Of a stretch of 64,000 nucleotides of DNA, positions 1 to 64,000 are shown in pieces (position 1 is the stretch's first letter; the number at the start of each line of letters is the position of its first letter). Source of the stretch: Eubacteriales bacterium (GTDB taxonomy: Bacteria; Bacillota; Clostridia; Oscillospirales; Oscillospiraceae); contig JAUNPV010000001.1 in NCBI GenBank assembly GCA_030536515.1, forward strand, positions 248,001-312,000. Reading direction: 5' to 3'. The position numbers and the translations under genes are program-made. The notes beneath the pieces were generated by a model. That model saw only the letters and a list, made by a program, of their open reading frames with translations. It did not search any database and was not told where the DNA came from.

Positions 1-556
1 GGCCCTGGGCGGGGCCCAGGCATACTACGGCGTCCGGGCGGACCTGGTGACCTTCGGCAAGATTATCGGCGGCGGAATGCCCGTGGGCGCTTACTGCGGC
101 AGCCGGAAGCTGATGGAGCAGGTGGCCCCCTGCGGGCCGGTGTACCAGGCGGGGACCTTAAGCGGCAATCCCGTGGCCATGGCCGCAGGACTGGCCCAGC
201 TGCGGTATTTGAAGGACCACCCGGAGGTTTACGAAAACATTGACAAAAAGGCGGCTTTCCTTGGGGAAAGCATGAAGCAGAGCGCCGCCCGCCATGGGGT
301 GAACGTGGCCGTCAACCGGGTGGGGAGCCTGCTGTCTCCCTTCTTCGTCCCCAGTGCCGTCAGCACCTTCGTGGATGCCAAGGGCAGCGATTTGGGGGCC
401 TACGCCGCCTATTTCCGGGGAATGCTGGACCGGGGCGTGGCCCTGGCCCCGGCCCAGTTCGAGGCCATGTTCCTGTCCGATGCCCACAGCCCGGAGGACC
501 TGGCGCAGACGGCCCGGGCGGTGGACGAGGTCTTTGCCCAGCTGGCCCAGAGGTAG
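1..556 (+). CDS. hemL: Glutamate-1-semialdehyde 2,1-aminomutase, 5'-truncated by window edge
   Basis: C-terminal 184 residues of the PLP enzyme that converts glutamate-1-semialdehyde to 5-aminolevulinate, the tetrapyrrole precursor. The frame is open to the left edge (first whole codon at base 2), so the start lies outside the window. The lysine of TFGKIIGGGMPVG is the expected PLP-binding lysine, and the SGNPVAMAAG stretch fits the family. It ends four bases before cbiD, which places precursor supply and corrin synthesis in one transcription unit. Identification is by family motifs; little else fits. Confidence 0.93.
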   Translation, partial: ALGGAQAYYGVRADLVTFGKIIGGGMPVGAYCGSRKLMEQVAPCGPVYQAGTLSGNPVAMAAGLAQLRYLKDHPEVYENIDKKAAFLGESMKQSAARHGVNVAVNRVGSLLSPFFVPSAVSTFVDAKGSDLGAYAAYFRGMLDRGVALAPAQFEAMFLSDAHSPEDLAQTARAVDEVFAQLAQR

Positions 557-560
557 CTAA

Positions 561-1718
561 ATGGCCTTTGAACGCTACATCCGCAGCGGCCAGAAGCGGC
601 TTCGCTGCGGCTACACCACCGGCACCTGCGCCGCTCTGGCCACCGCCGGGGCCGCCAGGCTCCTGCTGACGGGGAAAACGCCGGAAACGCTGTCCCTGAT
701 GACCCCCAAGGGCTGGGAGGTGACCGTGGCCCCGGTGCTTTGCCGCATGGCGGAAAAGGGCGCGCTCTGCGCCGTTTTGAAGGACGGCGGGGACGACGCC
801 GATGCCACCTCCGGCCTGGAAATCCGGGTGCTGGTGGAGAAAACCGACACCCCCGGCATTGCCATCGACGGCGGCGAGGGGGTGGGCCGGGTGACCAAGC
901 CGGGCCTGGACCAGCCGGTGGGCAGCGCCGCCATCAACCGTGTGCCCCGGCAGATGATTACCCAGCAGGCCCTGGCTGTGTGCCGGGAGGCGGGGTACGA
1001 AGGGGGCCTGGCCGTGACGGTGTCCATCCCCGGCGGGGCGGAGGCGGCGAAAAAAACCTTCAACCCCCATCTGGGGGTGGTGGGCGGCCTGTCCATTCTG
1101 GGGACCTCCGGCATTGTGGAGCCTATGAGCGAGCAGGCCCTGGTGGCGAGCTTAGAGGTGGAGCTGCGCCAGGCCGCCGCCCTGGGCAACCGGCGGCTGA
1201 TTCTGACCCCCGGCAACTATGGGCTGGACTATCTGAGAAGCCGGGGCTGGGACCGGGGGCCTGCGCCCATTGTGAAGTATTCCAATTTTTTAGGCCCCGC
1301 TCTGGATGCCGCCGTGGCGGAGGGCTTTGAGGAGGTGCTGCTGGTGGGCCATCTGGGCAAGCTGGTGAAGGTGGCGGGGGGCGTGATGAACACCCACAGC
1401 CGCTGGGCCGACTGCCGTGCCGAGCTGCTGTGCGCCCACGCCGCCCTGGCCGGGGCGGACAGGGACCTCTGCCGCAGCCTGATGGAGGCCCCCACCACCG
1501 ATGCCTGCCTGGAGCTTCTGGCCCGGGCGGGATTGCAGGAGGAGGTTATGGACAGTCTGCTCACGGCCATCTCCCGCCATTTGCAGCGGCGGGTGGGGGA
1601 GAAATGCCGGATTGGGGCCGTCCTGTTTTCCAATACCTTCGGCTTCCTGGGCCAGACCCCGGAGGCCACCCGGCTGCTGAGGCTGTGGAACTATGGAACC
1701 TCTGATACGAATCGTTAA
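561..1718 (+). CDS. cbiD: Cobalt-precorrin-5B C1-methyltransferase
   Basis: 385-residue CbiD, the SAM-dependent enzyme that methylates C1 of cobalt-precorrin-5B in the anaerobic corrin pathway. The N-terminal RCGYTTGTCAALAT motif is the family signature, and the glycine-rich GNYGLDYL and VGHLGKLVKVAGG stretches are typical. Length is normal for the family. The ATG at 561 has only a weak AGAGG upstream inside hemL, suggesting translational coupling. Presence of CbiD instead of CobF-type chemistry indicates the oxygen-independent route. Confidence 0.95.
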   Translation: MAFERYIRSGQKRLRCGYTTGTCAALATAGAARLLLTGKTPETLSLMTPKGWEVTVAPVLCRMAEKGALCAVLKDGGDDADATSGLEIRVLVEKTDTPGIAIDGGEGVGRVTKPGLDQPVGSAAINRVPRQMITQQALAVCREAGYEGGLAVTVSIPGGAEAAKKTFNPHLGVVGGLSILGTSGIVEPMSEQALVASLEVELRQAAALGNRRLILTPGNYGLDYLRSRGWDRGPAPIVKYSNFLGPALDAAVAEGFEEVLLVGHLGKLVKVAGGVMNTHSRWADCRAELLCAHAALAGADRDLCRSLMEAPTTDACLELLARAGLQEEVMDSLLTAISRHLQRRVGEKCRIGAVLFSNTFGFLGQTPEATRLLRLWNYGTSDTNR

Positions 1719-1753
1719 TATATGCTTATCGACACAACAAGGAGGAAGTGCAA

Positions 1754-2509
1754 ATGGTGCATTTTATCGGCGCAGGTCCCGGGGCTGTGGACCTGATCAC
1801 CCTGCGGGGGGCCGCCCTGTTAAAGCAGGCCCAGGTGGTGATTTATGCGGGCAGCCTGGTGAACCCCGGCCTGCTTGCCATGTGCCGGGAGGACTGCGAA
1901 ATCTACAACAGCGCGGAAATGACCCTGGAGCAGGTGCTTTCCGTCATGGAGGCGGCCGAGGCGGCGGGCAGGACCACCGTCCGGCTTCACACCGGGGACC
2001 CCTGCCTCTACGGGGCCATCCGGGAGCAGATGGACCGGCTGGACGAGCTGGGCATCGCCTACGACGACACCCCCGGCGTGTCCAGCTTCTGCGGCGCCGC
2101 TGCGGCGGCCCGGGCGGAGTATACCCTGCCGGGTGTGAGCCAGAGCGTCATCATCACCCGCATGGCCGGCCGCACCCCGGTGCCGGACCGGGAGGGCATT
2201 GCCGCCCTGGCCGCCCACGGGGCCACCATGGTGGTGTTCCTGTCCGCCGGAATGCTGGAGGGGTTGCAGGCGGAGCTTCTCAAGGGGGCCTTCACCGAGG
2301 ACACCCCGGCGGCCCTGGTCTACAAGGCCACCTGGCCCGAGGAAAAGGTGGTCCGCTGCACCCTGGGGACCCTGGCCCAGGCGGGCCGGGACAACGGCAT
2401 CCGCAAAACCGCCCTGGTGCTGGTGGGGGATTTCCTGGGCAGCAGCTATGAAAGAAGCCTCTTATACCACCCGGAGTTCACCACCGAATACCGGGAGGGC
2501 CGGAAATGA
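1754..2509 (+). CDS. cbiF: Cobalt-precorrin-4 C11-methyltransferase
   Basis: CbiF/CobM tetrapyrrole methylase, which adds the C11 methyl group. The N-terminus VHFIGAGPGAVDLITLRG carries the GxGxG loop of the fold, and LHTGDPCLYGAI is the second conserved block. I chose ATG 1754 because GGAGG at 1741-1745 is 8 bases upstream; a GTG at 1748 in the same frame is too close to that site. About 250 residues, full length. It overlaps cbiG by four bases (ATGA). Confidence 0.95.
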   Translation: MVHFIGAGPGAVDLITLRGAALLKQAQVVIYAGSLVNPGLLAMCREDCEIYNSAEMTLEQVLSVMEAAEAAGRTTVRLHTGDPCLYGAIREQMDRLDELGIAYDDTPGVSSFCGAAAAARAEYTLPGVSQSVIITRMAGRTPVPDREGIAALAAHGATMVVFLSAGMLEGLQAELLKGAFTEDTPAALVYKATWPEEKVVRCTLGTLAQAGRDNGIRKTALVLVGDFLGSSYERSLLYHPEFTTEYREGRK

Positions 2510-3492
2510 GGCTGTACTGCCTGGCCTTTTCCGACCGGGGCATGGCCCTGGCCCGGACCCTGGCAGAGGCCCTGGGGGGCACAGCCCAGCGGTGCGGCCA
2601 GGACCTGCCTCTGAAGCAGTGGACACAGGACCACTTTTTAGAGGGAAACGGCCTGGTGTTTGTGGGGGCGGCGGGCATTGCCGTCCGGGCCATCGCCCCC
2701 TGGGTGAAAAGCAAGGCCACGGACCCGGCGGTGGTGGCGGTGGACGAGCGGGGGCAGTTTGCCGTGGCTCTGCTGTCCGGCCATCTGGGCGGGGCCAATG
2801 ACCTGGCCCGGCGCATTGCCGCCGTCCTCGGGGCCACCCCCGTCATCACCACTGCCACCGATGCCGGAGGCATCTTTGCAGTGGACGAGTGGGCCAGGTG
2901 CCAGGGCTTCACGGTTGCGGACCCGGCGGGCATCAAGCCGGTGTCTGCTGCCCTGCTTGCCGGGAGAACCGTCCGGGTCCGAAGCGCCTTCCCCATTGCC
3001 GGGGAGCCTCCGGCGGGGGTTCTCCTGACGGAGGGTGCCGGGGACGTGACTGTGGACATCCGGCCCGGGCCGGGGCTGAATCTCATTCCCCGGGTCCTGG
3101 TGCTGGGGGTGGGCTGCCGCCGGGGGACCACCCGGGCGGCCCTGGAAGCGGCTCTGGATGGGCTGCTGGACCAGACCGGCATTGACCCCCGGGCCGTTTT
3201 CCGGGCGGCCACCATTGACCTAAAGGCCGGGGAGCCGGGGCTTTTGGAATTCTGCCAGGCCCACGGCTGGCCCCTTGAAACCTATTCCGCTGAGGACCTG
3301 GCCCGGGTGCCGGGGCACTTTTCCGCCTCGGACTTCGTCAGCCGGACGGTGGGCGTGGACAATGTCTGCGAGCGCAGCGCCGTGCTGGCCAGCGGCGGCA
3401 CTTTATTCTGGGAAAAAACCGCAGGCGGCGGCGTGACCATGGCCCTGGCCATGGCCCCCTGCCTGCCCGATTGGAGATGGAAAAATGGGTAA
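2506..3492 (+). CDS. cbiG: Cobalt-precorrin-5A hydrolase
   Basis: CbiG, which opens the delta-lactone of cobalt-precorrin-5A and releases acetaldehyde, the ring-contraction step specific to the anaerobic pathway. At 328 residues it has the usual layout: an N-terminal CbiG domain (VFVGAAGIAVRAIAPWV around residue 45-65), a middle part, and a C-terminal domain beginning near LVLGVGCRRGTTRAALEAAL. The start overlaps the cbiF stop and the end overlaps cbiH by eight bases. Confidence 0.93.
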   Translation: MRLYCLAFSDRGMALARTLAEALGGTAQRCGQDLPLKQWTQDHFLEGNGLVFVGAAGIAVRAIAPWVKSKATDPAVVAVDERGQFAVALLSGHLGGANDLARRIAAVLGATPVITTATDAGGIFAVDEWARCQGFTVADPAGIKPVSAALLAGRTVRVRSAFPIAGEPPAGVLLTEGAGDVTVDIRPGPGLNLIPRVLVLGVGCRRGTTRAALEAALDGLLDQTGIDPRAVFRAATIDLKAGEPGLLEFCQAHGWPLETYSAEDLARVPGHFSASDFVSRTVGVDNVCERSAVLASGGTLFWEKTAGGGVTMALAMAPCLPDWRWKNG

Positions 3493-4216
3493 AGTATTTG
3501 TAGTGGGCCTGGGCCCCGGCGGCAGCGAGCAGATGACCCTGCAGGCCCGCCAGGCGCTGGACCAGGCGGAGGTGCTCTGCGGCTACGGGGTGTATCTGGA
3601 CCTGATAACGCCAATGTTTCCGCAGAAGCAGACCCTGTCCACCGGCATGAAGCGGGAGATGGAACGCTGCCGCATGGCCCTGGACACCGCCCGGGAGGGC
3701 AAAACCGTGGCGCTGGTGTGCAGCGGCGACGCCGGGGTCTACGGCATGGCCTCGCCGCTGCTGGAGCTGGCGGAGGAATACCCCGACGTGGAGGTGGAGG
3801 TGGTGGCCGGTGTGACGGCGGCCCTGTCGGGCAGCGCCGTGCTGGGTGCGCCCCTGGGCCACGATTTCTGCGTGATTTCCCTGTCCGACCTGCTGACCCC
3901 CTGGGAGGTCATCCAGCGGCGGCTCCAGGCGGCGGCCATGGGGGACTTCATCGTCTGCCTCTATAATCCCAGCTCCCACAAGCGCCGTGACTATCTGCAA
4001 AGGGCCTGCGACATCCTCCTGTCCGCCGGAAAAAGTCCCCAGACTCTGTGCGGCCTGGTGCGCAACATCGGCCGGGAGGGCCAGGCCCCGGAAATCATGC
4101 CCCTGTCCCAGCTCAGGCAGACGGAGGTGGATATGTTCACCACGGTGTTCATCGGCTCGGCGGCAACCAAGCTGTCCGCCGGGCGGCTGGTGACCCCCCG
4201 GGGGTACCGGCCGTGA
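3485..4216 (+). CDS. cbiH: Cobalt-precorrin-3B C17-methyltransferase
   Basis: CbiH/CobJ methylase that methylates C17 and drives ring contraction in cobalt-precorrin-3B. Signature blocks are VFVVGLGPGGSEQMTLQA at the N-terminus, VCSGDAGVYGMA near residue 80 and the C-terminal GLVRNIGREGQ. 243 residues, normal for the stand-alone form. It starts inside cbiG and ends overlapping the GTG of cbiJ, so the genes are translationally coupled. Confidence 0.95.
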   Translation: MGKVFVVGLGPGGSEQMTLQARQALDQAEVLCGYGVYLDLITPMFPQKQTLSTGMKREMERCRMALDTAREGKTVALVCSGDAGVYGMASPLLELAEEYPDVEVEVVAGVTAALSGSAVLGAPLGHDFCVISLSDLLTPWEVIQRRLQAAAMGDFIVCLYNPSSHKRRDYLQRACDILLSAGKSPQTLCGLVRNIGREGQAPEIMPLSQLRQTEVDMFTTVFIGSAATKLSAGRLVTPRGYRP

Positions 4217-4959
4217 AGGGCATTGTGATTTTCTCGGGGACCACCGAGGGCCGGCTGCTGTCCCATACGCTGGCGGCGGAGGGGGCGGCGGTGACGGTCT
4301 GCGTGGCCACCGACTACGGCCGGGAGGAGCAGGGCCGGATGCCTGGGATATGTGTCCGCACCGGGCGGATGGAGGAAGAAGAAATGGCTGTGCTGGTCAA
4401 GGACAGTCTGCTGTGCGTGGACGCTACTCACCCCTATGCGGCGGCGGTGAGCCGGAACATCCAAAGGGCCTGCACCAAAACCGGGACCCCCTGCCTGAGG
4501 CTGCTGCGGGCGGAAAGCCCCCTGCCGGAGGACTGCCTGAGGGCTGCGTCGGCGGAGGCGGCGGCCCGACTGCTGTCCGGCATTCAGGGGAACATCCTGG
4601 TGGCAACCGGGGCCAAGGAAATTGGAAAATACGCCCCCCTGGGGCCGGACCGGCTGTACCCCCGGGTGCTGCCCAGCGAGGAAAGCATCCGGGCCTGCCT
4701 GGATGCGGGCATTCCCCGGGCCAACATCATCGCCATCCAGGGCCCTTTCACCCGGGAGCTGAACGCCGCCCTGATTCGCCAGTTCCGCATTGCCTGCCTT
4801 GTGACCAAGGACGGCGGCGGGGCCGGAGGCTTCCCCGAAAAAATGGCGGCGGCCCGGGACACCGGGGCAAGGGTCCTGGTCATCACCCGGCCCCAGGACC
4901 GGGGGCAGAGCTATGACGCCGTGCTGGCGCAGTGCAGGGAGATGATAAAATGCAGGTAA
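4213..4959 (+). CDS. cbiJ: Cobalt-precorrin-6A reductase
   Basis: CbiJ/CobK, the NAD(P)H-dependent reductase of the corrin macrocycle. The start is a GTG (VKGIVIFSGTTEGRLLS) overlapping the cbiH stop by four bases. The FSGTTEGR nucleotide-binding loop, VDATHPYAAAVSRNI and the C-terminal VTKDGGGAGGFPEKM are diagnostic. 248 residues. The end overlaps the cbiET start by ten bases. Confidence 0.93.
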   Translation: MKGIVIFSGTTEGRLLSHTLAAEGAAVTVCVATDYGREEQGRMPGICVRTGRMEEEEMAVLVKDSLLCVDATHPYAAAVSRNIQRACTKTGTPCLRLLRAESPLPEDCLRAASAEAAARLLSGIQGNILVATGAKEIGKYAPLGPDRLYPRVLPSEESIRACLDAGIPRANIIAIQGPFTRELNAALIRQFRIACLVTKDGGGAGGFPEKMAAARDTGARVLVITRPQDRGQSYDAVLAQCREMIKCR

Positions 4960-6149
4960 TTTTAGCCGCCTTAGGGGGCGGAGCCAACGAAACCCTAACC
5001 AATGAAACAACCAAAGCCCTCCGGGAGGCAGAGCTGATTCTGGGCGCAGGCCGTCTGCTGGAAAGCCTGGGGGAGGAATTTTCCCAAAACCGGGTGGAGG
5101 CCGTCCGCCCGGAGGAAATATTGAAAGCAATTCAAGGTTCCGGCAAAAACGCCGTGGTGGTCTACAGCGGCGACACCGGCTTTTACTCCGGGGCAAGGCT
5201 GCTGCTGCCGCTGCTGGACCGGGCGGGCATTCCGGCCCGGGTGCTGCCCGGCCTTTCCAGCGTCCAGCTCATGGCCGCCCGGCTGGGGCGGCCCTGGCAG
5301 GACTGGCATCTGGTGTCCGCCCACGGCCTGGCCTGCGACCCGGTGGAGGCGGTGTGCGGAGGGAAAAGCGTGCTGTTTCTCACCGGCGGCCGGGACACCG
5401 GCCCGGCCCAGCTGTGCCGGAAGCTGACGGAGGCTGGGCTGGGGGCCCTGCCTGCGGCGGTGGGGGAGAACCTGTCGCTGCCAAACGAGCGCATCACCCG
5501 GGGCACCGCCGAGCAGCTGGCCCGGGGGGAATTTGACACCCTGGCGGTGCTGCTGGCGGAGGCCGCCCCCCGGCGCAGTCCCCGGACCCCCGGCTGGCCC
5601 GACGATACCTTCTGCCGGACCAAGGTCCCCATGACCAAGCAGGAGGTCCGCAGTGCGGTGCTGGCCAAGCTGGCCCTGGCCCCGGGGGAGACCGCCTGGG
5701 ACATCGGGGCCGGTACGGGCAGCGTCAGCGTGGAAATGGCCTACGCCAACGGCGGGGCCCCGGTGTACGCCGTGGAGTGTGTCCCGGAGGCCTGCCGTCT
5801 CATCCGGCAAAACCGGGAGGCCCTGTCCGCCTGGAATCTGCACCTGGTGGAGGGCTATGCCCCGGAGGCTCTGGAGGACCTGCCTGCCCCGGACGCTGTG
5901 TTCATCGGCGGAAGCCGGGGGCGGCTGGCGGAGATTCTGGACCGGGTTTTTGAAAAGAACCCCAAGGCTCGGGTCTGCGTTTCCGCCATTGCCCTGGAAA
6001 CCCTGGAAGGGGCGGCTGCCGCCCTCCGGGCCAGGGGCATGGAGCCGGAAATCACCCAGATTGCCGTCAGCCGCACCAGAGCGGCGGGGGGACTCCACCT
6101 GCTTATGGCCAACAACCCGGTGTTCCTGATTGCGGGGAACTGCCTATGA
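4950..6149 (+). CDS. cbiET: Fused cobalt-precorrin-7 C5-methyltransferase / C15-methyltransferase (decarboxylating)
   Basis: Natural fusion of CbiE (about residues 1-200, methylates C5) and CbiT (about 210-399, methylates C15 with decarboxylation of the C12 acetate), the arrangement called CobL in the aerobic pathway. CbiE is shown by VVVYSGDTGFYSGA and the SAM methylase fold. CbiT is shown by a class I SAM motif WDIGAGTGSVSVEMA. The ATG at 4950 lies within the end of cbiJ; the in-frame ATG at 4932 is less likely because it gives a longer overlap and no family-like N-terminus. Confidence 0.94.
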   Translation: MQVILAALGGGANETLTNETTKALREAELILGAGRLLESLGEEFSQNRVEAVRPEEILKAIQGSGKNAVVVYSGDTGFYSGARLLLPLLDRAGIPARVLPGLSSVQLMAARLGRPWQDWHLVSAHGLACDPVEAVCGGKSVLFLTGGRDTGPAQLCRKLTEAGLGALPAAVGENLSLPNERITRGTAEQLARGEFDTLAVLLAEAAPRRSPRTPGWPDDTFCRTKVPMTKQEVRSAVLAKLALAPGETAWDIGAGTGSVSVEMAYANGGAPVYAVECVPEACRLIRQNREALSAWNLHLVEGYAPEALEDLPAPDAVFIGGSRGRLAEILDRVFEKNPKARVCVSAIALETLEGAAAALRARGMEPEITQIAVSRTRAAGGLHLLMANNPVFLIAGNCL

Positions 6150-7504
6150 TTCAGTTTCTGCTGGCGGCCCCCCATTCCGGGAGCGGCAAAACCGTGATGA
6201 CCTGCGCTATGCTGGCGCTGCTGAAAAAACGGGGCCTGAACCCCTGCACCTTCAAGTGCGGCCCCGACTACATCGACCCCATGTTCCACCGGGCGGTGCT
6301 GGGCCTGCCCAGCCACAATCTGGACCTGTTTTTCTCCGATGAGGACCGGGTCCGCCGCCTCTATGGCCGCTATGCCCAGGGCTGCGGGGCGGCGGTGGTG
6401 GAGGGGGTTATGGGCTATTACGACGGCCTGGGGGGCACCACGGCCCGGGCCTCCGCCTGGCAGCTGGCGGACACCCTCCGGCTGCCCGCCCTGCTGGTGC
6501 TGCGGCCCAAGGGGGCCAGCCTGACCCTGGCGGCCCAGGTGAAGGGCTTGCAGAGCTTCCGAAGCCCCAGCCGTCTGGCGGGGATTCTGCTGAACGACTG
6601 CTCCCCCATGCTGGCAAGGACCCTGGGGCCTATGCTGGAAGCGGAAACGGGCCTGCCGGTGCTGGGCAGCCTGCCCCACCTGCCGGAGGCGGCCTTCGAA
6701 AGCCGCCACCTGGGACTCTACACCGCCGGGGAGATTACCGATTTGAAAGGCCGCATCGACCGGTGCGCCGCAGAGCTGGAAAAGGCCCTGGACTGGGAGA
6801 AATTCTGCGCCCTGTGCGACGGCCCTGCCCCTGCTGGGGCGGCGGTGCCGGAGCAGGGGGCCACGGTGACCATCGCCGTTGCCCGGGACGAGGCCTTCTG
6901 CTTTACCTATGAAGAGACCCTGGATGCCCTCCGGGCGGCGGGGGCGGAGCTGGTGTTTTTCAGCCCCCTGGGGGACGGCTCGCTGCCGGAGGGCATCGGC
7001 GGGCTGTATCTGCCCGGAGGCTACCCGGAGCTGTACGCCCGGGCGCTGTCCGGCAACGGCGCTATGCTGGCCGCTGTCCGCCGGGCGGTGGCGGGGGGAC
7101 TGCCCACGGTGGCCGAGTGCGGCGGCTTTCTGTACCTGGGCCGGAGCCTGGAGGGAGCCGACGGGGAGGTCTATCCCATGGCGGGGGTCCTCCCCGGCCA
7201 GGGACAGCGGCGGGAAAAGCTGGTCCGCTTTGGCTACGCCAGCCTCCGGGCCAGGGCCGACAGCCTGCTGCTGCGGGCGGGGGAGCAAATCCCCGTTCAC
7301 GAATTCCACTACTGGGACTCCACCGCCAACGGCTGTGACTTCACGGCGACCAAGCCCCTGACCGGCCGGTGCTGGGACTGCGGCTTCGGCTCCAAAAGCC
7401 TTTACGCCGCCTTCCCCCATCTTTATTTTGACGAACTGCTGTCCCGCCGCTTTGTGCAGGCGGCCAAAACCTATCAGGAGGAATCCGCTTATGAAACATT
7501 TTGA
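6146..7504 (+). CDS. cbiA: Cobyrinate a,c-diamide synthase
   Basis: ATP- and glutamine-dependent amidotransferase that amidates the a and c acetate side chains of cobyrinate. The N-terminal dethiobiotin-synthetase-like domain has the P-loop APHSGSGKT. The C-terminal glutaminase domain has the nucleophile cysteine in VAECGGFLYLG and a downstream conserved HEFHYW. 452 residues, full length. It starts in the cbiET stop (ATGA) and overlaps cobT by 14 bases. Confidence 0.95.
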   Translation: MIQFLLAAPHSGSGKTVMTCAMLALLKKRGLNPCTFKCGPDYIDPMFHRAVLGLPSHNLDLFFSDEDRVRRLYGRYAQGCGAAVVEGVMGYYDGLGGTTARASAWQLADTLRLPALLVLRPKGASLTLAAQVKGLQSFRSPSRLAGILLNDCSPMLARTLGPMLEAETGLPVLGSLPHLPEAAFESRHLGLYTAGEITDLKGRIDRCAAELEKALDWEKFCALCDGPAPAGAAVPEQGATVTIAVARDEAFCFTYEETLDALRAAGAELVFFSPLGDGSLPEGIGGLYLPGGYPELYARALSGNGAMLAAVRRAVAGGLPTVAECGGFLYLGRSLEGADGEVYPMAGVLPGQGQRREKLVRFGYASLRARADSLLLRAGEQIPVHEFHYWDSTANGCDFTATKPLTGRCWDCGFGSKSLYAAFPHLYFDELLSRRFVQAAKTYQEESAYETF

Positions 7505-8570
7505 ATCTGTAGCCCAGCTTTTGCAGGCCGCCTCGGCCCGCCATCCCCGGTCCCAGGCCGCCCGGGCGGAGGCCCACACCCGCTGGGCCGCCTGCGCCAA
7601 GCCTCTGGGGAGCCTGGGGGTCCTGGAGGAGGACCTGGAGCAGATTGCCGCCGCCACCGGCAGCGCCGACGTGGACCTGTCCCGGCGGGCCGTGCTGGTG
7701 TTCTGCGCCGACAACGGGGTCATCGCCCAGGGAGTGACCCAGTGCGGCCCGGAAATCACCACGGTGGTGGCCAATTCCATGGCCAGAGGCACCTGCAGCA
7801 TCGACCAGACCGCCCGGGTGGCCCGGTGCGGCGTGGTTGTGGTGGACATGGGCATTTTGGACTATGACCCTGATGCCGCCGGTCTGCTGAACCGGCGCAT
7901 CGCCAACGGCACCGCCGACTTTACCTCAGGCCCCGCCATGACCCGGGCCCAGGCGGAGCAGGCCATTCTGGCGGGGGCCCAGGTGGCCCTTGACCAGGTC
8001 CTCAGGGGCAAAACCCTGCTGGCCACCGGCGAGCTGGGCATGGCAAACACCACCACCGCCGCCGCCGTTGCGTCGGTGCTGCTGGGGGTGGAGCCGGAGA
8101 GCATCACTGGCCGGGGAGCCGGCCTTTCCGACGAGGGCCTGGCGAGGAAGGTCCGGGCCATTGAAACCGGCCTTGCCGTCAACGCCCCGGACCCCTCGGA
8201 CCCCATCGACGTACTCGCCAAGGTGGGGGGCTTTGACATTGCGGCCATGTGCGGGGCCTTCCTGGCGGGGGCTGCCTGCCATGTGCCGGTGCTGGCCGAC
8301 GGGCTCATCAGTACTGTGGCGGCCCTGTGCGCCCTGCGGCTGTGCCCGGAATGCGACGATGTGATTCTGGCCAGCCACGTGTCCGCCGAGCCGGCGGGAA
8401 AGCTGATTTTGGAGGCCCTGGGCAAGAAGCCCCTCATCTGCGCCGGAATGCGGCTGGGAGAGGGCACCGGCGCGGTGGCTGCCATGCCCCTGCTGGACAT
8501 TGCCTGCGCCATCTACGGCGGGGCCACCTTCGCCCAGGTGGGCATGGAGGCCTATGTGCCGCAGAATTAA
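7491..8570 (+). CDS. cobT: Nicotinate-nucleotide:dimethylbenzimidazole phosphoribosyltransferase
   Basis: CobT makes alpha-ribazole 5'-phosphate (or an analogue with another lower base) for the nucleotide loop. The conserved VFCADNGVIAQGVTQ block and the catalytic glutamate in RLGEGTGAVAAMPLL are present. 359 residues. ATG 7491 follows AGGAGG with good spacing and lies inside cbiA. The lower base used by this organism cannot be read from the sequence; no bluB or bza genes are in the window. Confidence 0.95.
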   Translation: MKHFESVAQLLQAASARHPRSQAARAEAHTRWAACAKPLGSLGVLEEDLEQIAAATGSADVDLSRRAVLVFCADNGVIAQGVTQCGPEITTVVANSMARGTCSIDQTARVARCGVVVVDMGILDYDPDAAGLLNRRIANGTADFTSGPAMTRAQAEQAILAGAQVALDQVLRGKTLLATGELGMANTTTAAAVASVLLGVEPESITGRGAGLSDEGLARKVRAIETGLAVNAPDPSDPIDVLAKVGGFDIAAMCGAFLAGAACHVPVLADGLISTVAALCALRLCPECDDVILASHVSAEPAGKLILEALGKKPLICAGMRLGEGTGAVAAMPLLDIACAIYGGATFAQVGMEAYVPQN

Positions 8571-8585
8571 GGGGGAGGGCTTTCC

Positions 8586-9092
8586 ATGCTGACCCTGGTT
8601 ATCGGAGGCAGCGCCTCGGGGAAAAGCGAGTACGCCGAGAGCCTCATCCTGGCAAGCCCTGCCCGGCCCCGGTACTACCTGGCCACCATGGAGGTTTACG
8701 ACGGCGAAAGCCGGGCCAGGGTGGCAAGGCACCGGGCCATGCGGGCGGAAAAGGAGTTTGAAACCATAGAATGCCCGGTGAACCTGTCCGCCCTTACCCT
8801 GCCCCGGCCCGGGGCGGTGCTGCTGGAGGACCTGGGGAACCTGGCCGCCAACGAGCTGTACAGCCCCCGGGGGGCGGGCGCCGGGGCACTGGACGCCATT
8901 TTACAGGGAGTGGACCGGCTGCTTGAGCAGTGTAGTGACCTGGTGGTGGTCAGCAACGAGCTGTTCACCGGAGGCAGCAGCTACGCCGGGGACACGGAAG
9001 CCTACCTCCGGCTGATGGCCGATGCCCACCTGGCCCTGGCCAAAAAGGCAGACCGGGTCTGCGAGGTGGTGTGCGGCATTGCCCAATACTAA
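8586..9092 (+). CDS. cobU: Adenosylcobinamide kinase / adenosylcobinamide-phosphate guanylyltransferase
   Basis: 168-residue CobU, which phosphorylates adenosylcobinamide and then forms GDP-cobinamide. The P-loop GGSASGKSEYAE is at the N-terminus, and the LLEDLGNLAANEL and VVVSNELFTGG blocks are conserved. A second short CobU-related protein follows cobS (see 9887), so this is the complete copy. The upstream GGGGGAGGG is a strong ribosome site. Confidence 0.94.
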   Translation: MLTLVIGGSASGKSEYAESLILASPARPRYYLATMEVYDGESRARVARHRAMRAEKEFETIECPVNLSALTLPRPGAVLLEDLGNLAANELYSPRGAGAGALDAILQGVDRLLEQCSDLVVVSNELFTGGSSYAGDTEAYLRLMADAHLALAKKADRVCEVVCGIAQY

Positions 9093-9119
9093 AAAGCACC
9101 ATAAGAAAGGAGAGAACCC

Positions 9120-9890
9120 ATGATATTGCTTCAAACCGCTGCCGTGGCCTTTGCCATGTTTTCCGCCATTCCCGTGCCCCAGCCCACGTGGAACGAACAG
9201 AATATGCGCTGGGCCCTGGCGGCCTTCCCTCTGGTGGGGGTGGTGTGCGGCCTGGGCATCTGGCTGTGGGTCTGGGTCTGCCAGGTCCTGGGGGCCCCGG
9301 CGGTGCTGCGGGCCGGAGGGCTGTGCCTGATTCCGGTGCTCATAACCGGCGGCATCCACCTGGACGGCTATGCGGATACCTGCGATGCCCTGGCCAGCTG
9401 GGGGGACATGGAAAAGCGCCACGCCATTTTGAAGGACCCCCACTGCGGCGCCTTTGCGCTGATTCGGATGTGTACCTATTTTGCCGGGTACTTTGCCCTG
9501 TGCGGGGCCCTGGAAGCAACCCCCCGGGCGGTGCTGTGCCTGGCTCTGGGCTTCGTGCTGGAGCGGACCTTGTCCGGCTGGGCCGTGGCCGCCCGGCCTC
9601 TGGCCAAAAATACGGGCCTGGCCCACACCTTTGCCACCGCCGCCGACCGAAAGATATTGGCCCGGCTGCTGCTGATTCTGGCGGCAGTGCTGGCGGCGGG
9701 GCTGGTACTGGCCGGAGGCGCAGCCATGGCTGTCGCCGCCGGGCTGGTGCTGTGGCGGTACGTCTATGTGGCGAAGGGCACCTTCGGCGGCATCTCCGGG
9801 GACCTGTGCGGCTGGTTTTTGCAGAAATGCGAGCTGTGGATGCTGGCGGCCCTGGTGGGAGACCAGCTGGTCAGGAGGTGGCTGGCATGA
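9120..9890 (+). CDS. cobS: Adenosylcobinamide-GDP ribazoletransferase (cobalamin synthase)
   Basis: Integral membrane enzyme joining GDP-cobinamide with alpha-ribazole phosphate. The N-terminal FAMFSAIPVP motif, the GGIHLDGYADTCDAL metal/substrate motif and the repeated hydrophobic segments along 256 residues identify CobS. AAAGGAGAG precedes the ATG. The stop overlaps the next start by four bases. Confidence 0.95.
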   Translation: MILLQTAAVAFAMFSAIPVPQPTWNEQNMRWALAAFPLVGVVCGLGIWLWVWVCQVLGAPAVLRAGGLCLIPVLITGGIHLDGYADTCDALASWGDMEKRHAILKDPHCGAFALIRMCTYFAGYFALCGALEATPRAVLCLALGFVLERTLSGWAVAARPLAKNTGLAHTFATAADRKILARLLLILAAVLAAGLVLAGGAAMAVAAGLVLWRYVYVAKGTFGGISGDLCGWFLQKCELWMLAALVGDQLVRRWLA

Positions 9891-10210
9891 TTTTTGTGAC
9901 CGGCCCCCTGTACAGCGGGAAGCGGGAATTTGCAAGAACCGTCCTGGGCTGCCGGGAGGCGGACATGGTCTGGGACGTTCAGGACCTGGCCGCCGGATGC
10001 GGCGATTTGGAGGAGCTGGCCCGGAAGCTGGAAAATCATCCGGTGGTGATTGCCACCGAGGTGGGCGGCGGCGTGGTCCCCATGGACCGGGACCAGCGGG
10101 CCGCCCGGGAGGCGGCGGGACGGCTGGCCTGCCTGCTGGCGAAGCGGGCGGAGACCGTGGTCCGGGTGTTCTGCGGCCTGCCCACGGTGCTGAAAGGAAC
10201 GCTGCCATGA
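9887..10210 (+). CDS. Short CobU-like protein
   Basis: 107-residue protein starting with VTGPLYSGKREFA, a P-loop-like sequence, followed by a block matching the C-terminal third of CobU (VIATEVGGGVVPMDRDQRAAREAAGR). The middle part of normal CobU is missing. AGGAGG precedes the ATG, and it overlaps both cobS and the cobC-like gene by four bases, so it is very probably translated. It could be a regulatory or partner subunit, or a shrunken duplicate; function unknown. Similar short CobU-like ORFs in clostridial cobalamin operons are remembered, not searched. Confidence 0.75.
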   Translation: MIFVTGPLYSGKREFARTVLGCREADMVWDVQDLAAGCGDLEELARKLENHPVVIATEVGGGVVPMDRDQRAAREAAGRLACLLAKRAETVVRVFCGLPTVLKGTLP

Positions 10211-10800
10211 AAATTTACCTTCTGCGCCACGGCTTGACGGCCTACAACGAGGAAAAACGCTACCAGGGCCGGACGGATGTGCCCCTGTCCCCCCGGGGTC
10301 TGGCCCAGCTCCGCCGGGCGGATATCTCCCCGGAGCGGGTGTACGTCACCGGCCTGCGTCGGACGGCCCAGACGGCGGCGGTCCTGTTCCCGGAAGCGGA
10401 GCAGGTGGTGGAGCGGGACCTGGGGGAGATGGATTTCGGCATCTTCGAGGGCAAAAATTATCTGGAAATGGAGCACGACCCGGCCTACCGGGCCTGGGTG
10501 GATGCCAACTGCGAAACGGTCTGCCCCGGCGGCGAGGGAAAGCAGGGCTTTTCCCGCCGGGTCTGCGCCGCCTTTGCCCGGCTGGTGGAGGAAAATCTGG
10601 CCGCCGGGACGGAAATTCTGGCCATTGTGGCCCACGGCGGCACCCAGATGGCGGTGATGGAGGCCTACGGCCTGCCCCGCCGGGACTATTACAGCTGGCG
10701 CGCCCCCAACGCCGGCGGCTTCGTGCTGGATACAGCCCCCTGGCCCCGGGGGCTTCGGCTGCTGGACACCGTGCAATACACCGAGGAGGAACCCCGATGA
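10207..10800 (+). CDS. cobC: Histidine phosphatase, probable alpha-ribazole phosphatase
   Basis: 197-residue member of the histidine phosphatase superfamily. The catalytic RHG motif is at residues 7-9 (YLLRHGLTAYN), with the second histidine in VAHGGTQMAVM. CobC removes the 5'-phosphate from alpha-ribazole phosphate or cobalamin phosphate. The assignment rests on the family plus its place between cobS and cbiB, since the family alone is broad in substrate. Four-base overlaps on both sides. Confidence 0.8.
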   Translation: MKIYLLRHGLTAYNEEKRYQGRTDVPLSPRGLAQLRRADISPERVYVTGLRRTAQTAAVLFPEAEQVVERDLGEMDFGIFEGKNYLEMEHDPAYRAWVDANCETVCPGGEGKQGFSRRVCAAFARLVEENLAAGTEILAIVAHGGTQMAVMEAYGLPRRDYYSWRAPNAGGFVLDTAPWPRGLRLLDTVQYTEEEPR

Positions 10801-11756
10801 ATCACATACTTTCCGTTTTCCTGGGCTTCTGCCTGGACCTGCTGCTGGCAGACCCGGCCTGGATGCCCCACCCCGTGATTTTCATGGGAAAGGCCATTTC
10901 GGCTCTGGAAAAATTCCTTCGCAGCCGCTTTCCCAGGACCCCCGCCGGAGAGCGGGCGGCGGGCCGGGTGCTGGCGGCGGCGCTGCCCCTGGGGACATTG
11001 GCGCTGACCGGGGCTCTGTGCTGGGGGGCCTACCGGCTGCATCCCATGCTGGGTCTCATGCTGGAGACCCTCTGGTGCTGGCAGGCCCTGGCCCTGAAGG
11101 GCCTGGCCTCGGAGGCCAGGGCGGTCTATGACCGTCTGGCGGAGGAAAATCTGCCCGCCGCCCGGACCCAGGTGGCCCGGATTGTGGGCCGTGACACCCA
11201 GGACCTGACCCGGGAGGGGGTCACCAAGGCGGCGGTGGAAACCGTGGCGGAGAATTTTGCCGACGGTGTGGCGGCTCCGCTGCTGTATATGCTGCTGGGG
11301 GGCGCACCCCTGGCCCTGTGCTACAAAGCAATCAACACCATGGACAGCATGGTGGCTTATAAAAATGAAACCTATCTCCACTTTGGCCGTGGGGCGGCCA
11401 GGCTGGACGATGCCGCCAACTACATCCCCGCCCGGCTGGCGGCCCTGCTGCTGATTGCGGCATCGGCTCTGACGGGGCTGAATGCCAAAAACGCCTGGCG
11501 CATCTGGCGGCGGGACCGGCGGAACCATGCCAGCCCCAACAGCGCCCAGACGGAATCGGCGGCAGCCGGGGCCCTGGGGGTCCAGCTGGCGGGACCGGCC
11601 TGGTATTTTGGAGAAAAATATGACAAGCCCACCATCGGAGACCCCCTCCGGGCGGTGGAGCCGGAGGACATCCTCCGGGCCAACCGGCTGCTGTACGCCG
11701 GAGGGCTTCTGGCCCTGGCCCTGGGACTGAGCATTTTATGGGTGGTGAGACTATGA
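10797..11756 (+). CDS. cbiB: Adenosylcobinamide-phosphate synthase
   Basis: 319-residue membrane protein that attaches aminopropanol or its phosphate to adenosylcobyric acid. Signature blocks are LDLLLADPAWMPHPVIFMG near the N-terminus, ENFADGVAAPLLY and KAINTMDSMVAYKNETY. Several transmembrane segments are visible. It overlaps the cobC-like gene and cobD by four bases each. Confidence 0.95.
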   Translation: MNHILSVFLGFCLDLLLADPAWMPHPVIFMGKAISALEKFLRSRFPRTPAGERAAGRVLAAALPLGTLALTGALCWGAYRLHPMLGLMLETLWCWQALALKGLASEARAVYDRLAEENLPAARTQVARIVGRDTQDLTREGVTKAAVETVAENFADGVAAPLLYMLLGGAPLALCYKAINTMDSMVAYKNETYLHFGRGAARLDDAANYIPARLAALLLIAASALTGLNAKNAWRIWRRDRRNHASPNSAQTESAAAGALGVQLAGPAWYFGEKYDKPTIGDPLRAVEPEDILRANRLLYAGGLLALALGLSILWVVRL

Positions 11757-12829
11757 ACAAAAACAATCCCCCTCAGCTGACCCACGGCGGCGACTGGGCG
11801 GGGTACCAGGCGGAGTTCGGCCCCGGCGCACGGCTGCTGGACTTTTCCGCCAACGTCAGCCCCCTGGGGGTGCCCGAGGGCATCCGCCAGGCCATTGCCC
11901 GGGAGAGCGCCCGGGTGGACCGGTATCCGGACCCTCTGTGCCGGGCCCTGGGGCAGGCCCTGGCGGAGAAGGAGGGCTGCGAGCCGGCGCAAATCCTCTG
12001 CGGAAACGGGGCCGCCGACCTGATTTGGCGGGCGGTGCTGGCGGTGAGGCCCCGGCGGGCCCTGATTCCGGCCCCCACCTTCGCCGAATACGAGGGGGCG
12101 CTGACGGCCCTGGGCTGCCAGGTGGACCGGTATTTTTTGAAGCGGGAGCAGGGCTTCCGCCTGGGGGAGGACTTTCTGCTGCACATTACGGAGGATACGG
12201 ACATGGTGTTCCTGTGCGAGCCCAACAACCCCACCGGCGTCACGGCCTCCCGGGCGCTCCGGCAGAAAATTCTGGAAAAATGCCGCCGGGTGGGGGCGCT
12301 TTTCGTGGAGGACGACTGCTTTGAGGACTTCCTGGATGACCCGGCAGGCCACAGCTGGCAGGGGACATGGCGGCAGGAGCCCAACCTTCTGATTTTGAAG
12401 GCCTTTACCAAGCTGTACGCCATGGCGGGGGTCCGGCTGGGCTACTGCCTGTGCGGGAACCGGACGCTGCTGGAAAAAATGGCCGCCGTAGGCCAGCCCT
12501 GGAACGTATCCTCCCTGGCCCAGGCGGCGGGTGTCGCCGCCCTCCGGGAGGAGGGCTACGTCAGCCAGGTCCGGGCCCTCATCCGCCGGGAGCGGCCCTG
12601 GCTGTCCGGTCAGCTTGCCGCCCTGGGGCTGGAGGTGGTCCCGGCGGAGGCAAACTACATTCTGTTCCGCAGCGAAAAATCGCTGCTGGAGCCTATGCGG
12701 CGGCGGGGCATCGTCCTGCGCAGCTGCGGCAATTACCCGGGGCTGGACGGCAGCTGGTATCGCTGCGCCGTTCGCACCCACGGGGAGAACACCGCCCTCA
12801 TCGAGGGCCTGGGGGAGGTATTGGCATGA
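11753..12829 (+). CDS. cobD: Threonine-phosphate decarboxylase
   Basis: PLP-dependent fold type I enzyme that makes (R)-1-amino-2-propanol phosphate, the substrate of CbiB. HGG near the N-terminus, DFSANVSPLGVP and CEPNNPTGV are typical; the PLP lysine is in LKAFTKLYAMAGVRLGY. ATG 11753 overlaps the cbiB stop and follows a GGTGGTGAG element; an in-frame ATG at 11738 is possible but less consistent with the operon pattern. 358 residues. Confidence 0.92.
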   Translation: MNKNNPPQLTHGGDWAGYQAEFGPGARLLDFSANVSPLGVPEGIRQAIARESARVDRYPDPLCRALGQALAEKEGCEPAQILCGNGAADLIWRAVLAVRPRRALIPAPTFAEYEGALTALGCQVDRYFLKREQGFRLGEDFLLHITEDTDMVFLCEPNNPTGVTASRALRQKILEKCRRVGALFVEDDCFEDFLDDPAGHSWQGTWRQEPNLLILKAFTKLYAMAGVRLGYCLCGNRTLLEKMAAVGQPWNVSSLAQAAGVAALREEGYVSQVRALIRRERPWLSGQLAALGLEVVPAEANYILFRSEKSLLEPMRRRGIVLRSCGNYPGLDGSWYRCAVRTHGENTALIEGLGEVLA

Positions 12830-14364
12830 AACGTGCAAAGTGCATTATGGTCCAGGGGACCATGTCCGGGGCGGGCAAGAGCCTGCTGTGCGCCGCCCTG
12901 TGCCGCATTTTTCGGCAGGACGGCTACCGGGCGGCCCCCTTCAAAAGCCAGAACATGGCCCTGAACAGCTACGTGACCCGGGACGGCCTGGAAATGGGCC
13001 GGGCCCAGGTGGTCCAGGCCCAGGCGGCGGGGGTGGAGCCGGATGTGCGGATGAACCCCATCCTCTTAAAGCCCTCCAGCGACGTGGGCAGCCAGGTCAT
13101 CGTCCTGGGGGAGGTCCGGGGCCAGATGTCGGCCAGGGACTATTTCCGGCATAAAACGGGCCTGATTCCGGAAATCATGGCCGCCTACGAGAGCCTGGCT
13201 GGGGAATACGACATCATCGTCATCGAGGGGGCGGGCAGCCCGGCGGAGATTAACCTGAAAACCCAGGACATTGTGAACATGGGCCTTGCCAAGCTGGTGG
13301 ACGCTCCGGTGCTGTTGGCCGGGGACATCGACCGGGGCGGGGTGTTCGCCCAGCTCTATGGCACCGTGGCCCTGCTGGAGCCGGAGGAGCAGCAGCGGAT
13401 TGTGGGGCTGATTGTCAACAAATTCCGGGGGGACCCGGAGATTCTGCGGCCGGGACTGAAGCCTTTGGAGGAAAAGACCGGCATCCCGGTGCTGGGCATC
13501 GTGCCCTACCTGCGGGTGGACGTGGACGACGAGGACTCCCTGGCCCCCTGCCTGGAAACCACCGCCGCCCACAAGCCACTGGATGCGGCGGTTATCCGGC
13601 TGCCCCACATCTCCAACTTCACCGATTTTACGCCCCTGGAAGCCCACCCGCTGGTGGGGGTCCGGTATGTGACGAATGGGAAGGAACTGGGCAGCCCGGA
13701 TATCGTAATTCTGCCCGGCACCAAAAGCACCATTGCGGACCTGCTGTGGCTGCGCCAGAACGGGCTGGAGGGGGCCATTGCCAAGCTGGCTTCCGACGGC
13801 ACCCCGGTGCTGGGAGTCTGCGGCGGCTACCAGATGCTGGGCCGGACCATCTCCGATCCCCTGGGGGCCGAGTGCGGCGAGCCGATGAACTGCCGGGGCA
13901 TGGGCCTGCTGCCCACGGACACGGTGTTCAGCGCCGAAAAAACCCGGACCCGGGTCCGGGGCAGCACCGTGGCGACGCCTCTGGACGGGGCGGAGCTGGA
14001 CGGCTACGAGATTCACATGGGCAAAACCCAGGTCCAGGGCCGGCCCTTCTGCATCCTGGAGGGGGGAACCCCCGAGGGGTGCGTGGCGGGAAACGTCTTC
14101 GGAACCTACCTGCATGGCCTGTTTGATGAAGGGGAGCTGACGGAAAAGCTGGCCGCCTGGCTGTGCAGCCGCCGGGGGCTGGAAGCGTCCGCCGCCGCCC
14201 CGGTGTCCCACCGGGCCTATCAGGAGCAGCAGTTTGACCTGCTGGCCCTGGGGGTCCGGGAGAGCCTGGACATGGAGGCCGTCTACCGGGCCATGGGCCT
14301 GGACAAAAGGAAAACCGCCCCCGGGACCGGGGACGAAGAAGCCGGAAGGGGTGCAGTCCTATGA
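12826..14364 (+). CDS. cbiP: Adenosylcobyric acid synthase (glutamine-hydrolysing)
   Basis: 512-residue amidotransferase that amidates the b, d, e and g side chains. The N-terminal P-loop GTMSGAGKS and FKSQNMALNSYVT are CbiP/CobQ signatures; the C-terminal glutaminase domain carries the nucleophile cysteine in LGVCGGYQMLG and a conserved histidine in YLHGLFD. ATG 12826 overlaps the cobD stop. Confidence 0.95.
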   Translation: MKRAKCIMVQGTMSGAGKSLLCAALCRIFRQDGYRAAPFKSQNMALNSYVTRDGLEMGRAQVVQAQAAGVEPDVRMNPILLKPSSDVGSQVIVLGEVRGQMSARDYFRHKTGLIPEIMAAYESLAGEYDIIVIEGAGSPAEINLKTQDIVNMGLAKLVDAPVLLAGDIDRGGVFAQLYGTVALLEPEEQQRIVGLIVNKFRGDPEILRPGLKPLEEKTGIPVLGIVPYLRVDVDDEDSLAPCLETTAAHKPLDAAVIRLPHISNFTDFTPLEAHPLVGVRYVTNGKELGSPDIVILPGTKSTIADLLWLRQNGLEGAIAKLASDGTPVLGVCGGYQMLGRTISDPLGAECGEPMNCRGMGLLPTDTVFSAEKTRTRVRGSTVATPLDGAELDGYEIHMGKTQVQGRPFCILEGGTPEGCVAGNVFGTYLHGLFDEGELTEKLAAWLCSRRGLEASAAAPVSHRAYQEQQFDLLALGVRESLDMEAVYRAMGLDKRKTAPGTGDEEAGRGAVL

Positions 14365-15050
14365 CGGAACAGAAAAAACCCCGGCACACCCTGCCCGGGG
14401 ACATTGAGCGCACCAGCATGGCCATCATCACCGGGGAGCTGGAACAGCGGGGGATTGCCCTGCTGCCAGGCACCGAGGCGGTGGTGCGCCGGGTGATTCA
14501 CACCACGGCGGATTTTGACTACGCCGAGAGCCTCCGCTTCACCCCCGGGGCGGTGGCCGCCGCCGTGGCGGCATTGAAAGCCGGGGCGGATATCATCACG
14601 GACACCAATATGGCCCGGTCCGGTGTCAGCAAGCCCAGCCTTTCCAGGCTGGGCCGGGAGGTCTGCTGCTACATGGCGGAGCCTCAGGTGGCCCAGGCCG
14701 CCAGGGAGCAGGGCACCACCCGGGCAGTGGCCGCCGTCCGCTATGCCGCCCAGCGGCACAGCAGTGCCCTGTTCGCCGTGGGCAACGCCCCCACGGCCCT
14801 GCTGGCCCTGTGCGATTTGATGGAGGAAACGGCCTTCCGCCCCGCCGCCGTCATCGGCGTGCCCGTGGGCTTTGTGAACGTGGTGGAAAGCAAGGAGCGG
14901 CTGATGGCGGTGTGCGCCCGGCTGGGGGTCCCGGCCATCGCCGCCATGGGCCGCAAGGGCGGCAGCAACGTAGCCGCCGCCATCTGCAATGCCCTAATCT
15001 ACACCGCCGTAGATGCTCTGGACCCGGTCAACCGGGGATGGCAAGGATAA
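14361..15050 (+). CDS. cbiC: Cobalt-precorrin-8 methylmutase
   Basis: CbiC/CobH moves the C11 methyl group to C12, giving cobyrinate. The catalytic histidine sits in VIHTTADFDYAESL; DTNMARSG and VGFVNVVESKE are conserved. 229 residues. Last gene of the run, overlapping cbiP by four bases and followed directly by a terminator. The window contains no cbiL, chelatase or adenosyltransferase; these probably lie upstream or elsewhere. Confidence 0.95.
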   Translation: MTEQKKPRHTLPGDIERTSMAIITGELEQRGIALLPGTEAVVRRVIHTTADFDYAESLRFTPGAVAAAVAALKAGADIITDTNMARSGVSKPSLSRLGREVCCYMAEPQVAQAAREQGTTRAVAAVRYAAQRHSSALFAVGNAPTALLALCDLMEETAFRPAAVIGVPVGFVNVVESKERLMAVCARLGVPAIAAMGRKGGSNVAAAICNALIYTAVDALDPVNRGWQG

Positions 15051-15090
15051 ACAAAGCCGCCGAAGGAACAATCCTTCGGCGGCTTTGTTT
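15051..15090 (+). terminator. Intrinsic terminator of the cobalamin operon
   Basis: A perfect 17-base-pair inverted repeat (15051-15067 with 15072-15088) with a four-base loop and T-rich 3' side starts immediately after the cbiC stop. It should end the cobalamin transcript. Confidence 0.9.
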
Positions 15091-15100
15091 CACGATACAA

Positions 15101-15347
15101 AATGCAATTATGATTATCGGCTTTACTCAGCAAGCGTGGTACAGGCCAAAGGCTCCCCTGTGTAAGGGGAGCTGTCACGGCGAAGCCGTGACTGAGGGGT
15201 TGAAAGCCTTACCACTATTGAGTAGCCAATAACATGGCACAACGGGGAAGTGCGGGAGAACAACCCCTCCGAGCGGCTTCGCCGCCCACCTCCCCTTACA
15301 CAGGGGAGGCTTTGCTGGACTAACCCGATAAGCATAAATGCAATTAT
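15101..15347. repeat. MITE-like palindromic repeat, copy 1, with candidate target duplication
   Basis: Non-coding element of about 225 bases (15112-15336). It is bounded by an 11-base direct repeat (AATGCAATTAT at 15101-15111 and 15337-15347), then imperfect terminal inverted repeats (TTATCGG...CAGCAA). Inside are two sub-palindromes built on CTCCCCTGTGTAAGGGGAG, each followed by a GC-rich hairpin and GAGGGGTTG. The centre (15219-15253) matches the centre of copy 2 at 20211 in opposite orientation. No ORF or transposase. Repeats with this core are, from memory, common in gut Oscillospiraceae. Confidence 0.7.
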
Positions 15348-17353
15348 TGGTCCTCCGACACCCGGAGGGTGCGGCGGTTGGCGGGGTTTTCGTAGTCCTT
15401 GGTGATGCCGTCGTCGTGGTAGTATTCGTAAACCGCCCGGCCGTTTGCCGGGAAGGCGATGCAGGTGAGGTTTTGGAAGTCCACCTGGTCCACGTTGCAC
15501 CCGCCCGCTGCCAGGGGCAGCAGACGGCCCGGCCGGAGGAACAGCACCACCTCGTCGATGGGAATGGCTACATAGTGGTGGCCCTGGGAAAGGACCTGCT
15601 CCTCCACGGAGCCGTCCGGGCGGAAGCGGACCTGCTTCATAGGCTCCGGCAGGTACACATACCGGCCGTCCGCATTCTGCCGGTACACGGGAGCCACCAT
15701 GATGCTCTCGCCCAGCAGAAGCTGGTCCTCCACCTGGGGGGCGTGGGGGTCGTCGGGGTAGTCGAAGGCCAGAGGCCGGAAGTACATCCCGCCGTCCAGG
15801 GCGGCCTTCATGTACTCGCTGTACAGGTAGGGCAGCAGCCGGTAGCGCAGGCCCATGATATGCCGGAAGCCGTTGGGATTTTCAAAGCGGTAGGCCTCCT
15901 GGAGCCGGGTGCCCTCGCAGGAGTGGTTGCGCATCAGGGGGGTGAAAATGCCGAAGGCCAGCCAGCGCAGCAGCAGGTCCTCGGTGGTATCCGCCCCGAA
16001 GCCGCCCAGGTCTGCGCCGGTGTAGAGGAAGCCGCACATATTCAGCGAGGGCATCATTTTGATATTCAGCAGCAGATGGGACCACCAGGCGTGGTTGTCC
16101 CCCTGCCAGATGCCGCCCCAGCGGTGCATTCCGATGGCCGAGGACCGGGAGAACAGCAGAATCCGCCGGTCGGGCAGCAGCCGCTCAAAGGCCTCCCCGG
16201 CGGCCCGGGTCATGTAGCAGCCGTAGAGGTTGTGGACCCGGTCGTGGCGGACCGGAACGCCGTCAATGTTGTGGTAGAAGGTTTTGTAATCCTCCAGGGG
16301 ATTGGAGAGCTTCTGGGGCATGGATGCCAGCTCGTGGTAGAGCCCGCCGTCGGCGGGCCGGTCCTTCAGTTCCTCCAGCTGGCCCCGGACCTGCTCCAGC
16401 CGGTCTGCGGCGTAGAATACCGACGGCTCATTCATGTCGTTCCAGAAGCCCTCCACGCCCTGGTCTAAGAGGCGCTTGTACTGCTGGCCGAACCAGCGGC
16501 GGGCATCGGCGTTCAGCACATCCGGGAACACGGAGTTGCCGGGCCACACGCCGCCGACAAAGGGGGTGCCGTCGGCCTTTTTGCAGAAATAGCCCTTCTC
16601 AAGGCCCTCCTCGTAGACGGGGTAGCCCTTCTCCACCTTCACGGCGGCATCGATGATGGGAACCAGGTGGATGCCCTGGTCCTTCATCTCCCGGTTGAAG
16701 GCGGCAAAATCCGGGAAGGTCTCGGCGTTTACGGTGAAGTCCTTGTAGCGCTCCATGTAGTCGATGTCCAGATAGACGCTGTCCAGAGGCAGGCCCAGCT
16801 CCCGGTGGCGGCGGACCACCTCCCGGATGTCGTCGGCGCTGCGGTAGCCCCACCGGCTCTGGCCGAAGCCGAAGGCCCACAGAGGCGGGATGTAGCTGCG
16901 GCCCACCAGGGTGCGGAACTGGCGGACGATGTCCGTCAGGCTGTCCCCGGTGATGATGTACACATCCAGGTCCGGCTCCTCCGCCGTCACCGTCAGAAGG
17001 CTTGCGCGGGTGTAGCCAATGTCGAAGGCCAGATACCCGGGGCAGTCGAAGAACACACCGAAGCGCACGCTGCCGTCCACCAGAAGAAAGTTGTGAGCCC
17101 CGTACAGATACCGGCGGCTTTCCAGCAGATAGGGGTCGTCGATGCAGCGGCTTTCGTAAATCCAGCCCCGCTTGTTGATGCCCCGGACATTTTCTCCCAG
17201 CCCATAGACCCGGTCGCCGCTGCCCATGTGGAAGCTAAACCGCCGCCCCGCCTCCTCGGTTTCCAAAAAGGGCACAGCCCCCTCTGCACACCCAGGCTTG
17301 CACACCACAGCCCCGGTCTCCAGCACATTTCCAAAAGCATACCGTTCAATCAT
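15344..17353 (-). CDS. GH31 alpha-glucosidase (isomaltase-like)
   Basis: 669-residue glycoside hydrolase family 31 enzyme, probably hydrolysing terminal alpha-glucosidic bonds of short oligosaccharides in the cytoplasm (no signal peptide). The catalytic nucleophile aspartate is in GFWNDMNEPSVF, and the acid/base aspartate is in GGIWQGDNHAWW. I chose the start at 17353 because AAAGGCGG lies just upstream; an upstream in-frame ATG at 17401 lacks a site. The stop codon lies inside the right flank of the palindromic repeat. It follows the AraC gene on the same strand. Alpha-xylosidase activity cannot be excluded from sequence alone. Confidence 0.9.
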   Translation of the reverse strand: MIERYAFGNVLETGAVVCKPGCAEGAVPFLETEEAGRRFSFHMGSGDRVYGLGENVRGINKRGWIYESRCIDDPYLLESRRYLYGAHNFLLVDGSVRFGVFFDCPGYLAFDIGYTRASLLTVTAEEPDLDVYIITGDSLTDIVRQFRTLVGRSYIPPLWAFGFGQSRWGYRSADDIREVVRRHRELGLPLDSVYLDIDYMERYKDFTVNAETFPDFAAFNREMKDQGIHLVPIIDAAVKVEKGYPVYEEGLEKGYFCKKADGTPFVGGVWPGNSVFPDVLNADARRWFGQQYKRLLDQGVEGFWNDMNEPSVFYAADRLEQVRGQLEELKDRPADGGLYHELASMPQKLSNPLEDYKTFYHNIDGVPVRHDRVHNLYGCYMTRAAGEAFERLLPDRRILLFSRSSAIGMHRWGGIWQGDNHAWWSHLLLNIKMMPSLNMCGFLYTGADLGGFGADTTEDLLLRWLAFGIFTPLMRNHSCEGTRLQEAYRFENPNGFRHIMGLRYRLLPYLYSEYMKAALDGGMYFRPLAFDYPDDPHAPQVEDQLLLGESIMVAPVYRQNADGRYVYLPEPMKQVRFRPDGSVEEQVLSQGHHYVAIPIDEVVLFLRPGRLLPLAAGGCNVDQVDFQNLTCIAFPANGRAVYEYYHDDGITKDYENPANRRTLRVSEDQ

Positions 17354-17381
17354 ATCATTTCCGCCTTTCTTGCTCAGGTAA

Positions 17382-17424
17382 AATTTTTCCTCTGCCGTCA
17401 CTATACCACAGCAGAGGAAAAATT
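17382..17424 (-). terminator. Intercistronic hairpin between araC-type gene and GH31
   Basis: 14-base-pair perfect stem (17382-17395 with 17411-17424) in the gap between the regulator and GH31. In the minus-strand transcript it is followed by a short T run, so it could attenuate read-through from the regulator or stabilise a processed end. Confidence 0.55.
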
Positions 17425-17430
17425 ACAACA

Positions 17431-18315
17431 CTAAGGAACCTCTCCCAGCTGGCGGATGAATTCTCTGGGGGTCATTTGGTATTTTCGCTTGAATACCTTG
17501 TAAAAGTAGGCGAGATTGTGAAAACCGGCGGAGAGGGCGGCGTCCAGGATGGTGCCTTCGCCGGTTTTCAGCTGCTCCACCGCCTTTTCCAGCCGGAGGG
17601 TGGTGATGTACTCCACGCAGGTCATGTTCATGTGCTTTTTGAAAAACCGCATGAAGTGATACTCGCTGAAATAGCACAGGGCGGCCAGCTGGGCTACGGA
17701 GATATCCTCGGTGTAGTGGGCGGACAGGTAGTCCAGCACCTGCTTGAGCTTCTGGGAAATGGCCCCGGCGGCGGGGAGACGCTGGCTGTAGGGCAGCAGC
17801 TGGGCCAGGGCCTCCAGCAGGCAGGCCTTCATGGACAGCTCGTAGCCCGGGGCCTTTTCGGCAAACAGGCCGCTGACTCTTTCGAACAGCCGGGCCATGG
17901 CCGGGTAGGCCGGGTGGCTGGGCGGAAGGTGGCAGGGGACGCTCAGCTCCTGCCGGGCCAGGGGGGACAGATACCGGGCGGCGCAGACATCGGCGGCGTT
18001 GCTGCCGAGAAAGTTCAGATGGAACACAAAGGTCTCCGTTTCCAGGGCATCCTCCGGCCCGCACCGGGCCGCATGGAGCTGCAAGGGGGGAATCAGCAGC
18101 AGGTCCCCGGCGCAGACGGGGTATTCCACCAGGTCAATCTGATAAAAGCCCCGGCCGGCGGTGACCAGGGTCCACTCCGCCTCCTCGTGCCAGTGGACGG
18201 TCAGCGGCGGGACCTTTTTGCTGAGCACGGTGGAGTATTTTTCCACGGGAAAAAATGCGTCCCCGTGCCGGACACCCTCCCGGCGCTCCGGGGCGGGAGC
18301 AGGCGCTTTTGGCAT
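17431..18315 (-). CDS. AraC-family regulator with cupin sensor domain
   Basis: 294-residue transcription factor. The N-terminal half is a cupin-like sugar-sensing domain (VHWHEEAEWTLVTAGRGFYQID) and the C-terminal 100 residues are two helix-turn-helix motifs (DISVAQLAALCYFSEYHFMRFFKKH and DAALSAGFHNLAYFYKVFKRKY). GGAGG lies seven bases before the ATG. It sits between GH31 and a divergent GH13 gene, so it most likely activates both in response to an alpha-glucoside. The ligand is not known. Confidence 0.9.
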   Translation of the reverse strand: MPKAPAPAPERREGVRHGDAFFPVEKYSTVLSKKVPPLTVHWHEEAEWTLVTAGRGFYQIDLVEYPVCAGDLLLIPPLQLHAARCGPEDALETETFVFHLNFLGSNAADVCAARYLSPLARQELSVPCHLPPSHPAYPAMARLFERVSGLFAEKAPGYELSMKACLLEALAQLLPYSQRLPAAGAISQKLKQVLDYLSAHYTEDISVAQLAALCYFSEYHFMRFFKKHMNMTCVEYITTLRLEKAVEQLKTGEGTILDAALSAGFHNLAYFYKVFKRKYQMTPREFIRQLGEVP

Positions 18316-18454
18316 AGCGAATCCTCCATAAAGCAGTATTGCATAAGATTACAGTAAAATTGAAGAAGAAAAATCAAAATCGCATGGCTATAATGGCAGT
18401 ATAATACAAGCTGCCAGAAAATGCAACCCCGGCAGCGGGAAAAGGAGAACGGCA
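18316..18454. promoter_or_regulatory. Divergent control region araC / GH13
   Basis: 139 bases between the divergent regulator and GH13 genes. Two TATAAT hexamers on the plus strand (18389-18394 and 18400-18405) have no good -35 at 17 bases, which fits an activator-dependent promoter. The GH13 ribosome site AAAAGGAG is near 18440. Confidence 0.5.
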
Positions 18455-20119
18455 ATGAACAAAAAATGGTGGCATGACAAGGTGGCGTACCAGATTTATC
18501 CCAAGAGCTTTCTGGATGCCAACGGCGACGGCATCGGGGACCTGGAGGGAATTATCTCCCGGCTTGACTATCTGAAGGAGCTGGGGGTGGACATCATCTG
18601 GCTGTCGCCCATTTACAAGTCCCCCTTTGTGGACCAGGGCTACGACATTGCGGATTACTACGCCATCGCCGAGGAATTCGGCACCATGGAGCAGTTCGAC
18701 ACCCTGCTGGCCGAGGCCAAAAAGCGGGGAATGTACATCATCATGGACCTGGTCATCAACCACTGCTCGGACAAGCATGAGTGGTTCCGGAAGGCCCTGG
18801 CGGACCCGGAGGGGGAGTACGGAGACTATTTCTACTTCCGCCCGGGGAAGCTGGGCGGCCCCCCCAGCAACTACCGCTCCTACTTCGGCGGCAGCTGCTG
18901 GGAGAAGGTGCCGGGCCGGGACCTTTACTACCTGCATATGTTCGCCAAGGAGCAGCCGGACCTGAACTGGGAGAACCCGGTCCTGCGCCGGCGGCTGTAC
19001 GACATGGTGAACTGGTGGCTGGACAAGGGCCTGGCGGGCTTCCGCATTGACGCCATCATCAACATCAAAAAGGACCTGGATTTCCCGGACCTGCCCCCGG
19101 ACGGCCCCGACGGCCTGGCGGGCTGCTGGCGGATGGTGGAGCAGGTCCAGGGGGTGGGGACCTTCCTGACGGAGCTCCGGGACAGCACCTTCCGGCAGCA
19201 CGATGCCTTTACTGTGGGCGAGGTGTTCAATATGCAGCCGGGCCAGCTGCCCCGGTTCATCGGGGAGGACGGCTATTTCTCCACCATTTTCGACTTCAGC
19301 GCCCACTGCCTCAGCGACGGGGGCCACGGCTGGTACGATGCGCCGAAGGTGGAGTTCGCCGCCTGGCGGAAGGCAGTCCTGGACTCCCAGGCCGAGGGCA
19401 TGGCCGCAGGCTTCAAGGCCAACATCATCGAAAACCACGACGAGCCCCGGGGGGTCTCCCGGTTCCTGCCCGACTACGCCCAGACCCCCGCCGGGGCCAA
19501 GATGCTGGGCACCGTGAGCCTGCTGCTGCGGGGCATCCCCTTCATCTACCAGGGCCAGGAAATCGGAATGCGCAACTGCCGGTGGAATGACATCCGGGAG
19601 TTTGACGACATCAGCACCCGGGACCAGTACCGTCTGGCCCTGGCGGCGGGGGTGCCGGAGGCCCAGGCCCTGGCGGCCTGCGGGGCCATGAGCCGGGACA
19701 ACGCCCGGACCCCCATGCAGTGGAGCAGCGAGAAAAACGCTGGCTTCACCAGCGGCACCCCCTGGATGAAGGTGAACCCCAACTACACCCAGATCAACGT
19801 GGCCGCCCAGGAGGAGGACCCGGACTCGGTGCTGCGCTACTACCGGACATTGGTTGCCCTGCGCAAGGACCCGGCCTGGCGGGAGCTGTTCACCTACGGC
19901 AGCGTGGAGCCTGCATTCCAGGACCGGGAGAACGTCATGGCCTACACCCGGACCCTGGGGGACCGGCGGGTGCTGGTGGCGGCCAACTTCGGCCGGGAGC
20001 CGGTGACCCTTAATCTGGACCGCCCAATCAAGCAGCTGCTCCTGTCCAACGGCCCAATCGCTCCCACCAAGGACACCCTGCCCCTGGCCAGCTGCCAGTG
20101 CGTGGTGATTTCCTATTAA
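18455..20119 (+). CDS. GH13 oligo-1,6-glucosidase / alpha-glucosidase
   Basis: 554-residue cytoplasmic GH13 enzyme of the oligo-1,6-glucosidase/trehalose-6-phosphate hydrolase group. The order of conserved regions is complete: DLVINHCSDKH, the nucleophile aspartate in GFRIDAI, the acid/base glutamate in FTVGEVF and the third aspartate in IENHDEPR. The N-terminus WWHDKVAYQIYPKSFLDANGDG is typical. With GH31 and the AraC regulator it forms a small alpha-glucoside utilisation set. No transporter is attached, so uptake must be encoded elsewhere. Confidence 0.92.
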   Translation: MNKKWWHDKVAYQIYPKSFLDANGDGIGDLEGIISRLDYLKELGVDIIWLSPIYKSPFVDQGYDIADYYAIAEEFGTMEQFDTLLAEAKKRGMYIIMDLVINHCSDKHEWFRKALADPEGEYGDYFYFRPGKLGGPPSNYRSYFGGSCWEKVPGRDLYYLHMFAKEQPDLNWENPVLRRRLYDMVNWWLDKGLAGFRIDAIINIKKDLDFPDLPPDGPDGLAGCWRMVEQVQGVGTFLTELRDSTFRQHDAFTVGEVFNMQPGQLPRFIGEDGYFSTIFDFSAHCLSDGGHGWYDAPKVEFAAWRKAVLDSQAEGMAAGFKANIIENHDEPRGVSRFLPDYAQTPAGAKMLGTVSLLLRGIPFIYQGQEIGMRNCRWNDIREFDDISTRDQYRLALAAGVPEAQALAACGAMSRDNARTPMQWSSEKNAGFTSGTPWMKVNPNYTQINVAAQEEDPDSVLRYYRTLVALRKDPAWRELFTYGSVEPAFQDRENVMAYTRTLGDRRVLVAANFGREPVTLNLDRPIKQLLLSNGPIAPTKDTLPLASCQCVVISY

Positions 20120-20154
20120 ATAAATGACAGAAACTTGGCTATATGCCGAAAACA

Positions 20155-20193
20155 GGACCCGCCGGTGCACCTTTTGTGTGCACCGGCGGGTCC
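20155..20193 (+). terminator. Terminator after GH13
   Basis: 16-base-pair stem (20155-20170 with 20178-20193) with a seven-base T-rich loop, followed by GCTGTTTTGTG. It lies 35 bases after the GH13 stop. Confidence 0.85.
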
Positions 20194-20210
20194 GCTGTTT
20201 TGTGTTGCCG

Positions 20211-20395
20211 CAGCAAAGCCTCCCCTGTGTAAGGGGAGGTGGCCCGGCGTAAGCCGGGTCGGAGGGGTTGTTCCTCTGCACTTCCCCATTGTTCCATATT
20301 ATCGGCTACTCAATGGAGGGAAGATTTACAACCCCTCAGTCAGCTTCGCTGACAGCTCCCCTTACACAGGGGAGCCATTGGCCTGTACCGCTCTT
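20211..20395. repeat. MITE-like palindromic repeat, copy 2 (inverted relative to copy 1)
   Basis: Second copy of the element at 15101, in opposite orientation. It starts with a CTCCCCTGTGTAAGGGGAG palindrome, passes a centre matching copy 1 (reverse strand, 20279-20313) and ends with the other palindrome near 20385. Outer terminal repeats and a target duplication are not evident here, so this copy looks older or trimmed. It lies between the GH13 terminator and the convergent PHP gene. Confidence 0.75.
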
Positions 20396-20425
20396 GACTG
20401 CTGAATGAAACCTGAGAGGCACGGC

Positions 20426-21109
20426 TTATTTTTCCGGCTGGTCGCTCATCAAGGTATAGCGGCCGGCGCGGAGGAGGTTGGCGAAGGCGAAGCTGTCGCC
20501 GGGGAGGTCCTGGGTGAGGATGCCGCTGGCGGCGATGTCCGGGGTCTGGTGGCAGTCCGAACCGGCCAGCCGGAGAAGGCCGAACATCCGGGCGTAGGCC
20601 TCGGCCTGGTCGTTGTGGCTTTCGTGGCGGGGGTTGCCGTTGAACACCTCTACCCCGTCCAGGTAGAAGGCGATGGCGGGGGTGCACTTCCGGCGGTAGG
20701 GGTGGGCCTGGACCAGCAGGGCCCCGTCCTCCCGGGCCAGGGGGGAGAAGGCGGCCACGCCCATCCGGAAGACGGCCTCCGGGTCTCGCAGCAGCTCGTC
20801 GTGGAAGCCGTAGAGCAGGTAGTCGTTTTCGCATTCGTCAAAGCGAAGCTCCGCCCCCTTGTAGACCTGAATGCCGTAGGGGCGGCAGGCCAGCCGGAGC
20901 TGCTCGAAGCCCTCCAGGAAGCGGCGGACCGCCTCGGCCCCGTCCGTCAGACCCACGTCCAGATAGTGGAAGGTGGTGCGGTTGAAGTGGTCCGTGACGG
21001 CAATGGCAGAGTAGCCCGCCCGGGCATAGGCCTCCGCCAGCTCCTGGGGCGTCAGATGCCCGCACTTGCTGACCAGGCTGGTGTGAAGATGGGTTTCAAT
21101 CCGATACAT
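20426..21109 (-). CDS. PHP-domain metal-dependent phosphoesterase
   Basis: 227-residue protein of the PHP superfamily. The metal-binding motifs are in order: HLHTS near residue 8, TDHFN around 40, GAELRF around 85, QAHP around 135 and a C-terminal GSDCH. Such stand-alone PHP proteins hydrolyse phosphoesters (nucleotides, histidinol phosphate or cyclic phosphates); the substrate here is unknown. AAAGGAGC precedes the ATG at 21109. It is monocistronic, with the hairpin array just upstream. Confidence 0.8.
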   Translation of the reverse strand: MYRIETHLHTSLVSKCGHLTPQELAEAYARAGYSAIAVTDHFNRTTFHYLDVGLTDGAEAVRRFLEGFEQLRLACRPYGIQVYKGAELRFDECENDYLLYGFHDELLRDPEAVFRMGVAAFSPLAREDGALLVQAHPYRRKCTPAIAFYLDGVEVFNGNPRHESHNDQAEAYARMFGLLRLAGSDCHQTPDIAASGILTQDLPGDSFAFANLLRAGRYTLMSDQPEK

Positions 21110-21137
21110 ATGTAAGCTCCTTTCATGCCATTTCTTC

Positions 21138-21330
21138 ATAAAAATCTTTCACAAGATTTTTATGCTCCAGCCTGACGGCTGGGGGGCTTTCCGCCGAACT
21201 AAGAAAAACAAGTTTTTCTTAGTTCCCCGCAACGCCCCAAAGAAACGGATGGTACTTCATTTTTCATCGCCTGCGGCGATGAGGCGGCATTCTGCCGCCC
21301 GATAAAACGATAAATCGTTTTATGAAAAAT
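21138..21330. repeat. Array of six consecutive hairpins
   Basis: The 226-base gap between the PHP and DeoR genes has no gene but holds six inverted repeats in a row, most of them perfect: 21138-21163 (10 bp), 21167-21182 (6 bp), 21197-21224 (13 bp, AT-rich), 21265-21281 (7 bp), 21283-21299 (7 bp) and 21302-21323 (10 bp). ATTTTTCAT at 21259-21267 and ATGAAAAAT at 21322-21330 bracket the last three. Such density is not expected by chance. It could be a structured RNA, a folded mobile element or an end-of-transcript barrier. Confidence 0.75.
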
Positions 21331-21335
21331 TCGTA

Positions 21336-22094
21336 TCAACCCGTCTGAACCAGACGGATGCCGGTTTCCTTGCAGCGGCGGACAATTCCCTGGGGGATGT
21401 CCCACTGGGTGATGAGCATTTGGATATCGTCCAGGCTGCCGTAGGACATGAGGCCGGAGGCTCCGAATTTCAGGGAGTCCGCCAGCAGAATGGACTGGTC
21501 GCACTGGGAGATGGCCAGCTTCTTCACCTCGTACTCGGGGTAGGTGGAGACATTGAGCTTGCCGTCCGGGGAGATGCCGGAGGCCCCCATGAAGGCCTTG
21601 TTAAAATGGTAGCGGCTGAGAAATTCCAGGGTGCTCCCGTCGGCCACGGCGTTGGTCCGGCGGTTGAGCTTGCCGGGCAGGATGATGAGCTCCACCTTGG
21701 GCTTCTCCATGGCGTGGGAGAGCACATAGAGGTTGCCGGTGATGATGGTCACCTGCTTGTCCGGGCTGAGAAAGTCAATCAGGTGCATGGCGGTGGTTCC
21801 GGCGTCGATGAAGATGCTCTCGTGGTCCTCGATAAAGGCTGCCGCCGCCTGGGCAATCTTGAGCTTCTCCTTCACCGCCGTGCCGGCCCGCTGCTCGAAC
21901 AGGGGCACCTGGTGGTGGCTGACGGCCAGAACGCCGCCGTAGATTTTCTCCACGGCCCCCACCTCCACCAGATAGGCAACATCCGCACGGACGGTGTTCA
22001 TGGATACCGAAAACTCCCGGCAGAGCTGCTCCATGGAGACAGAGTGCCGCTCCTGGACGAATTGTTCCATCCGCTTCCTTCGGGTGTCTTTCAT
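21336..22094 (-). CDS. DeoR-family repressor (IolR-like role proposed)
   Basis: 252-residue DeoR-type regulator. The N-terminal helix-turn-helix (VSMEQLCREFSVSMNTVRADVAYL) is followed by the phosphosugar-binding DeoR C-terminal domain (DAGTTAMHLIDFL, ITGNLYVLSHAM, FMGASGI). GGAAGGAG precedes ATG 22094; the longer ORF upstream lacks a site. It is divergent from the inositol operon. IolR of Bacillus is also a DeoR protein that senses a phosphorylated inositol intermediate, so local control is likely; the true effector is not visible. Confidence 0.88.
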   Translation of the reverse strand: MKDTRRKRMEQFVQERHSVSMEQLCREFSVSMNTVRADVAYLVEVGAVEKIYGGVLAVSHHQVPLFEQRAGTAVKEKLKIAQAAAAFIEDHESIFIDAGTTAMHLIDFLSPDKQVTIITGNLYVLSHAMEKPKVELIILPGKLNRRTNAVADGSTLEFLSRYHFNKAFMGASGISPDGKLNVSTYPEYEVKKLAISQCDQSILLADSLKFGASGLMSYGSLDDIQMLITQWDIPQGIVRRCKETGIRLVQTG

Positions 22095-22110
22095 TTTTGG
22101 TCGCTCCTTC

Positions 22111-22123
22111 CGCAAACGCTTCC
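22111..22123 (-). promoter_or_regulatory. Candidate operator A (deoR side)
   Basis: CGCAAACGCTTCC, the reverse complement of operator B at 22276 with one mismatch. It lies in the 5' leader of the deoR transcript, downstream of its promoter, the position expected for autoregulation. Confidence 0.6.
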
Positions 22124-22139
22124 GCTGTTTCTGTCTATT

Positions 22140-22168
22140 ATAATAAAACAAGCAGGTCAAATTGTCAA
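22140..22168 (-). promoter_or_regulatory. Sigma-A promoter of deoR-type gene
   Basis: On the minus strand, -35 TTGACA (22168-22163) and -10 TATTAT (22145-22140) are separated by 17 bases. Confidence 0.8.
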
Positions 22169-22237
22169 CTCTTATTGTTAAATTTAGTGCATCTTTATCA
22201 AAAATTTTCAAACCAACCAAAAATATGATGATTAGAA

Positions 22238-22266
22238 TTGACAATACACCGGGGTGGTGCTACAAT
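22238..22266 (+). promoter_or_regulatory. Sigma-A promoter of the inositol operon
   Basis: -35 TTGACA (22238-22243) and -10 TACAAT (22261-22266) with exactly 17 bases between. The transcript would start near 22273, about 62 bases before the first gene. Confidence 0.85.
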
Positions 22267-22275
22267 CGCCTTGTA

Positions 22276-22288
22276 GGAAACGTTTGCG
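22276..22288 (+). promoter_or_regulatory. Candidate operator B (inositol operon side)
   Basis: GGAAACGTTTGCG lies just after the predicted start of the inositol-operon transcript, a classic repressor position. It mirrors operator A and shares GGAAACRTTTGCGTAA with operator C at 33905. The DeoR protein is the first candidate ligand; a LacI-type or CcpA (cre-like) protein is an alternative because of the AAACGTTT core. Confidence 0.6.
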
Positions 22289-22334
22289 TAACGCAGACGA
22301 AATAAACACTGAATCTGAAAGTGGAGGAATTCAT

Positions 22335-23390
22335 ATGGCAAAGGTTCGAGTAGGCGTAGCAGGGTACGGCACCATCGGGCAGCGCCTGGCAGACGGCGTT
22401 GCACTGCAGGGGGACATGGAGCTGGTGGGCATTGCCGACCTGGCCCCGACTCTGGCAATCCGGGCCCTGCGGGAGAACGATATGTGCGGCGTGAACAATG
22501 TACCCTATCCTCTGTATCTGGTGGACGGGGCGGACCGGAGCGCCTTTGACGCACTGGACATTCCGGTGGCAGGCACCTTTGAGGAGCTGTGCAGCAAGGT
22601 AGACGTGATGCTGGACTCCTCCCCCGGCGGCGTGGGTGCCAAGAACAAGGAGATTTACAAGCGGCTGGGGGTCAAGGCCATTTTCCAGGGCGGCGAGAAG
22701 AATTCCGTGGCAGACGTGTTCTTCCACGGCTACGCCAACTATGAAAAGGGCGTGGGCCAGGACTATCTGAAGCTGACCTCCTGCAACACCACCGGCCTGA
22801 TTCGGACGGTGGACTGCCTGGACCGGGCCATCGGCCTGGAGAAGGTGGCCATTACCATCATCCGCCGGGTGGCGGACCCCGGCGACTATCACCGGGGCCT
22901 GACCAACGCCCTGCAAATGGACAAGGCCCCCAGCCACCAGGCGGTGGACCTGATGACCATTATGCCCCACGTGGAGGCCACCGGCATTCTGGTCCACACC
23001 CCCGTCACCCACGGCCACATCATCACCGTGCTGGCAACGGCTAAGGACGGGAAGAAGATTACCCGGGACATGGCACTGGAGGCCTTCCGCAAGCACCCCC
23101 GTATCCGCACCGTCACCACCGACGAGGGCTTCAAGGGCAACGCCAGCTTCTTCAAGTACGCCCGGGACCTGGGCAACCGCCGGGGCGATATGTATGAAAT
23201 CGGGCTGTGGGAGGATTCCATCGTGGAGTCCGGCAACGACATTATGTACGCCATCCACATTCCCCAGGAGTCTGTCACCATCCCCGAGACCATGGATGCC
23301 ATCCGGGCCGCCATGAAGATGCAGCTGACCCGGGAGGAGGGCACGGCGCAGACCAACAAGTACCTGGGAATCGGCCGCTTCAAGAGATAA
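22335..23390 (+). CDS. Archaeal-type (class II) glyceraldehyde-3-phosphate dehydrogenase homologue; D-malate semialdehyde dehydrogenase proposed
   Basis: 351-residue NAD(P)-dependent phosphorylating dehydrogenase of the archaeal GAPDH type, unusual in a clostridium. Rossmann loop GVAGYGTIGQRL (residues 7-18), catalytic Cys150 in TSCNTTGL, and RRVADP at 177-182. Archaeal enzymes usually read PSHHG near residue 200 (from memory); here it is PSHQAVD, a change in the active-site neighbourhood. First gene of the operon, GGAGG upstream, followed 11 bases later by a PGK homologue. With the iol genes downstream I infer oxidation of malate semialdehyde to malyl phosphate. Ordinary GAPDH function remains possible. 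Confidence 0.85.
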   Translation: MAKVRVGVAGYGTIGQRLADGVALQGDMELVGIADLAPTLAIRALRENDMCGVNNVPYPLYLVDGADRSAFDALDIPVAGTFEELCSKVDVMLDSSPGGVGAKNKEIYKRLGVKAIFQGGEKNSVADVFFHGYANYEKGVGQDYLKLTSCNTTGLIRTVDCLDRAIGLEKVAITIIRRVADPGDYHRGLTNALQMDKAPSHQAVDLMTIMPHVEATGILVHTPVTHGHIITVLATAKDGKKITRDMALEAFRKHPRIRTVTTDEGFKGNASFFKYARDLGNRRGDMYEIGLWEDSIVESGNDIMYAIHIPQESVTIPETMDAIRAAMKMQLTREEGTAQTNKYLGIGRFKR

Positions 23391-23401
23391 GGGGGCGCAC
23401 C

Positions 23402-24655
23402 ATGGAATTCGGAATCCGGACCCTGGACGAGGCGGAGCTGGCAGGCAAAACCGTCCTGTGCCGGGTGGATATCAACCAGCCGGTGGACCGGGCCAGCGAG
23501 AGCCTTCGCAGCATCAACCGCATCCGGGCCTGCGTCCCCACCGTCCGGGAGCTGTCGGACCGGGGGGCGAGGGTGGTGCTGCTGGCCCACCAGGGCAGCG
23601 ACATCGAGTATCAGAACTATTACACCACCCGCCCCCACCGGGCGGTGCTGGAGCAGCTGCTGGAGCGGCCCGTCCAGTGGATTGACGATGTGTGCGGCCC
23701 CGCCGCCCGGGAAAAAATCCGGGGCCTGAAGGACGGGGAGATTCTGCTGCTGGACAATGTGCGCTTCCTGGCCGAGGAGCAGACCCTGTTTGAAATGAAG
23801 CTCCGCCTGACCCACGAGCAGCAGGCGAAAACCCTGCTGGTGGAGAAGCTGGCCCCTCTGGCGGACCTGTACGTCTGCGATGCCTTCGCCGCCGCCCACC
23901 GGGACCAGCCCAGCCTGTGCGGCTTTGAGCAGGTGCTGCCCTCCTATATGGGAAGGCTTTTCCAGAAGGAATACTGCACCGTTTCCCGGCTGATGGAAAT
24001 GCCGGACCGGCCCTGCCTGTTCGTGCTGGGCGGGGCCAAGGTGTCCGATGCCTTCGGAATGCTGCCGGTGGTGCTGTCCAAGGGCATTGCGGACCGGGTG
24101 GTCACCGGCGGCCTGGTGGGCAACATCTTCCTGGCGGCCCTGGGCCGGGACATTGGCAGCGGCAGCCGCAGCTTCCTTGAGCGGTCCAACAACAGCCAGT
24201 ATCTGGAGGCGGCCAAGGCCCTTTACGAGCGCTACGGGGACAAAATCCTGCTGCCCCGGGACCTGGCCTGGGTGGAGGACGGCTGCCGGAAGGAGGCCCA
24301 TCTGGGAGAAATTCCCGGGGACATCACCTCCACCGACATCGGCTCTGCCACGGCGGAGGCCTACCGCCGGGAAATCCTCCGGGCCAAGACCGTCTTTGTC
24401 AACGGCCCCATGGGGGTGTTTGAGCAGGAGAGCAGCGCCGCCGGGACGAAAACCGTCTGGCAGGCGCTGGCTGACACGGAAGGCTTTACCGTTCTCGGCG
24501 GCGGCGACAGCATCACCGCCACGGAGAGCTACGGTCTGACCCAGCGCATGGGCTACCTGTGCACCGGCGGCGGCGCCCTCATCCGCTTTCTCAGCGGTGA
24601 GGAGCTGCCTGTGGTCCGGGCCCTGCGCCACGGGGCGGACGTGACAAAACAGTGA
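23402..24655 (+). CDS. Archaeal-type phosphoglycerate kinase homologue; malyl-phosphate kinase (D-malate forming) proposed
   Basis: 417-residue PGK-fold kinase. Substrate-pocket residues can be placed against canonical PGK: Asp23 and Asn25 (RVDINQP), Arg40, His63 (LAHQ), Arg121 (DNVRF) and Arg167 (DAFAAAHR). The canonical Arg65, which helps bind the 3-phosphate, is Ser66 here, and the following RPG/DF loop is replaced by DIEYQNYY. C-terminal nucleotide part VNGPMGVFE and GGGDSITA are intact. Loss of one phosphate-binding arginine fits a substrate with carboxylate in place of phosphate. Family assignment is firm; the altered substrate is inference. Confidence 0.85.
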   Translation: MEFGIRTLDEAELAGKTVLCRVDINQPVDRASESLRSINRIRACVPTVRELSDRGARVVLLAHQGSDIEYQNYYTTRPHRAVLEQLLERPVQWIDDVCGPAAREKIRGLKDGEILLLDNVRFLAEEQTLFEMKLRLTHEQQAKTLLVEKLAPLADLYVCDAFAAAHRDQPSLCGFEQVLPSYMGRLFQKEYCTVSRLMEMPDRPCLFVLGGAKVSDAFGMLPVVLSKGIADRVVTGGLVGNIFLAALGRDIGSGSRSFLERSNNSQYLEAAKALYERYGDKILLPRDLAWVEDGCRKEAHLGEIPGDITSTDIGSATAEAYRREILRAKTVFVNGPMGVFEQESSAAGTKTVWQALADTEGFTVLGGGDSITATESYGLTQRMGYLCTGGGALIRFLSGEELPVVRALRHGADVTKQ

Positions 24656-24665
24656 GGTGAAATAA

Positions 24666-25508
24666 ATGGAATTAACCAGGAAAAAGGAATTGGAGGCCCT
24701 GGCCATCCGCATTCGGCTGGCGACTCTGGAGGCCATCCACTCCCTGGGCTCCGGCCATCTGGGCGGCGCGCTGAGCATTGCCGACACCCTGGCGGTGCTC
24801 TACGGCGACCAGATGCGCTATGACCCGAAAAATCCCCAGTGGCCCCAGCGGGACAAGCTGGTGTGCTCCAAGGGCCACGCCGGTCCTGCGGTCTACGGCA
24901 CTCTGGCCGTGGAGGGCTTCTTCCCCTATGATGAGCTGAAAACCCTGAACCGGCCCGGCACCCGGCTGCCCAGCCACTGCGACCGGAACAAAACCCCCGG
25001 CGTGGACATGACCACCGGCTCGCTGGGCCAGGGCACGTCCCTGGCTGCCGGCATGGCTCTGGGCGATAAGCTCCGGGGCCGGGACAGCCGTGTGTTCCTG
25101 ATCGTGGGCGACGGCGAGAGCAACGAGGGCCAGGTCTGGGAGGCTCTGGCCTTTGCCAGCGCCAAGAAGCTGTCCAACCTGGTGGTGCTGCTGGACTGGA
25201 ACAAGCGCCAGCTGGACGGCTGGACCGACGACGTCTACCCCATGGGCGACTATGTGAAAAAGTTCCAGGCCTTCGGCTTTGACACGGTGAAGGTCTGCGG
25301 CAGCGACGTGGAGGCTTTGGCTGAGGCCCTGGAGCGGACCCGGCAGGGAGGCGACAAGCCCTATGCCATCGTTCTGGACACCGTGAAGGGCGCAGGCATC
25401 CCCGACGTTGCCAATACCGTGATGAACCACAGCGTGCCGGTGAGCGACGAGCAGTTCGCCCGCTGGACGGCCCAGCTCCGGCAGGAGCTGGCGGAAAAGG
25501 AGGCGTAG
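24666..25508 (+). CDS. Transketolase, N-terminal subunit (split)
   Basis: 280-residue N-terminal half of a split transketolase, binding thiamine diphosphate through GDGESNEGQVWEALAFA...LLDWN. The usual GHPGG motif is GHLGGA. Works as a complex with the next gene. Transketolases move a two-carbon ketol unit from a ketose with D-threo configuration. Placed between PGK-like and racemase genes and upstream of iolEBDG, it is proposed here to act on 2-deoxy-5-keto-D-gluconate. Split transketolases are common in clostridia for pentose metabolism, so a dedicated copy in this operon is notable. Confidence 0.92.
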   Translation: MELTRKKELEALAIRIRLATLEAIHSLGSGHLGGALSIADTLAVLYGDQMRYDPKNPQWPQRDKLVCSKGHAGPAVYGTLAVEGFFPYDELKTLNRPGTRLPSHCDRNKTPGVDMTTGSLGQGTSLAAGMALGDKLRGRDSRVFLIVGDGESNEGQVWEALAFASAKKLSNLVVLLDWNKRQLDGWTDDVYPMGDYVKKFQAFGFDTVKVCGSDVEALAEALERTRQGGDKPYAIVLDTVKGAGIPDVANTVMNHSVPVSDEQFARWTAQLRQELAEKEA

Positions 25509-25511
25509 GAT

Positions 25512-26474
25512 ATGGCAATCGTTTATAACGGCGAAATGGACCCCCGCCTGTGCAAGAAGGTGCTGGGCCAGGTGATTCCCGCCCTGGCGGCGGAGGACCC
25601 GGACGTTATCTATCTGGATGCGGACCTGATGAACTGCATCGGAACCGCCAAGTGGGCCGGGGAGCACCCGGACCGGGCGGTGAACTGCGGCATTGCCGAG
25701 GCCAACATGATTGGCGTGGCCTGCGGCCTGGCATCGGCGGGCTTCAAGCCCATTGTCCATACCTTCGGCCCCTTCGCCTCCCGCCGGTGCTATGACCAGG
25801 TGTTCCTGTCCGGCGGCTATGCGAAAAACGACATCACCATCATCGGCACCGACCCCGGCGTGACCGCCACCCTCAACGGCGGCACCCATATGCCCTTTGA
25901 AGATGTGGCGCTGTACCGGGCCCTGCCCGGGGCCACCGTCATCGACGTTACCGACCCCACCATGCTGGAAAGCGTCCTGCGCCAGTGCGTCAACCGCCCC
26001 GGTGTCAAGTACATCCGGGTGGGCAGAAAGCAGTACGCCAAGGTCTACGCCGAGGGCACCGAGACCCCAATCGGCAAGGCCATCCCCCTCCGGGAGGGCA
26101 CCGATGCGGTGATTTTCGCCGTGGGCATTATGGTCAGGGAGGCCATGGAGGCCGCCCGGGAGCTGGAGGCGGAGGGCATTTCTGCCGCCGTGGTGGACCT
26201 GTTCACCATCAAGCCTCTGGACGAGGATGCCGTGGCCGCCTGGGCCAAAAGGACCGGGGCCGTGGTGGTGGCGGAAAACCACAACCGCTACGGCGGCCTG
26301 TTCTCCGCCGTGTCGGAGGTGCTGGCCCAGCGGTGCCCGGTGCCTGCGGAGGCGGTGGCCGTGGAGAATGAATTCGGCGAGGTTGGCCCCCAGGGCTATT
26401 TGCAGGAGCGCTTCGGCCTGACCAAGGACCATGTGGTCCGCCAGGTCAAGGCGGCGCTGGCCAGAAAAGGCTGA
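25512..26474 (+). CDS. Transketolase, C-terminal subunit (split)
   Basis: 320-residue partner subunit with the pyrimidine-binding domain (catalytic glutamate in NCGIAEANMIGVACGLA) and the C-terminal domain. It starts three bases after the N-subunit stop region, so the two are made together. The FGPFASRRCYDQV and GTDPGVTATLNGGTHMPFEDVALYR stretches are typical of the split family. Substrate pocket residues that bind the sugar phosphate could not be judged by eye. Confidence 0.92.
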   Translation: MAIVYNGEMDPRLCKKVLGQVIPALAAEDPDVIYLDADLMNCIGTAKWAGEHPDRAVNCGIAEANMIGVACGLASAGFKPIVHTFGPFASRRCYDQVFLSGGYAKNDITIIGTDPGVTATLNGGTHMPFEDVALYRALPGATVIDVTDPTMLESVLRQCVNRPGVKYIRVGRKQYAKVYAEGTETPIGKAIPLREGTDAVIFAVGIMVREAMEAARELEAEGISAAVVDLFTIKPLDEDAVAAWAKRTGAVVVAENHNRYGGLFSAVSEVLAQRCPVPAEAVAVENEFGEVGPQGYLQERFGLTKDHVVRQVKAALARKG

Positions 26475-26477
26475 GCT

Positions 26478-27746
26478 ATGAAGCTGGAATTCGGATACGG
26501 ACCCGGCGTGCAGACTGTGGAGCTGCCGGAGAAAAACCTGATGGGGGTGCTTGTGTCCAACCCCATGGACCACAAGCGGCGGGGGGCCGAGGCGGTGCGC
26601 CACGCCCTTGCCCACCCCATCGGCGCGCCGAATCTTCGGACCCTGCCAAGACCGGGACAGAAAATCGTCATCATCACCAGCGATATCTCCCGCCCCATCC
26701 CCAGCTGGGAGGTACTGCCGCCCGTGCTGGCGGAGCTGGAGGCCGCCGGGTGCCGCCCGGCGGATATCACCGTGGTGTTCGGCCTGGGCTCCCACCGGCA
26801 CCATACCCCCGAGGAGCGGCGGCATCTGGCGGGAGATAAGGTCTATGACACCGTTGCCTGCGTGGACAGCGAGCCGACAGACTGCGTCCGCATGGGCGTG
26901 ACCGGCCGGGGCACCCCTGTGGATATCACCCGGGTGGTGGCGGAGGCGGACTTCCGAATCTGCCTGGGCAATGTGGAATTTCACTATTTTGCAGGCTACT
27001 CCGGCGGGGCCAAGGCCATTATGCCCGGCGTGTCCACCCCGGAGGCCATTGCCTGCAACCACCGGATGATGACCAGCCCCGATGCCTGCGCCGGGAAGCT
27101 GGAGGGAAACCCCATCCGGGAGGATATCGAGGAGGCCGGGGCCATCTGCGGCATTGACTATGTGGTCAACGTGGTGCTGGACGAGCATAAAAAAATCGTC
27201 TACTGCGCCGCCGGCGACGTGACGGCGGCCCACCGGGATGCCTGCGCCTACTTAGACCGGATGTACCGCAAGGCCATTCCGGCCCTGGCGGACATCGTGC
27301 TGGTGTCCCAGGGCGGGGCCCCCAAGGATGCCAACCTCTATCAGACCCAGAAGGCCCTGGACAACGCCAAGCTGGCGGTGAAAAAGGGCGGCACCATCAT
27401 CCTCATCGGTGCCTGCCCCGAGGGGCTGGGCAGCACCGCCTTCGAGCAGTGGCTCACCCAGGCTCCCACCGCCCACTCCATGGTGGAGCGAATCGGCCGG
27501 GAGTTCCAGCTGGGCGGCCACAAGGCGGCGGCCATTGCCATGGTGCTGGAAAACGCCAGAATCGACCTGGTGTCGGAAATGGACGAGAGCTTCGTCCGAA
27601 GCATTTTCCTCAACCCCCAGCCCTCCGCCCAGCAGGCCCTGGACGAGGCCCTTGGCCGCTACGGCCCGGAGGCTACGGTCCTGGCCATGCCCTACGGCGG
27701 AGCGACGCTGCCCCAATGCAGCGAAGAAAAGGAGAGCGCAATATGA
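26478..27746 (+). CDS. LarA-family nickel-pincer racemase; malate racemase proposed
   Basis: 422-residue LarA-family 2-hydroxyacid racemase/epimerase. The pincer-cofactor and catalytic residues can be placed: Asp69 and Arg72 (TSDISRPIP), His106 (GLGSHRHHTPEE), His169 and Lys179 (HYFAGYSGGAKAIMPG). The family includes lactate, malate and other hydroxyacid racemases. Immediately before malic enzyme, and after a kinase expected to give D-malate, malate racemisation is the most economical role. It overlaps the malic enzyme start by four bases. The cofactor genes larBCE are not in the window. Confidence 0.85.
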   Translation: MKLEFGYGPGVQTVELPEKNLMGVLVSNPMDHKRRGAEAVRHALAHPIGAPNLRTLPRPGQKIVIITSDISRPIPSWEVLPPVLAELEAAGCRPADITVVFGLGSHRHHTPEERRHLAGDKVYDTVACVDSEPTDCVRMGVTGRGTPVDITRVVAEADFRICLGNVEFHYFAGYSGGAKAIMPGVSTPEAIACNHRMMTSPDACAGKLEGNPIREDIEEAGAICGIDYVVNVVLDEHKKIVYCAAGDVTAAHRDACAYLDRMYRKAIPALADIVLVSQGGAPKDANLYQTQKALDNAKLAVKKGGTIILIGACPEGLGSTAFEQWLTQAPTAHSMVERIGREFQLGGHKAAAIAMVLENARIDLVSEMDESFVRSIFLNPQPSAQQALDEALGRYGPEATVLAMPYGGATLPQCSEEKESAI

Positions 27747-28915
27747 ATTATGCAGAAGAATCCCTTCGGCTGCACGGCCAGTGGAAGGGTAAAATTGAAG
27801 TGGTGGCCACGGTTCCCGTCAAGACCAAGGACGACCTGAGCCTGGCCTACACCCCCGGCGTGGCCCAGCCCTGCCTGGAAATCCAGAAGGACATCAGCAA
27901 GTCCTACGAGCTGACCCGGCGGCACAACCTCTGCGCCGTCATCACCGACGGCTCCGCCGTGCTGGGCCTGGGGGACATCGGCCCCGAGGCCGGAATGCCG
28001 GTGATGGAGGGCAAGTGCGTGCTGTTCAAGGCCTTCGGCGATGTGGATGCCTTCCCCCTGTGCGTGAAAACCAAGGACGTGGACCAGTTCGTCAATACCG
28101 TTTATCTGCTGTCCGGCTCCTTCGGCGGCATCAACCTGGAGGATATCTCCGCCCCCCGGTGCTTTGAAATCGAGCGGAAGCTGAAGGAAAAATGCGACAT
28201 TCCCATTTTTCACGACGACCAGCACGGCACGGCGGTCATCACCCTGGCGGGCCTGACCAACGCGCTGAAGGTGGTGGGCAAGAAGAAGGAGGACGTGCGC
28301 ATCGTCACCTCCGGGGCGGGAGCCGCCGCCATTTCCATTGTCCGGCTGCTGCTCAGCGCCGGGTTCCGGCACGTGACCATGTGCGACCGGAAGGGCGCTA
28401 TTTACGCCGGCCGGGAGGGCCTGAACTGGATTAAGGAGGAGATGGCCCAGCGGACCAACCTGGAGCGCAGAGCCGGGACCCTGGCCCAGATGCTGGTGGG
28501 CGCAGACGTGTTCATCGGCGTGTCCGCCCCCAACACCGTCACCACCGACATGGTCAAAACCATGAACCGGGATGCCATTGTCTTTGCCTGCGCCAACCCC
28601 ACCCCGGAGATTTTCCCCGAGGATGCCAAGGCAGGAGGCGCAAAGGTGGTTGCCACCGGCCGCAGCGACTATCCCAACCAGATTAACAACGTGCTGGCCT
28701 TCCCGGGCATCTTCCGGGGGACCTTCGACGTTCGGGCGTCGGATATCAACGAGCAGATGAAAATGGCCGCCGCCGGGGCCCTGGCGGGCCTGATTTCCGA
28801 CGGGGAGCTGTCTGCCGACTACATCATTCCCAAGGCCTTTGACCAGCGGGTAGGCCCCGCCGTGGCAAAGGCGGTGGCCCAGGCGGCCCGGGACTCCGGC
28901 GTCGCAAGAATCTAA
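27743..28915 (+). CDS. NAD(P)-dependent malic enzyme
   Basis: 390-residue malic enzyme of the short bacterial type, decarboxylating L-malate to pyruvate and CO2. [50 protein letters not shown] and the Rossmann [12 protein letters not shown] are all family blocks. No ACT or phosphotransacetylase extension. AAAGGAGAG precedes ATG 27743, inside the end of the racemase gene. Coenzyme choice (NAD or NADP) is not clear by eye. Confidence 0.93.
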
Positions 28916-28932
28916 GGAGGAACAGAACTAAT

Positions 28933-29835
28933 ATGTTTGATTCTACGAAGGTAAGGCTGGGCATCGCCCCCATCGGCTGGTGCAACGACGATATGCCGGA
29001 GCTGGGGGCGGAGAACACCTTCCGCCAGACCGTCAGTGAAATGGCCCTGGCCGGCTTCACCGGCTGCGAAATCGGCAACAAATACCCCAGCGACCCGGCG
29101 GAGCTGAAAAAGGCCCTGGACCTGCGGGGCATGACCATTGCCAGCCGGTGGTTTTCCTCCTTCCTGCTGACCCAGGACTATGACCGGGTGCGAAAGGATT
29201 TTGAAAGGGAGCTGGACTTCCTGGCAGCGGTGGGCTGCGACCGCATCAACGTCAGCGAGCAGAGCTGGTCCATCCAGGGAAAGCAGGACGTGCCGGTGCT
29301 CACCGGCGGCCACCGCCACATCATGGACGACAGCCAGTGGGACCGGCTGTGCACGGGCCTCAACGGCCTGGGCAAGGTTGCCCGGGACCGGGGCTTTAAG
29401 CTGTGCTTCCACCACCACATGGGCACCGTGGTCCAGACCGCCGCCGAAACGGAGCGGCTCATGGAGAACACGGACCCGGCGTATGTGTTCCTGTGCTACG
29501 ACACCGGCCACTTCACCTTCGCCGGGGAAAATCCCCTGGCGGTGCTGGAAAAGTACGTCGGCCGGGTGGGTCATGTCCATCTGAAGGATATGCGCCTGCC
29601 GGTGGTGGACCAGGCCCGGCGGGAGAATTGGAGCTTCCTCCAGGCCGTCAGAAACGGGGCCTTCACGGTGCCCGGCGACGGCGGCGTGGACTTTGACCCC
29701 ATTTTTAAGCTGCTGGCCGAGGCCGGCTATGCGGGCTGGCTGCTGGTGGAGGCCGAGCAGGACCCCGCCAAGGCAGACCCCCTGGAATACGCCATGATGG
29801 CAAGACGCTACATCCGTGCCCACACGGGCCTGTGA
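28933..29835 (+). CDS. iolE: scyllo-Inosose dehydratase (2-keto-myo-inositol dehydratase)
   Basis: 300-residue TIM-barrel metal enzyme. The N-terminal LGIAPIGWCNDDMPELG is the IolE signature; metal-ligand regions include LCFHHHMGTVV, LCYDTGHF and VGHVHLKD. It removes water from scyllo-inosose to give 3D-trihydroxycyclohexane-1,2-dione, the substrate of IolD. Strong AAGGAGG ribosome site. Adjacent iolB, iolD and iolG support the role over other xylose-isomerase-like barrels. Confidence 0.92.
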   Translation: MFDSTKVRLGIAPIGWCNDDMPELGAENTFRQTVSEMALAGFTGCEIGNKYPSDPAELKKALDLRGMTIASRWFSSFLLTQDYDRVRKDFERELDFLAAVGCDRINVSEQSWSIQGKQDVPVLTGGHRHIMDDSQWDRLCTGLNGLGKVARDRGFKLCFHHHMGTVVQTAAETERLMENTDPAYVFLCYDTGHFTFAGENPLAVLEKYVGRVGHVHLKDMRLPVVDQARRENWSFLQAVRNGAFTVPGDGGVDFDPIFKLLAEAGYAGWLLVEAEQDPAKADPLEYAMMARRYIRAHTGL

Positions 29836-29849
29836 GGGGAGGCAGAACT

Positions 29850-30659
29850 GTGACCACCTATCTGAACAAACCGGTCCGGCGGGGGTATAACCCCTACATC
29901 GACGCCGCCCGGGACGACCTGGGCACCGCCATGGACGTGGGCCTGCTGGTGCTGGAGGCCGGGGACAGCTATACCATCCGGGAGCCGGAGAAGGAGACGG
30001 CGGTGCTGCTGTTTGCCGGGGACGTGACCCTGGCCTGGGCTGGGCAGAGCTGCCATGCCCGGCGGTCCGACTGCTTCCGCCAGGAGGCCTACTGCCTGCT
30101 GGCCCCCCGGAATACGGAAATCACCGTCACCGCCCAGGGCCCCAGCGAGCTGTACATCCAGCAGACGGAAAACTGCCGGGACTACGCCCCGGTGCTCTAC
30201 ACCCCGGACACCGTCCAGGTCCAGCACGCCGGCGCTGCCGGGGAGCTGATGGGCTGTATGCGCCGGGAGATTAAAACGTTTTTTGACTATGAAAATGCGC
30301 CGTTTTCCAACATGGTGCTGGGGGAGGTTCTGAATTTCCCCGGAAAGTGGTCCTCCTACCCGCCTCACCACCACCCCCAGCCGGAGGTCTACTTCTACCG
30401 CTTTGACCACCCCCAGGGCTTCGGCGCAGGCTTCGCCAACGGCGAAATCTACAAAACCGGCCACAACGGCCTGGCCGTTATCCGGGAGGGCTTCCACAGC
30501 CAGACCGCCGCACCGGGCTATGCCATGTGCTACGCCTGGGGCATCCGGCACCTGGAGGGGGACCCCTGGGAAAAGACCCGCATCGACGACCCGGAGCACG
30601 CATGGCTCTGGAAGCAGGATGCCAACGAGCACATCTTCAAAGGGGAGGAAGGATTATGA
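29850..30659 (+). CDS. iolB: 5-Deoxy-glucuronate isomerase
   Basis: 269-residue cupin isomerase that turns 5-deoxy-D-glucuronate into 2-deoxy-5-keto-D-gluconate. The metal-binding cluster [16 protein letters not shown] (around residue 175) and the N-terminal half-cupin are typical of IolB. I chose GTG 29850 because GGGGAGG at 29836-29842 is well placed before it; an in-frame GTG at 29832 overlaps the iolE stop and would lie before that site. Its stop overlaps iolD (ATGA). Confidence 0.92.
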
Positions 30660-32578
30660 AAACCGTTCGTCTGACCATGGCCCAGGCCCTGGTCCGGTTC
30701 CTTGAAAACCAATACATCGCCTACGACGGCATGGAGCATCCCTTCGTGGAGGGCGTTATCATGCTGCCCGGCCACGGCAACGTGGTGGGCCTGGGCCAGG
30801 CCCTGGCCCAGGAGACCCATCGGATGCAGGTCTGGCAGGGCAAAAACGAGCAGGGCATGGCCCACACCGCCGTGGCCTTCGCCAAGCAGTGCAAGCGCAA
30901 GAAAATCATGGCCGTGACCTCCTCCGTAGGCCCCGGCGCGGCCAATATGGTCACCGCCGCCGCCACCGCCACCGCCAACAACATCCCCGTGCTGCTGCTG
31001 CCCGGCGATGTCTACGCCTGCCGCCAGCCGGACCCGGTTTTGCAGCAGGTGGAGCAGACCCACGATTTGTCCCTGTCCACCAACGATGCCTTCCGGCCGG
31101 TGTGCCGTTACTGGGACCGGATTGTCCGGCCGGAGCAGCTGATGAGCGCCATGCTCAGCGCCATGCGGGTGCTGACGGACCCGGCCAACACCGGCGCTGT
31201 GTGCATCGCCATGCCCCAGGACGTGGAGGGCGAGGCCTATGACTACCCGGAGAGCTTCTTTGCCAAGCGGGTCCACCGGCTGGCAAGGCCGGAGCCCGAG
31301 GCCGAGGCCATTGCCGAGGCGGCCCAGGTTATCCGTCAGGCCAAGCGGCCTGTGCTGGTCTGCGGCGGCGGTGTGCGCTACAGCGAGGCCCATGAACAGT
31401 TCCGGGCCTTTGCCGAGGCCACCGGCATTCCCTTCGGCGAGACCCAGGCGGGCAAGAGCGCCATTGTCTGGGACCACCCCCTGAACCTGGGGGGCATCGG
31501 AACCACCGGCTGCTCCGCCGCCAACGAGATTGCCCGGGAGGCGGACGTGGTCATCGGCGTGGGCACCCGGTATACGGACTTCACCACCGCCTCCAAGTGG
31601 CTGTTCCCGGAGAGCGCCCGGTTCGTCAACATCAATGTCTCTGCCTTCCAGGCCATGAAGCTGGATGCCGTTTCCGTGGTGGCCGATGCCAAGAAGGCTC
31701 TGCCCGTCCTGCAAAAGGCCCTGGAGGGCTATCACGCCCCCTATGACGGCCAGATTGCCCAGGCCAAGGCCCGCTGGGAGCAGGAGCTGGCCCGGCTGGA
31801 CGGCATTACCTTCGGCCCCGGCTATGTCCCCGAGGTCAACGACGACAACGCCCAGTCCGCCTTCCGGTTTGCCGGGGACCTGGACGCGTCCCTGACCCAG
31901 ACCCAGGTGCTGGGCTGCATCAACCACTGCATCGACCGGGATGCCGTGGTCATCGGGGCCTCCGGCTCTCTGCCCGGCGATATGCAGCGGATGTGGCGGC
32001 CCATGGCCCAGGATACCTACAACATGGAGTACGGCTACTCCTGCATGGGCTATGAGATTTCCGGCGCACTGGGTGTCAAGCACGCCGTGGGGGACCGGGA
32101 GGTCTACGCCATGGCCGGTGACGGCAGCTTCGTGATGCTCCACTCCGAGCTGCTGACCGCCGTCCAGGAGCACAAGAAAATCAACGTCTGTCTGTTCAAC
32201 AACGCCAGCTTCGGCTGCATCAACAATCTGCAGGTGGGCCACGGCAACGAGAGCCTGTGCACCGAGCTGCGGTTCCGGGGCGGGGACGGCCGCCATTCCG
32301 GCCCCTTCATGCCTGTGGACTTCGCCATGATTGCCCAGGGCTACGGCTGCCGGGCCTACAGAATCCACACCATGGACCAGCTCCGCCAGGCCATTGCCGA
32401 GGCTAAGGAAATCAAGGACGTGCCGGTGCTGTTTGACATCCGGGTGCTGCCCAAGTCCATGACCGAGGGCTACAGCTCCTGGTGGCGGGTTGGCGACACG
32501 GAGGTGTCCGAGAACCCCAAGAACCTGGCCGCCTACCGGGACCACCTGGACCATGTGAAGGACGTCAGACGCTATTAA
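30656..32578 (+). CDS. iolD: 3D-(3,5/4)-Trihydroxycyclohexane-1,2-dione hydrolase
   Basis: 640-residue thiamine-diphosphate enzyme of the acetolactate-synthase fold that hydrolytically opens the inositol ring. Cofactor glutamate region [33 protein letters not shown], and the GDG...N motif [18 protein letters not shown]...NNASFGC. Length matches IolD. This ring-opening enzyme is the strongest single marker that the operon degrades inositol. GGGGAGGAAGG precedes the ATG. Confidence 0.95.
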
Positions 32579-32597
32579 AAGAAAGGAAGCATTTCAA

Positions 32598-33638
32598 ATG
32601 GATCACAATTTGAAAATCGGCATCATCGGCTGCGGCGCCATTGGCCGGGACCACTGCCGCCGCATTATGAACACGGTCCCCGGGGCCCAGGTGGTGGCTG
32701 TGTCCGACTATGTGGCCGCCGCCGCTGACGACACCGCCGCCAAATACGGCATCCGCTCCTACGGAAACGACTGCGACGGCATGATCTGCGACCCGGAGGT
32801 GGAGGCGGTGGTCATCACCTCCATCGACCCCACCCATCACGACTATGTGATGAAGGTCCTGGCCCAGGAGAAGTGGTGCTTCTGCGAGAAGCCCCTGTCC
32901 CAGAATGCGGCGGACTGCGAGGAGATCATCGCCCGGGAGGTGGAGCTGGGCCGCCGCCTGGTTCAGGTGGGCTTTATGCGCCACTACGACCGGGGCTATG
33001 CGGAGATGAAGCGCATCATCGACTCCGGCGAGCTGGGGGCTCCCCTGGTCATCAAGGCCTGCCACCGCAACGTCAGCCAGGGTCCCGGCTTCAAGACCGA
33101 GAACGGCGTGACCAACGTGGCCATCCACGAGCTGGACATCTGCCGGTGGCTGTTAAGCGACGAGTACGCCGACGCTCAGTGCGTCCGGGTCCGCCAGTCC
33201 GCCAACTCCAACAAGGGCTACGACAACCCCCAGGTCATGCTGCTGCGGACCAAGAAGGGCTGCTTCATCGACGTGGAGGTCCAGGTGGCCGACGGCTACG
33301 GCTATGACATCCAGTGCGAGGTGGTCTGCGAAAACGGCACCGTGAAGCTGCCGGACCCCTACGCCGTGGTCCGCCGGAGCCGCCCCGCCGGGTGGGACAG
33401 CCTGGACCCCGCCGAGTCCATGCCCATTATGACCGACTGGAAGGAGCGCTTCATCGAGGCCTACGACATCGAGCTGTGCAGCTGGGTCCGGTCCGTCCAC
33501 GACGGAAAGCTCACCGGCCCCTCCGCCTGGGACGGGTATGTGGCCTGCGTGGCAGGCGACGCTCTGAACGCCTCCCGGGGCACCTCCCAGTTCCTGCCCG
33601 TGCAGACCATCGAAAAGCCGGAGCTGTATCAGGATTGA
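32598..33638 (+). CDS. iolG: myo-Inositol 2-dehydrogenase
   Basis: 346-residue Gfo/Idh/MocA oxidoreductase. NAD-binding GIIGCGAIGRDHCRRI, catalytic lysine in CEKPLS, QVGFMRHYDRGYAEM and VAIHELDICRWLL agree with IolG. It oxidises myo-inositol to scyllo-inosose with NAD. Last gene of the operon, GAAAGGAAG upstream, terminator 24 bases downstream. Confidence 0.88.
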   Translation: MDHNLKIGIIGCGAIGRDHCRRIMNTVPGAQVVAVSDYVAAAADDTAAKYGIRSYGNDCDGMICDPEVEAVVITSIDPTHHDYVMKVLAQEKWCFCEKPLSQNAADCEEIIAREVELGRRLVQVGFMRHYDRGYAEMKRIIDSGELGAPLVIKACHRNVSQGPGFKTENGVTNVAIHELDICRWLLSDEYADAQCVRVRQSANSNKGYDNPQVMLLRTKKGCFIDVEVQVADGYGYDIQCEVVCENGTVKLPDPYAVVRRSRPAGWDSLDPAESMPIMTDWKERFIEAYDIELCSWVRSVHDGKLTGPSAWDGYVACVAGDALNASRGTSQFLPVQTIEKPELYQD

Positions 33639-33661
33639 TTTTTCCATTCCTCCCCATTACA

Positions 33662-33692
33662 CGGGGCCAGGCGAAAGCCTGGCCCCGTTTCT
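33662..33692 (+). terminator. Terminator of the inositol operon
   Basis: 11-base-pair GC-rich stem (33662-33672 with 33677-33687), GAAA tetraloop, then TTTCTCT. It lies just after iolG. Confidence 0.9.
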
Positions 33693-33772
33693 CTGCCGTC
33701 TTGAGCGCAACAAAGAATGACGGAGGTAGGCTGTTCACAGTATGTTCATACATGAATTTTACAAAAGGGCGG

Positions 33773-33891
33773 TTCCGAACTTTACCTGGGGGCGGTACAA
33801 TAGCATCGTCGGCTGCGGGCTTTTTGTGGAAAGCTCCGGGCGGCGGATATCCGGAGCAGGGCGGTGAAATTCATCTGACTGCCCCTTTTTT
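33773..33891 (+). ncRNA. Candidate small RNA or leader fragment
   Basis: In the 577-base gap between iolG and the transporter. TACAAT at 33796-33801 with a weak -35 (33773-33778) could start RNA near 33807. A stable inner hairpin (GCTCCGG...CCGGAGC, about 33833-33857) is followed by a seven-pair stem (33859-33865 with 33878-33884) and a run of six T, resembling a terminator. No ORF of note. Only a candidate; it may instead be an attenuated leader of the transporter operon. Confidence 0.3.
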
Positions 33892-33904
33892 ATGGAAAAT
33901 ATCC

Positions 33905-33917
33905 GGAAACATTTGCG
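33905..33917 (+). promoter_or_regulatory. Candidate operator C upstream of transporter
   Basis: GGAAACATTTGCG, extended to GGAAACATTTGCGTAA, matches operator B of the inositol operon in 15 of 16 positions, and the CGCAGA that follows is also shared. It suggests one regulator for inositol catabolism and this importer. Confidence 0.55.
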
Positions 33918-34048
33918 TAAAGCGCAGATATTACGAAAAAGTTTACAATTCCCACAAAAGACTTCCTAAGATTCTCCATCTAAATCACTAATTACAATGT
34001 ACTATTTTTATAAAATGTGACAGAAATTTGCGGGTTTTCATTTGCAAA

Positions 34049-34110
34049 TTGACGAAACGGGTCGGGCGTGTTATAGTATAGTCAGCGAGCAGCTTTCGGA
34101 AACGTATTCG
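34049..34110 (+). promoter_or_regulatory. Promoter of the transporter operon with operator D
   Basis: -35 TTGACG (34049-34054), 17-base spacer, -10 TATAGT (34072-34077). GGAAACGTATTCG (34098-34110) lies about 14 bases after the expected start point and shares the GGAAACGT core with the other sites. The leader to the permease start is about 130 bases. Confidence 0.7.
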
Positions 34111-34215
34111 TCGAGAGGAGAGAGGTCCCATGCAAATGAATTCCGCAGGAGGTGCTGCTGGCGGCTGCTGCGGACGGCAAACCACAGACCCCAACGATGG
34201 AAAGGAGCACAGAAA

Positions 34216-36033
34216 GTGAAGAGCAATAGAAAACCCTTTAACAAAACGCGTCTGAAAAACCAGTTTCTGAACGTGGTCAAAAACCCCTTTAACATGATTG
34301 TGCTGATCACGCTCATCATTCTGTTTTGTCTCATTGTGATTCCCCTGCTGCAAATGATCGCCTCCACCTTCACGGTGGCCAAGGCGGAGCTTCGCCGGAT
34401 TGACGGCTCCAGCGTAGGCGACTTTACCCTGTACTACTGGAAGTACATCCTCACCGGCAAGCTGGCCGCCGCCACGCTGTGGGGCCCGCTGAAGAACTCC
34501 CTGGTGGTTGGCCTGTTCACCACCCTGGTGTCCGTGCCTCTGGGCTCGGTGCTGGGCTGGCTGGTGGTCCGGTCGGACCTGCCCGGCAAGAAGGTCATGG
34601 GTATGCTGGTGGTAATCCCCTACATGATTCCCTCCTGGTGCAAGGCCCTGTCCTGGCTGGCCGTGTTCCGCAACAAGACCTCCGGCTCCTTGGGCTTCCT
34701 GGCAGGTCTGGGCCTGAACATTCCCGACTGGCTGGCCTACGGCCCGGTGGCCATTGTGCTGTGTATGTCGCTGCACTATTACGCATTTTCCTATATCCAC
34801 GTGTCCTCCGCCCTTCGCTCCATCAATTCGGAGCTGGAGGAAATGGGTGAAATCTGCGGCGCCAACAAGGCCCAGATTCTCAAATCCATCACCCTGCCCC
34901 TGGTGCTGCCCAGCATCCTGTCCGCCGTGGTTATGACCCTGAGCAAGGCCATCGGCACCTACGGCGTGGCGGCAAACCTGGGCAACCGCATCGGCTACTT
35001 CACCCTGGCCACCAAGATGAAAACCTTCATCGCCGGCGGCCCCCAGAACGTAGGCTACGCCATGAGCCTGGTGCTCATCGGCATGGCGGCCATGATTATC
35101 TTTGCCAACCAGCGCCTCATCGGCGTGCGCAAGTCCTATGCCACCATCGGCGGCAAGGGCGGCCGCTCCAACGAGATGCACCTGGGCGCAGCCAAGATTC
35201 CGCTGATGATTTTCCTGGTGGCCTTCCTGTTCTTCGCCATGGTGGCGCCCATGTTCGTGCTGGTGATGGAGACCTTCCAGGTCACCACCGGCGCAGGCTA
35301 CGGCCTGGACAACCTGACGCTGTACAACTGGATTGGCCAGGACGGCGACATTCAGAAGTACATCAACTACCCCGGCATCTTCCGGAACAAGGAATTCGCC
35401 GGCGCCGTGTGGAACACCATCCGGCTGACCTTCATCGGCTCCATCATCACCGCTCTGTGCGGCCAGTTCCTGGGCTACATCTCCACCAGAGGCCGTGGCA
35501 AGTGGTATGGCTCCCTGACCGAGCAGCTGGTGTTCGTGCCCTACCTGATGAGCGGCGTGGCCTTCTCGTCCATGTACGTGGCCATGTTCAGCAAGTCCCA
35601 CCTGGGCGGCGTGGTGCCTGTGCTCTACGGCACCTTCACCCTGATTGTTCTGACCTCCGTGGTCAAGCACTTCCCCTTCGCCAGCCGGTCCGGCACCGCC
35701 AACATGATGCAGATTTCCACAGAGCTGGAGGAGGCGGCGGATATCAACGGCGCCAACTTCTGGCAGCGGATGGGCAAAATCGTCCTGCCGCTGGCAAAGA
35801 ACGGCTTTATCTCCGGCTTCATGCTGACCTTCATCTCCATCGCCAAGGAGCTGGACCTGATCATCATTATGATGGACAAGCACACCCAGACCATGTCCTA
35901 CCTGGCCTTTACCTACTCCCAGGAGGGCTACAACCAGATGGCCGACGCCATTTCCGTGTGCGTTCTGCTGTTTATTCTGGTCTGCTACATCATCGCCAAC
36001 CGCTTCGGTGCCGACATCGGCAAGGCATGGTAG
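34216..36033 (+). CDS. ABC importer permease, two fused permease domains (AfuB/FbpB type)
   Basis: 605-residue membrane protein with two binding-protein-dependent permease domains. The EAA-type loops that contact the ATPase are EMGEICGANKAQILKSITLP and EAADINGANFWQRMGKIVLP, one per half. Such fused permeases are found in iron(III), phosphonate, thiamine and hexose-phosphate (AfuABC) importers. The start is GTG 34216 after AAAGGAG; the longer ORF upstream covers the promoter. It heads the permease-ATPase-binding protein unit downstream of the inositol operon. Substrate inferred only from context. Confidence 0.88.
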   Translation: MKSNRKPFNKTRLKNQFLNVVKNPFNMIVLITLIILFCLIVIPLLQMIASTFTVAKAELRRIDGSSVGDFTLYYWKYILTGKLAAATLWGPLKNSLVVGLFTTLVSVPLGSVLGWLVVRSDLPGKKVMGMLVVIPYMIPSWCKALSWLAVFRNKTSGSLGFLAGLGLNIPDWLAYGPVAIVLCMSLHYYAFSYIHVSSALRSINSELEEMGEICGANKAQILKSITLPLVLPSILSAVVMTLSKAIGTYGVAANLGNRIGYFTLATKMKTFIAGGPQNVGYAMSLVLIGMAAMIIFANQRLIGVRKSYATIGGKGGRSNEMHLGAAKIPLMIFLVAFLFFAMVAPMFVLVMETFQVTTGAGYGLDNLTLYNWIGQDGDIQKYINYPGIFRNKEFAGAVWNTIRLTFIGSIITALCGQFLGYISTRGRGKWYGSLTEQLVFVPYLMSGVAFSSMYVAMFSKSHLGGVVPVLYGTFTLIVLTSVVKHFPFASRSGTANMMQISTELEEAADINGANFWQRMGKIVLPLAKNGFISGFMLTFISIAKELDLIIIMMDKHTQTMSYLAFTYSQEGYNQMADAISVCVLLFILVCYIIANRFGADIGKAW

Positions 36034-36065
36034 GCTGAAGAACCGTTACAGAAAGGAACCGTGTT

Positions 36066-37184
36066 ATGAGCAGAATTGAACTGAAGCATATTGATAAATT
36101 CTATGGCAGCAACCATGTCCTGCGGGACATCAACCTGACCATTGAGGACGGCGATTTCATGACCCTGCTGGGCCCCTCCGGCTGCGGCAAGACCACCACG
36201 CTGCGTGTGGTCTCCGGCCTGGAAAAGCCCCAGAACGGCGTGATGACCATTGACGGCGAGGAAATGATTAACGCAGACCTTGCCTACTACGCCGAGCCCA
36301 GCAAGCGGGGACTGAACCTGGTGTTCCAGTCCTACGCCCTGTGGCCCCACATGACCGTCCGGGAGAACATCGCCTTCGGCCTGAAAATCCAGAAGCTGCC
36401 CAAGGACGAGGTGGAAAAGCGGGTGAAGGAGTCCCTGCGGATGATGCGCATTGAGGATTACATCGACCGCTACCCCAACGAGCTGTCCGGCGGCCAGCAG
36501 CAGCGTGTGGCCATTGCCCGGGCCGTTGCCTCCAACCCCAAGCTCCTGCTGCTGGACGAGCCTCTGAGCAACCTGGACGCCCGGCTGCGCATCGATATGC
36601 GCTCGGAGCTCCAGCGCATCCACAGAGAGCTGGGCACCACCATCATCTACGTCACCCACGACCAGGTGGAGGCGCTGACCATGTCCACCAAGATTGCCCT
36701 GTTCAAGGCAGGCGAGCTCAGCCAGGTGGCCTCTCCCATGGACCTGTACATGAACCCCATCGACCTGGAGGCCGCCGACTTCATCGGCAACCCCAGAATC
36801 AACTTCCTCAAGGGCACGGCCGAGCACGCAAACGGCAAGCTGAACGTGTCCTGCGAGCTGGGCGAGCTGTGCTTCGACCAGGCGGACATGACCGACGAGC
36901 CCATCCCCGACGGCCGCTTTGACTGCGTGGTGGCCATCCGGCCCGAGCAGGTCCAGATTTACGACGAGCCTGCGGCGGACCGCTTCCCGGTGAAGGTCTA
37001 CGCCAACCAGCCCGCCGGCTCCGAGACCCTGGTGTCCCTCCAGGCAGGCAGCAGCGATTTCCTCTCCAAGCAGATCGGCCTTGCCCACTATGAGATTAAC
37101 CAGGAGGTCTACGTCCACATTCCCCCGGAGAAAATCAACATCTACAACGCCCAGAGCACCCGCCTGATTAAGCGGGCAAGATAA
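36066..37184 (+). CDS. ABC importer ATP-binding protein
   Basis: 372-residue ATPase of the PotA/FbpC/AfuC group. Walker [11 protein letters not shown]-loop FQSYALWP, signature LSGGQQQR, Walker B LLLLDEP and the switch histidine in VTHDQVEA are intact. The C-terminal 130 residues are a TOBE-type regulatory domain. It energises the fused permease just upstream (32-base gap, AGAAAGGA site). Confidence 0.93.
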   Translation: MSRIELKHIDKFYGSNHVLRDINLTIEDGDFMTLLGPSGCGKTTTLRVVSGLEKPQNGVMTIDGEEMINADLAYYAEPSKRGLNLVFQSYALWPHMTVRENIAFGLKIQKLPKDEVEKRVKESLRMMRIEDYIDRYPNELSGGQQQRVAIARAVASNPKLLLLDEPLSNLDARLRIDMRSELQRIHRELGTTIIYVTHDQVEALTMSTKIALFKAGELSQVASPMDLYMNPIDLEAADFIGNPRINFLKGTAEHANGKLNVSCELGELCFDQADMTDEPIPDGRFDCVVAIRPEQVQIYDEPAADRFPVKVYANQPAGSETLVSLQAGSSDFLSKQIGLAHYEINQEVYVHIPPEKINIYNAQSTRLIKRAR

Positions 37185-37273
37185 TCCGTTTCCCCTCGCC
37201 GAGGGCTCGGCGATTTATGAAAAAAGCACCTGCAACACCCACCAATCCACACAATACGGAAGGAGAACGAAAA

Positions 37274-38587
37274 ATGAAAATCAAAAAGGCCCTGGCATTG
37301 CTGCTGGCTGCAATGCTGCTGATGTCCGTGATGACCGGCTGCGGCGCCAAGGAGGCACCGGCGGCCAAGGCAGACGACCCCGCTCCGGCTGCAACGGATG
37401 CTCCCGCAGAGGCCCCCATTTCCGCCGAGGACTCCGAGTTCTTCGGCCCCATCTACGACGAGTGGAGCGACATGACCGACGAGGAGCTCTATGAAAAGGC
37501 CAAGGAGGAAGTGGCCGACGGCAGCGAAATCAACATCTACGCTACCTCCTCCAAGATGCTCAAGGTGGAGGAGGACTTCGAGGAGGCCTACCCCGGTCTG
37601 AATCTGACCATCATGGACCTGGACCAGGACGAGGTTCTGGACAAGTGCAAGCTGGAGGCCCAGAGCGGCAACATCTTCGGCGACGTGCTCCAGGCCAAGG
37701 ATGTCAACGGCTCCGTGTTCTTTGAGTTCTACGAGGACGGCAACTGCACCGCCTTCTACCCCAAGGACATCTGCTCCAAGATTGACGAGGGCCTGCTGCG
37801 CTACGGCTACCCCCTGTACGCCTCCCAGAGCTTCTGGTACTACAACACCGAGGCCTTCCCCGACGGCCAGCCTGTGACCAGCTGGTGGCAGATCATCGAG
37901 AAGAACGAGGACGGCTCCCAGAAGTACCGCCTGTTCACCAAGAACATCGGCGATGAGACCGCCTACCTGTCCCTGTTCGCCAGCTTCATCGTCAACGCCG
38001 ACCAGATGGAAAAGGCCTACAAGGATATCTACGGCACCGACCTGGAGTACACCTACGACGCCAGCGGCTTCGACTTTGAGGTTCCCGAGAACAACGCCGG
38101 CGTGGAGTTCATGTGGCGCTTCAGCCAGATGAAGATGACCTTCATCGGCGACGGCGACGAGCTGGTGCTGGCTGTCCACAATTCCACCGCTGACGATCCC
38201 GCCCTGGCCCTGGCCTCCGGCGGCAAGATTGGCAACCGTGACGAGTCCGGCTACAACATCGCCTGGCTCACCAACCTGACCCCCTACACCGGCCTGGAGA
38301 ACTGCGAGTATATGTACGTGGTTCAGGGCTGCAAGCATCCCGCAGCGGCCCGCCTGTTCATCCGCTGGGTCACCGGCGGCGCTGACGGCGAGTCCGGCGG
38401 CCTGAAGCCCTTCAGCAAGGAAGGCAACTGGCCCGTCCGCAGCGACGTGGAGTGCGACTGGAACCCCGCCACCCTGGAGGAGTGCGGCGCTATCGAGTCC
38501 GACCTGGGCGCTATCTACGACATCTTCCTGGACACCCAGGACCTGTGGATTTACTGGCTGGACCAGAACCCCAATATGAAGGGATAA
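37274..38587 (+). CDS. ABC importer substrate-binding lipoprotein
   Basis: 437-residue extracellular binding protein of the type 2 iron/polyamine/hexose-phosphate fold. A lipoprotein signal ends with a lipobox around MTGCGAKE; a linker rich in Ala, Pro and Glu follows, then the mature domain from about residue 75 (EINIYATSS). ATG 37274 is preceded by GGAAGGAG. The third gene of the importer; stoichiometrically high expression is usual. The ligand is unknown; iron-type proteins often carry paired tyrosines, which I could not confirm. Confidence 0.9.
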   Translation: MKIKKALALLLAAMLLMSVMTGCGAKEAPAAKADDPAPAATDAPAEAPISAEDSEFFGPIYDEWSDMTDEELYEKAKEEVADGSEINIYATSSKMLKVEEDFEEAYPGLNLTIMDLDQDEVLDKCKLEAQSGNIFGDVLQAKDVNGSVFFEFYEDGNCTAFYPKDICSKIDEGLLRYGYPLYASQSFWYYNTEAFPDGQPVTSWWQIIEKNEDGSQKYRLFTKNIGDETAYLSLFASFIVNADQMEKAYKDIYGTDLEYTYDASGFDFEVPENNAGVEFMWRFSQMKMTFIGDGDELVLAVHNSTADDPALALASGGKIGNRDESGYNIAWLTNLTPYTGLENCEYMYVVQGCKHPAAARLFIRWVTGGADGESGGLKPFSKEGNWPVRSDVECDWNPATLEECGAIESDLGAIYDIFLDTQDLWIYWLDQNPNMKG

Positions 38588-38620
38588 TTTTCTGAGGCTC
38601 CCTAACCGCAAATGCGAAAA

Positions 38621-38647
38621 CCCCATGCGGCGGAACGCCGCATGGGG
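38621..38647 (+). terminator. Hairpin after binding-protein gene
   Basis: Perfect 12-base-pair stem (38621-38632 with 38636-38647), three-base loop, followed only by CTTCTT. Probably a partial terminator or 3'-end stabiliser that lowers expression of the next genes relative to the binding protein. Confidence 0.65.
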
Positions 38648-38668
38648 CTTCTTAAACAGGAGGACACC

Positions 38669-39238
38669 ATGAATCAGTGGGACATTCAGGATGCCGACCG
38701 GGAGCTGCGGTCGGCCCAGCGCAAAAAGAAATGGAAGGAACGGGAGACAAAGTTCTGGAAGGCGTTCCTGTTTACCGAGGACGGCAAGCCCAAAAGCGGC
38801 TTCGTCCTGTATACCTTCTGCCTGAGCTTTGTATTTTTGGCATTTTACCTTCTGGCCTTCCTGTTCCTGGTGGACGGGCTTCAGCCCTATGTCCGGGAGC
38901 TTCCGGTGCTGGCCGGGAATCTGGTGACATCCCTGGCCTGCTCCCTGGTGGGGGTGGCCCTGAGCTGGGTGGTGCACCTGCTGATGAAGGACAAGCGGCT
39001 GATGCTGGGCGGCCATATCTGGCTGTGCATCTACGCCGCCGCCTGCATGATTTACATGATGCTCCTGCTCAGACAGAAAGAGGCCATCCAGGCGTTTCTG
39101 GTGTTTTACGCCTGGTTCGTCCTGGTCCCCGTGTCGCTGGGCACGGTGTGCGCTGCGCTGCTGTACCGGAAGGACTACACTCCCAAGGTCCGGCCTGCCC
39201 AGGAGCAGCCCTGGCAGAAATATGTAAACCGCAGATAA
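38669..39238 (+). CDS. Small membrane protein of unknown function
   Basis: 189-residue protein not assigned to a family. A charged N-terminus (about 45 residues, rich in Lys/Arg/Glu) is followed by four hydrophobic segments (around VLYTFCLSFVFLAFYLLAF, LVTSLACSLVGVALSWVV, IWLCIYAAACMIYMMLLL, FYAWFVLVPVSLGTVCAAL) and a short basic tail. AGGAGG precedes the ATG. It lies between the importer and the first HAD gene and is probably co-transcribed with both. Confidence 0.75.
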   Translation: MNQWDIQDADRELRSAQRKKKWKERETKFWKAFLFTEDGKPKSGFVLYTFCLSFVFLAFYLLAFLFLVDGLQPYVRELPVLAGNLVTSLACSLVGVALSWVVHLLMKDKRLMLGGHIWLCIYAAACMIYMMLLLRQKEAIQAFLVFYAWFVLVPVSLGTVCAALLYRKDYTPKVRPAQEQPWQKYVNRR

Positions 39239-39298
39239 CAGTAAAATTCCAGCCGCCGCACCCGGCGCATCCCGGAGGCGGCGGAGGCAGGAGGCAAT

Positions 39299-40060
39299 AT
39301 GATAACCTCGGTTATGTTTGACATGGGCGGAACCCTGGAGGATATCTACGTGGACGACCGTTCCCGGCTGGAAGCGGTGGAGCGTCTGATGGAGATTCTC
39401 AAGGGGAACCACCTGGACCCCGGCGTGGACATCCCGGAGCTGAGCCGCCGGGTGGACGCCGGGTGGGAGCGCTACGGCGCCTACCGGGACAGCACGGACG
39501 TGGAGCTGAAGCCGGCGGAAATCTGGTGCGGCTATGTCCTTTCGGACTTCGGCTTCCCCAGGCAGACCCTGGCCCCGCTGTGCGAGGAAATCGCCCATAT
39601 GTGGGAGGTCACCCACTACCACCGGGCCCTGCGGCCCAGAGTCCGCCAGATGCTGGAGGGGCTCCAGGCCATGGGCCTGAAGCTGGGCATCATCAGCAAC
39701 ACGGCGGCCATGTATCAGGTGTTCGACATTTTGCAGGAGTACGGCATCCGGGACTTTTTCCGGGATGTGACATTGTCCTCGGTGACCGGCCTGCGAAAGC
39801 CCTGCACCGATATTTTCACCGTGTCCCTCAAGCAGCTCCAGGCGCTGCCCGGAGAGTGCATCTACGTGGGCGACACGGTGTCCCGGGACATCATCGGCGC
39901 CAAGCGGGCCGGGTTTGCGGCGGCAGTTCAAATCTGCTCCAAGCTGACCCGGGAGAAGGACTCCGGTGTCCGGCGGGAATTTGAGCCGGACTACATTGTG
40001 GAGGACATTTACGATGTCTACCCCCTGGTCCAAAGCCTGGTCCAGACCCCGAACGTTTGA
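39299..40060 (+). CDS. HAD-superfamily phosphatase-like protein 1
   Basis: 253-residue HAD protein with a C1 cap. Motif I is FDMGGTLED: the nucleophile aspartate is present but the second Asp of DxD is Gly. Motif II IISNT, motif III lysine GLRKPCTDIF and motif IV YVGDTVSRDIIGAKRAG are normal. Enzymes with a DxG motif (for example YihX) can still be phosphatases. AGGAGG upstream. It closes the importer operon and is paralogous to the four HAD genes after LacI. Confidence 0.85.
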   Translation: MITSVMFDMGGTLEDIYVDDRSRLEAVERLMEILKGNHLDPGVDIPELSRRVDAGWERYGAYRDSTDVELKPAEIWCGYVLSDFGFPRQTLAPLCEEIAHMWEVTHYHRALRPRVRQMLEGLQAMGLKLGIISNTAAMYQVFDILQEYGIRDFFRDVTLSSVTGLRKPCTDIFTVSLKQLQALPGECIYVGDTVSRDIIGAKRAGFAAAVQICSKLTREKDSGVRREFEPDYIVEDIYDVYPLVQSLVQTPNV

Positions 40061-40065
40061 AAAAA

Positions 40066-40110
40066 ATTCCCCCCGGCGCAGCCAGCAGATGGCCGTGCGC
40101 CGGGGGGAAT
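40066..40110. terminator. Bidirectional terminator between HAD1 and LacI genes
   Basis: 15-base-pair stem (40066-40080 with 40096-40110) with a small inner hairpin in the loop, A run on the left side and AT-rich sequence on the right, between convergent genes. Confidence 0.85.
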
Positions 40111-40114
40111 CATA

Positions 40115-41125
40115 TTATTTGCGGTAGGGGGCGCAGGAGCTGCGCTCAATCAGCGACGGGGTGAGGATGCGGTGGGTGTAGCCTGCCAGCTCGCACTGGA
40201 TTTTGTCCAGCAGGCTGTCCACCGCCACCGAGGCCAGCATTTTCTTCGGCTGCTCGATGGTGGACAGGTTGATGCGGGGCAGGCCGCTGTCGCGGATGTT
40301 GTCGAAGCCCAGCAGGGAGATATCCGCCGGAATTTTGATATCCAGCTCCTCTGCGGCCTGCATAATGCCCAGGGCGTTGGTGTCCGTGGCGGCAAAGATG
40401 GCGGAGAAGTGCCGCTCCTGGGCGAACACCTGCCTGGCCAGCTGGTAGCCGTACTTGATGGAGGTAAAGGAGAAGGTGTTGTTGCAGTATTGGGGGGTGA
40501 GGCCCAGGTCGTGGCAGGCGGCGGTGTAGCCGTCGGCCCGGAGCTGGTGGGTGGTGCTGCCCCGGCGGCGGCCGAAGTAGAGGATATCCCGGTGGCCCAG
40601 CTGGTAGAGGTACTCCACCCCGATGTAGGTCCCCCGGAAATTGTCCACGGACACGTAGCTCTCCGGCACCTCCCGGAGATTTTCGCCGATGAACACCGTG
40701 GGAATCCGGCTGAGATAGGGCTGGAGGCTGGAATAGCTCTCCGGCCCCGAGGGGCACAGGATGACCCCGTCCACCTGGCGGCTGATCATCAGCTCAAACA
40801 GCTCCCGCTCCTGCTCCAGGTCCCGGGAGGAGTTGCACAGGATGATGTTGTACCCCCTGGCCCGGGCCTGGCGGTCCACATGGTAGGCAAGCTCAGACAT
40901 AAAGGGGTTGTTGACGCCGGTGAGAATCAGGCCCAGCAGCTTGGTGCTTTTCATCACCATGGCCCGGGCCACGGAGTTGGCGGTGTAGTTCATTTCCTTG
41001 CACAGCTGAAGGATTTTTGTCCGGGTGTCCTCGCTGATTTCAGGGCTCCCGGACAGTGCCCGGGAAACGGTGGAGTAGGAGACTCCGGCAACTTTCGCTA
41101 TGTCTTTGATGGTAACGTTTTTCAA
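40115..41125 (-). CDS. LacI-family transcriptional repressor
   Basis: 336-residue LacI/GalR regulator. The DNA-binding N-terminus KNVTIKDIAKVAGVSYSTVSRALSGSPEIS and the hinge ARAMVMKSTKLLGLI precede a sugar-binding periplasmic-like domain (GVILCPSGPES, FAATDTNALGIMQAAEEL, SLLGFDN). I chose a TTG start at 41125 because AAGGGAG is seven bases before it and the helix-turn-helix begins there; a GTG three codons earlier is possible. Divergent from the HAD gene cluster. Its ligand is probably the sugar or polyol (phosphate) handled by the neighbours. Confidence 0.88.
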   Translation of the reverse strand: MKNVTIKDIAKVAGVSYSTVSRALSGSPEISEDTRTKILQLCKEMNYTANSVARAMVMKSTKLLGLILTGVNNPFMSELAYHVDRQARARGYNIILCNSSRDLEQERELFELMISRQVDGVILCPSGPESYSSLQPYLSRIPTVFIGENLREVPESYVSVDNFRGTYIGVEYLYQLGHRDILYFGRRRGSTTHQLRADGYTAACHDLGLTPQYCNNTFSFTSIKYGYQLARQVFAQERHFSAIFAATDTNALGIMQAAEELDIKIPADISLLGFDNIRDSGLPRINLSTIEQPKKMLASVAVDSLLDKIQCELAGYTHRILTPSLIERSSCAPYRK

Positions 41126-41170
41126 ACGGCGCACTCCCTTCTGAAAAGTTCCGGTAATTCTTGCGCTATT

Positions 41171-41199
41171 ATTGTAAATCATCCTTTCCGAAAATGCAA
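41171..41199 (-). promoter_or_regulatory. Sigma-A promoter of the LacI-type gene
   Basis: Minus strand -35 TTGCAT (41199-41194), 17-base spacer, -10 TACAAT (41176-41171). Confidence 0.75.
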
Positions 41200-41417
41200 G
41201 TGATTTTTGTGAAAAAAGCCAAAAATTATCTGCCCTTTTTGGATGCCATGGGTCTATTTTGATGGAAACCCAGAGGCGGCGGAAAGGAATGACAAAGTTC
41301 CCGGGAATTCCTCCGTTGAAAACGCCAAATTATTCCGGGAAGAACGACAAATGTTGCGAAAATGTGCAACAAACTGCGAAAAATAAAGAATAGTCCCGGA
41401 TTTTACAAATAAAAAAT

Positions 41418-41475
41418 TTGACAATCATCGAAAACAGCGTTACAATAGGCACGTAAAGACCAATGGAAACGTTTG
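41418..41475 (+). promoter_or_regulatory. Promoter of the HAD/mutase operon with operator E
   Basis: -35 TTGACA (41418-41423), 17-base spacer, -10 TACAAT (41441-41446). ATGGAAACGTTTGAA (41463-41477) lies about 10 bases after the expected start point, a good LacI-type or cre-like site with the AAACGTTT core. The rest of the 385-base gap from the LacI start shows only a short TGTTGC...GCAACA hairpin near 41352. Confidence 0.75.
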
Positions 41476-41510
41476 AACTGTATGTGCGTTGACGGAAAGG
41501 AGTTCTCACC

Positions 41511-42269
41511 ATGATAAAAGCCGTTCTGTTTGATCTTGGCGGGACGCTGCACACCTCCAGCTCCCCGGAAGGCAGAAGCCTCTGGTTCGCCCGCCGCCTG
41601 CTGGACCGGCTGGAGGATTACGGCATCAGCCTGAACGTGCAGCCCCAGGAGCTGGACCGGCAGCTCCGGGAAAACAGCGAGCAGTACAAGCACTGGTCGG
41701 AGGAGAGCCTGCGGGAGCTTCCGGCAGAGCAGATTTGGAGCGAGTATTTCCTCCGGGGCCAGGGCCTGAGCCGGCAGCAGCTGGCTCCCATCGCCGAGGA
41801 GCTCAGCTTCCTGTACGACTACGAGCGGCCCCGGGTCATGCGCCGGCCCCACCTGACCGAGACCTTTGAAGCCCTGGCCGCCATGGGCATGAAAACCGGC
41901 ATCATCAGCAACATCATCTCCCGGTCGGTGGTGCCCCACTTCCTGGCGGAGTACGGCCTGTCCGGGTATATGTCCTGCCAGATTCTCTCCTGCGAGGCTG
42001 GCATCCGCAAGCCCTCGGCGGACATTTTCCGCCTGGCGGAGCAGGCCCTGGGCCTTCCCCCGGAGGAGCTGGCCTACGTAGGCGACACCATCTCCCGGGA
42101 TGTCCGGGGGGTTCGCAACGCCGGCTGGCGGCTGATGATTCAGATTCAAAACCCCGGCATCGCCCACCGGGACGCCGCCTTCGTGGGCAAGGGCTACGAG
42201 CCCGACTACCGAATCGGCGACCTGCTGGAAATTCCGGCAATTATTGAGAAAGAAAACCGATTGGCCTGA
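41511..42269 (+). CDS. HAD-superfamily phosphatase-like protein 2
   Basis: 252-residue HAD protein, first gene of the cluster. Motif I LFDLGGTLHT (second Asp replaced by Gly), motif II IISNI, motif III GIRKPSADIF, motif IV YVGDTISRDVRGVRNAG. A C1 cap of about 80 residues lies between motifs I and II. GGAAAGGAG upstream. Substrate unknown; phosphorylated sugar or polyol is likely for this family. Confidence 0.85.
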   Translation: MIKAVLFDLGGTLHTSSSPEGRSLWFARRLLDRLEDYGISLNVQPQELDRQLRENSEQYKHWSEESLRELPAEQIWSEYFLRGQGLSRQQLAPIAEELSFLYDYERPRVMRRPHLTETFEALAAMGMKTGIISNIISRSVVPHFLAEYGLSGYMSCQILSCEAGIRKPSADIFRLAEQALGLPPEELAYVGDTISRDVRGVRNAGWRLMIQIQNPGIAHRDAAFVGKGYEPDYRIGDLLEIPAIIEKENRLA

Positions 42270-42340
42270 TTCCGCATTTCAGTTCCGAAAGCTGCTCCTG
42301 CGGAGGAAGGCCTGTGACCCATCAAAAAGGAGGAAAAACC

Positions 42341-43072
42341 GTGAATCGATGCATTGATACCGTATTCTTTGACGTTGGCGCCACCCTGCGCTACGTGGTG
42401 GAGGACCCGGAGTTCGCCGCCGCCGCCGAGCGGGAGCTGATGGAGCTGGTAGGCGCCAAGGAGTCCCACGACGCATTCTTTGCCAAGCTGAACGCCAACT
42501 GGAAGGCCTACCGGAAGATGGCCAAGGAGGTGCTGCTGGACGTGTCGGAGATGGAGCTGTGGCTGCAATACCTGCTGCCGGACTACCCCGCCGACCGCAT
42601 CGCCCCCAACGCCCCCCGGCTGACCCGGCTGTGGCGGGACCACGACGGCCGTCGGGTGGCCCACGACGACGTGGTGCCGGTGCTCCATGAGCTCAAGCGC
42701 AGAGGCTACAAGCTGGGCATCATTGCCAACACCATCACCGAGACCGAGATTCCCGACTGGATGTGCCAGGCCAAGGTGGCCGACTGCTTCCAGACGGTGA
42801 TTCTCTCGTCCAAGGTCCGCCTGCGCAAGCCGGACCCGGCCATTTACCTGCTGGCCGCCCGCTGCATCGGCTCCGCCCCGGAGGCCTGCGCCTACGTCGG
42901 CGACAACCCCGTCCGGGATGTGGAGGGGGCCTTGGATGCAGGCTATGGCACCATGGTCCTGTTCGAGGATGCCGGCACCGCCGACCGGGAGGGCAAGCTG
43001 CCCACGGTCCAGCCGGACTACCGCATCCACGCCATTTCCGAGCTGCTGGACCTGTTCCCCCCCAGAAGGTGA
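42341..43072 (+). CDS. HAD-superfamily phosphatase-like protein 3
   Basis: 243-residue paralogue. Motif I FFDVGATLRY (second Asp is Gly), motif II IIANT, motif III RLRKPDPAIY, motif IV YVGDNPVRDVEGALDAG. The start is GTG 42341 after AAAAAGGAGG; the in-frame GTG at 42314 has no site. The cap domain differs clearly from that of the other copies, which suggests a different substrate or position specificity. Confidence 0.85.
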   Translation: MNRCIDTVFFDVGATLRYVVEDPEFAAAAERELMELVGAKESHDAFFAKLNANWKAYRKMAKEVLLDVSEMELWLQYLLPDYPADRIAPNAPRLTRLWRDHDGRRVAHDDVVPVLHELKRRGYKLGIIANTITETEIPDWMCQAKVADCFQTVILSSKVRLRKPDPAIYLLAARCIGSAPEACAYVGDNPVRDVEGALDAGYGTMVLFEDAGTADREGKLPTVQPDYRIHAISELLDLFPPRR

Positions 43073-43081
43073 GGGGCGGCC

Positions 43082-43804
43082 ATGCAGAAAATCAAAGGTG
43101 TCTTTTTCGACCTGGGCGGCACCCTTCGCATCTGCGAGGCGGTGCCGGAGCACCAGCAGCAGGCCATGGCCCGCATGGCCCAGCTTGCCGGGCAGACGGA
43201 TGTGGCCGGGTTTATGGACACGGTGGAAAGCCGCTATGAGGGCTACCGCCAGTGGGCCCTCACTGAAAACCGGGAGGCCGGGGACTTTGACCTGTGGGCC
43301 AAGTGGCTGCTGCCGGAGTACCCCCGGGAGCAGATTGCGGGCTTCTGCCATGAGATGACCTATCAGTACCGCCAGGCCAAGGGCCTGCGGCACCTGGTCC
43401 CGGGAGGCCGGGAGGTTTTGCAGACGCTGCACCGCCGGGGCTACCGGCTGGGCATCATCAGCAACCTCATCGGCGAGCGGGAGATTTACGACTGGCTGAA
43501 AGCCGACGGCTTAGAGCCCCTGTTTGACTCGGTGGTGCTCTCGTCGGTGTGCCACATCCGTAAGCCGGACCCGGAGATGTACCGCATGGGCTGCCGGGAG
43601 CTGGGCCTTGGGCCGGAGGAATGCGCCTCCGTGGCGGACAATCTGGACCGGGATATCACCGGTGCCAAGGCCGCCGGCATCGGGGCCAACGTCCTGTTCA
43701 TCAGCCCTAAAAAGCTGGCGAAAAAGACCATCACCGACGCCAACCGGCCGGACTACATCGTCCACCGGTTTCCGGACATTCTGGACCTGCCGCTGTTTGG
43801 CTGA
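43082..43804 (+). CDS. HAD-superfamily phosphatase-like protein 4
   Basis: 240-residue paralogue. Motif I FFDLGGTLRI, motif II IISNL, motif III HIRKPDPEMY, motif IV SVADNLDRDITGAKAAG (Gly of YVGD replaced by Ala). The W..WLLPEYP segment in the cap is shared with HAD3 and HAD5. It starts nine bases after HAD3, so it is part of the same transcript. Confidence 0.85.
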   Translation: MQKIKGVFFDLGGTLRICEAVPEHQQQAMARMAQLAGQTDVAGFMDTVESRYEGYRQWALTENREAGDFDLWAKWLLPEYPREQIAGFCHEMTYQYRQAKGLRHLVPGGREVLQTLHRRGYRLGIISNLIGEREIYDWLKADGLEPLFDSVVLSSVCHIRKPDPEMYRMGCRELGLGPEECASVADNLDRDITGAKAAGIGANVLFISPKKLAKKTITDANRPDYIVHRFPDILDLPLFG

Positions 43805-43822
43805 ATCTTGAAGGGAGCATCC

Positions 43823-44575
43823 ATGAACCAGAATATCAATACGATTTTTGTGGATTTGGGGGACACCCTCCGTGTCATCCGGCCGGATGAGGCCTATATG
43901 AACGAGGCCAAGACCGTCATTGCCCGGTGCCTGGGGGTCACCTCCGACCCGGTGGCCTTTTACCAGAGCGTCATCGAGCCCCGGTACGACCAGTACCGCC
44001 GCTGGGCACTGACCTACTACTGTGAAGCGCCGGAGAAGGTGCTGTGGACCCGGTGGCTGGCCTACGACTTCCCCCGGGACCGGGTGGAGGCCGCCGCCGC
44101 CGAGATGACCGCCGCCTACCGCCGGACCAAGGGCGAGCGGGTGGTCACCGAGGGCGGCGCGGAGACCATCCGGGAGCTGTACCGCCGGGGCTACACCCTG
44201 GCCATTGTCAGCGACCTGGTGGGCACCCGGGAGGTGGACGAATGGCTGGACCGGGACGGCCTGCGGCCCTATTTCAAGTCCGTCCAGCAGTCCTCGGTGT
44301 GCCTCATCCGCAAGCCCCACCCCGCCATTTACTACTATGCGCTGGCCCAGTGCGGCGCAGACCCGGCCAGGACCTGCTATGTGGGCGACAATCTGAACCG
44401 GGACATCGTGGGGGCCAAGGCCGCCGGTCTGGGCATGACCGTGGCCGTGCGCTACCCCGGCAAGAAAATTCAGACCGTGACGGAGGAAAACCGTCCCGAT
44501 CATTTTATTTCGCGTTTCTCTCAGCTGCTGGAGCTGTTCCCGCCGCTGGGAAAGGAGGATAACCAGAATGGATAA
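43823..44575 (+). CDS. HAD-superfamily phosphatase-like protein 5
   Basis: 250-residue paralogue. Motif I FVDLGDTLRV again has Gly at the second acid position, with an Asp one residue later. Motif II IVSDL, motif III LIRKPHPAIY, motif IV YVGDNLNRDIVGAKAAG. ATG 43823 follows AAGGGAGC; the in-frame TTG at 43808 overlaps that site. The stop overlaps the next gene by eight bases, so it is coupled to the permuted mutase. Confidence 0.85.
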   Translation: MNQNINTIFVDLGDTLRVIRPDEAYMNEAKTVIARCLGVTSDPVAFYQSVIEPRYDQYRRWALTYYCEAPEKVLWTRWLAYDFPRDRVEAAAAEMTAAYRRTKGERVVTEGGAETIRELYRRGYTLAIVSDLVGTREVDEWLDRDGLRPYFKSVQQSSVCLIRKPHPAIYYYALAQCGADPARTCYVGDNLNRDIVGAKAAGLGMTVAVRYPGKKIQTVTEENRPDHFISRFSQLLELFPPLGKEDNQNG

Positions 44576-46127
44576 AATGCAGCATGGCGGCGAGGCCCTG
44601 GCCAGAGCCGTGGAGGCCGCCTACGCCCAGGGCCAGACGGACTACTACCTGGAGCCCATGGTCCGCATGGACGGCGGCCAGCCGGTGGGCAAGATTCAAA
44701 ACGGCGACCACGTGATTTTCTGCTGCCGCCGGGGCGAGCGTGAGATTGAGCTGACCGAGGCCTTCACCCAGCCGGATTTTGACAAGTTCTCCCGGACCTA
44801 CCTGGACCGGCTGGAGTTTGTCATTATGACCATGTATCACGAGAAATTCAAGGACCTGCCCATCGCCTTCGCCCCGGAGCGGGTGAAGCGGCCTCTGGCC
44901 CAGGTGCTGTCCGAGGCGGGCCTGCGCCAGTTCCACTGCGCCGAGTCCGAAAAATTCGCCCATGTGACCTTCTTCTTCAACGGCGGCTTCAACCAGAGCT
45001 TCCCCGGGGAGACCGACGTGTGCGTGCCCTCTCCCAAGGGCATCCCCTTCGACCAGAAGCCGGAGCTGAGCCTGCCGGAGGTGGCCCGGCGGGTGATGGA
45101 GGCCACCGACGAGGGCTATCCCTTTATCCTGACCAACTTCGCCAACGGCGACGTTATCGGCCACACCGCCAACACCCAGGCAAAGCTGGCTGCCGCCGAG
45201 ACCGTCAGCCGCTATGTCTCCCAGGTGGCCGCCTATGCGGTGGAGCACGACTATGTGGTGGCGGTTACCGCCGACCACGGCAACATCGAGGCCCTTTACA
45301 CCAAGGACGGCAAGCCCCACGGGGCCCACACCACCAACCTGGTGCCCTTCATCCTGCTGGACCCCCGGAAGCGGGCGGTTCAGCTCCACGACGGCTGCCT
45401 GGGCGACGTGGCCCCCACGGTGCTGTCGGTGCTGGGGGTGGAGCAGCCTGCGGAAATGACGGGCCGCTCCCTGCTGGACGAGCAGTGCATCACCTCCAGG
45501 AAGATGATGCTGGTAATCCTGGACGGCTGGGGCTTCGGCACCGGCGACCAGGGCGACGCCATTTACATGGCCAGCACCCCCGGCTGGGATGCGCTGCTGG
45601 CTCAGAACCCCAGCTGCAAGCTCCGGGCCTCCGGCTCCAATGTGGGCCTCCAGGCGGGCAAGGCCGGCAACTCCGAGGCGGGCCACTCCAACCTGGGCGC
45701 AGGCCGGGTGGTGGCCCAGGACGATGTGCGCATGGACAGCGCCATCCAGGACGGCTCCTTCAAGCAGAATCCCGTGTTCTGCCGGGCCATCGAAAACGCC
45801 AAAAAGGAGGGTGCTCTGCACCTGATTGCCTACCTCACCGAGAAATCCAGCCACGGCTGCATCGAGTATCCGCTGATGCTGGCGGAAATGGCCGAGGGGG
45901 TTCCGGAGGTGTATTTCCACATCATCTTTGACGGAAGAAGCACCGAGCCCGGCAGCGCGCCGGCCATGCTGCGCCAGCTGGAGCAGCGGCTCCAGACCCT
46001 GGGCCGGGGCCAGATTGCAGACGGCATGGGCCGTGGCATCGCCCTGGACCGGGACGGCAACTACGGAAAAATTCAAAAGGCCTACGAGGCCATGGTTCTG
46101 GGCCGGGGCACCGAGTATCCCGGCTGA
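44568..46127 (+). CDS. Circularly permuted cofactor-independent phosphoglycerate-mutase homologue
   Basis: 519-residue member of the alkaline-phosphatase/iPGM superfamily with rearranged order. Residues 1-300 match the second half of GpmI, ending in the normal GpmI C-terminus (PAEMTGRSLL). A linker of about 10 residues leads to the normal GpmI N-terminus at residue 313 (MMLVILDGWG). All seven metal/nucleophile residues can be placed: D319, S369 (GNSEAGH), D195, H199, D236, H237, H254. K129 and R489/R495 are also kept. The usual DGRD is DGRS (455-458), so D154 of Geobacillus iPGM is lost. Substrate may not be phosphoglycerate. AAAGGAGG upstream. Confidence 0.88.
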   Translation: MDKMQHGGEALARAVEAAYAQGQTDYYLEPMVRMDGGQPVGKIQNGDHVIFCCRRGEREIELTEAFTQPDFDKFSRTYLDRLEFVIMTMYHEKFKDLPIAFAPERVKRPLAQVLSEAGLRQFHCAESEKFAHVTFFFNGGFNQSFPGETDVCVPSPKGIPFDQKPELSLPEVARRVMEATDEGYPFILTNFANGDVIGHTANTQAKLAAAETVSRYVSQVAAYAVEHDYVVAVTADHGNIEALYTKDGKPHGAHTTNLVPFILLDPRKRAVQLHDGCLGDVAPTVLSVLGVEQPAEMTGRSLLDEQCITSRKMMLVILDGWGFGTGDQGDAIYMASTPGWDALLAQNPSCKLRASGSNVGLQAGKAGNSEAGHSNLGAGRVVAQDDVRMDSAIQDGSFKQNPVFCRAIENAKKEGALHLIAYLTEKSSHGCIEYPLMLAEMAEGVPEVYFHIIFDGRSTEPGSAPAMLRQLEQRLQTLGRGQIADGMGRGIALDRDGNYGKIQKAYEAMVLGRGTEYPG

Positions 46128-46147
46128 GGGCAGAATAGGAGGTTACT

Positions 46148-46861
46148 ATGAATGGGCAGATAAGCGCACTGTCCCTGGGTCCTGTGGAAATTGCGCTGCG
46201 GTTCCTGTGCGCCATGTTCATCGGCCTGCTGATCGGCACCGAGCGGGAATACACCCACCGGCCTGCCGGAATGCGCACCCATATGCTGGTGGCCCTGGGC
46301 TCCTGCGCCGTGATGATTACCAGCCAGATGATTTTCGCCCAGTACAATGCCTTCGGCGCAACGCCGGACCCCGCCCGGCTCAGCGCCCAGGTCATCACCG
46401 GCGTGGGCTTCCTGGGTGCAGGCACCATTATGCGGGAGGGTCCCTCCATCAAGGGCCTGACCACGGCGGCCAGCATCTGGTCGGTGGCCTGCCTGGGCAT
46501 CGCCGTGGGCGGCGGCTACTATGGCGTGGGCCTGATCGGCACCGCCTGCATGATGGTGACCCTGGTGGTGTTTGAGTGGCTCCAGCAGCGGCTGATGCGG
46601 GGCAAGTACGAGCTGTACAGCTTCACCATCACCGGCACCGACGCCGTGGCCATTATGGAGCTGATTAACAAGGAAACCGAGCAGGCGGATGCCAAAATCA
46701 AGGGCGTGCACCTGGAGCGCCGGGAAGACGGCCTGGTGGAGGTGTCCTTCAAGGCGGATTTCACCGGCCGCCACGCATCGGACCGGCTGCACAAATTCCT
46801 GGGAGCCATTGGGGAGGCAGACAAAACCACCTCGGTGTGCTCCGAGCGGACCAGAGTATAG
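46148..46861 (+). CDS. MgtC/SapB-family membrane protein
   Basis: 237-residue protein: the MgtC domain (about residues 12-150) has LLIGTEREYTHRPAGMRTHMLVALGS, the VGFLGAGTIMREG motif and IKGLTTAASIW, with four to five transmembrane segments. A soluble ACT-like C-terminal domain follows. The family is linked to magnesium or phosphate stress and modulates membrane ATP or ion transport. Co-directional with the mutase gene (20-base gap, AGGAGG) and the pyrophosphatase. Confidence 0.9.
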   Translation: MNGQISALSLGPVEIALRFLCAMFIGLLIGTEREYTHRPAGMRTHMLVALGSCAVMITSQMIFAQYNAFGATPDPARLSAQVITGVGFLGAGTIMREGPSIKGLTTAASIWSVACLGIAVGGGYYGVGLIGTACMMVTLVVFEWLQQRLMRGKYELYSFTITGTDAVAIMELINKETEQADAKIKGVHLERREDGLVEVSFKADFTGRHASDRLHKFLGAIGEADKTTSVCSERTRV

Positions 46862-46965
46862 CGGGCCGCTGACGGATTTTTCAGAGCAATCAAGACGTTT
46901 CCGGCAAAATTTCCATCGCATCATTCGGGACAAGGCAGAACAGAAAAAGGAAGGAAAATGAAATT

Positions 46966-49077
46966 ATGAATCAGGCATTTATCCTATTCTCCGTGTTTGG
47001 CTCCCTGGCAGCGCTGCTGTTTGCCGTGATGATGGCAAAGCGCGCACTGTCCTTCTCCGAGGGCACTGAGCGAATGCAGCAGATCGCTTCCTTTATCCGC
47101 GACGGCGCAAAGGCCTATCTTCGCAGGCAGTACAGCGTCGTGTCCGTTTTCTTTGCAGTGATGTTTGTCATTCTCATGGCCATGGCAGCCCTGGGCTACC
47201 TGACCTGGTTTGTACCCTTCGCCTTTGTCACCGGCGGCTTCTTCTCCGGCCTGTCCGGCTTCGTGGGCATGAAAATCGCCACCGCCTCCAACTCCCGCAC
47301 GGCCAACGCCTGCCGGGACAGCCTGAACGCAGGATTGAAGGTGGCCTTCTCCGCCGGTACCGTCATGGGCTTCACCGTGGTGGGCCTGGGTCTGCTGGAC
47401 ATTTCCGGGTGGTATCTGCTGCTGCGGTATGTGTTCCGGCTGCCTCTGGACGAGATTACCGCCGCCATGCTGACCTTCGGCATGGGCGCCAGCTCCATGG
47501 CCCTGTTTGCCAGAGTGGGCGGCGGCATTTTCACCAAGGCTGCCGACGTGGGCGCCGACCTGGTGGGCAAGGTGGAGGCGGGTATCCCCGAGGACGACCC
47601 CCGGAACCCTGCCGCCATTGCCGACAACGTCGGCGACAATGTAGGCGACGTGGCCGGTATGGGCGCTGATTTGTACGAGTCCTATGTGGGCTCGCTGATT
47701 TCCTGCTGCTCTCTGGGCGTGGTGGCCTTCTCTTACATCCCCGCCGTGGATAACATCCGGGCCTTTGCTGTGCCGCTGATGATTGCGGCTCTGGGCGTGC
47801 TGGCCTCCATTTTCGGCTCCCTGCTGGTCAGAACCGGCGAGTCCACCGAGCAGATGACTCTGCTGAAGGCCCTGCGCCGGGGCACCAACACCTCCGCCGT
47901 CATCATCGCCGTCACCGCCCTGCCGGTGGTGTGGGTGATGCTGGGGGCCTCCTTCTGGGGGCTGTATGTGGCCATTCTCTCCGGCCTGCTGGCAGGGGTG
48001 CTCATTGGCCGCTGCACCGAGTATTACACCTCCGACACTTACCGCCCCACCCAGCACCTGGCCGCCTCCTCCGAAACCGGCACGGCCACCCTGGTCATTG
48101 ACGGCTTGAGCCTGGGTATGCGCTCGACCATGGCCCCTGTGCTCATCGTCTGCATCTGCATTCTGGTGGCCTACTTTGTCTCCGGCATCGGCCTGACCGA
48201 CGGGGCCCGGAACGCCATGGGCCTTTACGGCATTGCCCTGGCCGCCGTGGGAATGCTGTCCACCCTGGGCATCACCCTGGCTACCGATGCCTACGGCCCT
48301 GTGGCCGACAATGCCGGCGGCATTGCCCAGATGGCCGGTCTGGAGCCGGAGGTCCGGGAGCGCACCGACGCTCTGGACTCCCTGGGCAACACCACCGCCG
48401 CCACCGGCAAGGGCTTCGCCATCGGCTCCGCCGCCCTGACGGCCCTGGCGCTGGTTGCCTCCTATGTGGAGAAAATCCGCACCCTGGCCCCGGATATGAC
48501 CATGGACATGAGCGTGATGAACCCTGTGGTGCTGGTGGGCGTGTTCACCGGCGCGTGCCTGGCCTTCATCTTCGCTGCCATTACCATGGGCTCCATCGGC
48601 AAGGCCGCCCACAGCGTGGTGCTGGAGGTCCGCCGCCAGTTCCACGAGATTCCCGGCCTGCTGGAGGGCACCGCCAACGCCGACTACACCCGCTGCGTGG
48701 ACCTGTGTACCAAGGCCAGCCTGAAGGAAATGGTGGTTCCCACCCTGATTGCGGTCATTGTCCCCGTGGCGGCGGGCATCCTGCTGGGACCTGCCGGTGT
48801 GGTGGGTATGCTCTGCGGCGCAACCGCCTCGGGCTTCCTGCTTGCGGTGTTCATGTCCAACTCCGGCGGCTCCTGGGACAACGCCAAAAAGTACATCGAG
48901 TCCGACCACTTCGGCGGCCGGGGCAGCGACAATGACAAGGCCGCCATCGTCGGCGACACCATCGGCGACCCCTTCAAGGACACCTCCGGCCCTGCCATCA
49001 ACATCCTCATCAAGCTGCTGAGCATGGTCTCCATCGTCTTTGCCACAGTGGTGGTCCGCTTCCATATGTTCGGATAA
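46966..49077 (+). CDS. hppA: Membrane-bound ion-pumping pyrophosphatase
   Basis: 703-residue integral membrane pyrophosphatase that couples PPi hydrolysis to H+ or Na+ export. The substrate motif GGGIFTKAADVGADLVGKVEAGIPEDDPRNPAAIADNVGDNVGD and the C-terminal DNAKKYIE and KDTSGPAINILIKL are conserved. The sequence GNTTAATGKG carries alanine where K+-independent enzymes have lysine, so this is the K+-dependent class. H+ or Na+ specificity was not resolved. A GGAAACGTC site (minus strand, 46894-46902) lies in its leader. Sixteen or so transmembrane helices expected. Confidence 0.95.
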   Translation: MNQAFILFSVFGSLAALLFAVMMAKRALSFSEGTERMQQIASFIRDGAKAYLRRQYSVVSVFFAVMFVILMAMAALGYLTWFVPFAFVTGGFFSGLSGFVGMKIATASNSRTANACRDSLNAGLKVAFSAGTVMGFTVVGLGLLDISGWYLLLRYVFRLPLDEITAAMLTFGMGASSMALFARVGGGIFTKAADVGADLVGKVEAGIPEDDPRNPAAIADNVGDNVGDVAGMGADLYESYVGSLISCCSLGVVAFSYIPAVDNIRAFAVPLMIAALGVLASIFGSLLVRTGESTEQMTLLKALRRGTNTSAVIIAVTALPVVWVMLGASFWGLYVAILSGLLAGVLIGRCTEYYTSDTYRPTQHLAASSETGTATLVIDGLSLGMRSTMAPVLIVCICILVAYFVSGIGLTDGARNAMGLYGIALAAVGMLSTLGITLATDAYGPVADNAGGIAQMAGLEPEVRERTDALDSLGNTTAATGKGFAIGSAALTALALVASYVEKIRTLAPDMTMDMSVMNPVVLVGVFTGACLAFIFAAITMGSIGKAAHSVVLEVRRQFHEIPGLLEGTANADYTRCVDLCTKASLKEMVVPTLIAVIVPVAAGILLGPAGVVGMLCGATASGFLLAVFMSNSGGSWDNAKKYIESDHFGGRGSDNDKAAIVGDTIGDPFKDTSGPAINILIKLLSMVSIVFATVVVRFHMFG

Positions 49078-49088
49078 TGCAGCAACCG

Positions 49089-49119
49089 GTTTCCCATGCT
49101 CCCAGAGGGCATGGGAAAC
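49089..49119 (+). terminator. Hairpin after hppA
   Basis: 11-base-pair perfect stem (49089-49099 with 49109-49119) with a 9-base loop just after hppA. No T run follows directly, although GGAATTTTTG comes 12 bases later. Possible weak terminator or mRNA stabiliser. Confidence 0.5.
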
Positions 49120-49159
49120 TCTGGCTGTCTGGAATTTTTGTATACAAGGGAGAAAGAAT

Positions 49160-50041
49160 ATGAAAAGCTATGATTTGATGATCATTGGTCCTGCCACCCG
49201 GGACGTGAACATTGACTACACCGGCCAGCAGGTGTGCGATGCCGGCGGGGCGGTGACCTTCTGCACCCCGGCGGCCCGGGCCACCGGTGCGGCGGTGTTT
49301 GCCGCAGTGAAAATCGCCCCGGAGGACCGGGAGCTGCTGGAAAAGCTGGGCGGGGACCCGGCGGACTGCGCGCTGCTGCCCTCGGCCAGGACCACCCTCA
49401 TGCGCAACGAATACTTCACCCCGGACCGGGAGCGGCGGAATTCCAGCTGCCCGGCCCAGTCCGACCCGGTGCTGCCGGAGGAAATTCCCGAGGTGCCCTG
49501 CAAGCTGTATCATCTGGCGGGCCTTCTCAGCGGCGATTTCCCCGGGGCGCTGCTGGAGCACCTGCACACCCGGGGCCTGCTGTCGGCGGATGCCCAGGGC
49601 TTCCTGCGCCACAATGAAAACGGCCGCATGGTGTTTCACGACTGGAAGCAGAAGCTGCAATACCTTCCCTACCTGGACTTTCTGAAAACCGATGCGGCGG
49701 AGGCGGAGATTCTCACCGGCCTGACGGACCGGCGGGAGGCGGCCAAGGTTCTTTACGGCTGGGGAGCCAGGGAAATCCTCATCTCCCACAACAGCGAAAT
49801 GCTGGTCTACGACGGGAAGGACTTTTACACCTGCCCGGTGAAGGCCCGGAACCTCTCCGGCCGCACCGGCCGGGGGGACACCACCTTCGGGGCCTACCTG
49901 GCCATGCGGATGCTGGGGACCGATGTCCCGGCGGCGCTGCTGTACGCCACGGCCTGCGTCAGCCTGAAAATGGAGACACCGGGGGTGTTCCGGGGAACCC
50001 TCCGGGACGTGGAGGACTACATCCGGGAATTTTACCGGTAA
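49160..50041 (+). CDS. PfkB-family sugar/polyol kinase
   Basis: 293-residue ribokinase-fold kinase. The anion-hole/catalytic motif GRTGRGDTTFGAYLA carries the catalytic aspartate, and DAGGAVTFCTPAARATGA matches the N-terminal substrate region. It lacks the DUF2090 domain of classical IolC and is not close to that enzyme by eye. Short PfkB proteins include inositol kinases and keto-acid kinases. It follows hppA and is followed 11 bases later by a TIM-barrel gene. Substrate unknown; inositol or a related polyol would suit the locus. Confidence 0.82.
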   Translation: MKSYDLMIIGPATRDVNIDYTGQQVCDAGGAVTFCTPAARATGAAVFAAVKIAPEDRELLEKLGGDPADCALLPSARTTLMRNEYFTPDRERRNSSCPAQSDPVLPEEIPEVPCKLYHLAGLLSGDFPGALLEHLHTRGLLSADAQGFLRHNENGRMVFHDWKQKLQYLPYLDFLKTDAAEAEILTGLTDRREAAKVLYGWGAREILISHNSEMLVYDGKDFYTCPVKARNLSGRTGRGDTTFGAYLAMRMLGTDVPAALLYATACVSLKMETPGVFRGTLRDVEDYIREFYR

Positions 50042-50052
50042 GGGAGGGGCCT

Positions 50053-50955
50053 ATGGAAGAAATTATCCTGGGTGTCAATGTCCCCGGGGGGACCAATCTG
50101 GGGGGACTGGACGCCGCCCTGGCCCAGATTGCAAAGGACGGCTGGCAGGCGGCGGAGCTGAATCTGGACACCTGCCCGCTGCTGCTGGGGGGATACATCC
50201 AGCAGCCGGTGGTGGACTGTGTCCGGGAGGTGTTCGCCCGCTATCCGCTGCACTACACCGCCCACGCAAGCTACGGCCTGGACCTGCGCTCCGGGGAGGC
50301 GGCCATGCACCGCCGGGTGCTGCTCAATTCCATCGAGGTCTGCGCCATGCTGGGCATCGACCGGTTTAACTGCCACTACGAGGCCTTCTCCCACGACCGC
50401 CGGGCCGAGGCCCAGTACCGCAGCCTGATTTTGCAGGCGGCGGACCTGGCCGGGGAGCGGGGGGTCCGGCTGAATGTGGAAAACGTGGAGATTGACGACT
50501 ACCGCTATGCCCTGGACTTTGTCAGCGGCCTGGGCCACGAAAGCTGCGCCATGACCCTGGACCTGGGCCACCTGTGGATTGCCGCCAACCGCTTCGGCTT
50601 TGACTATGTCCAGGCGGTCCGGGACTGCGCCCCCTGGGTCCGCCATGTCCACATCAACGACAACCACGGCATTTTTGAGCCCATGCGCCTGGAAAACAAG
50701 GCCCTGTACGACACCCTGGGCAAGGGCACCCGCTTCACCTTCAGCCGGGGCGACATCCACATTCCCCCCTTCTGGGGCAGCGCCCCCCTGGCCCGGGCCT
50801 TCCAAATTCTGATACAGGCGGGCTATCCGGGCATCTGGATGTGCGAATACTACAGCCACCTGTTCCACCCGCTGAACAGCCAGGTCCGCCTCCGGGTCCG
50901 GCAGGAGCTGGAGCAGGCGGAAGGCAGGTGCGCCCATGAAAGCCTCCAGCCGTGA
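50053..50955 (+). CDS. Xylose-isomerase-like TIM-barrel protein
   Basis: 300-residue AP-endonuclease-2 / sugar-epimerase-like barrel. Candidate metal ligands are in FNCHYEAF, LNVENVEI, TLDLGHLW and VRHVHINDNHG. Related proteins include inosose dehydratases, inosose isomerases (IolI/IolH) and hydroxypyruvate isomerases. Its place next to a polyol kinase suggests an isomerase or epimerase step; it is clearly different from IolE at 28933. GGGAGGGG upstream, 20-base overlap with the MATE gene. Confidence 0.78.
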   Translation: MEEIILGVNVPGGTNLGGLDAALAQIAKDGWQAAELNLDTCPLLLGGYIQQPVVDCVREVFARYPLHYTAHASYGLDLRSGEAAMHRRVLLNSIEVCAMLGIDRFNCHYEAFSHDRRAEAQYRSLILQAADLAGERGVRLNVENVEIDDYRYALDFVSGLGHESCAMTLDLGHLWIAANRFGFDYVQAVRDCAPWVRHVHINDNHGIFEPMRLENKALYDTLGKGTRFTFSRGDIHIPPFWGSAPLARAFQILIQAGYPGIWMCEYYSHLFHPLNSQVRLRVRQELEQAEGRCAHESLQP

Positions 50956-52291
50956 TTTGACCCAGGGCAGCATCGCCGGGAATCTGGTGCGCTTTGCCCT
51001 GCCCGTGCTGCTGGGCCAGGTGTTTCAGAATCTGTACAACAGTGTGGACAGCATCGTCATGGGCAACTTCGTGGGCATGACCGCCCTGGCGGCGGTGACC
51101 TCCTCGTCGGACATTGCCCATCTGATTGTCAGCTTTTTCACAGGCCTGTCCTCCGGGGCGGGGGTTCTGTTTTCCCGGCACTTCGGCGGGAAGCGGCTGG
51201 ACCAGCTCCGCCGGGCCATCCACACCGCCCTGGCCTTTTCCGTGGCCCTGGGGCTGGTGATGGCGGCGGTGGGGGTGCTGGGCACGCCGCTGCTGCTGCG
51301 TCTGGTGGACTGCCCGGAGGAGGTGTACCCCCTGTCGGTGCGGTATCTGCGCATTTACCTGGTGGGGGTGCTGTTCACCGCCATGTATAACGTGGCCGCC
51401 GGGGTCCTGCGGGCGGTGGGGGACTCAGGAAGCCCCTTCCGGTATCTGGTGATTTCCAGCGTGTGCAACATCGCCCTGGACCTGGTGCTGGTGGTGGGGC
51501 TTGATATGGGCATCGCCGGTGTGGCGGTGGCCACGGTGATTTCCCAGCTCCTTTCAGTGGTGCTGATTTTCGGGAAAATGGTCCGCACCCAGGATGTCTA
51601 CCGCCTGGCCTGGCGGGAGCTGCGGATTGAATGGGGGATTCTGGGGCAGGTGCTGTCCCTGGGGCTTCCGGCGGCGGTCCAGAGCTGCCTGACCTCCTTT
51701 TCAAACCTGTTCATCCAGCGCTGCATCAACGGCTTTGGTCCGGCGGCCATGGCCGGCGCCGGGGCGGCCAAGAAGATTGACAAGTACGTGAGCATGGTGG
51801 CCCAGTCCCTGGCCCACGCCACCACCACCCTGGTCAGCCAGAATCTGGGGGCGGAAAAGCCCCGCCGGGCCAGAGCCAGCGTGGGCTGGGCATTGACCCT
51901 GGGCTTTGCGGCCGTGTGCGTCATCGGCATCCCCGCCTATCACTGGGCACCGTCCCTGCTGCGGATTTTCACCGAGGATGCAGCGGCGGCGGGCTACGGC
52001 GTCACCATGATGCGCATTATGATTCCGATGTACTTCGTTCAGACGGTCCACCGGATTTTGGGCAGCACCCTCCGGGGCTGCGGCCGGTCCCGGACGGCCA
52101 TGGTGACCATGATGCTGGGCCTCATCGGCTCCCGGCAGGTGTACCTGGCAGTCATCACCGCCCAAAACTGCGGCATCCGCCAGGTGTTCTACGCCTACCC
52201 CCTGGGCTGGGCCTGCTCAGCCCTGTTTTCGGCAATCTGCCTGGCCTCTATCCTCAGAAAGGGCGACCTGGTTCGCTGTGAGAAAAAATGA
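50936..52291 (+). CDS. MATE-family efflux transporter
   Basis: 451-residue multidrug and toxin extrusion protein with twelve hydrophobic segments. The N-terminus DLTQGSIAGNLVRFALPVLLGQVFQNLYNSVDSIVMGNFVG is characteristic, and the internal repeat begins near GQVLSLGLPAAVQSCLTSF. Uses H+ or Na+ gradient to export cationic or other solutes. It overlaps the TIM-barrel gene by 20 bases; functional link to polyol use is not evident. Confidence 0.92.
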   Translation: MKASSRDLTQGSIAGNLVRFALPVLLGQVFQNLYNSVDSIVMGNFVGMTALAAVTSSSDIAHLIVSFFTGLSSGAGVLFSRHFGGKRLDQLRRAIHTALAFSVALGLVMAAVGVLGTPLLLRLVDCPEEVYPLSVRYLRIYLVGVLFTAMYNVAAGVLRAVGDSGSPFRYLVISSVCNIALDLVLVVGLDMGIAGVAVATVISQLLSVVLIFGKMVRTQDVYRLAWRELRIEWGILGQVLSLGLPAAVQSCLTSFSNLFIQRCINGFGPAAMAGAGAAKKIDKYVSMVAQSLAHATTTLVSQNLGAEKPRRARASVGWALTLGFAAVCVIGIPAYHWAPSLLRIFTEDAAAAGYGVTMMRIMIPMYFVQTVHRILGSTLRGCGRSRTAMVTMMLGLIGSRQVYLAVITAQNCGIRQVFYAYPLGWACSALFSAICLASILRKGDLVRCEKK

Positions 52292-52330
52292 AAAAAGCGG
52301 CGGTATCGTAGCAGATACCGCCGCTTTTTT
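52291..52330. terminator. Bidirectional terminator
   Basis: 16-base-pair stem (52291-52306 with 52315-52330) with A run on the left and T run on the right, between the convergent MATE and HAD6 genes. It can end both transcripts. Confidence 0.95.
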
Positions 52331-52332
52331 TG

Positions 52333-52941
52333 TTAAGAGATGCACACACCCGCCAGACGGAGGGCGCTTCGCAGCTGGGCAGCGTCGCCGGTGAACCGGG
52401 CGGCGGACATTCCGGCGGCCCGGGCGCCTTCTACGTTGGCGGGCATATCGTCAATGAAGAAGCAGGTCTCCGGCCTCAGCCGGTATTTGTTCAGCAGCAC
52501 CTCATACAGCTCCCGCTGGGGCTTCAGCAGATGATGGTCCGCCGAAACCACCAGGCCGTCCATGCAGTCGGCCCCGGGAATCCGGGAAAAGTAGGCGTGC
52601 AGGTTGGTTGGCGCATTGGACAGGACGTACAGCCCGTAACCCTTCGCCTTCAGCTCCCAAATCAGCGCCTCCATGCCTTCCATGGGCAGGATATCCTGCC
52701 ACCAGTACAGCAGCGCCCGGGCCTGGCCGTGGAGATGCCGGGGCAGGCGGCGGCACATATCGGCATAGGCCTCCGCCTCCGTGGCGGTGCCCCGGTCCAT
52801 CTCAATCCACAGGGGATTGTGAAAAACGGCCTCCAGCAGCAGCGCCCGGTCCTCCGGGGAGGCATCCACCCGGCTGACGAACAGCGCCGGGTCAAAGTGC
52901 AGCAGCACGCCCCCCATGTCAAACACAATGTTTTGAATCAT
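52333..52941 (-). CDS. HAD-superfamily phosphatase-like protein 6 (YihX-like)
   Basis: 202-residue HAD protein with motif I FDMGGVLLHFD, motif II LSNA, motif III lysine HLLKPQRELYEVL and motif IV FIDDMPANVEGARAAG. The short length and motif order resemble YihX, a sugar-1-phosphate phosphatase. ATG 52941 overlaps the permease stop by four bases, so a phosphatase is translated together with an importer. This coupling is direct evidence that the importer cargo may be phosphorylated. Confidence 0.87.
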   Translation of the reverse strand: MIQNIVFDMGGVLLHFDPALFVSRVDASPEDRALLLEAVFHNPLWIEMDRGTATEAEAYADMCRRLPRHLHGQARALLYWWQDILPMEGMEALIWELKAKGYGLYVLSNAPTNLHAYFSRIPGADCMDGLVVSADHHLLKPQRELYEVLLNKYRLRPETCFFIDDMPANVEGARAAGMSAARFTGDAAQLRSALRLAGVCIS

Positions 52942-54827
52942 GCCCGCTTCATCCTTCCCAGCCATTTTTCCCGGCGCTTGCGCCGCCGGTCCCGGGCCTC
53001 CAGCCGCTCGCCCAGGTCCCGGGCACCCACACCGTAGACCAGGTACAAAATCAGGCCCGACACCAGCATGATGAACACCGTGGAGGCGCACCGCCGGCCG
53101 GAGGCGTTGACGTTGTAGCCGTACAGCCCCTCCTCGGCGCACATGGCCTGAATCACCATGGCATAGGTGGTGCCGTAGGAGGAGGCGAAGGTGGCGGACA
53201 TATCGTATTCGGTGAACAGATAGTTGAAATTCAGAGCGAACACCGCCAGCACGCTGGGCAGGATAATGGGGAGCTTGACCTTGAGGAAGGTCCGCAGACT
53301 CCCGGCCCCCAGGTTCCGGGCGGCGTCCTCCAGCTCCTCGTCAATGGCGTAGAAGGAGGCCTTCACCATCCGCAGGGAGAAGGGCAGCCGCACCACGGTG
53401 TAGGCCACCACCAGCAGAAGCCGGACCCCCTCGGCGTAGTACAGGTTCTGATTGCCCACGTACCAGATGTTTTCGGCGTTGAAATAGGTCCGGTAGGAGT
53501 AGCAGATGAGGATGGTGGGCAGCAGCCAGGGGAACAGCAGGCAGTATTCCAGCACCGTGCCGGATTTTTTCTTCTTGTTGGCGAAGATGTAGTTGCAGGC
53601 CACCACCACAATGACGCAGGCCAGGGCTGCCGCCAGCAGGGACAGAATAAAGCTGATTTTAATGCCCCCCAGGGTGGCCTCGTTGGCGAACAGACCGGAA
53701 ATGGCCCCCTTGCGGAGCTTGTAGGTCCCCCGGGAGGTCAGGTATTCATAGTCCCGGGAGCCGAAGAAGTTCAGCATGGTCCACTGGGTCAAATCCAGCT
53801 TTTTCATCCGGATGGCCCCGAAGGTCTGGAAGGAGAAAATCACAATCATCACCACGGGGGTCATGTAGATGACGAACAGGACGTAGGCGTAGATGTGGGC
53901 CAGCACGTTGGCCACGGGGTTTGTAATCTTCTGCTTTTGAAGCCGTGCTTTGGTTTTGGACACGGACAGGTAGTGGCCCCTGCGCTCGTAGGCCGTCAGC
54001 ACCGTCAGCAGAAGGATGGTGAACATGGCCAGAATAATGGACAGCAGCGCCGCTCTTGCCTGGGGGAAGGACTCGTCCGCCGTGGAGGACCCGGCCAGCC
54101 GGACAATCTCCGGGTTGATGGAGTCGTAGCCCAGCAGGGTGGGGGCGGACATGGCGCACAGGCCGGTGATGAAGGTCATCACCGTCAGGGAGAACATGGT
54201 GGGCACCAGGGTGGGGAAAACCACCTTCAGCAGCACCTTGAAGGGCTTGGCCCCCATGTTCCGGGCGGCCTCCACGGTGTTGTAGTCGATGCCCCGGATG
54301 GCGTTGCGCAGGAACAGGGCGTGGTTCGACGTGCAGGCAAAGGTCATGGTGAACAGCACCGCATTGAAGCCGGAGAACCAGTTTGCGTTGGCGTTGGGAA
54401 AGGCGTTTTTCAGAGCGGAGGTGAGAATGCCGTCGGGGGCGTACAGGAACAGATACCCGGTGACCAGGGCCACGCCGCTGTAAATCATGGTGGTCATGTA
54501 GCCCAGCCGGAGAATTTTGGCCCCCTTGATGTCAAAATACTCCGTCAGCAGCACGATGGACACGCCCACCACGTTGACGGTGACGATGAGGCACAGGGCC
54601 AGCTTCAGGGAGTTCCAGACGTACTTGCCCATGCTGCCGGCAAAGAAAAAGCGGATGACGGCAAAGGGGTCCCGCTCTCCGGCGGCGTTTTTGGTGTTGA
54701 AGATGCTGGTCAGGGTGTTCAGGCAGGGCAGCAGCATGAAGCCGAAGAACAGATAGACGAAAAAGCACAGCCCCACCAGACGGACAATCAGCGCCGCATC
54801 CAGGCGGCGGTGGAGATTCCGGCTCAT
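52938..54827 (-). CDS. ABC importer 2 permease, two fused permease domains
   Basis: 629-residue fused permease, same architecture as the one at 34216. EAA loops: EAARNMGAKPFKVLLKVVFP and EDAARNLGAGSLRTFLKVKLP. About twelve transmembrane segments in two blocks. It overlaps the ATPase gene upstream and the HAD6 gene downstream by four bases each, so all three are coupled. AfuB/FbpB family; substrate inferred from HAD6 as a phosphorylated solute. Confidence 0.9.
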   Translation of the reverse strand: MSRNLHRRLDAALIVRLVGLCFFVYLFFGFMLLPCLNTLTSIFNTKNAAGERDPFAVIRFFFAGSMGKYVWNSLKLALCLIVTVNVVGVSIVLLTEYFDIKGAKILRLGYMTTMIYSGVALVTGYLFLYAPDGILTSALKNAFPNANANWFSGFNAVLFTMTFACTSNHALFLRNAIRGIDYNTVEAARNMGAKPFKVLLKVVFPTLVPTMFSLTVMTFITGLCAMSAPTLLGYDSINPEIVRLAGSSTADESFPQARAALLSIILAMFTILLLTVLTAYERRGHYLSVSKTKARLQKQKITNPVANVLAHIYAYVLFVIYMTPVVMIVIFSFQTFGAIRMKKLDLTQWTMLNFFGSRDYEYLTSRGTYKLRKGAISGLFANEATLGGIKISFILSLLAAALACVIVVVACNYIFANKKKKSGTVLEYCLLFPWLLPTILICYSYRTYFNAENIWYVGNQNLYYAEGVRLLLVVAYTVVRLPFSLRMVKASFYAIDEELEDAARNLGAGSLRTFLKVKLPIILPSVLAVFALNFNYLFTEYDMSATFASSYGTTYAMVIQAMCAEEGLYGYNVNASGRRCASTVFIMLVSGLILYLVYGVGARDLGERLEARDRRRKRREKWLGRMKRA

Positions 54828-55837
54828 TTGGCCGCCACCTCCTCATAGGACATGACATCCCGGGGATTCAGCAGGACGGTGACGGCCTGGCCGGGCTCGT
54901 AGATGTTGACGCCGTCGTTTTTCTCGATGACCTTCACGGTCTGGCAGCCCAGGGCGATGGTGTATTTGATGTACAGCCCGTAGTATTCCAGGCTCTCCAC
55001 CCGGCCCTCCAGGCACAGGTCCTTTTCCCGGGGCTGGCCGCCCACCCGGACCCGCTCCAGGCGGATGTAATTGTGGCACCTGGGGTCCACCCCCGCCAGC
55101 TGCCCGGCGAGCTCCGGCGACAGGCGGTTGATGTCGCCGATGAAGTTGCATACGAACTCGGTTTCGGAGTGGTTGTACACCTCATTGGGGGTGCCAATCT
55201 GCTCGATGACGCCGCTGTTGAACACGGCAATCCGGTCGGACAGGGTCAGGGCCTCCTCCTGGTCGTGGGTGACGTAGATGGTGGTGATGCCGAAATCCCG
55301 CTGCATTTTTTTCAGCTCGTTGCGCAGCTGGACCCGGAGCTTGGCATCCAGGTTGGAAAGCGGCTCGTCCATGCAGATGATGGCGGGGCCCGTCACCAGA
55401 GCCCGGGCAATGGCCACCCGCTGCTGCTGGCCGCCGGAGAGCTGGGTGACGGCCTTGCCCAGCTGCTCGTCGGAAAGCTCCACCTTTTTAGCGATGTCCC
55501 GGACTTTTTTGTCGATTTCCGCCTTTTTCAGCTTCTTGACCTTCAGGCCGAAGGCGATGTTGTCGTAAACGGTCATGGTGGGAAACAATGCGTAGCTCTG
55601 GAACACGATGCCGATGTTCCGTTCCTCAATGGGCACATGGGTGATGTCCCGGCCCTTGACCTCCACGGTGCCGGATACCGGCTCAATAAAGCCGGTGAGG
55701 GTCCTGAGGGTGGTGGTCTTGCCGCAGCCGGAGGGCCCCAGGAAGGTGAAAAATTCCCCCTCCTTCACATGGACGTTAATCGAGTGCAGAGCGGTGAAAT
55801 CCCCGAATTTCACAACAATGTCGTTGAGTTTAATCAT
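54824..55837 (-). CDS. ABC importer 2 ATP-binding protein
   Basis: 337-residue ATPase: Walker [11 protein letters not shown]-loop FQSYALFP, signature LSGGQQQR, Walker B IICMDEP, switch histidine VTHDQEEA; a TOBE-like C-terminal domain follows. The longer ORF reading to 56017 overlaps the binding protein gene and lacks a ribosome site; ATG 55837 follows AAAGGAAACG. Confidence 0.93.
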
Positions 55838-55902
55838 AAGGCGTTTCCTTTCAGATGCAATTTGGCGGGCCGGGAATCCGGCCCGCCAGGGGTGAAAAAT
55901 TC

Positions 55903-57207
55903 TTATTCGGCCTTCTGGGTCAGGGTTGCCCAGTCCAAATTGTCCCAGTCGGGCTCGGCCACGGCGGCGGAGGCGTCGGCCCAGTAGAAGCCCAGGTTGG
56001 TCATAATGTTGGTCCACTCGCTGGAATGGGCGGCCACGTACTCGGCGTAGGTCATGTCGGTGCCCTCCACGGTGGTCAGCGCGAAGTTCTTGATGGTGTA
56101 AATGGCGGGAATGCCGTCGGGATACAGAATGGTGGCAGCGGCGGCGTTGCAGGGATAGGAGTCAAACTCCTCGCCCCAGGCGGCCTGGACCTCGGCGGAG
56201 CCGAACCACTCGGCAAAGGCCTTGACGGCCTCGGTCTCCTCCTCGGTGCGGCCGGCCTTGTCCAGAATGCCCAGATACTCGGCGATGTAGTAGGTGCCGT
56301 CGTCAATCTCCACCAGGCCCCAGTTCTCAGGCTCCATAGCGCCAATCAGGGGATGCTCGGAGCTCTCGGCAGCGGCGTCAATCTTGCCGTACAGAGAGGA
56401 GGAGTAGAAGGTGGACACGGCCACGTCGCCCTTGTTCAGCGGGTCGAAGCCATACTTGTAGGTGTCGTCAGAGGAGAAGGTGCCGCCGTTGCAGTAGGCC
56501 CACAGGGTCTTCCAGCCGTCCACGCTGATGCCGCCGGCAGGGGAGGCGGGGTCGGTGAAGGCGTAGAGCATGGCGGAGTTGATGTTGCCGTTGGTGGTGC
56601 CGCCAACCTTGTTCTGGCGGTACCAGGAGTAGCCGCAGTTTACGATGTCAGCCCAGTGCTGGAAGTGGAGGGCTTCCCCGTTGGTGCCCAGCTCGTCGTT
56701 GCGGTAGAGCATCAGCACGTTCTGGATAACCAGGCCGTAGGCCTGACCGGGGTAGGCGTACTCGCCCACCTCAGCGGCCCAGCTGGGGGTCCAGTCGATG
56801 AGCTTCAGATTCTCGTAGGTGCCGCCGACAACCTGGCTCCAGCGGGTTTCGTTGAGGCCGAAGAGGATGTCGCCGTCCTTGTTCTCGTTGGCGGCCTGGA
56901 TGGCGGCGGTATCGCCGGAGATGACGGAGTTATCGTCCAGGGAGATGGTGAAGCCGGCATCCCTGGCCTCGTTCACCAGCCAGGTGGCGCGCTCGGTGGA
57001 GTTGGAATTGGAATAGATGCGGATGGTGTAGCCGGAGTAGTCCTTGGCTTCCTCGGCGGGCGCCTCGGGGGCCTCGGTCTCAGGGGCGGCGGGGGCCTCG
57101 GCGGCAGGGGGCGCCTCGGGGTCCCGGGCGGGCTCCTTGGAGTCAGCGCAGGCAGCCAGAGACAGAACCATGGCCAGGGCCAGTACAATGGCAAGCAGCT
57201 TCTTCAT
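55903..57207 (-). CDS. ABC importer 2 substrate-binding lipoprotein
   Basis: 434-residue binding protein. The signal peptide ends with lipobox LSLAACADS; an Ala/Pro/Glu-rich linker of about 30 residues leads to the mature domain starting near YTIRIYSNSNS. Same fold group as the protein at 37274 but only distantly alike. First gene of the second importer operon, with AAAAGGAGAG upstream. Confidence 0.9.
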   Translation of the reverse strand: MKKLLAIVLALAMVLSLAACADSKEPARDPEAPPAAEAPAAPETEAPEAPAEEAKDYSGYTIRIYSNSNSTERATWLVNEARDAGFTISLDDNSVISGDTAAIQAANENKDGDILFGLNETRWSQVVGGTYENLKLIDWTPSWAAEVGEYAYPGQAYGLVIQNVLMLYRNDELGTNGEALHFQHWADIVNCGYSWYRQNKVGGTTNGNINSAMLYAFTDPASPAGGISVDGWKTLWAYCNGGTFSSDDTYKYGFDPLNKGDVAVSTFYSSSLYGKIDAAAESSEHPLIGAMEPENWGLVEIDDGTYYIAEYLGILDKAGRTEEETEAVKAFAEWFGSAEVQAAWGEEFDSYPCNAAAATILYPDGIPAIYTIKNFALTTVEGTDMTYAEYVAAHSSEWTNIMTNLGFYWADASAAVAEPDWDNLDWATLTQKAE

Positions 57208-57250
57208 AATTTTTCTCTCCTTTTTTAGTATGGGGGTTTACGATACCTCT

Positions 57251-57256
57251 ATTATA
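57251..57256 (-). promoter_or_regulatory. -10 element of importer 2 operon
   Basis: TATAAT on the minus strand, about 45 bases before the binding-protein start. The -35 region at 17 bases (TTTCTT) is poor, which suits dependence on an activator such as the adjacent AraC-type response regulator. Confidence 0.5.
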
Positions 57257-57317
57257 AACCGAACTCGGGGGAAAAAGAAACCGGGCAAATCTGCGATTAT
57301 TCTGAGAATCCTGTGCA

Positions 57318-57349
57318 ATAAAACAGAGGTGTCCAAAAGAACGCCTCTG
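57318..57349 (-). terminator. Terminator after response regulator
   Basis: Eight-pair stem (57342-57349 with 57324-57331, one G-U) followed on the minus strand by TTTTATT, 26 bases after the regulator stop. It separates the sensor operon from the importer operon. Confidence 0.7.
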
Positions 57350-57374
57350 CTTTTGTGCATATCCTACAAATTCC

Positions 57375-58121
57375 TCACTGGCACCGGTCCTGGTACTCCG
57401 ACGGGGACAGGCCCGTCAGCTTTTTGAAGGTGACGCCGAAATAGGTCACATCCCGGTAGCCCACCTGCTCGGCCACCTGGTAGACCTTCCAGTTTCCCGC
57501 CGCCAGCAGCTTCATGGCCATGTGGATGCGGTAGTGGGTCAGATAGCCCAGAACGGTGTAGCTGGTCTCCTTTTTGAACACGTGGCTCAAATGGCCCTCG
57601 CTGACCCCCAGATGCTCAGCAATGGAGGTGATGCTGATATCGCTGTCGCCGTAGTGGCCGCAGATGTATTCCAGGGCCTGCATCACGTACTTGCTCTTGT
57701 CCCCCTTCAGCAGGGGCAGCAGGCTCTGGGGCGTCATGGAGGGGCTCTCCTGCTCCAGACTGCGGACCTTCTCCAGGGCGGCCACCAGCTCCTGGTTCCG
57801 GAAGGGCTTGAGCAGATAGTCCACCGCCCCGAACTTCACGGCGCTCTGGGCGTAGGCAAAGTCGCTGTAGGCCGTCAGCACAATCACATGGGCCCGGCAG
57901 CCCCGGCGGCGCAGCTCGTTGGTCATGGCGATGCCGTCCATTTTGGGCATCCGCACGTCGGTGATGATGAGGCTGGGCTTGAAGCGCTCCACGGCCGCCA
58001 GCCCCTCCTCGCCGTTACCGGCCTCGCCCACCACCAGGCAGCCAAGGCTGGCCCAGTCCACGCTGAGGACAATGCCCTTGCGCACCACCGGCTCGTCATC
58101 CACAATCAAAACCTTCAGCAT
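57375..58121 (-). CDS. Response regulator with AraC-type output (YesN-like)
   Basis: 248-residue two-component regulator. Receiver domain 1-120 has the acidic pair in VDDEP, phospho-acceptor Asp in LIITDVRMPKMDG and lysine in LLKPF. The C-terminal 100 residues are an AraC DNA-binding domain (ISITSIAEHLGVSEGHLSHVFKKET and YQVAEQVGYRDVTYFGVTFKKL). It overlaps the kinase gene by seven bases. Expected to activate the importer 2 promoter just downstream. Confidence 0.93.
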   Translation of the reverse strand: MLKVLIVDDEPVVRKGIVLSVDWASLGCLVVGEAGNGEEGLAAVERFKPSLIITDVRMPKMDGIAMTNELRRRGCRAHVIVLTAYSDFAYAQSAVKFGAVDYLLKPFRNQELVAALEKVRSLEQESPSMTPQSLLPLLKGDKSKYVMQALEYICGHYGDSDISITSIAEHLGVSEGHLSHVFKKETSYTVLGYLTHYRIHMAMKLLAAGNWKVYQVAEQVGYRDVTYFGVTFKKLTGLSPSEYQDRCQ

Positions 58122-59794
58122 TTGCCCCCTCCTTCCTGAATCATGGGCAGCCGCAGTCCCACCCGGCAGCCCTGGCCGGGCTGGGAGCGGACGTCCAGGC
58201 CGTAGCCCTCGCCGTAGTGCAGCCGCAGAATCCGGTCTACATTATATAATCCCAAATGGTTGCCGTCCAGCCGCTTGTCGGGGCTGTTGAGCTTTTCCAG
58301 CAGGGCCGGGGACATTCCGCCGCCGTTGTCGGAGACCCACAGGAGAAAATCCGTCCCCTGCTGCTCCGCCCACACCTTGATGTAGCCCTCCTCGCAGTCC
58401 CGGACCCCGTGGATGATGGCGTTTTCCACCAGGGGCTGGAGCACCAGCTTGGGCAGGATGCAGCGCTGGAACCGCTCGTCCACGTCGATTTCGCAGGTGA
58501 ACCGGTCTGCAAAGCGGATGTACTGGATGTTTAGGTACCGCTCGATGAGCTCCAGCTCCTGGGCCACCGTCACCAGCTCGCTGCGGCCGATGGCCGCCCG
58601 CAGCAGCGCCGCCAGGTCCGTGGCCAGAGCGGCCACCTGGGGAACCTGGTGGGCCACCCCCAGCCATTTGAGGGAGTCCAGGGTGTTGTAGAGAAAGTGG
58701 GGGTTCAGCTGGGCCTGCATCAGCCGCATCTGGGCCTCGTTCAGCTCCCGCTGGCGCTGGACCGACCGCTGCAAATTCAGCCGGTACTCCCGGGCCATGC
58801 GGTTGAAGCTGACGGTGAGGCGGCCCAGCTCGTCGCAGCGGTCGCTTTCCAGCTCCACCCGGTAGTTGCCGCCCTCGATTTGGCTCATGGCCGCATCCAG
58901 CTGGTGGATGGGCCGGGCCAGCTGGCGGCTGAGAAGCCAGGCCACCAGCAGGCACAGCACCAGACACAGCACCCCCATGACGCCGCCGGTGAAATAGATG
59001 GTGCGCATCACCGGGGCGGAGAAGGCCTTGGGCTGCTGCAAAATCAGGGTAAAGCCGGAGCCTGCCAGAGGCAGGGCATAGTAGCTGCACTCGGCTCCCA
59101 ACCCGGTGAGAGGTTCTCCGGCCAGAAGCTGACGGCGCAGGGCCTCCAGATTCTGCCGGTCCGCCCGGGAGTAGTAGGCCGGCCGCCAGGTGCTGTCCAG
59201 CAGGGCGGCATCGCAGTCGGAGCGGTAGCAGCCCTCCAGCAGGCGGCTGAAATCCCCGGGCTCCATGCGGATGAGCACATAGCCCAGAATGCCGCCGTCG
59301 TAGCTGCGGACGCTGCGGGCGGCCCAAAGGCCCTGGTCCGGCTGGGACCGGTAGGAAAGGTCCGTGCCCTGGCCTGCCTCCCGGAGAATGCCCCAGCGCA
59401 GGCTCAGACGTCCGCCCGGCTGGCCGGTGGAATAGCAGCAGGTCCCGCGGCTGTCGTAAATTTCAAATTCGGCCACGTCCCGCAGGTCCCGGGTGCTGCG
59501 GAACAGCACCTGGTAGAGAATTTTGGAGTCGGACCCGCCCCGGCGCAGGGCGCTGTGGACCACGGTGCTGCGGGCCAGGTCCCCGGTGACCGCCTCCAGC
59601 CGGTCGGTCAGCTGCTGAAGCTGCTGACCGGCCCGGCTCAGGTCCGCCTGGGCCTGGTCGGCTACGGTGTGCTCATGGCGCACCACCAGCAGCTGCACCA
59701 TCAGCACATCGCACAACAGCAGCGGCAGCAGGGTGACCAGCAGCATGGACACAAAAATCCGGTTGCTGAAGGAGCGGCGAATCCAGGCTCTCAT
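58115..59794 (-). CDS. Sensor histidine kinase (YesM-like)
   Basis: 559-residue membrane kinase. Transmembrane segment near residues 12-35, an extracellular sensor domain of about 230 residues, a second segment (GGVMGVLCLVLCLLVAWLL), HAMP, then the phospho-acceptor histidine in LNPHFLYNTLDSLKW and the ATPase boxes PLVENAIIHGV and DNGGGM. ATG 59794 follows GGAAGGAGG. It overlaps the lipoprotein gene upstream and the regulator downstream. Pairs with the YesN-type regulator. Confidence 0.92.
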   Translation of the reverse strand: MRAWIRRSFSNRIFVSMLLVTLLPLLLCDVLMVQLLVVRHEHTVADQAQADLSRAGQQLQQLTDRLEAVTGDLARSTVVHSALRRGGSDSKILYQVLFRSTRDLRDVAEFEIYDSRGTCCYSTGQPGGRLSLRWGILREAGQGTDLSYRSQPDQGLWAARSVRSYDGGILGYVLIRMEPGDFSRLLEGCYRSDCDAALLDSTWRPAYYSRADRQNLEALRRQLLAGEPLTGLGAECSYYALPLAGSGFTLILQQPKAFSAPVMRTIYFTGGVMGVLCLVLCLLVAWLLSRQLARPIHQLDAAMSQIEGGNYRVELESDRCDELGRLTVSFNRMAREYRLNLQRSVQRQRELNEAQMRLMQAQLNPHFLYNTLDSLKWLGVAHQVPQVAALATDLAALLRAAIGRSELVTVAQELELIERYLNIQYIRFADRFTCEIDVDERFQRCILPKLVLQPLVENAIIHGVRDCEEGYIKVWAEQQGTDFLLWVSDNGGGMSPALLEKLNSPDKRLDGNHLGLYNVDRILRLHYGEGYGLDVRSQPGQGCRVGLRLPMIQEGGGKC

Positions 59795-60669
59795 GGCGAT
59801 GCCTCCTTCCAAAGGGCCTGCCACTGGGCCAGGACCTCCGCCGGGTCCACCGTCAGGGCCTCAAAGGTCTCCCAGACCGGGCGGCGGTGGAGCTGGGTTT
59901 TCAGCATCCGCCGCACGTCCCGGCTCTGCAAAAAGGCGGCGAATTGGGCGGCATTGGCCGGGTGAGGGCAGCCGGGGACCACCAGGGCCCCGTCAATCAG
60001 GGCGGCGGTGCCCTCCGCAGGCAGGGTGACGGACAGGTCAGAGCCGCCGTCTATGGCGGCCAGGGCCGTATCCTCCAGGGCGATGCCGATGTAAAACCGG
60101 CCCTCTGCCACCAGGTCCACCACCTGAGCGGCATCCGCAGGCAGGCTCCCGCTGAGATTCCGGGACAGCAGCGCCAGGTCCGCACCGGACTGGGCCGCCA
60201 TGGAAAGGGCCAGCAGCCCCTCCCGGGAGGCGGGGTCCGGAAAGGCCACCGTGCCCTCCCAGGCATCGTCGGTGAGGGCCGCCCAGCCCTGGGGCAGATT
60301 CTGGCGGACCAGCTTGGGGTTGTAGATGAGCACCAGAGGGCGACTGGACACGGGGAACCAGGCCTCCTGAAGGGCGGGGTCGGCATCCTCCAGCTCCTCG
60401 GCGCAGAGGCCGAAAAGAACGTCGCAGCCGGACTTTTCCGTTTCCAGCCGCTGCATCAGCTCCGCCGTCTCCGCCTGCTCCACCTCCACCCACAGCCCCG
60501 TCCGGGCCTCAAATTCCCGGATGATGGGCTCGTAGACGGCAGGCTCGTGGGAGGTAAAGACCGTCAGCCGTGCCTGGGGCGGCGGGGCCAGGTCTGTCCC
60601 GCCGCCCCAGGCGCAGCCGGAAAACATCAGACACACAAGCAGCAAAACCGCCGCCGCTCTGCATTTCAT
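59791..60669 (-). CDS. Substrate-binding lipoprotein associated with the two-component system
   Basis: 292-residue extracellular binding protein of the iron/hexose-phosphate type. Lipobox FSGCAWG follows a short signal; the mature part starts near ARLTVFTSHEPAVYEPIIREFE. It has no permease or ATPase of its own and overlaps the histidine kinase by four bases, so it probably presents the ligand to the kinase sensor domain. ATG 60669 follows GGGAGG; the in-frame TTG at 60675 is less likely. Confidence 0.87.
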   Translation of the reverse strand: MKCRAAAVLLLVCLMFSGCAWGGGTDLAPPPQARLTVFTSHEPAVYEPIIREFEARTGLWVEVEQAETAELMQRLETEKSGCDVLFGLCAEELEDADPALQEAWFPVSSRPLVLIYNPKLVRQNLPQGWAALTDDAWEGTVAFPDPASREGLLALSMAAQSGADLALLSRNLSGSLPADAAQVVDLVAEGRFYIGIALEDTALAAIDGGSDLSVTLPAEGTAALIDGALVVPGCPHPANAAQFAAFLQSRDVRRMLKTQLHRRPVWETFEALTVDPAEVLAQWQALWKEASP

Positions 60670-60684
60670 CTGCAAAACCTCCCG

Positions 60685-61269
60685 TCAAGAGTAAAGCCGG
60701 ATGATTTTTTCCGCTGCCTCCTTTTTGGGGATGCAGTGGTCCATGGCGCTTTTTTCGATGTAGTGGTGGGCCTCCGGCTCGGTCATGTTCAGCTCGCTGA
60801 TGAGCAGGCATTTGGCCCGGTTGACGATGCGGATTTCCTCCATGCGCTGGTCGATGGAGGAGGCCTTCTGCTCCATTTTCCGCAGCCGCTCCCGGGCGCT
60901 GGACATCCAGCCCAGGGCCTGCTGCAAAATGGCCTTGCTGGTGGGCTTGGGCAGGGTGAACACCCCGTGCTCGGCCACCTTGTCGTGGACCTGGGCGTGA
61001 ACGTCGGACCGGGACAGCAGCAGCACCACCGTGCTTTGCAGGCGGCAGCAGTCTATGGCGAACCGGGTGCCGGATTCATCGGGCAGGGGGGCGTTGATGA
61101 TGACAAAATCAAACCCCCGCTCCGCCAGGCACCGCTTGGCCTCGCTGACGTTGGTGGCGGTGCAGACCGGCTGATAGCCCGAGGCGGGCAGCAGGTCGGC
61201 CATGGCAGCGCTGAAGCTGTCCGATGCGGAAACGGCAAGCACGCTGTACACACGCTGGCTTAAACTCAT
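60685..61269 (-). CDS. ANTAR-domain response regulator
   Basis: 194-residue regulator: a receiver-like domain (about 1-125; expected phospho-acceptor region FVIINAPLPDESG has Asn and no clear Asp at the usual place, so it may be phosphorylation-independent), a coiled-coil linker, and a C-terminal ANTAR RNA-binding domain (RIVNRAKCLLISELNMTEPEAHHYIEKSAMD). ANTAR proteins prevent termination in leaders of nitrogen genes. It follows glnA by 48 bases and lies close to the glnN leader with its terminator. Confidence 0.9.
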   Translation of the reverse strand: MSLSQRVYSVLAVSASDSFSAAMADLLPASGYQPVCTATNVSEAKRCLAERGFDFVIINAPLPDESGTRFAIDCCRLQSTVVLLLSRSDVHAQVHDKVAEHGVFTLPKPTSKAILQQALGWMSSARERLRKMEQKASSIDQRMEEIRIVNRAKCLLISELNMTEPEAHHYIEKSAMDHCIPKKEAAEKIIRLYS

Positions 61270-61317
61270 TTCAGGCTCCCTCCTTCCCGGTCACAGGGCT
61301 CTGCGAAAAAAGCAGTG

Positions 61318-62529
61318 TTATTTGTTGCAGTAGATATCCAGCACAGCGGCGGGGATGTGTTCGGCGATGAAGCTGCTCTGCTTGGCCAGCAGGCAGGCCT
61401 CCTCCAGAGAGTCGGGCAGCTTCCGGAGGCTGGAAATCAGCTCTGCGCTGGCCCGGAACAGATTCTGGTCCACCACCTCGGGCATGGGCAGCCGGTTCTG
61501 AATGCCGTAAAGCCCTGCATAGATGATGAGGGCGAAGGCCAGATAGGGGTTGGCGGTGGGGTCCGGGGACCGCAGCTCCGCCCGGCGGTATTCCCCGTGG
61601 GCCGCAGGAATGCGGACGAGCTGGCTCCTGTTTTCGCTGGACCAGGAGATATAGCGGGGGGCCCGGCTGCGGCCGAAGCGGAGGTAGGACTCCTGAGAGG
61701 GGTTGAGGAAGGCGGTCATCTCCGCCGCCTTGTCCAGAACGCCGGCAATGAGATAGGGCAGCTTGTCGGACCCGTCCCGGGAGCGGATGGACATATTGAT
61801 GTGAAAGCCGTTGCCCGGCTGGTGCTCCAGGGGCTTGGGGGAGAAATCCGCCCACAGCCCGTTCCGGCGGGCCACGGTTTTGACGATGGTCTGGAAGGTC
61901 ATCACATTGTCCGCCGCCGTCAGGGGGTCGGAGTACCGGAAGTCAATCTCATTCTGGCCGGGGCCGCCCTCGTGGTGGGAGCTCTCCGGGCGAATGCCCA
62001 TCTGCTCCAGGGTCAGGCAGATTTCCCGGCGGATGTTCTCGCCCTTGTCCTCCGGGGCCACGTCCATGTATCCGGCGTCGTCGTAGGGGATTTTGGTGGG
62101 CTTGCCGTTCTGGTCCAGCTCGAACAGGTAAAATTCCTGCTCGGCCCCGAAGAAAATGCTGACCCCCGCCTCGTCGGCGGCCCGGATGGCCTGCTTGAGC
62201 AGATACCGGGTGTCGCATTCATAGGGCTTGCCCGAGGGGTAGGTGACGTCGCTGTACATCCGGACCACCTTGCCGTGCTCCGGCCGCCAGGGCAGGGCCA
62301 TGAGGGTGCTGCTGTCGGGCATCAGGAACAGGTCCGAATGAGTCTCGTCCCCGTAGCCCTCGATGGAGGAGGCATCAAAAGCAATGCCGTAGGCAAAGGC
62401 ACGGTCCAGTTCCTCCGGCATGATGGATATATTTTTCTGCTTTCCGAACACATCGCAGAAGGCAAGGCGGATGAATTTCACGTCATCCTCCTGGACATAC
62501 TGCTTTACCTCGTCAATGGAATACTTCAT
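61318..62529 (-). CDS. glnA: Glutamine synthetase type I, short form
   Basis: 403-residue glutamine synthetase, about 40 residues shorter than standard GSI. FDASSIEGYGDETHSDLFLMPD, FGAEQEFYLFELD, SHHEGGPGQNEIDFRY, GNGFHINMSI and NRSQLVRIPA are the active-site blocks. The usual adenylylation loop and tail are reduced. Converts glutamate, ammonia and ATP to glutamine. Divergent from glnN. Some short GSI homologues act on other amines, so glutamine synthesis is likely but not proved. Confidence 0.88.
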   Translation of the reverse strand: MKYSIDEVKQYVQEDDVKFIRLAFCDVFGKQKNISIMPEELDRAFAYGIAFDASSIEGYGDETHSDLFLMPDSSTLMALPWRPEHGKVVRMYSDVTYPSGKPYECDTRYLLKQAIRAADEAGVSIFFGAEQEFYLFELDQNGKPTKIPYDDAGYMDVAPEDKGENIRREICLTLEQMGIRPESSHHEGGPGQNEIDFRYSDPLTAADNVMTFQTIVKTVARRNGLWADFSPKPLEHQPGNGFHINMSIRSRDGSDKLPYLIAGVLDKAAEMTAFLNPSQESYLRFGRSRAPRYISWSSENRSQLVRIPAAHGEYRRAELRSPDPTANPYLAFALIIYAGLYGIQNRLPMPEVVDQNLFRASAELISSLRKLPDSLEEACLLAKQSSFIAEHIPAAVLDIYCNK

Positions 62530-62588
62530 AGGCTTGCCTCTTTTCTCGTTTTTCCCGGGCCCGGCGGTGAGGGCCTTTTCAAAATCAC

Positions 62589-62597
62589 ATTATACCA
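62589..62597 (-). promoter_or_regulatory. Extended -10 promoter of glnA
   Basis: TGGTATAAT on the minus strand (TG one base before TATAAT), no good -35. The leader to the glnA start is about 52 bases. Confidence 0.6.
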
Positions 62598-62646
62598 CAC
62601 CCCCCGCCGTTTTTCTACGGGTTTCGGAAGAAAAATTCGTATGGGG

Positions 62647-62675
62647 TTGACAAACCTGCGCCGCTGTGGTAAAAT
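62647..62675 (+). promoter_or_regulatory. Sigma-A promoter of glnN
   Basis: -35 TTGACA (62647-62652), 17-base spacer, -10 TAAAAT (62670-62675). Transcription would begin near 62682. Confidence 0.8.
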
Positions 62676-62681
62676 GCCCGG

Positions 62682-62844
62682 TATTGAAGGCAAGGGCGTC
62701 TTCGGGAACCATTCTCGGAGCCGCTCTATCTTTATGTAACTGCATAATAAAAGGCAAAGGCGTCTTTAAGTGGTATTGCACCCTTAAAGACGCCTTTTTT
62801 GCGTTTCCTTCGGGAAGCTGCCACAGTTGAAAGGAGCCAGGATT
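62682..62844 (+). promoter_or_regulatory. glnN leader with transcription attenuator (candidate ANTAR target)
   Basis: A leader of about 163 bases precedes glnN. It contains an intrinsic terminator (next entry). The 5' arm of that terminator, AAGGCAAAGGCGTCTT at 62751, has an upstream near-copy AAGGCAAGGGCGTCTT at 62687, which could pair with the 3' arm instead. A small TTATG...CATAA hairpin with six-base loop is near 62732. The nearby ANTAR regulator is the expected antiterminator. I could not place a clean pair of ANTAR hexaloops by eye. Confidence 0.6.
62756..62800 (+). terminator. Intrinsic terminator inside glnN leader
   Basis: 15-base-pair perfect stem (62756-62770 with 62783-62797) followed by T residues, 45 bases before the glnN start. 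Premature termination here must be overcome for glnN to be expressed. Confidence 0.85.
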
Positions 62845-64000
62845 ATGAGTACAGTCACAGAAATTTTCGGAAGCATGGTTTTTGACGACAGAGTCATGAA
62901 GGCGACCCTGCCGGCCAAGGTCTATTTCTCCCTGAAGCGGACCATCGACCAGGGGGACGATTTGGACATCGGGGTGGCCAACGCCGTTGCGGCGGCCATG
63001 AGAGATTGGGCGGTGGAGCGTGGCGCCACCCACTTCACCCACTGGTTCCAGCCCCTCACCGGCATCACGGCGGAAAAGCACGACAGCTTTATCACCCCCT
63101 CGCCCGACGGCGGCGTTATCATGGAGTTTTCCGGCAGGGAGCTTATCAAGGGCGAGCCGGATGCCTCCTCCTTCCCCTCCGGCGGCCTGCGGGCCACCTT
63201 TGAGGCCCGGGGCTACACTGCCTGGGACCCCACCTCCTATGCCTTTATCAAGGGCAGGACCCTGTGCATCCCTACGGCCTTCTGCTCCTACGGCGGCGAG
63301 GCCCTGGATAAAAAGACCCCCCTGCTGCGCTCCATGGAGGCCCTGAACCACCAGGCCCTTCGCATCATCCGCCTGTTTGGCGACACCTCCGTCAAGTGCG
63401 TGAAGCCCTCGGTGGGGCCGGAGCAGGAGTATTTCCTGGTGGACCGGCAGATGTACGACAAGCGCCAGGACCTGGTGTTCACCGGCCGGACCCTGTTCGG
63501 CGCCAAGCCCCCCAAGGGCCAGGAGATGGACGACCACTACTTCGGCGTTATCAAGCCCCGGGTGGCGGCCTACATGGAGGAGCTGAACCGGGAGCTGTGG
63601 AAGCTGGGCATCCTTGCCAAAACCGAGCACAACGAGGTGGCCCCCGCCCAGCACGAGCTGGCCCCCATCTACACCACCACCAACGTGGCCACCGACCACA
63701 ACCAGCTGACCATGGAGATTATGCAGAAGGTGGCGGCCAGGCACGGCCTGGTGTGCCTGCTCCATGAAAAGCCCTTTGCCGGTGTCAACGGCTCCGGCAA
63801 GCACAACAACTGGTCCCTCACCACCGACACCGGCGTGAACCTGCTGGCCCCGGGGAAGACTCCCTCGGAAAACGCCCAGTTCCTGCTGTTCCTCTGCGCC
63901 GTCATCAAGGCTGTGGACGATTACCAGGACCTGCTGCGCATTGCCGTGGCCACCGCCGGCAACGACCACCGGCTGGGGGCCAACGAGGCTCCGCCCGCCG
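62845..64000 (+). CDS. glnN: Glutamine synthetase type III, 3'-truncated by window edge
   Basis: First 385 residues of a type III glutamine synthetase (about 700 residues when complete); the frame is open at the right edge. [66 protein letters not shown] and [13 protein letters not shown] are GSIII hallmarks. AAAGGAGCC precedes ATG 62845. Controlled by the attenuated leader upstream. Confidence 0.95.

Follow-up and report, generated by a model that had tools for sequence, protein, structure and literature searches.

Phytate and phospholipids supply inositol, a substrate often met in the gut and the rumen. In canonical myo-inositol catabolism of the Bacillus type (iolG, E, D, B, C, J and A), four upper enzymes lead to 2-deoxy-5-keto-D-gluconate (DKG), and a kinase and an aldolase then cut between C3 and C4 to yield DHAP and malonate semialdehyde, with ATP being spent. 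The Thermotoga route (IolM, IolN and IolO) is an alternative whose hydrolysis step acts on another ring ketone and whose final steps belong to uronate metabolism. The operon described here lies in the window, the whole stretch of 64,000 nucleotides that was analysed, and has the four upper enzymes in common with the Bacillus type, but it lacks IolC, and we propose that DKG is cut between C4 and C5 by a transketolase, yielding malate and a C2 unit, and that ATP is gained. IolM, IolN and IolO are all missing from it, and a related transketolase adjoins IolN at another locus (L232). Based on its gene content and on residue comparisons, we consider it quite probable that myo-inositol is fermented through a new lower route encoded by the operon, via transketolase, malyl phosphate and malate.

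All ten open reading frames of the operon are on the same (forward) strand between positions 22335 and 33638, with small overlaps or gaps between neighbors, the start codons of the phosphoglycerate kinase (PGK) homologue and of malic enzyme having been moved to 23402 and 27743, respectively. The single run with one promoter and one terminator, and without iolC, iolJ or iolA, that the earlier note had described was recovered in full. The promoter is of the sigma-70 type (TTGACA-17-TACAAT, 22238-22266, forward; 11 of 12 positions matching, with TG ahead of the second hexamer), and the terminator is a hairpin with a 12-bp stem and a GAAA loop followed by TTTCTCT (33661-33688, forward; z of -4.5 over an 82-base stretch). 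This hairpin is missing from the output of the scan that gave the promoter. A DeoR-family regulator, a candidate repressor, is encoded divergently from the operon (21336-22094, reverse strand), all its NCBIfam DeoR/GlpR-type matches lying below the equivalog cut-offs. A predicted operator-like element containing the palindrome TGCGTAACGCA (22276-22299, forward) recurs at 33905-33928 on the same strand, before the promoter-like site of an ABC transporter, the search pattern having been derived from these same two sites. The transporter genes (34219-38587, forward) encode a permease, an ATPase (36066-37184) and a candidate solute-binding protein (37217-38587) for which an NCBIfam scan gave zero matches, and they are tied to inositol, as a candidate uptake system, solely through the common operator-like element. 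Among relatives of the GAPDH homologue, the best 80 of 418 stretches in one genome collection being analysed, PGK directly follows GAPDH in 62 of the 72 loci that extend 1.2 kb or more downstream; where at least 9 kb is available on both sides, IolD is found in 24 and the racemase in 25 of 29 loci. Chance clustering was rejected, because the gene set persists while its order differs between loci.

The upper part of the pathway is represented by genes of uneven similarity to their families. Both IolE, the inosose dehydratase (28933-29835, forward), and IolD, the trihydroxycyclohexane-dione hydrolase (30656-32578, forward), exceed their NCBIfam cut-offs, with scores of 401 against 290 and 911.5 against 715, respectively. 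The IolB-type isomerase (29832-30659, forward) is divergent, exceeding the cut-off of Pfam KduI/IolB but reaching 98 against 205 for NCBIfam iolB, and its best PDB match, the IolB-like 2qjv, is weak. Likewise, the IolG-type inositol dehydrogenase (32598-33638, forward) falls below its NCBIfam cut-offs (358 against 540 and 179 against 355) and is backed by its best PDB match, the inositol dehydrogenase 3mz0, at 295 bits. With these assignments the set IolG, IolE, IolD and IolB reported earlier is present. The IolC kinase of the canonical pathway is not: no protein in the whole genome exceeds the TIGR04382 cut-off, the best match having 186 of the 300 bits. Nor does any in a panel of 28 genomes, the source genome included (27 distinct, two handles denoting one genome), in line with the lack of IolC that the transketolase-malate reading demands. 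The argument that DKG has the D-threo configuration, leading to D-malate, agrees with structures redrawn by hand.

Both halves of a transketolase, matched by Pfam and NCBIfam, are present as previously noted: an N-terminal, ThDP-binding half (24666-25508, forward) and a C-terminal half (25512-26474, forward). The ThDP fold is retained, and an IAE motif aligns with human Glu366, which we take to be the catalytic glutamate. At human positions 318, 345, 416 and 424 the protein has Lys, Cys, Asp and Asn where the human enzyme has Arg, Ser, His and Asp, so that among the phosphate-binding residues R318, S345, H416 and R474 of pentose phosphate transketolases only the last is kept. By this alignment, the operon transketolase has lost phosphate-binding residues. 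In contrast, all 13 canonical transketolases retrieved from genomes with IolD keep His416 and Asp424. Transketolases with the signature [KN]CDN (46 rows) group with those having RCDN (19 rows) in a single clade with a support of 1.0. A close parallel is the sulfo-transketolase pathway of sulfoquinovose, in which an anionic ketose without phosphate gives up a ketol unit to glyceraldehyde 3-phosphate through a split transketolase (SqwGH), with the identical His-to-Asp change in the phosphate site, as described in the text of PMC11659671. However, the donor proposed here is a carboxylate rather than a sulfonate, and the product would be oxidised via the GAPDH and PGK homologues, whereas the sulfo product is isomerised and then split again. 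A sulfo-transketolase identity was rejected, because the operon has no sulfo-pathway genes and Cys stands at the S345 position, where Ala is expected.

The earlier note had called the first two genes archaeal in type, and profile and structure matches bear this out. The first (22335-23390, forward) is a type II GAPDH homologue by Pfam and NCBIfam (391 against an equivalog cut-off of 185), here proposed to be an NAD-dependent phosphorylating D-malate semialdehyde dehydrogenase; its catalytic SCNTTG motif is intact in all 87 aligned GAPDH rows. Compared with four archaeal structures it has near-invariant changes such as H202Q, P221H, T223P, M225T and K35D, a comparison that did not connect them to a substrate. 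The second (23402-24655, forward) is a PGK homologue by Pfam and NCBIfam (Pfam, 369.6 against 27) whose best PDB match is the archaeal PGK 2cun, and it is proposed to be an ATP-forming D-malyl phosphate kinase. It retains Asp23, Asn25, Arg38, His62, Arg122 and Arg170, which presumably read C1 and C2 of 3-phosphoglycerate. The position of Arg65, which binds the 3-phosphate as Arg or Lys, is occupied by Ser in 72 and by Asp in 3 of 75 operon-type rows, and by Lys or Arg in all 24 canonical PGKs (23 distinct) retrieved from genomes that carry the operon-type GAPDH. The operon PGK keeps its C1/C2-reading residues and has lost a phosphate binder. The source genome has a separate housekeeping PGK and a type I GAPDH; in the panel of 28 (27 distinct), a second PGK match is found in 25 genomes and a type I GAPDH in 26. 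An ordinary glycolytic role for the operon enzymes was rejected, because canonical copies exist and the phosphate-site residues are altered.

The LarA-family racemase and the malic enzyme listed earlier were likewise recovered. The racemase (26478-27746, forward) exceeds the NCBIfam cut-off for LarAH6-type nickel-dependent malate racemase (539.8 against 500) and has the malate racemase Mar2 (6d6z) as best PDB match. At LarA positions W358/T359, where H or Q and K are expected, His-Lys is found in 58 of 59 LarA rows, the remaining row having a gap. This pair is described as diagnostic of malate racemases in PMC11770544, and family, cut-off and specificity residues all match LarAH6/Mar2 of Thermoanaerobacterium thermosaccharolyticum, so that family-level evidence assigns the operon LarA as a malate racemase. 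LarC, for synthesis of the NPN cofactor, is present in the source genome (482 bits) and in 17 of the 28 genomes (27 distinct), and missing in 11. The word inositol is absent from the main text of the LarA papers PMC11770544 and PMC7583248, hence no inositol link is made there. The malic enzyme (27743-28915, forward; Pfam and NCBIfam) is of the NAD(P)-dependent type. In L078, G312 and G241 a tartrate/D-malate dehydrogenase adjoins GAPDH-PGK in place of the racemase; no racemase exceeds the cut-off in G312 and G241, the only two of 37 IolD genomes to have this dehydrogenase. The replacement points to D-malate as the PGK product. The L-carnitine degradation of Acinetobacter, as presented in PMC11353897, also runs from malic semialdehyde to D-malate and on to pyruvate and CO2, which was demonstrated there, but there an oxygenase supplies the semialdehyde, its oxidation falls to a simple NAD(P)-dependent dehydrogenase with no gain of ATP, and the reconstituted route has no racemase.

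Taken as a pathway, IolG, IolE, IolD and IolB would form DKG by the chemistry established for these families, and the split transketolase would take C5-C6 off DKG and pass them to an aldose phosphate, for instance glyceraldehyde 3-phosphate, giving xylulose 5-phosphate and leaving D-malate semialdehyde. The GAPDH homologue would then oxidise and phosphorylate the latter with NAD+ to D-malyl phosphate, from which the PGK homologue would transfer the phosphate to ADP, releasing D-malate and ATP. On family-level evidence, the nickel racemase would convert D-malate to L-malate and malic enzyme would yield pyruvate, CO2 and NAD(P)H, the latter two steps probably being replaced by the single tartrate/D-malate dehydrogenase in some relatives. 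No ATP would be used on DKG, because the IolC kinase is not employed. Most predictions of the transketolase-malate reading that can be checked in sequence came out as anticipated, namely the lack of IolC, the second GAPDH and PGK, the malate-type racemase, the loss of phosphate-binding residues alongside retention of the C1/C2 readers, the mutual exclusion of IolC and this transketolase next to IolD, and the dehydrogenase swap.

That exclusion was seen across 394 genomes of the order, 37 of which have IolD: IolC occurs without the transketolase in 11 of these, the transketolase without IolC in 23, both occur in 3, and none lacks both. All 23 transketolase-only genomes and all 3 with both show the CDN signature, and in these 3 the two genes sit at different IolD copies. 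The transketolase lies within 12 kb of an IolD in all 23 genomes lacking IolC. IolC and the operon-type transketolase are mutually exclusive beside IolD. In the fetched DNA the transketolase is absent from 7 of 24 full IolD loci; neither a search for weaker transketolase matches in these seven nor a scan of ten neighbors from some of them and from L034 gave a substitute. As for the lower half, the proposal that it consists of GAPDH and PGK fits the source operon but not all genomes, since GAPDH-II, found in 8 of the 394 genomes, all with IolD, is absent from 15 of the 23 IolC-lacking IolD genomes, all of family f13. The use of LarA or of tartrate/D-malate dehydrogenase by these 15 was rejected, neither being found above cut-off, with weaker LarA matches in four. 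Of the IolD neighborhoods fetched for 11 of them, all 11 contain the transketolase, 7 malic enzyme and 5 IolE, and seven further neighbors scanned were regulators or gave no match, the oxidising enzyme not being found among them. Conversely, IolD does not exceed the cut-off in 8 of 32 GAPDH-II genomes, L078 among them; therefore GAPDH-PGK has another use too, and the GAPDH-PGK(-LarA) module is not confined to inositol. In Oscillibacter valericigenes An411 (L081), a cultured carrier, the locus has GAPDH-PGK, whereas IolD is encoded at another place in the genome.

These data have to be weighed against a reading in which ordinary sugar phosphates are the substrates of transketolase, GAPDH and PGK, which would supply or drain glyceraldehyde 3-phosphate while the cells grow on inositol, DKG being handled by another kinase and aldolase. 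Described members of all three families do use sugar phosphates, the genome encodes further PfkB kinases (top score 186 bits), and in rumen loci a gene above the phosphoglycerate mutase cut-off lies two genes upstream of GAPDH (one example scanned), as glycolysis predicts. This reading is nevertheless unlikely, given the housekeeping PGK and GAPDH copies, the loss in transketolase and PGK of phosphate-binding residues that canonical homologues retain, the mutual exclusion beside IolD, and the linkage of GAPDH-PGK to a malate racemase or tartrate/D-malate dehydrogenase, which glycolysis leaves unexplained.

Two further readings accept a transketolase acting on an unphosphorylated acid. The donor may be another 5-keto acid, for example fructuronate or 5-ketogluconate, so that tartrate semialdehyde and tartrate would be formed instead of malate, and relatives do occur together with UxaE (L059), with UxuA plus a gene of the mannitol dehydrogenase family (L082) or with IolN (L232); malate racemases have a side activity on tartrate according to PMC11770544, and the swapped-in dehydrogenase family carries tartrate in its name. 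In the window, however, iolE, iolB, iolD, iolG and malic enzyme belong to the same operon as these genes, the racemase exceeds the malate cut-off, and the IolN-linked transketolase has a different signature (RADN), which makes tartrate a very improbable product here. Equally slim is the chance that the transketolase step is correct but an unlinked aldehyde dehydrogenase oxidises the semialdehyde, GAPDH-PGK being employed elsewhere: the 15 IolD genomes with the transketolase and without GAPDH-II fit such an enzyme, and the carnitine breakdown described in PMC11353897 does use a simple dehydrogenase for malic semialdehyde, but the tight GAPDH-PGK adjacency (62 of 72 loci), the accompanying racemase (25 of 29) and PGK residues that suit a non-phosphate C4 substrate argue against this.

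Among the matches listed for the literature on inositol breakdown, mostly papers outside subscription, a transketolase route was not found. More tentatively, and at somewhat less than an even chance, the route may belong to a larger set of anaerobe reactions that mirrors, on carboxylates, the pentose-phosphate pathway and lower glycolysis. In it, a clade of split transketolases with His416 changed to Asp and Asp424 to Asn would cleave carboxylated ketoses, among them DKG, fructuronate and 5-ketogluconate, and GAPDH-PGK pairs of their own would gain ATP from the C4 acid semialdehydes released; inositol would be served by the present operon, while hexuronates (L059, L082) and the route through IolN (L232) are further probable cases. 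From their genes, gut and rumen bacteria appear to degrade inositol by a new route that employs relatives of sugar-phosphate enzymes on an acid without phosphate and yields malate and ATP. If true, ATP would not be spent on DKG but gained by substrate-level phosphorylation of malyl phosphate, with D-malyl phosphate as a natural intermediate; the nickel malate racemase would acquire a physiological role, and proteins bearing GAPDH, PGK and transketolase family names would be assigned a substrate. The energy and product accounts of many uncultured Clostridia, with pyruvate and possibly succinate through malate, would be altered.

Ten co-directional genes occupy positions 22335-33638 of the window according to ORF calling, in the order type II GAPDH, PGK, the two halves of a transketolase, LarA, malic enzyme, iolE, iolB, iolD and iolG. 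The families named in an earlier note were confirmed with Pfam and NCBIfam, IolB and IolG being recognizable though below the NCBIfam equivalog cut-offs; the closest solved structure to IolG is the inositol dehydrogenase 3mz0 and that to IolB, a weak match, is an IolB-like protein. As the same note had proposed, a single promoter lies 5' of the run and a 12-bp hairpin lies 3' of it. A 24-base element located before the operon (22276-22299) recurs in similar form at 33905-33928, ahead of an ABC transporter (34219-38587), which suggests common control of both units through a candidate shared operator; because the search pattern was built from the two sites themselves, the chance estimate of zero is generous.

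Drawn by hand from the named structures and read from C6, 2-deoxy-5-keto-D-gluconate (DKG) is CH2OH-CO-CHOH(left)-CHOH(right)-CH2-COO-, with the configuration of D-xylulose, and transketolase cleavage would leave OHC-CHOH(right)-CH2-COO-, D-malate semialdehyde, which upon oxidation gives D-malate, the predicted product of PGK. This is the configuration claimed previously for D-threo DKG, and due to the D product a racemase would be needed ahead of malic enzyme, or else a D-malate dehydrogenase. Like the proposed route, carnitine breakdown has the sequence malic semialdehyde, D-malate, pyruvate, which has been demonstrated (PMC11353897).

The putative racemase is of the malate type, as anticipated: the operon LarA scores 539.8 against a cut-off of 500 for LarAH6, the malate racemase model of NCBIfam, and its top PDB match is the malate racemase Mar2. 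Malate racemases usually have H/Q and K at two positions (PMC11770544); in the alignment of the window LarA with those of related loci, 58 of 59 rows read HK there and one is gapped. Among loci holding relatives of the operon GAPDH, the LarA of L047, L082 and L085 also pass this cut-off and that of L034 falls below it. LarC is present in the source genome and in 17 of the 28 genomes having the operon GAPDH (27 distinct genomes, G355 and G405 being identical, a pair also contained in the set of 32 discussed below); it was not found in the other 11, which counts against the route.

The tartrate dehydrogenase family (TIGR02089) includes D-malate dehydrogenases. At locus L078, the gene next after GAPDH-PGK encodes an Iso_dh protein that scores above the cut-off of this family (503.7 vs 470.4), and no IolD was found in that genome. 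Such a protein occurs in only two of the 37 IolD genomes of the source order, G312 and G241, adjoining GAPDH-PGK in both; neither has a malate racemase over the cut-off, and a weaker LarA lies elsewhere in G312. In genome G342, GAPDH and a more distant PGK have a D-isomer 2-hydroxyacid dehydrogenase as neighbor. Judged by family assignment, D-malate is the substrate common to the racemase and dehydrogenase families, matching the predicted PGK product, and both can touch tartrate too.

At R318, S345, H416 and R474, the phosphate-binding positions of human transketolase, the aligned window enzyme reads K, C, D and R, and N replaces D424. In an 86-row tree, sequences with [KN]CDN (46 rows) and RCDN (19 rows) at positions 318/345/416/424 form one clade with support 1.0, adjoined from outside by five R[SA]DN rows, with 15 canonical R[SA]HD rows placed separately; His416 and Asp424 are kept in all 13 canonical transketolases fetched from IolD genomes. 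Sulfofructose transketolase is reported to have the His-to-Asp change in common with the window enzyme, RAFDR replacing RSFHR (PMC11659671). In line with the analogy drawn earlier, the inositol route would work like the transketolase-dependent sulfoquinovose pathway, yet would not be a member of it.

Asp23, Asn25 and Arg38 of PGK, the residues reading C1 and C2 of 3-phosphoglycerate, are kept in the aligned window protein, together with His62, Arg122 and Arg170. At the position of Arg65, 72 of 75 operon-type rows have Ser and three have Asp, and all 24 canonical PGKs (23 distinct) fetched from genomes having the operon GAPDH have Lys or Arg. Such a residue pattern would be expected if the substrate kept the hydroxyacyl end and carried a carboxylate as its tail. 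A second PGK match (one partial) is found in 25 of the 28 genomes and a type I GAPDH in 26, the source genome having both. At residue 35 of the operon GAPDH, 84 of 87 rows have Asp and three have Asn in place of a Lys that does not vary among four archaeal GAPDHs, a change that may favor NAD+ over NADP+.

Among the best 80 of 418 relatives of this GAPDH, PGK lies directly 3' in 62 of the 72 loci that extend 1.2 kb or more downstream, and the 29 loci with 9 kb on each side contain PGK (28), LarA (25), IolD (24), transketolase (19) and malic enzyme (15). Transketolase was not found in the fetched DNA of seven of the 24 full IolD loci, which weighs against the route. So does family F11, near GAPDH in 15 loci, the sole member scanned being over the phosphoglycerate mutase cut-off. 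In the one F11 example read, an iPGM homologue two genes upstream of GAPDH (L011:7356-8951), the C-terminal half precedes the N-terminal half, as if circularly permuted.

Whether IolC is absent wherever this gene set occurs, a check suggested in the earlier note, was addressed by a profile search: none of the 28 genomes with the operon GAPDH has an IolC over the cut-off (controls, 3 of 14). Within the order (394 genomes), the type II GAPDH is found in eight genomes, in G231 only as fragments at contig ends, and all eight are among the 37 with IolD (Fisher p 2.9e-9, uncorrected for kinship). IolC occurs in 14 of these 37, none of them among the eight. All 23 IolD genomes without IolC have a transketolase with at least 43% identity to that of the window; in the 11 genomes that have IolC alone, the matches reach at most 39%, and both genes are present in three genomes, each with more than one IolD copy. 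Within 12 kb of 50 IolD copies, such a transketolase is found beside 29, IolC beside nine, both beside none and neither beside 12, the latter being five single copies with IolC on another contig and seven extra copies, one of which (in G383) has a transketolase N-terminal half near a contig end. At least one IolD-linked transketolase carries the CDN signature in all 23 IolC-lacking genomes and in all three with both. Nevertheless, 15 of the IolC-lacking genomes have the transketolase without the type II GAPDH, which counts against the route, and in these no malate racemase or tartrate/D-malate dehydrogenase over the cut-off was found.

Four spirochaete-labelled contigs (L034, L039, L045, L046) carry GAPDH-PGK-iolE-iolB-iolD, three of them with a distant LarA and none with a transketolase found, possibly reflecting horizontal transfer. 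At L232:6982-10339, a related transketolase (signature RADN) lies directly 3' of a protein over the cut-off for IolN, which acts as hydrolase in the inositol route of the Thermotoga type. No IolD over the cut-off was found in eight of 32 genomes with the type II GAPDH, one of which has IolD in two pieces. A hexuronate version of the route is possible at two loci that have GAPDH-PGK and the same transketolase type in genomes lacking such an IolD. At L059 these genes adjoin UxaE; at L082 their neighbors are a KduI-like protein, a protein of the mannitol-dehydrogenase family, UxuA, LarA and malic enzyme.

No paper describing a transketolase route for inositol was found in the literature searched, most subscription papers being outside it. 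After the racemase, transketolase, PGK, extra-copy, IolC and enzyme-swap tests, the transketolase-malate route put forward in the earlier note is probably the best explanation of the operon, and, as read from sequence, it would be a novel form of inositol catabolism. Since GAPDH-PGK sits with uronate genes in some of the eight genomes without an over-cut-off IolD, this module is broader than inositol.
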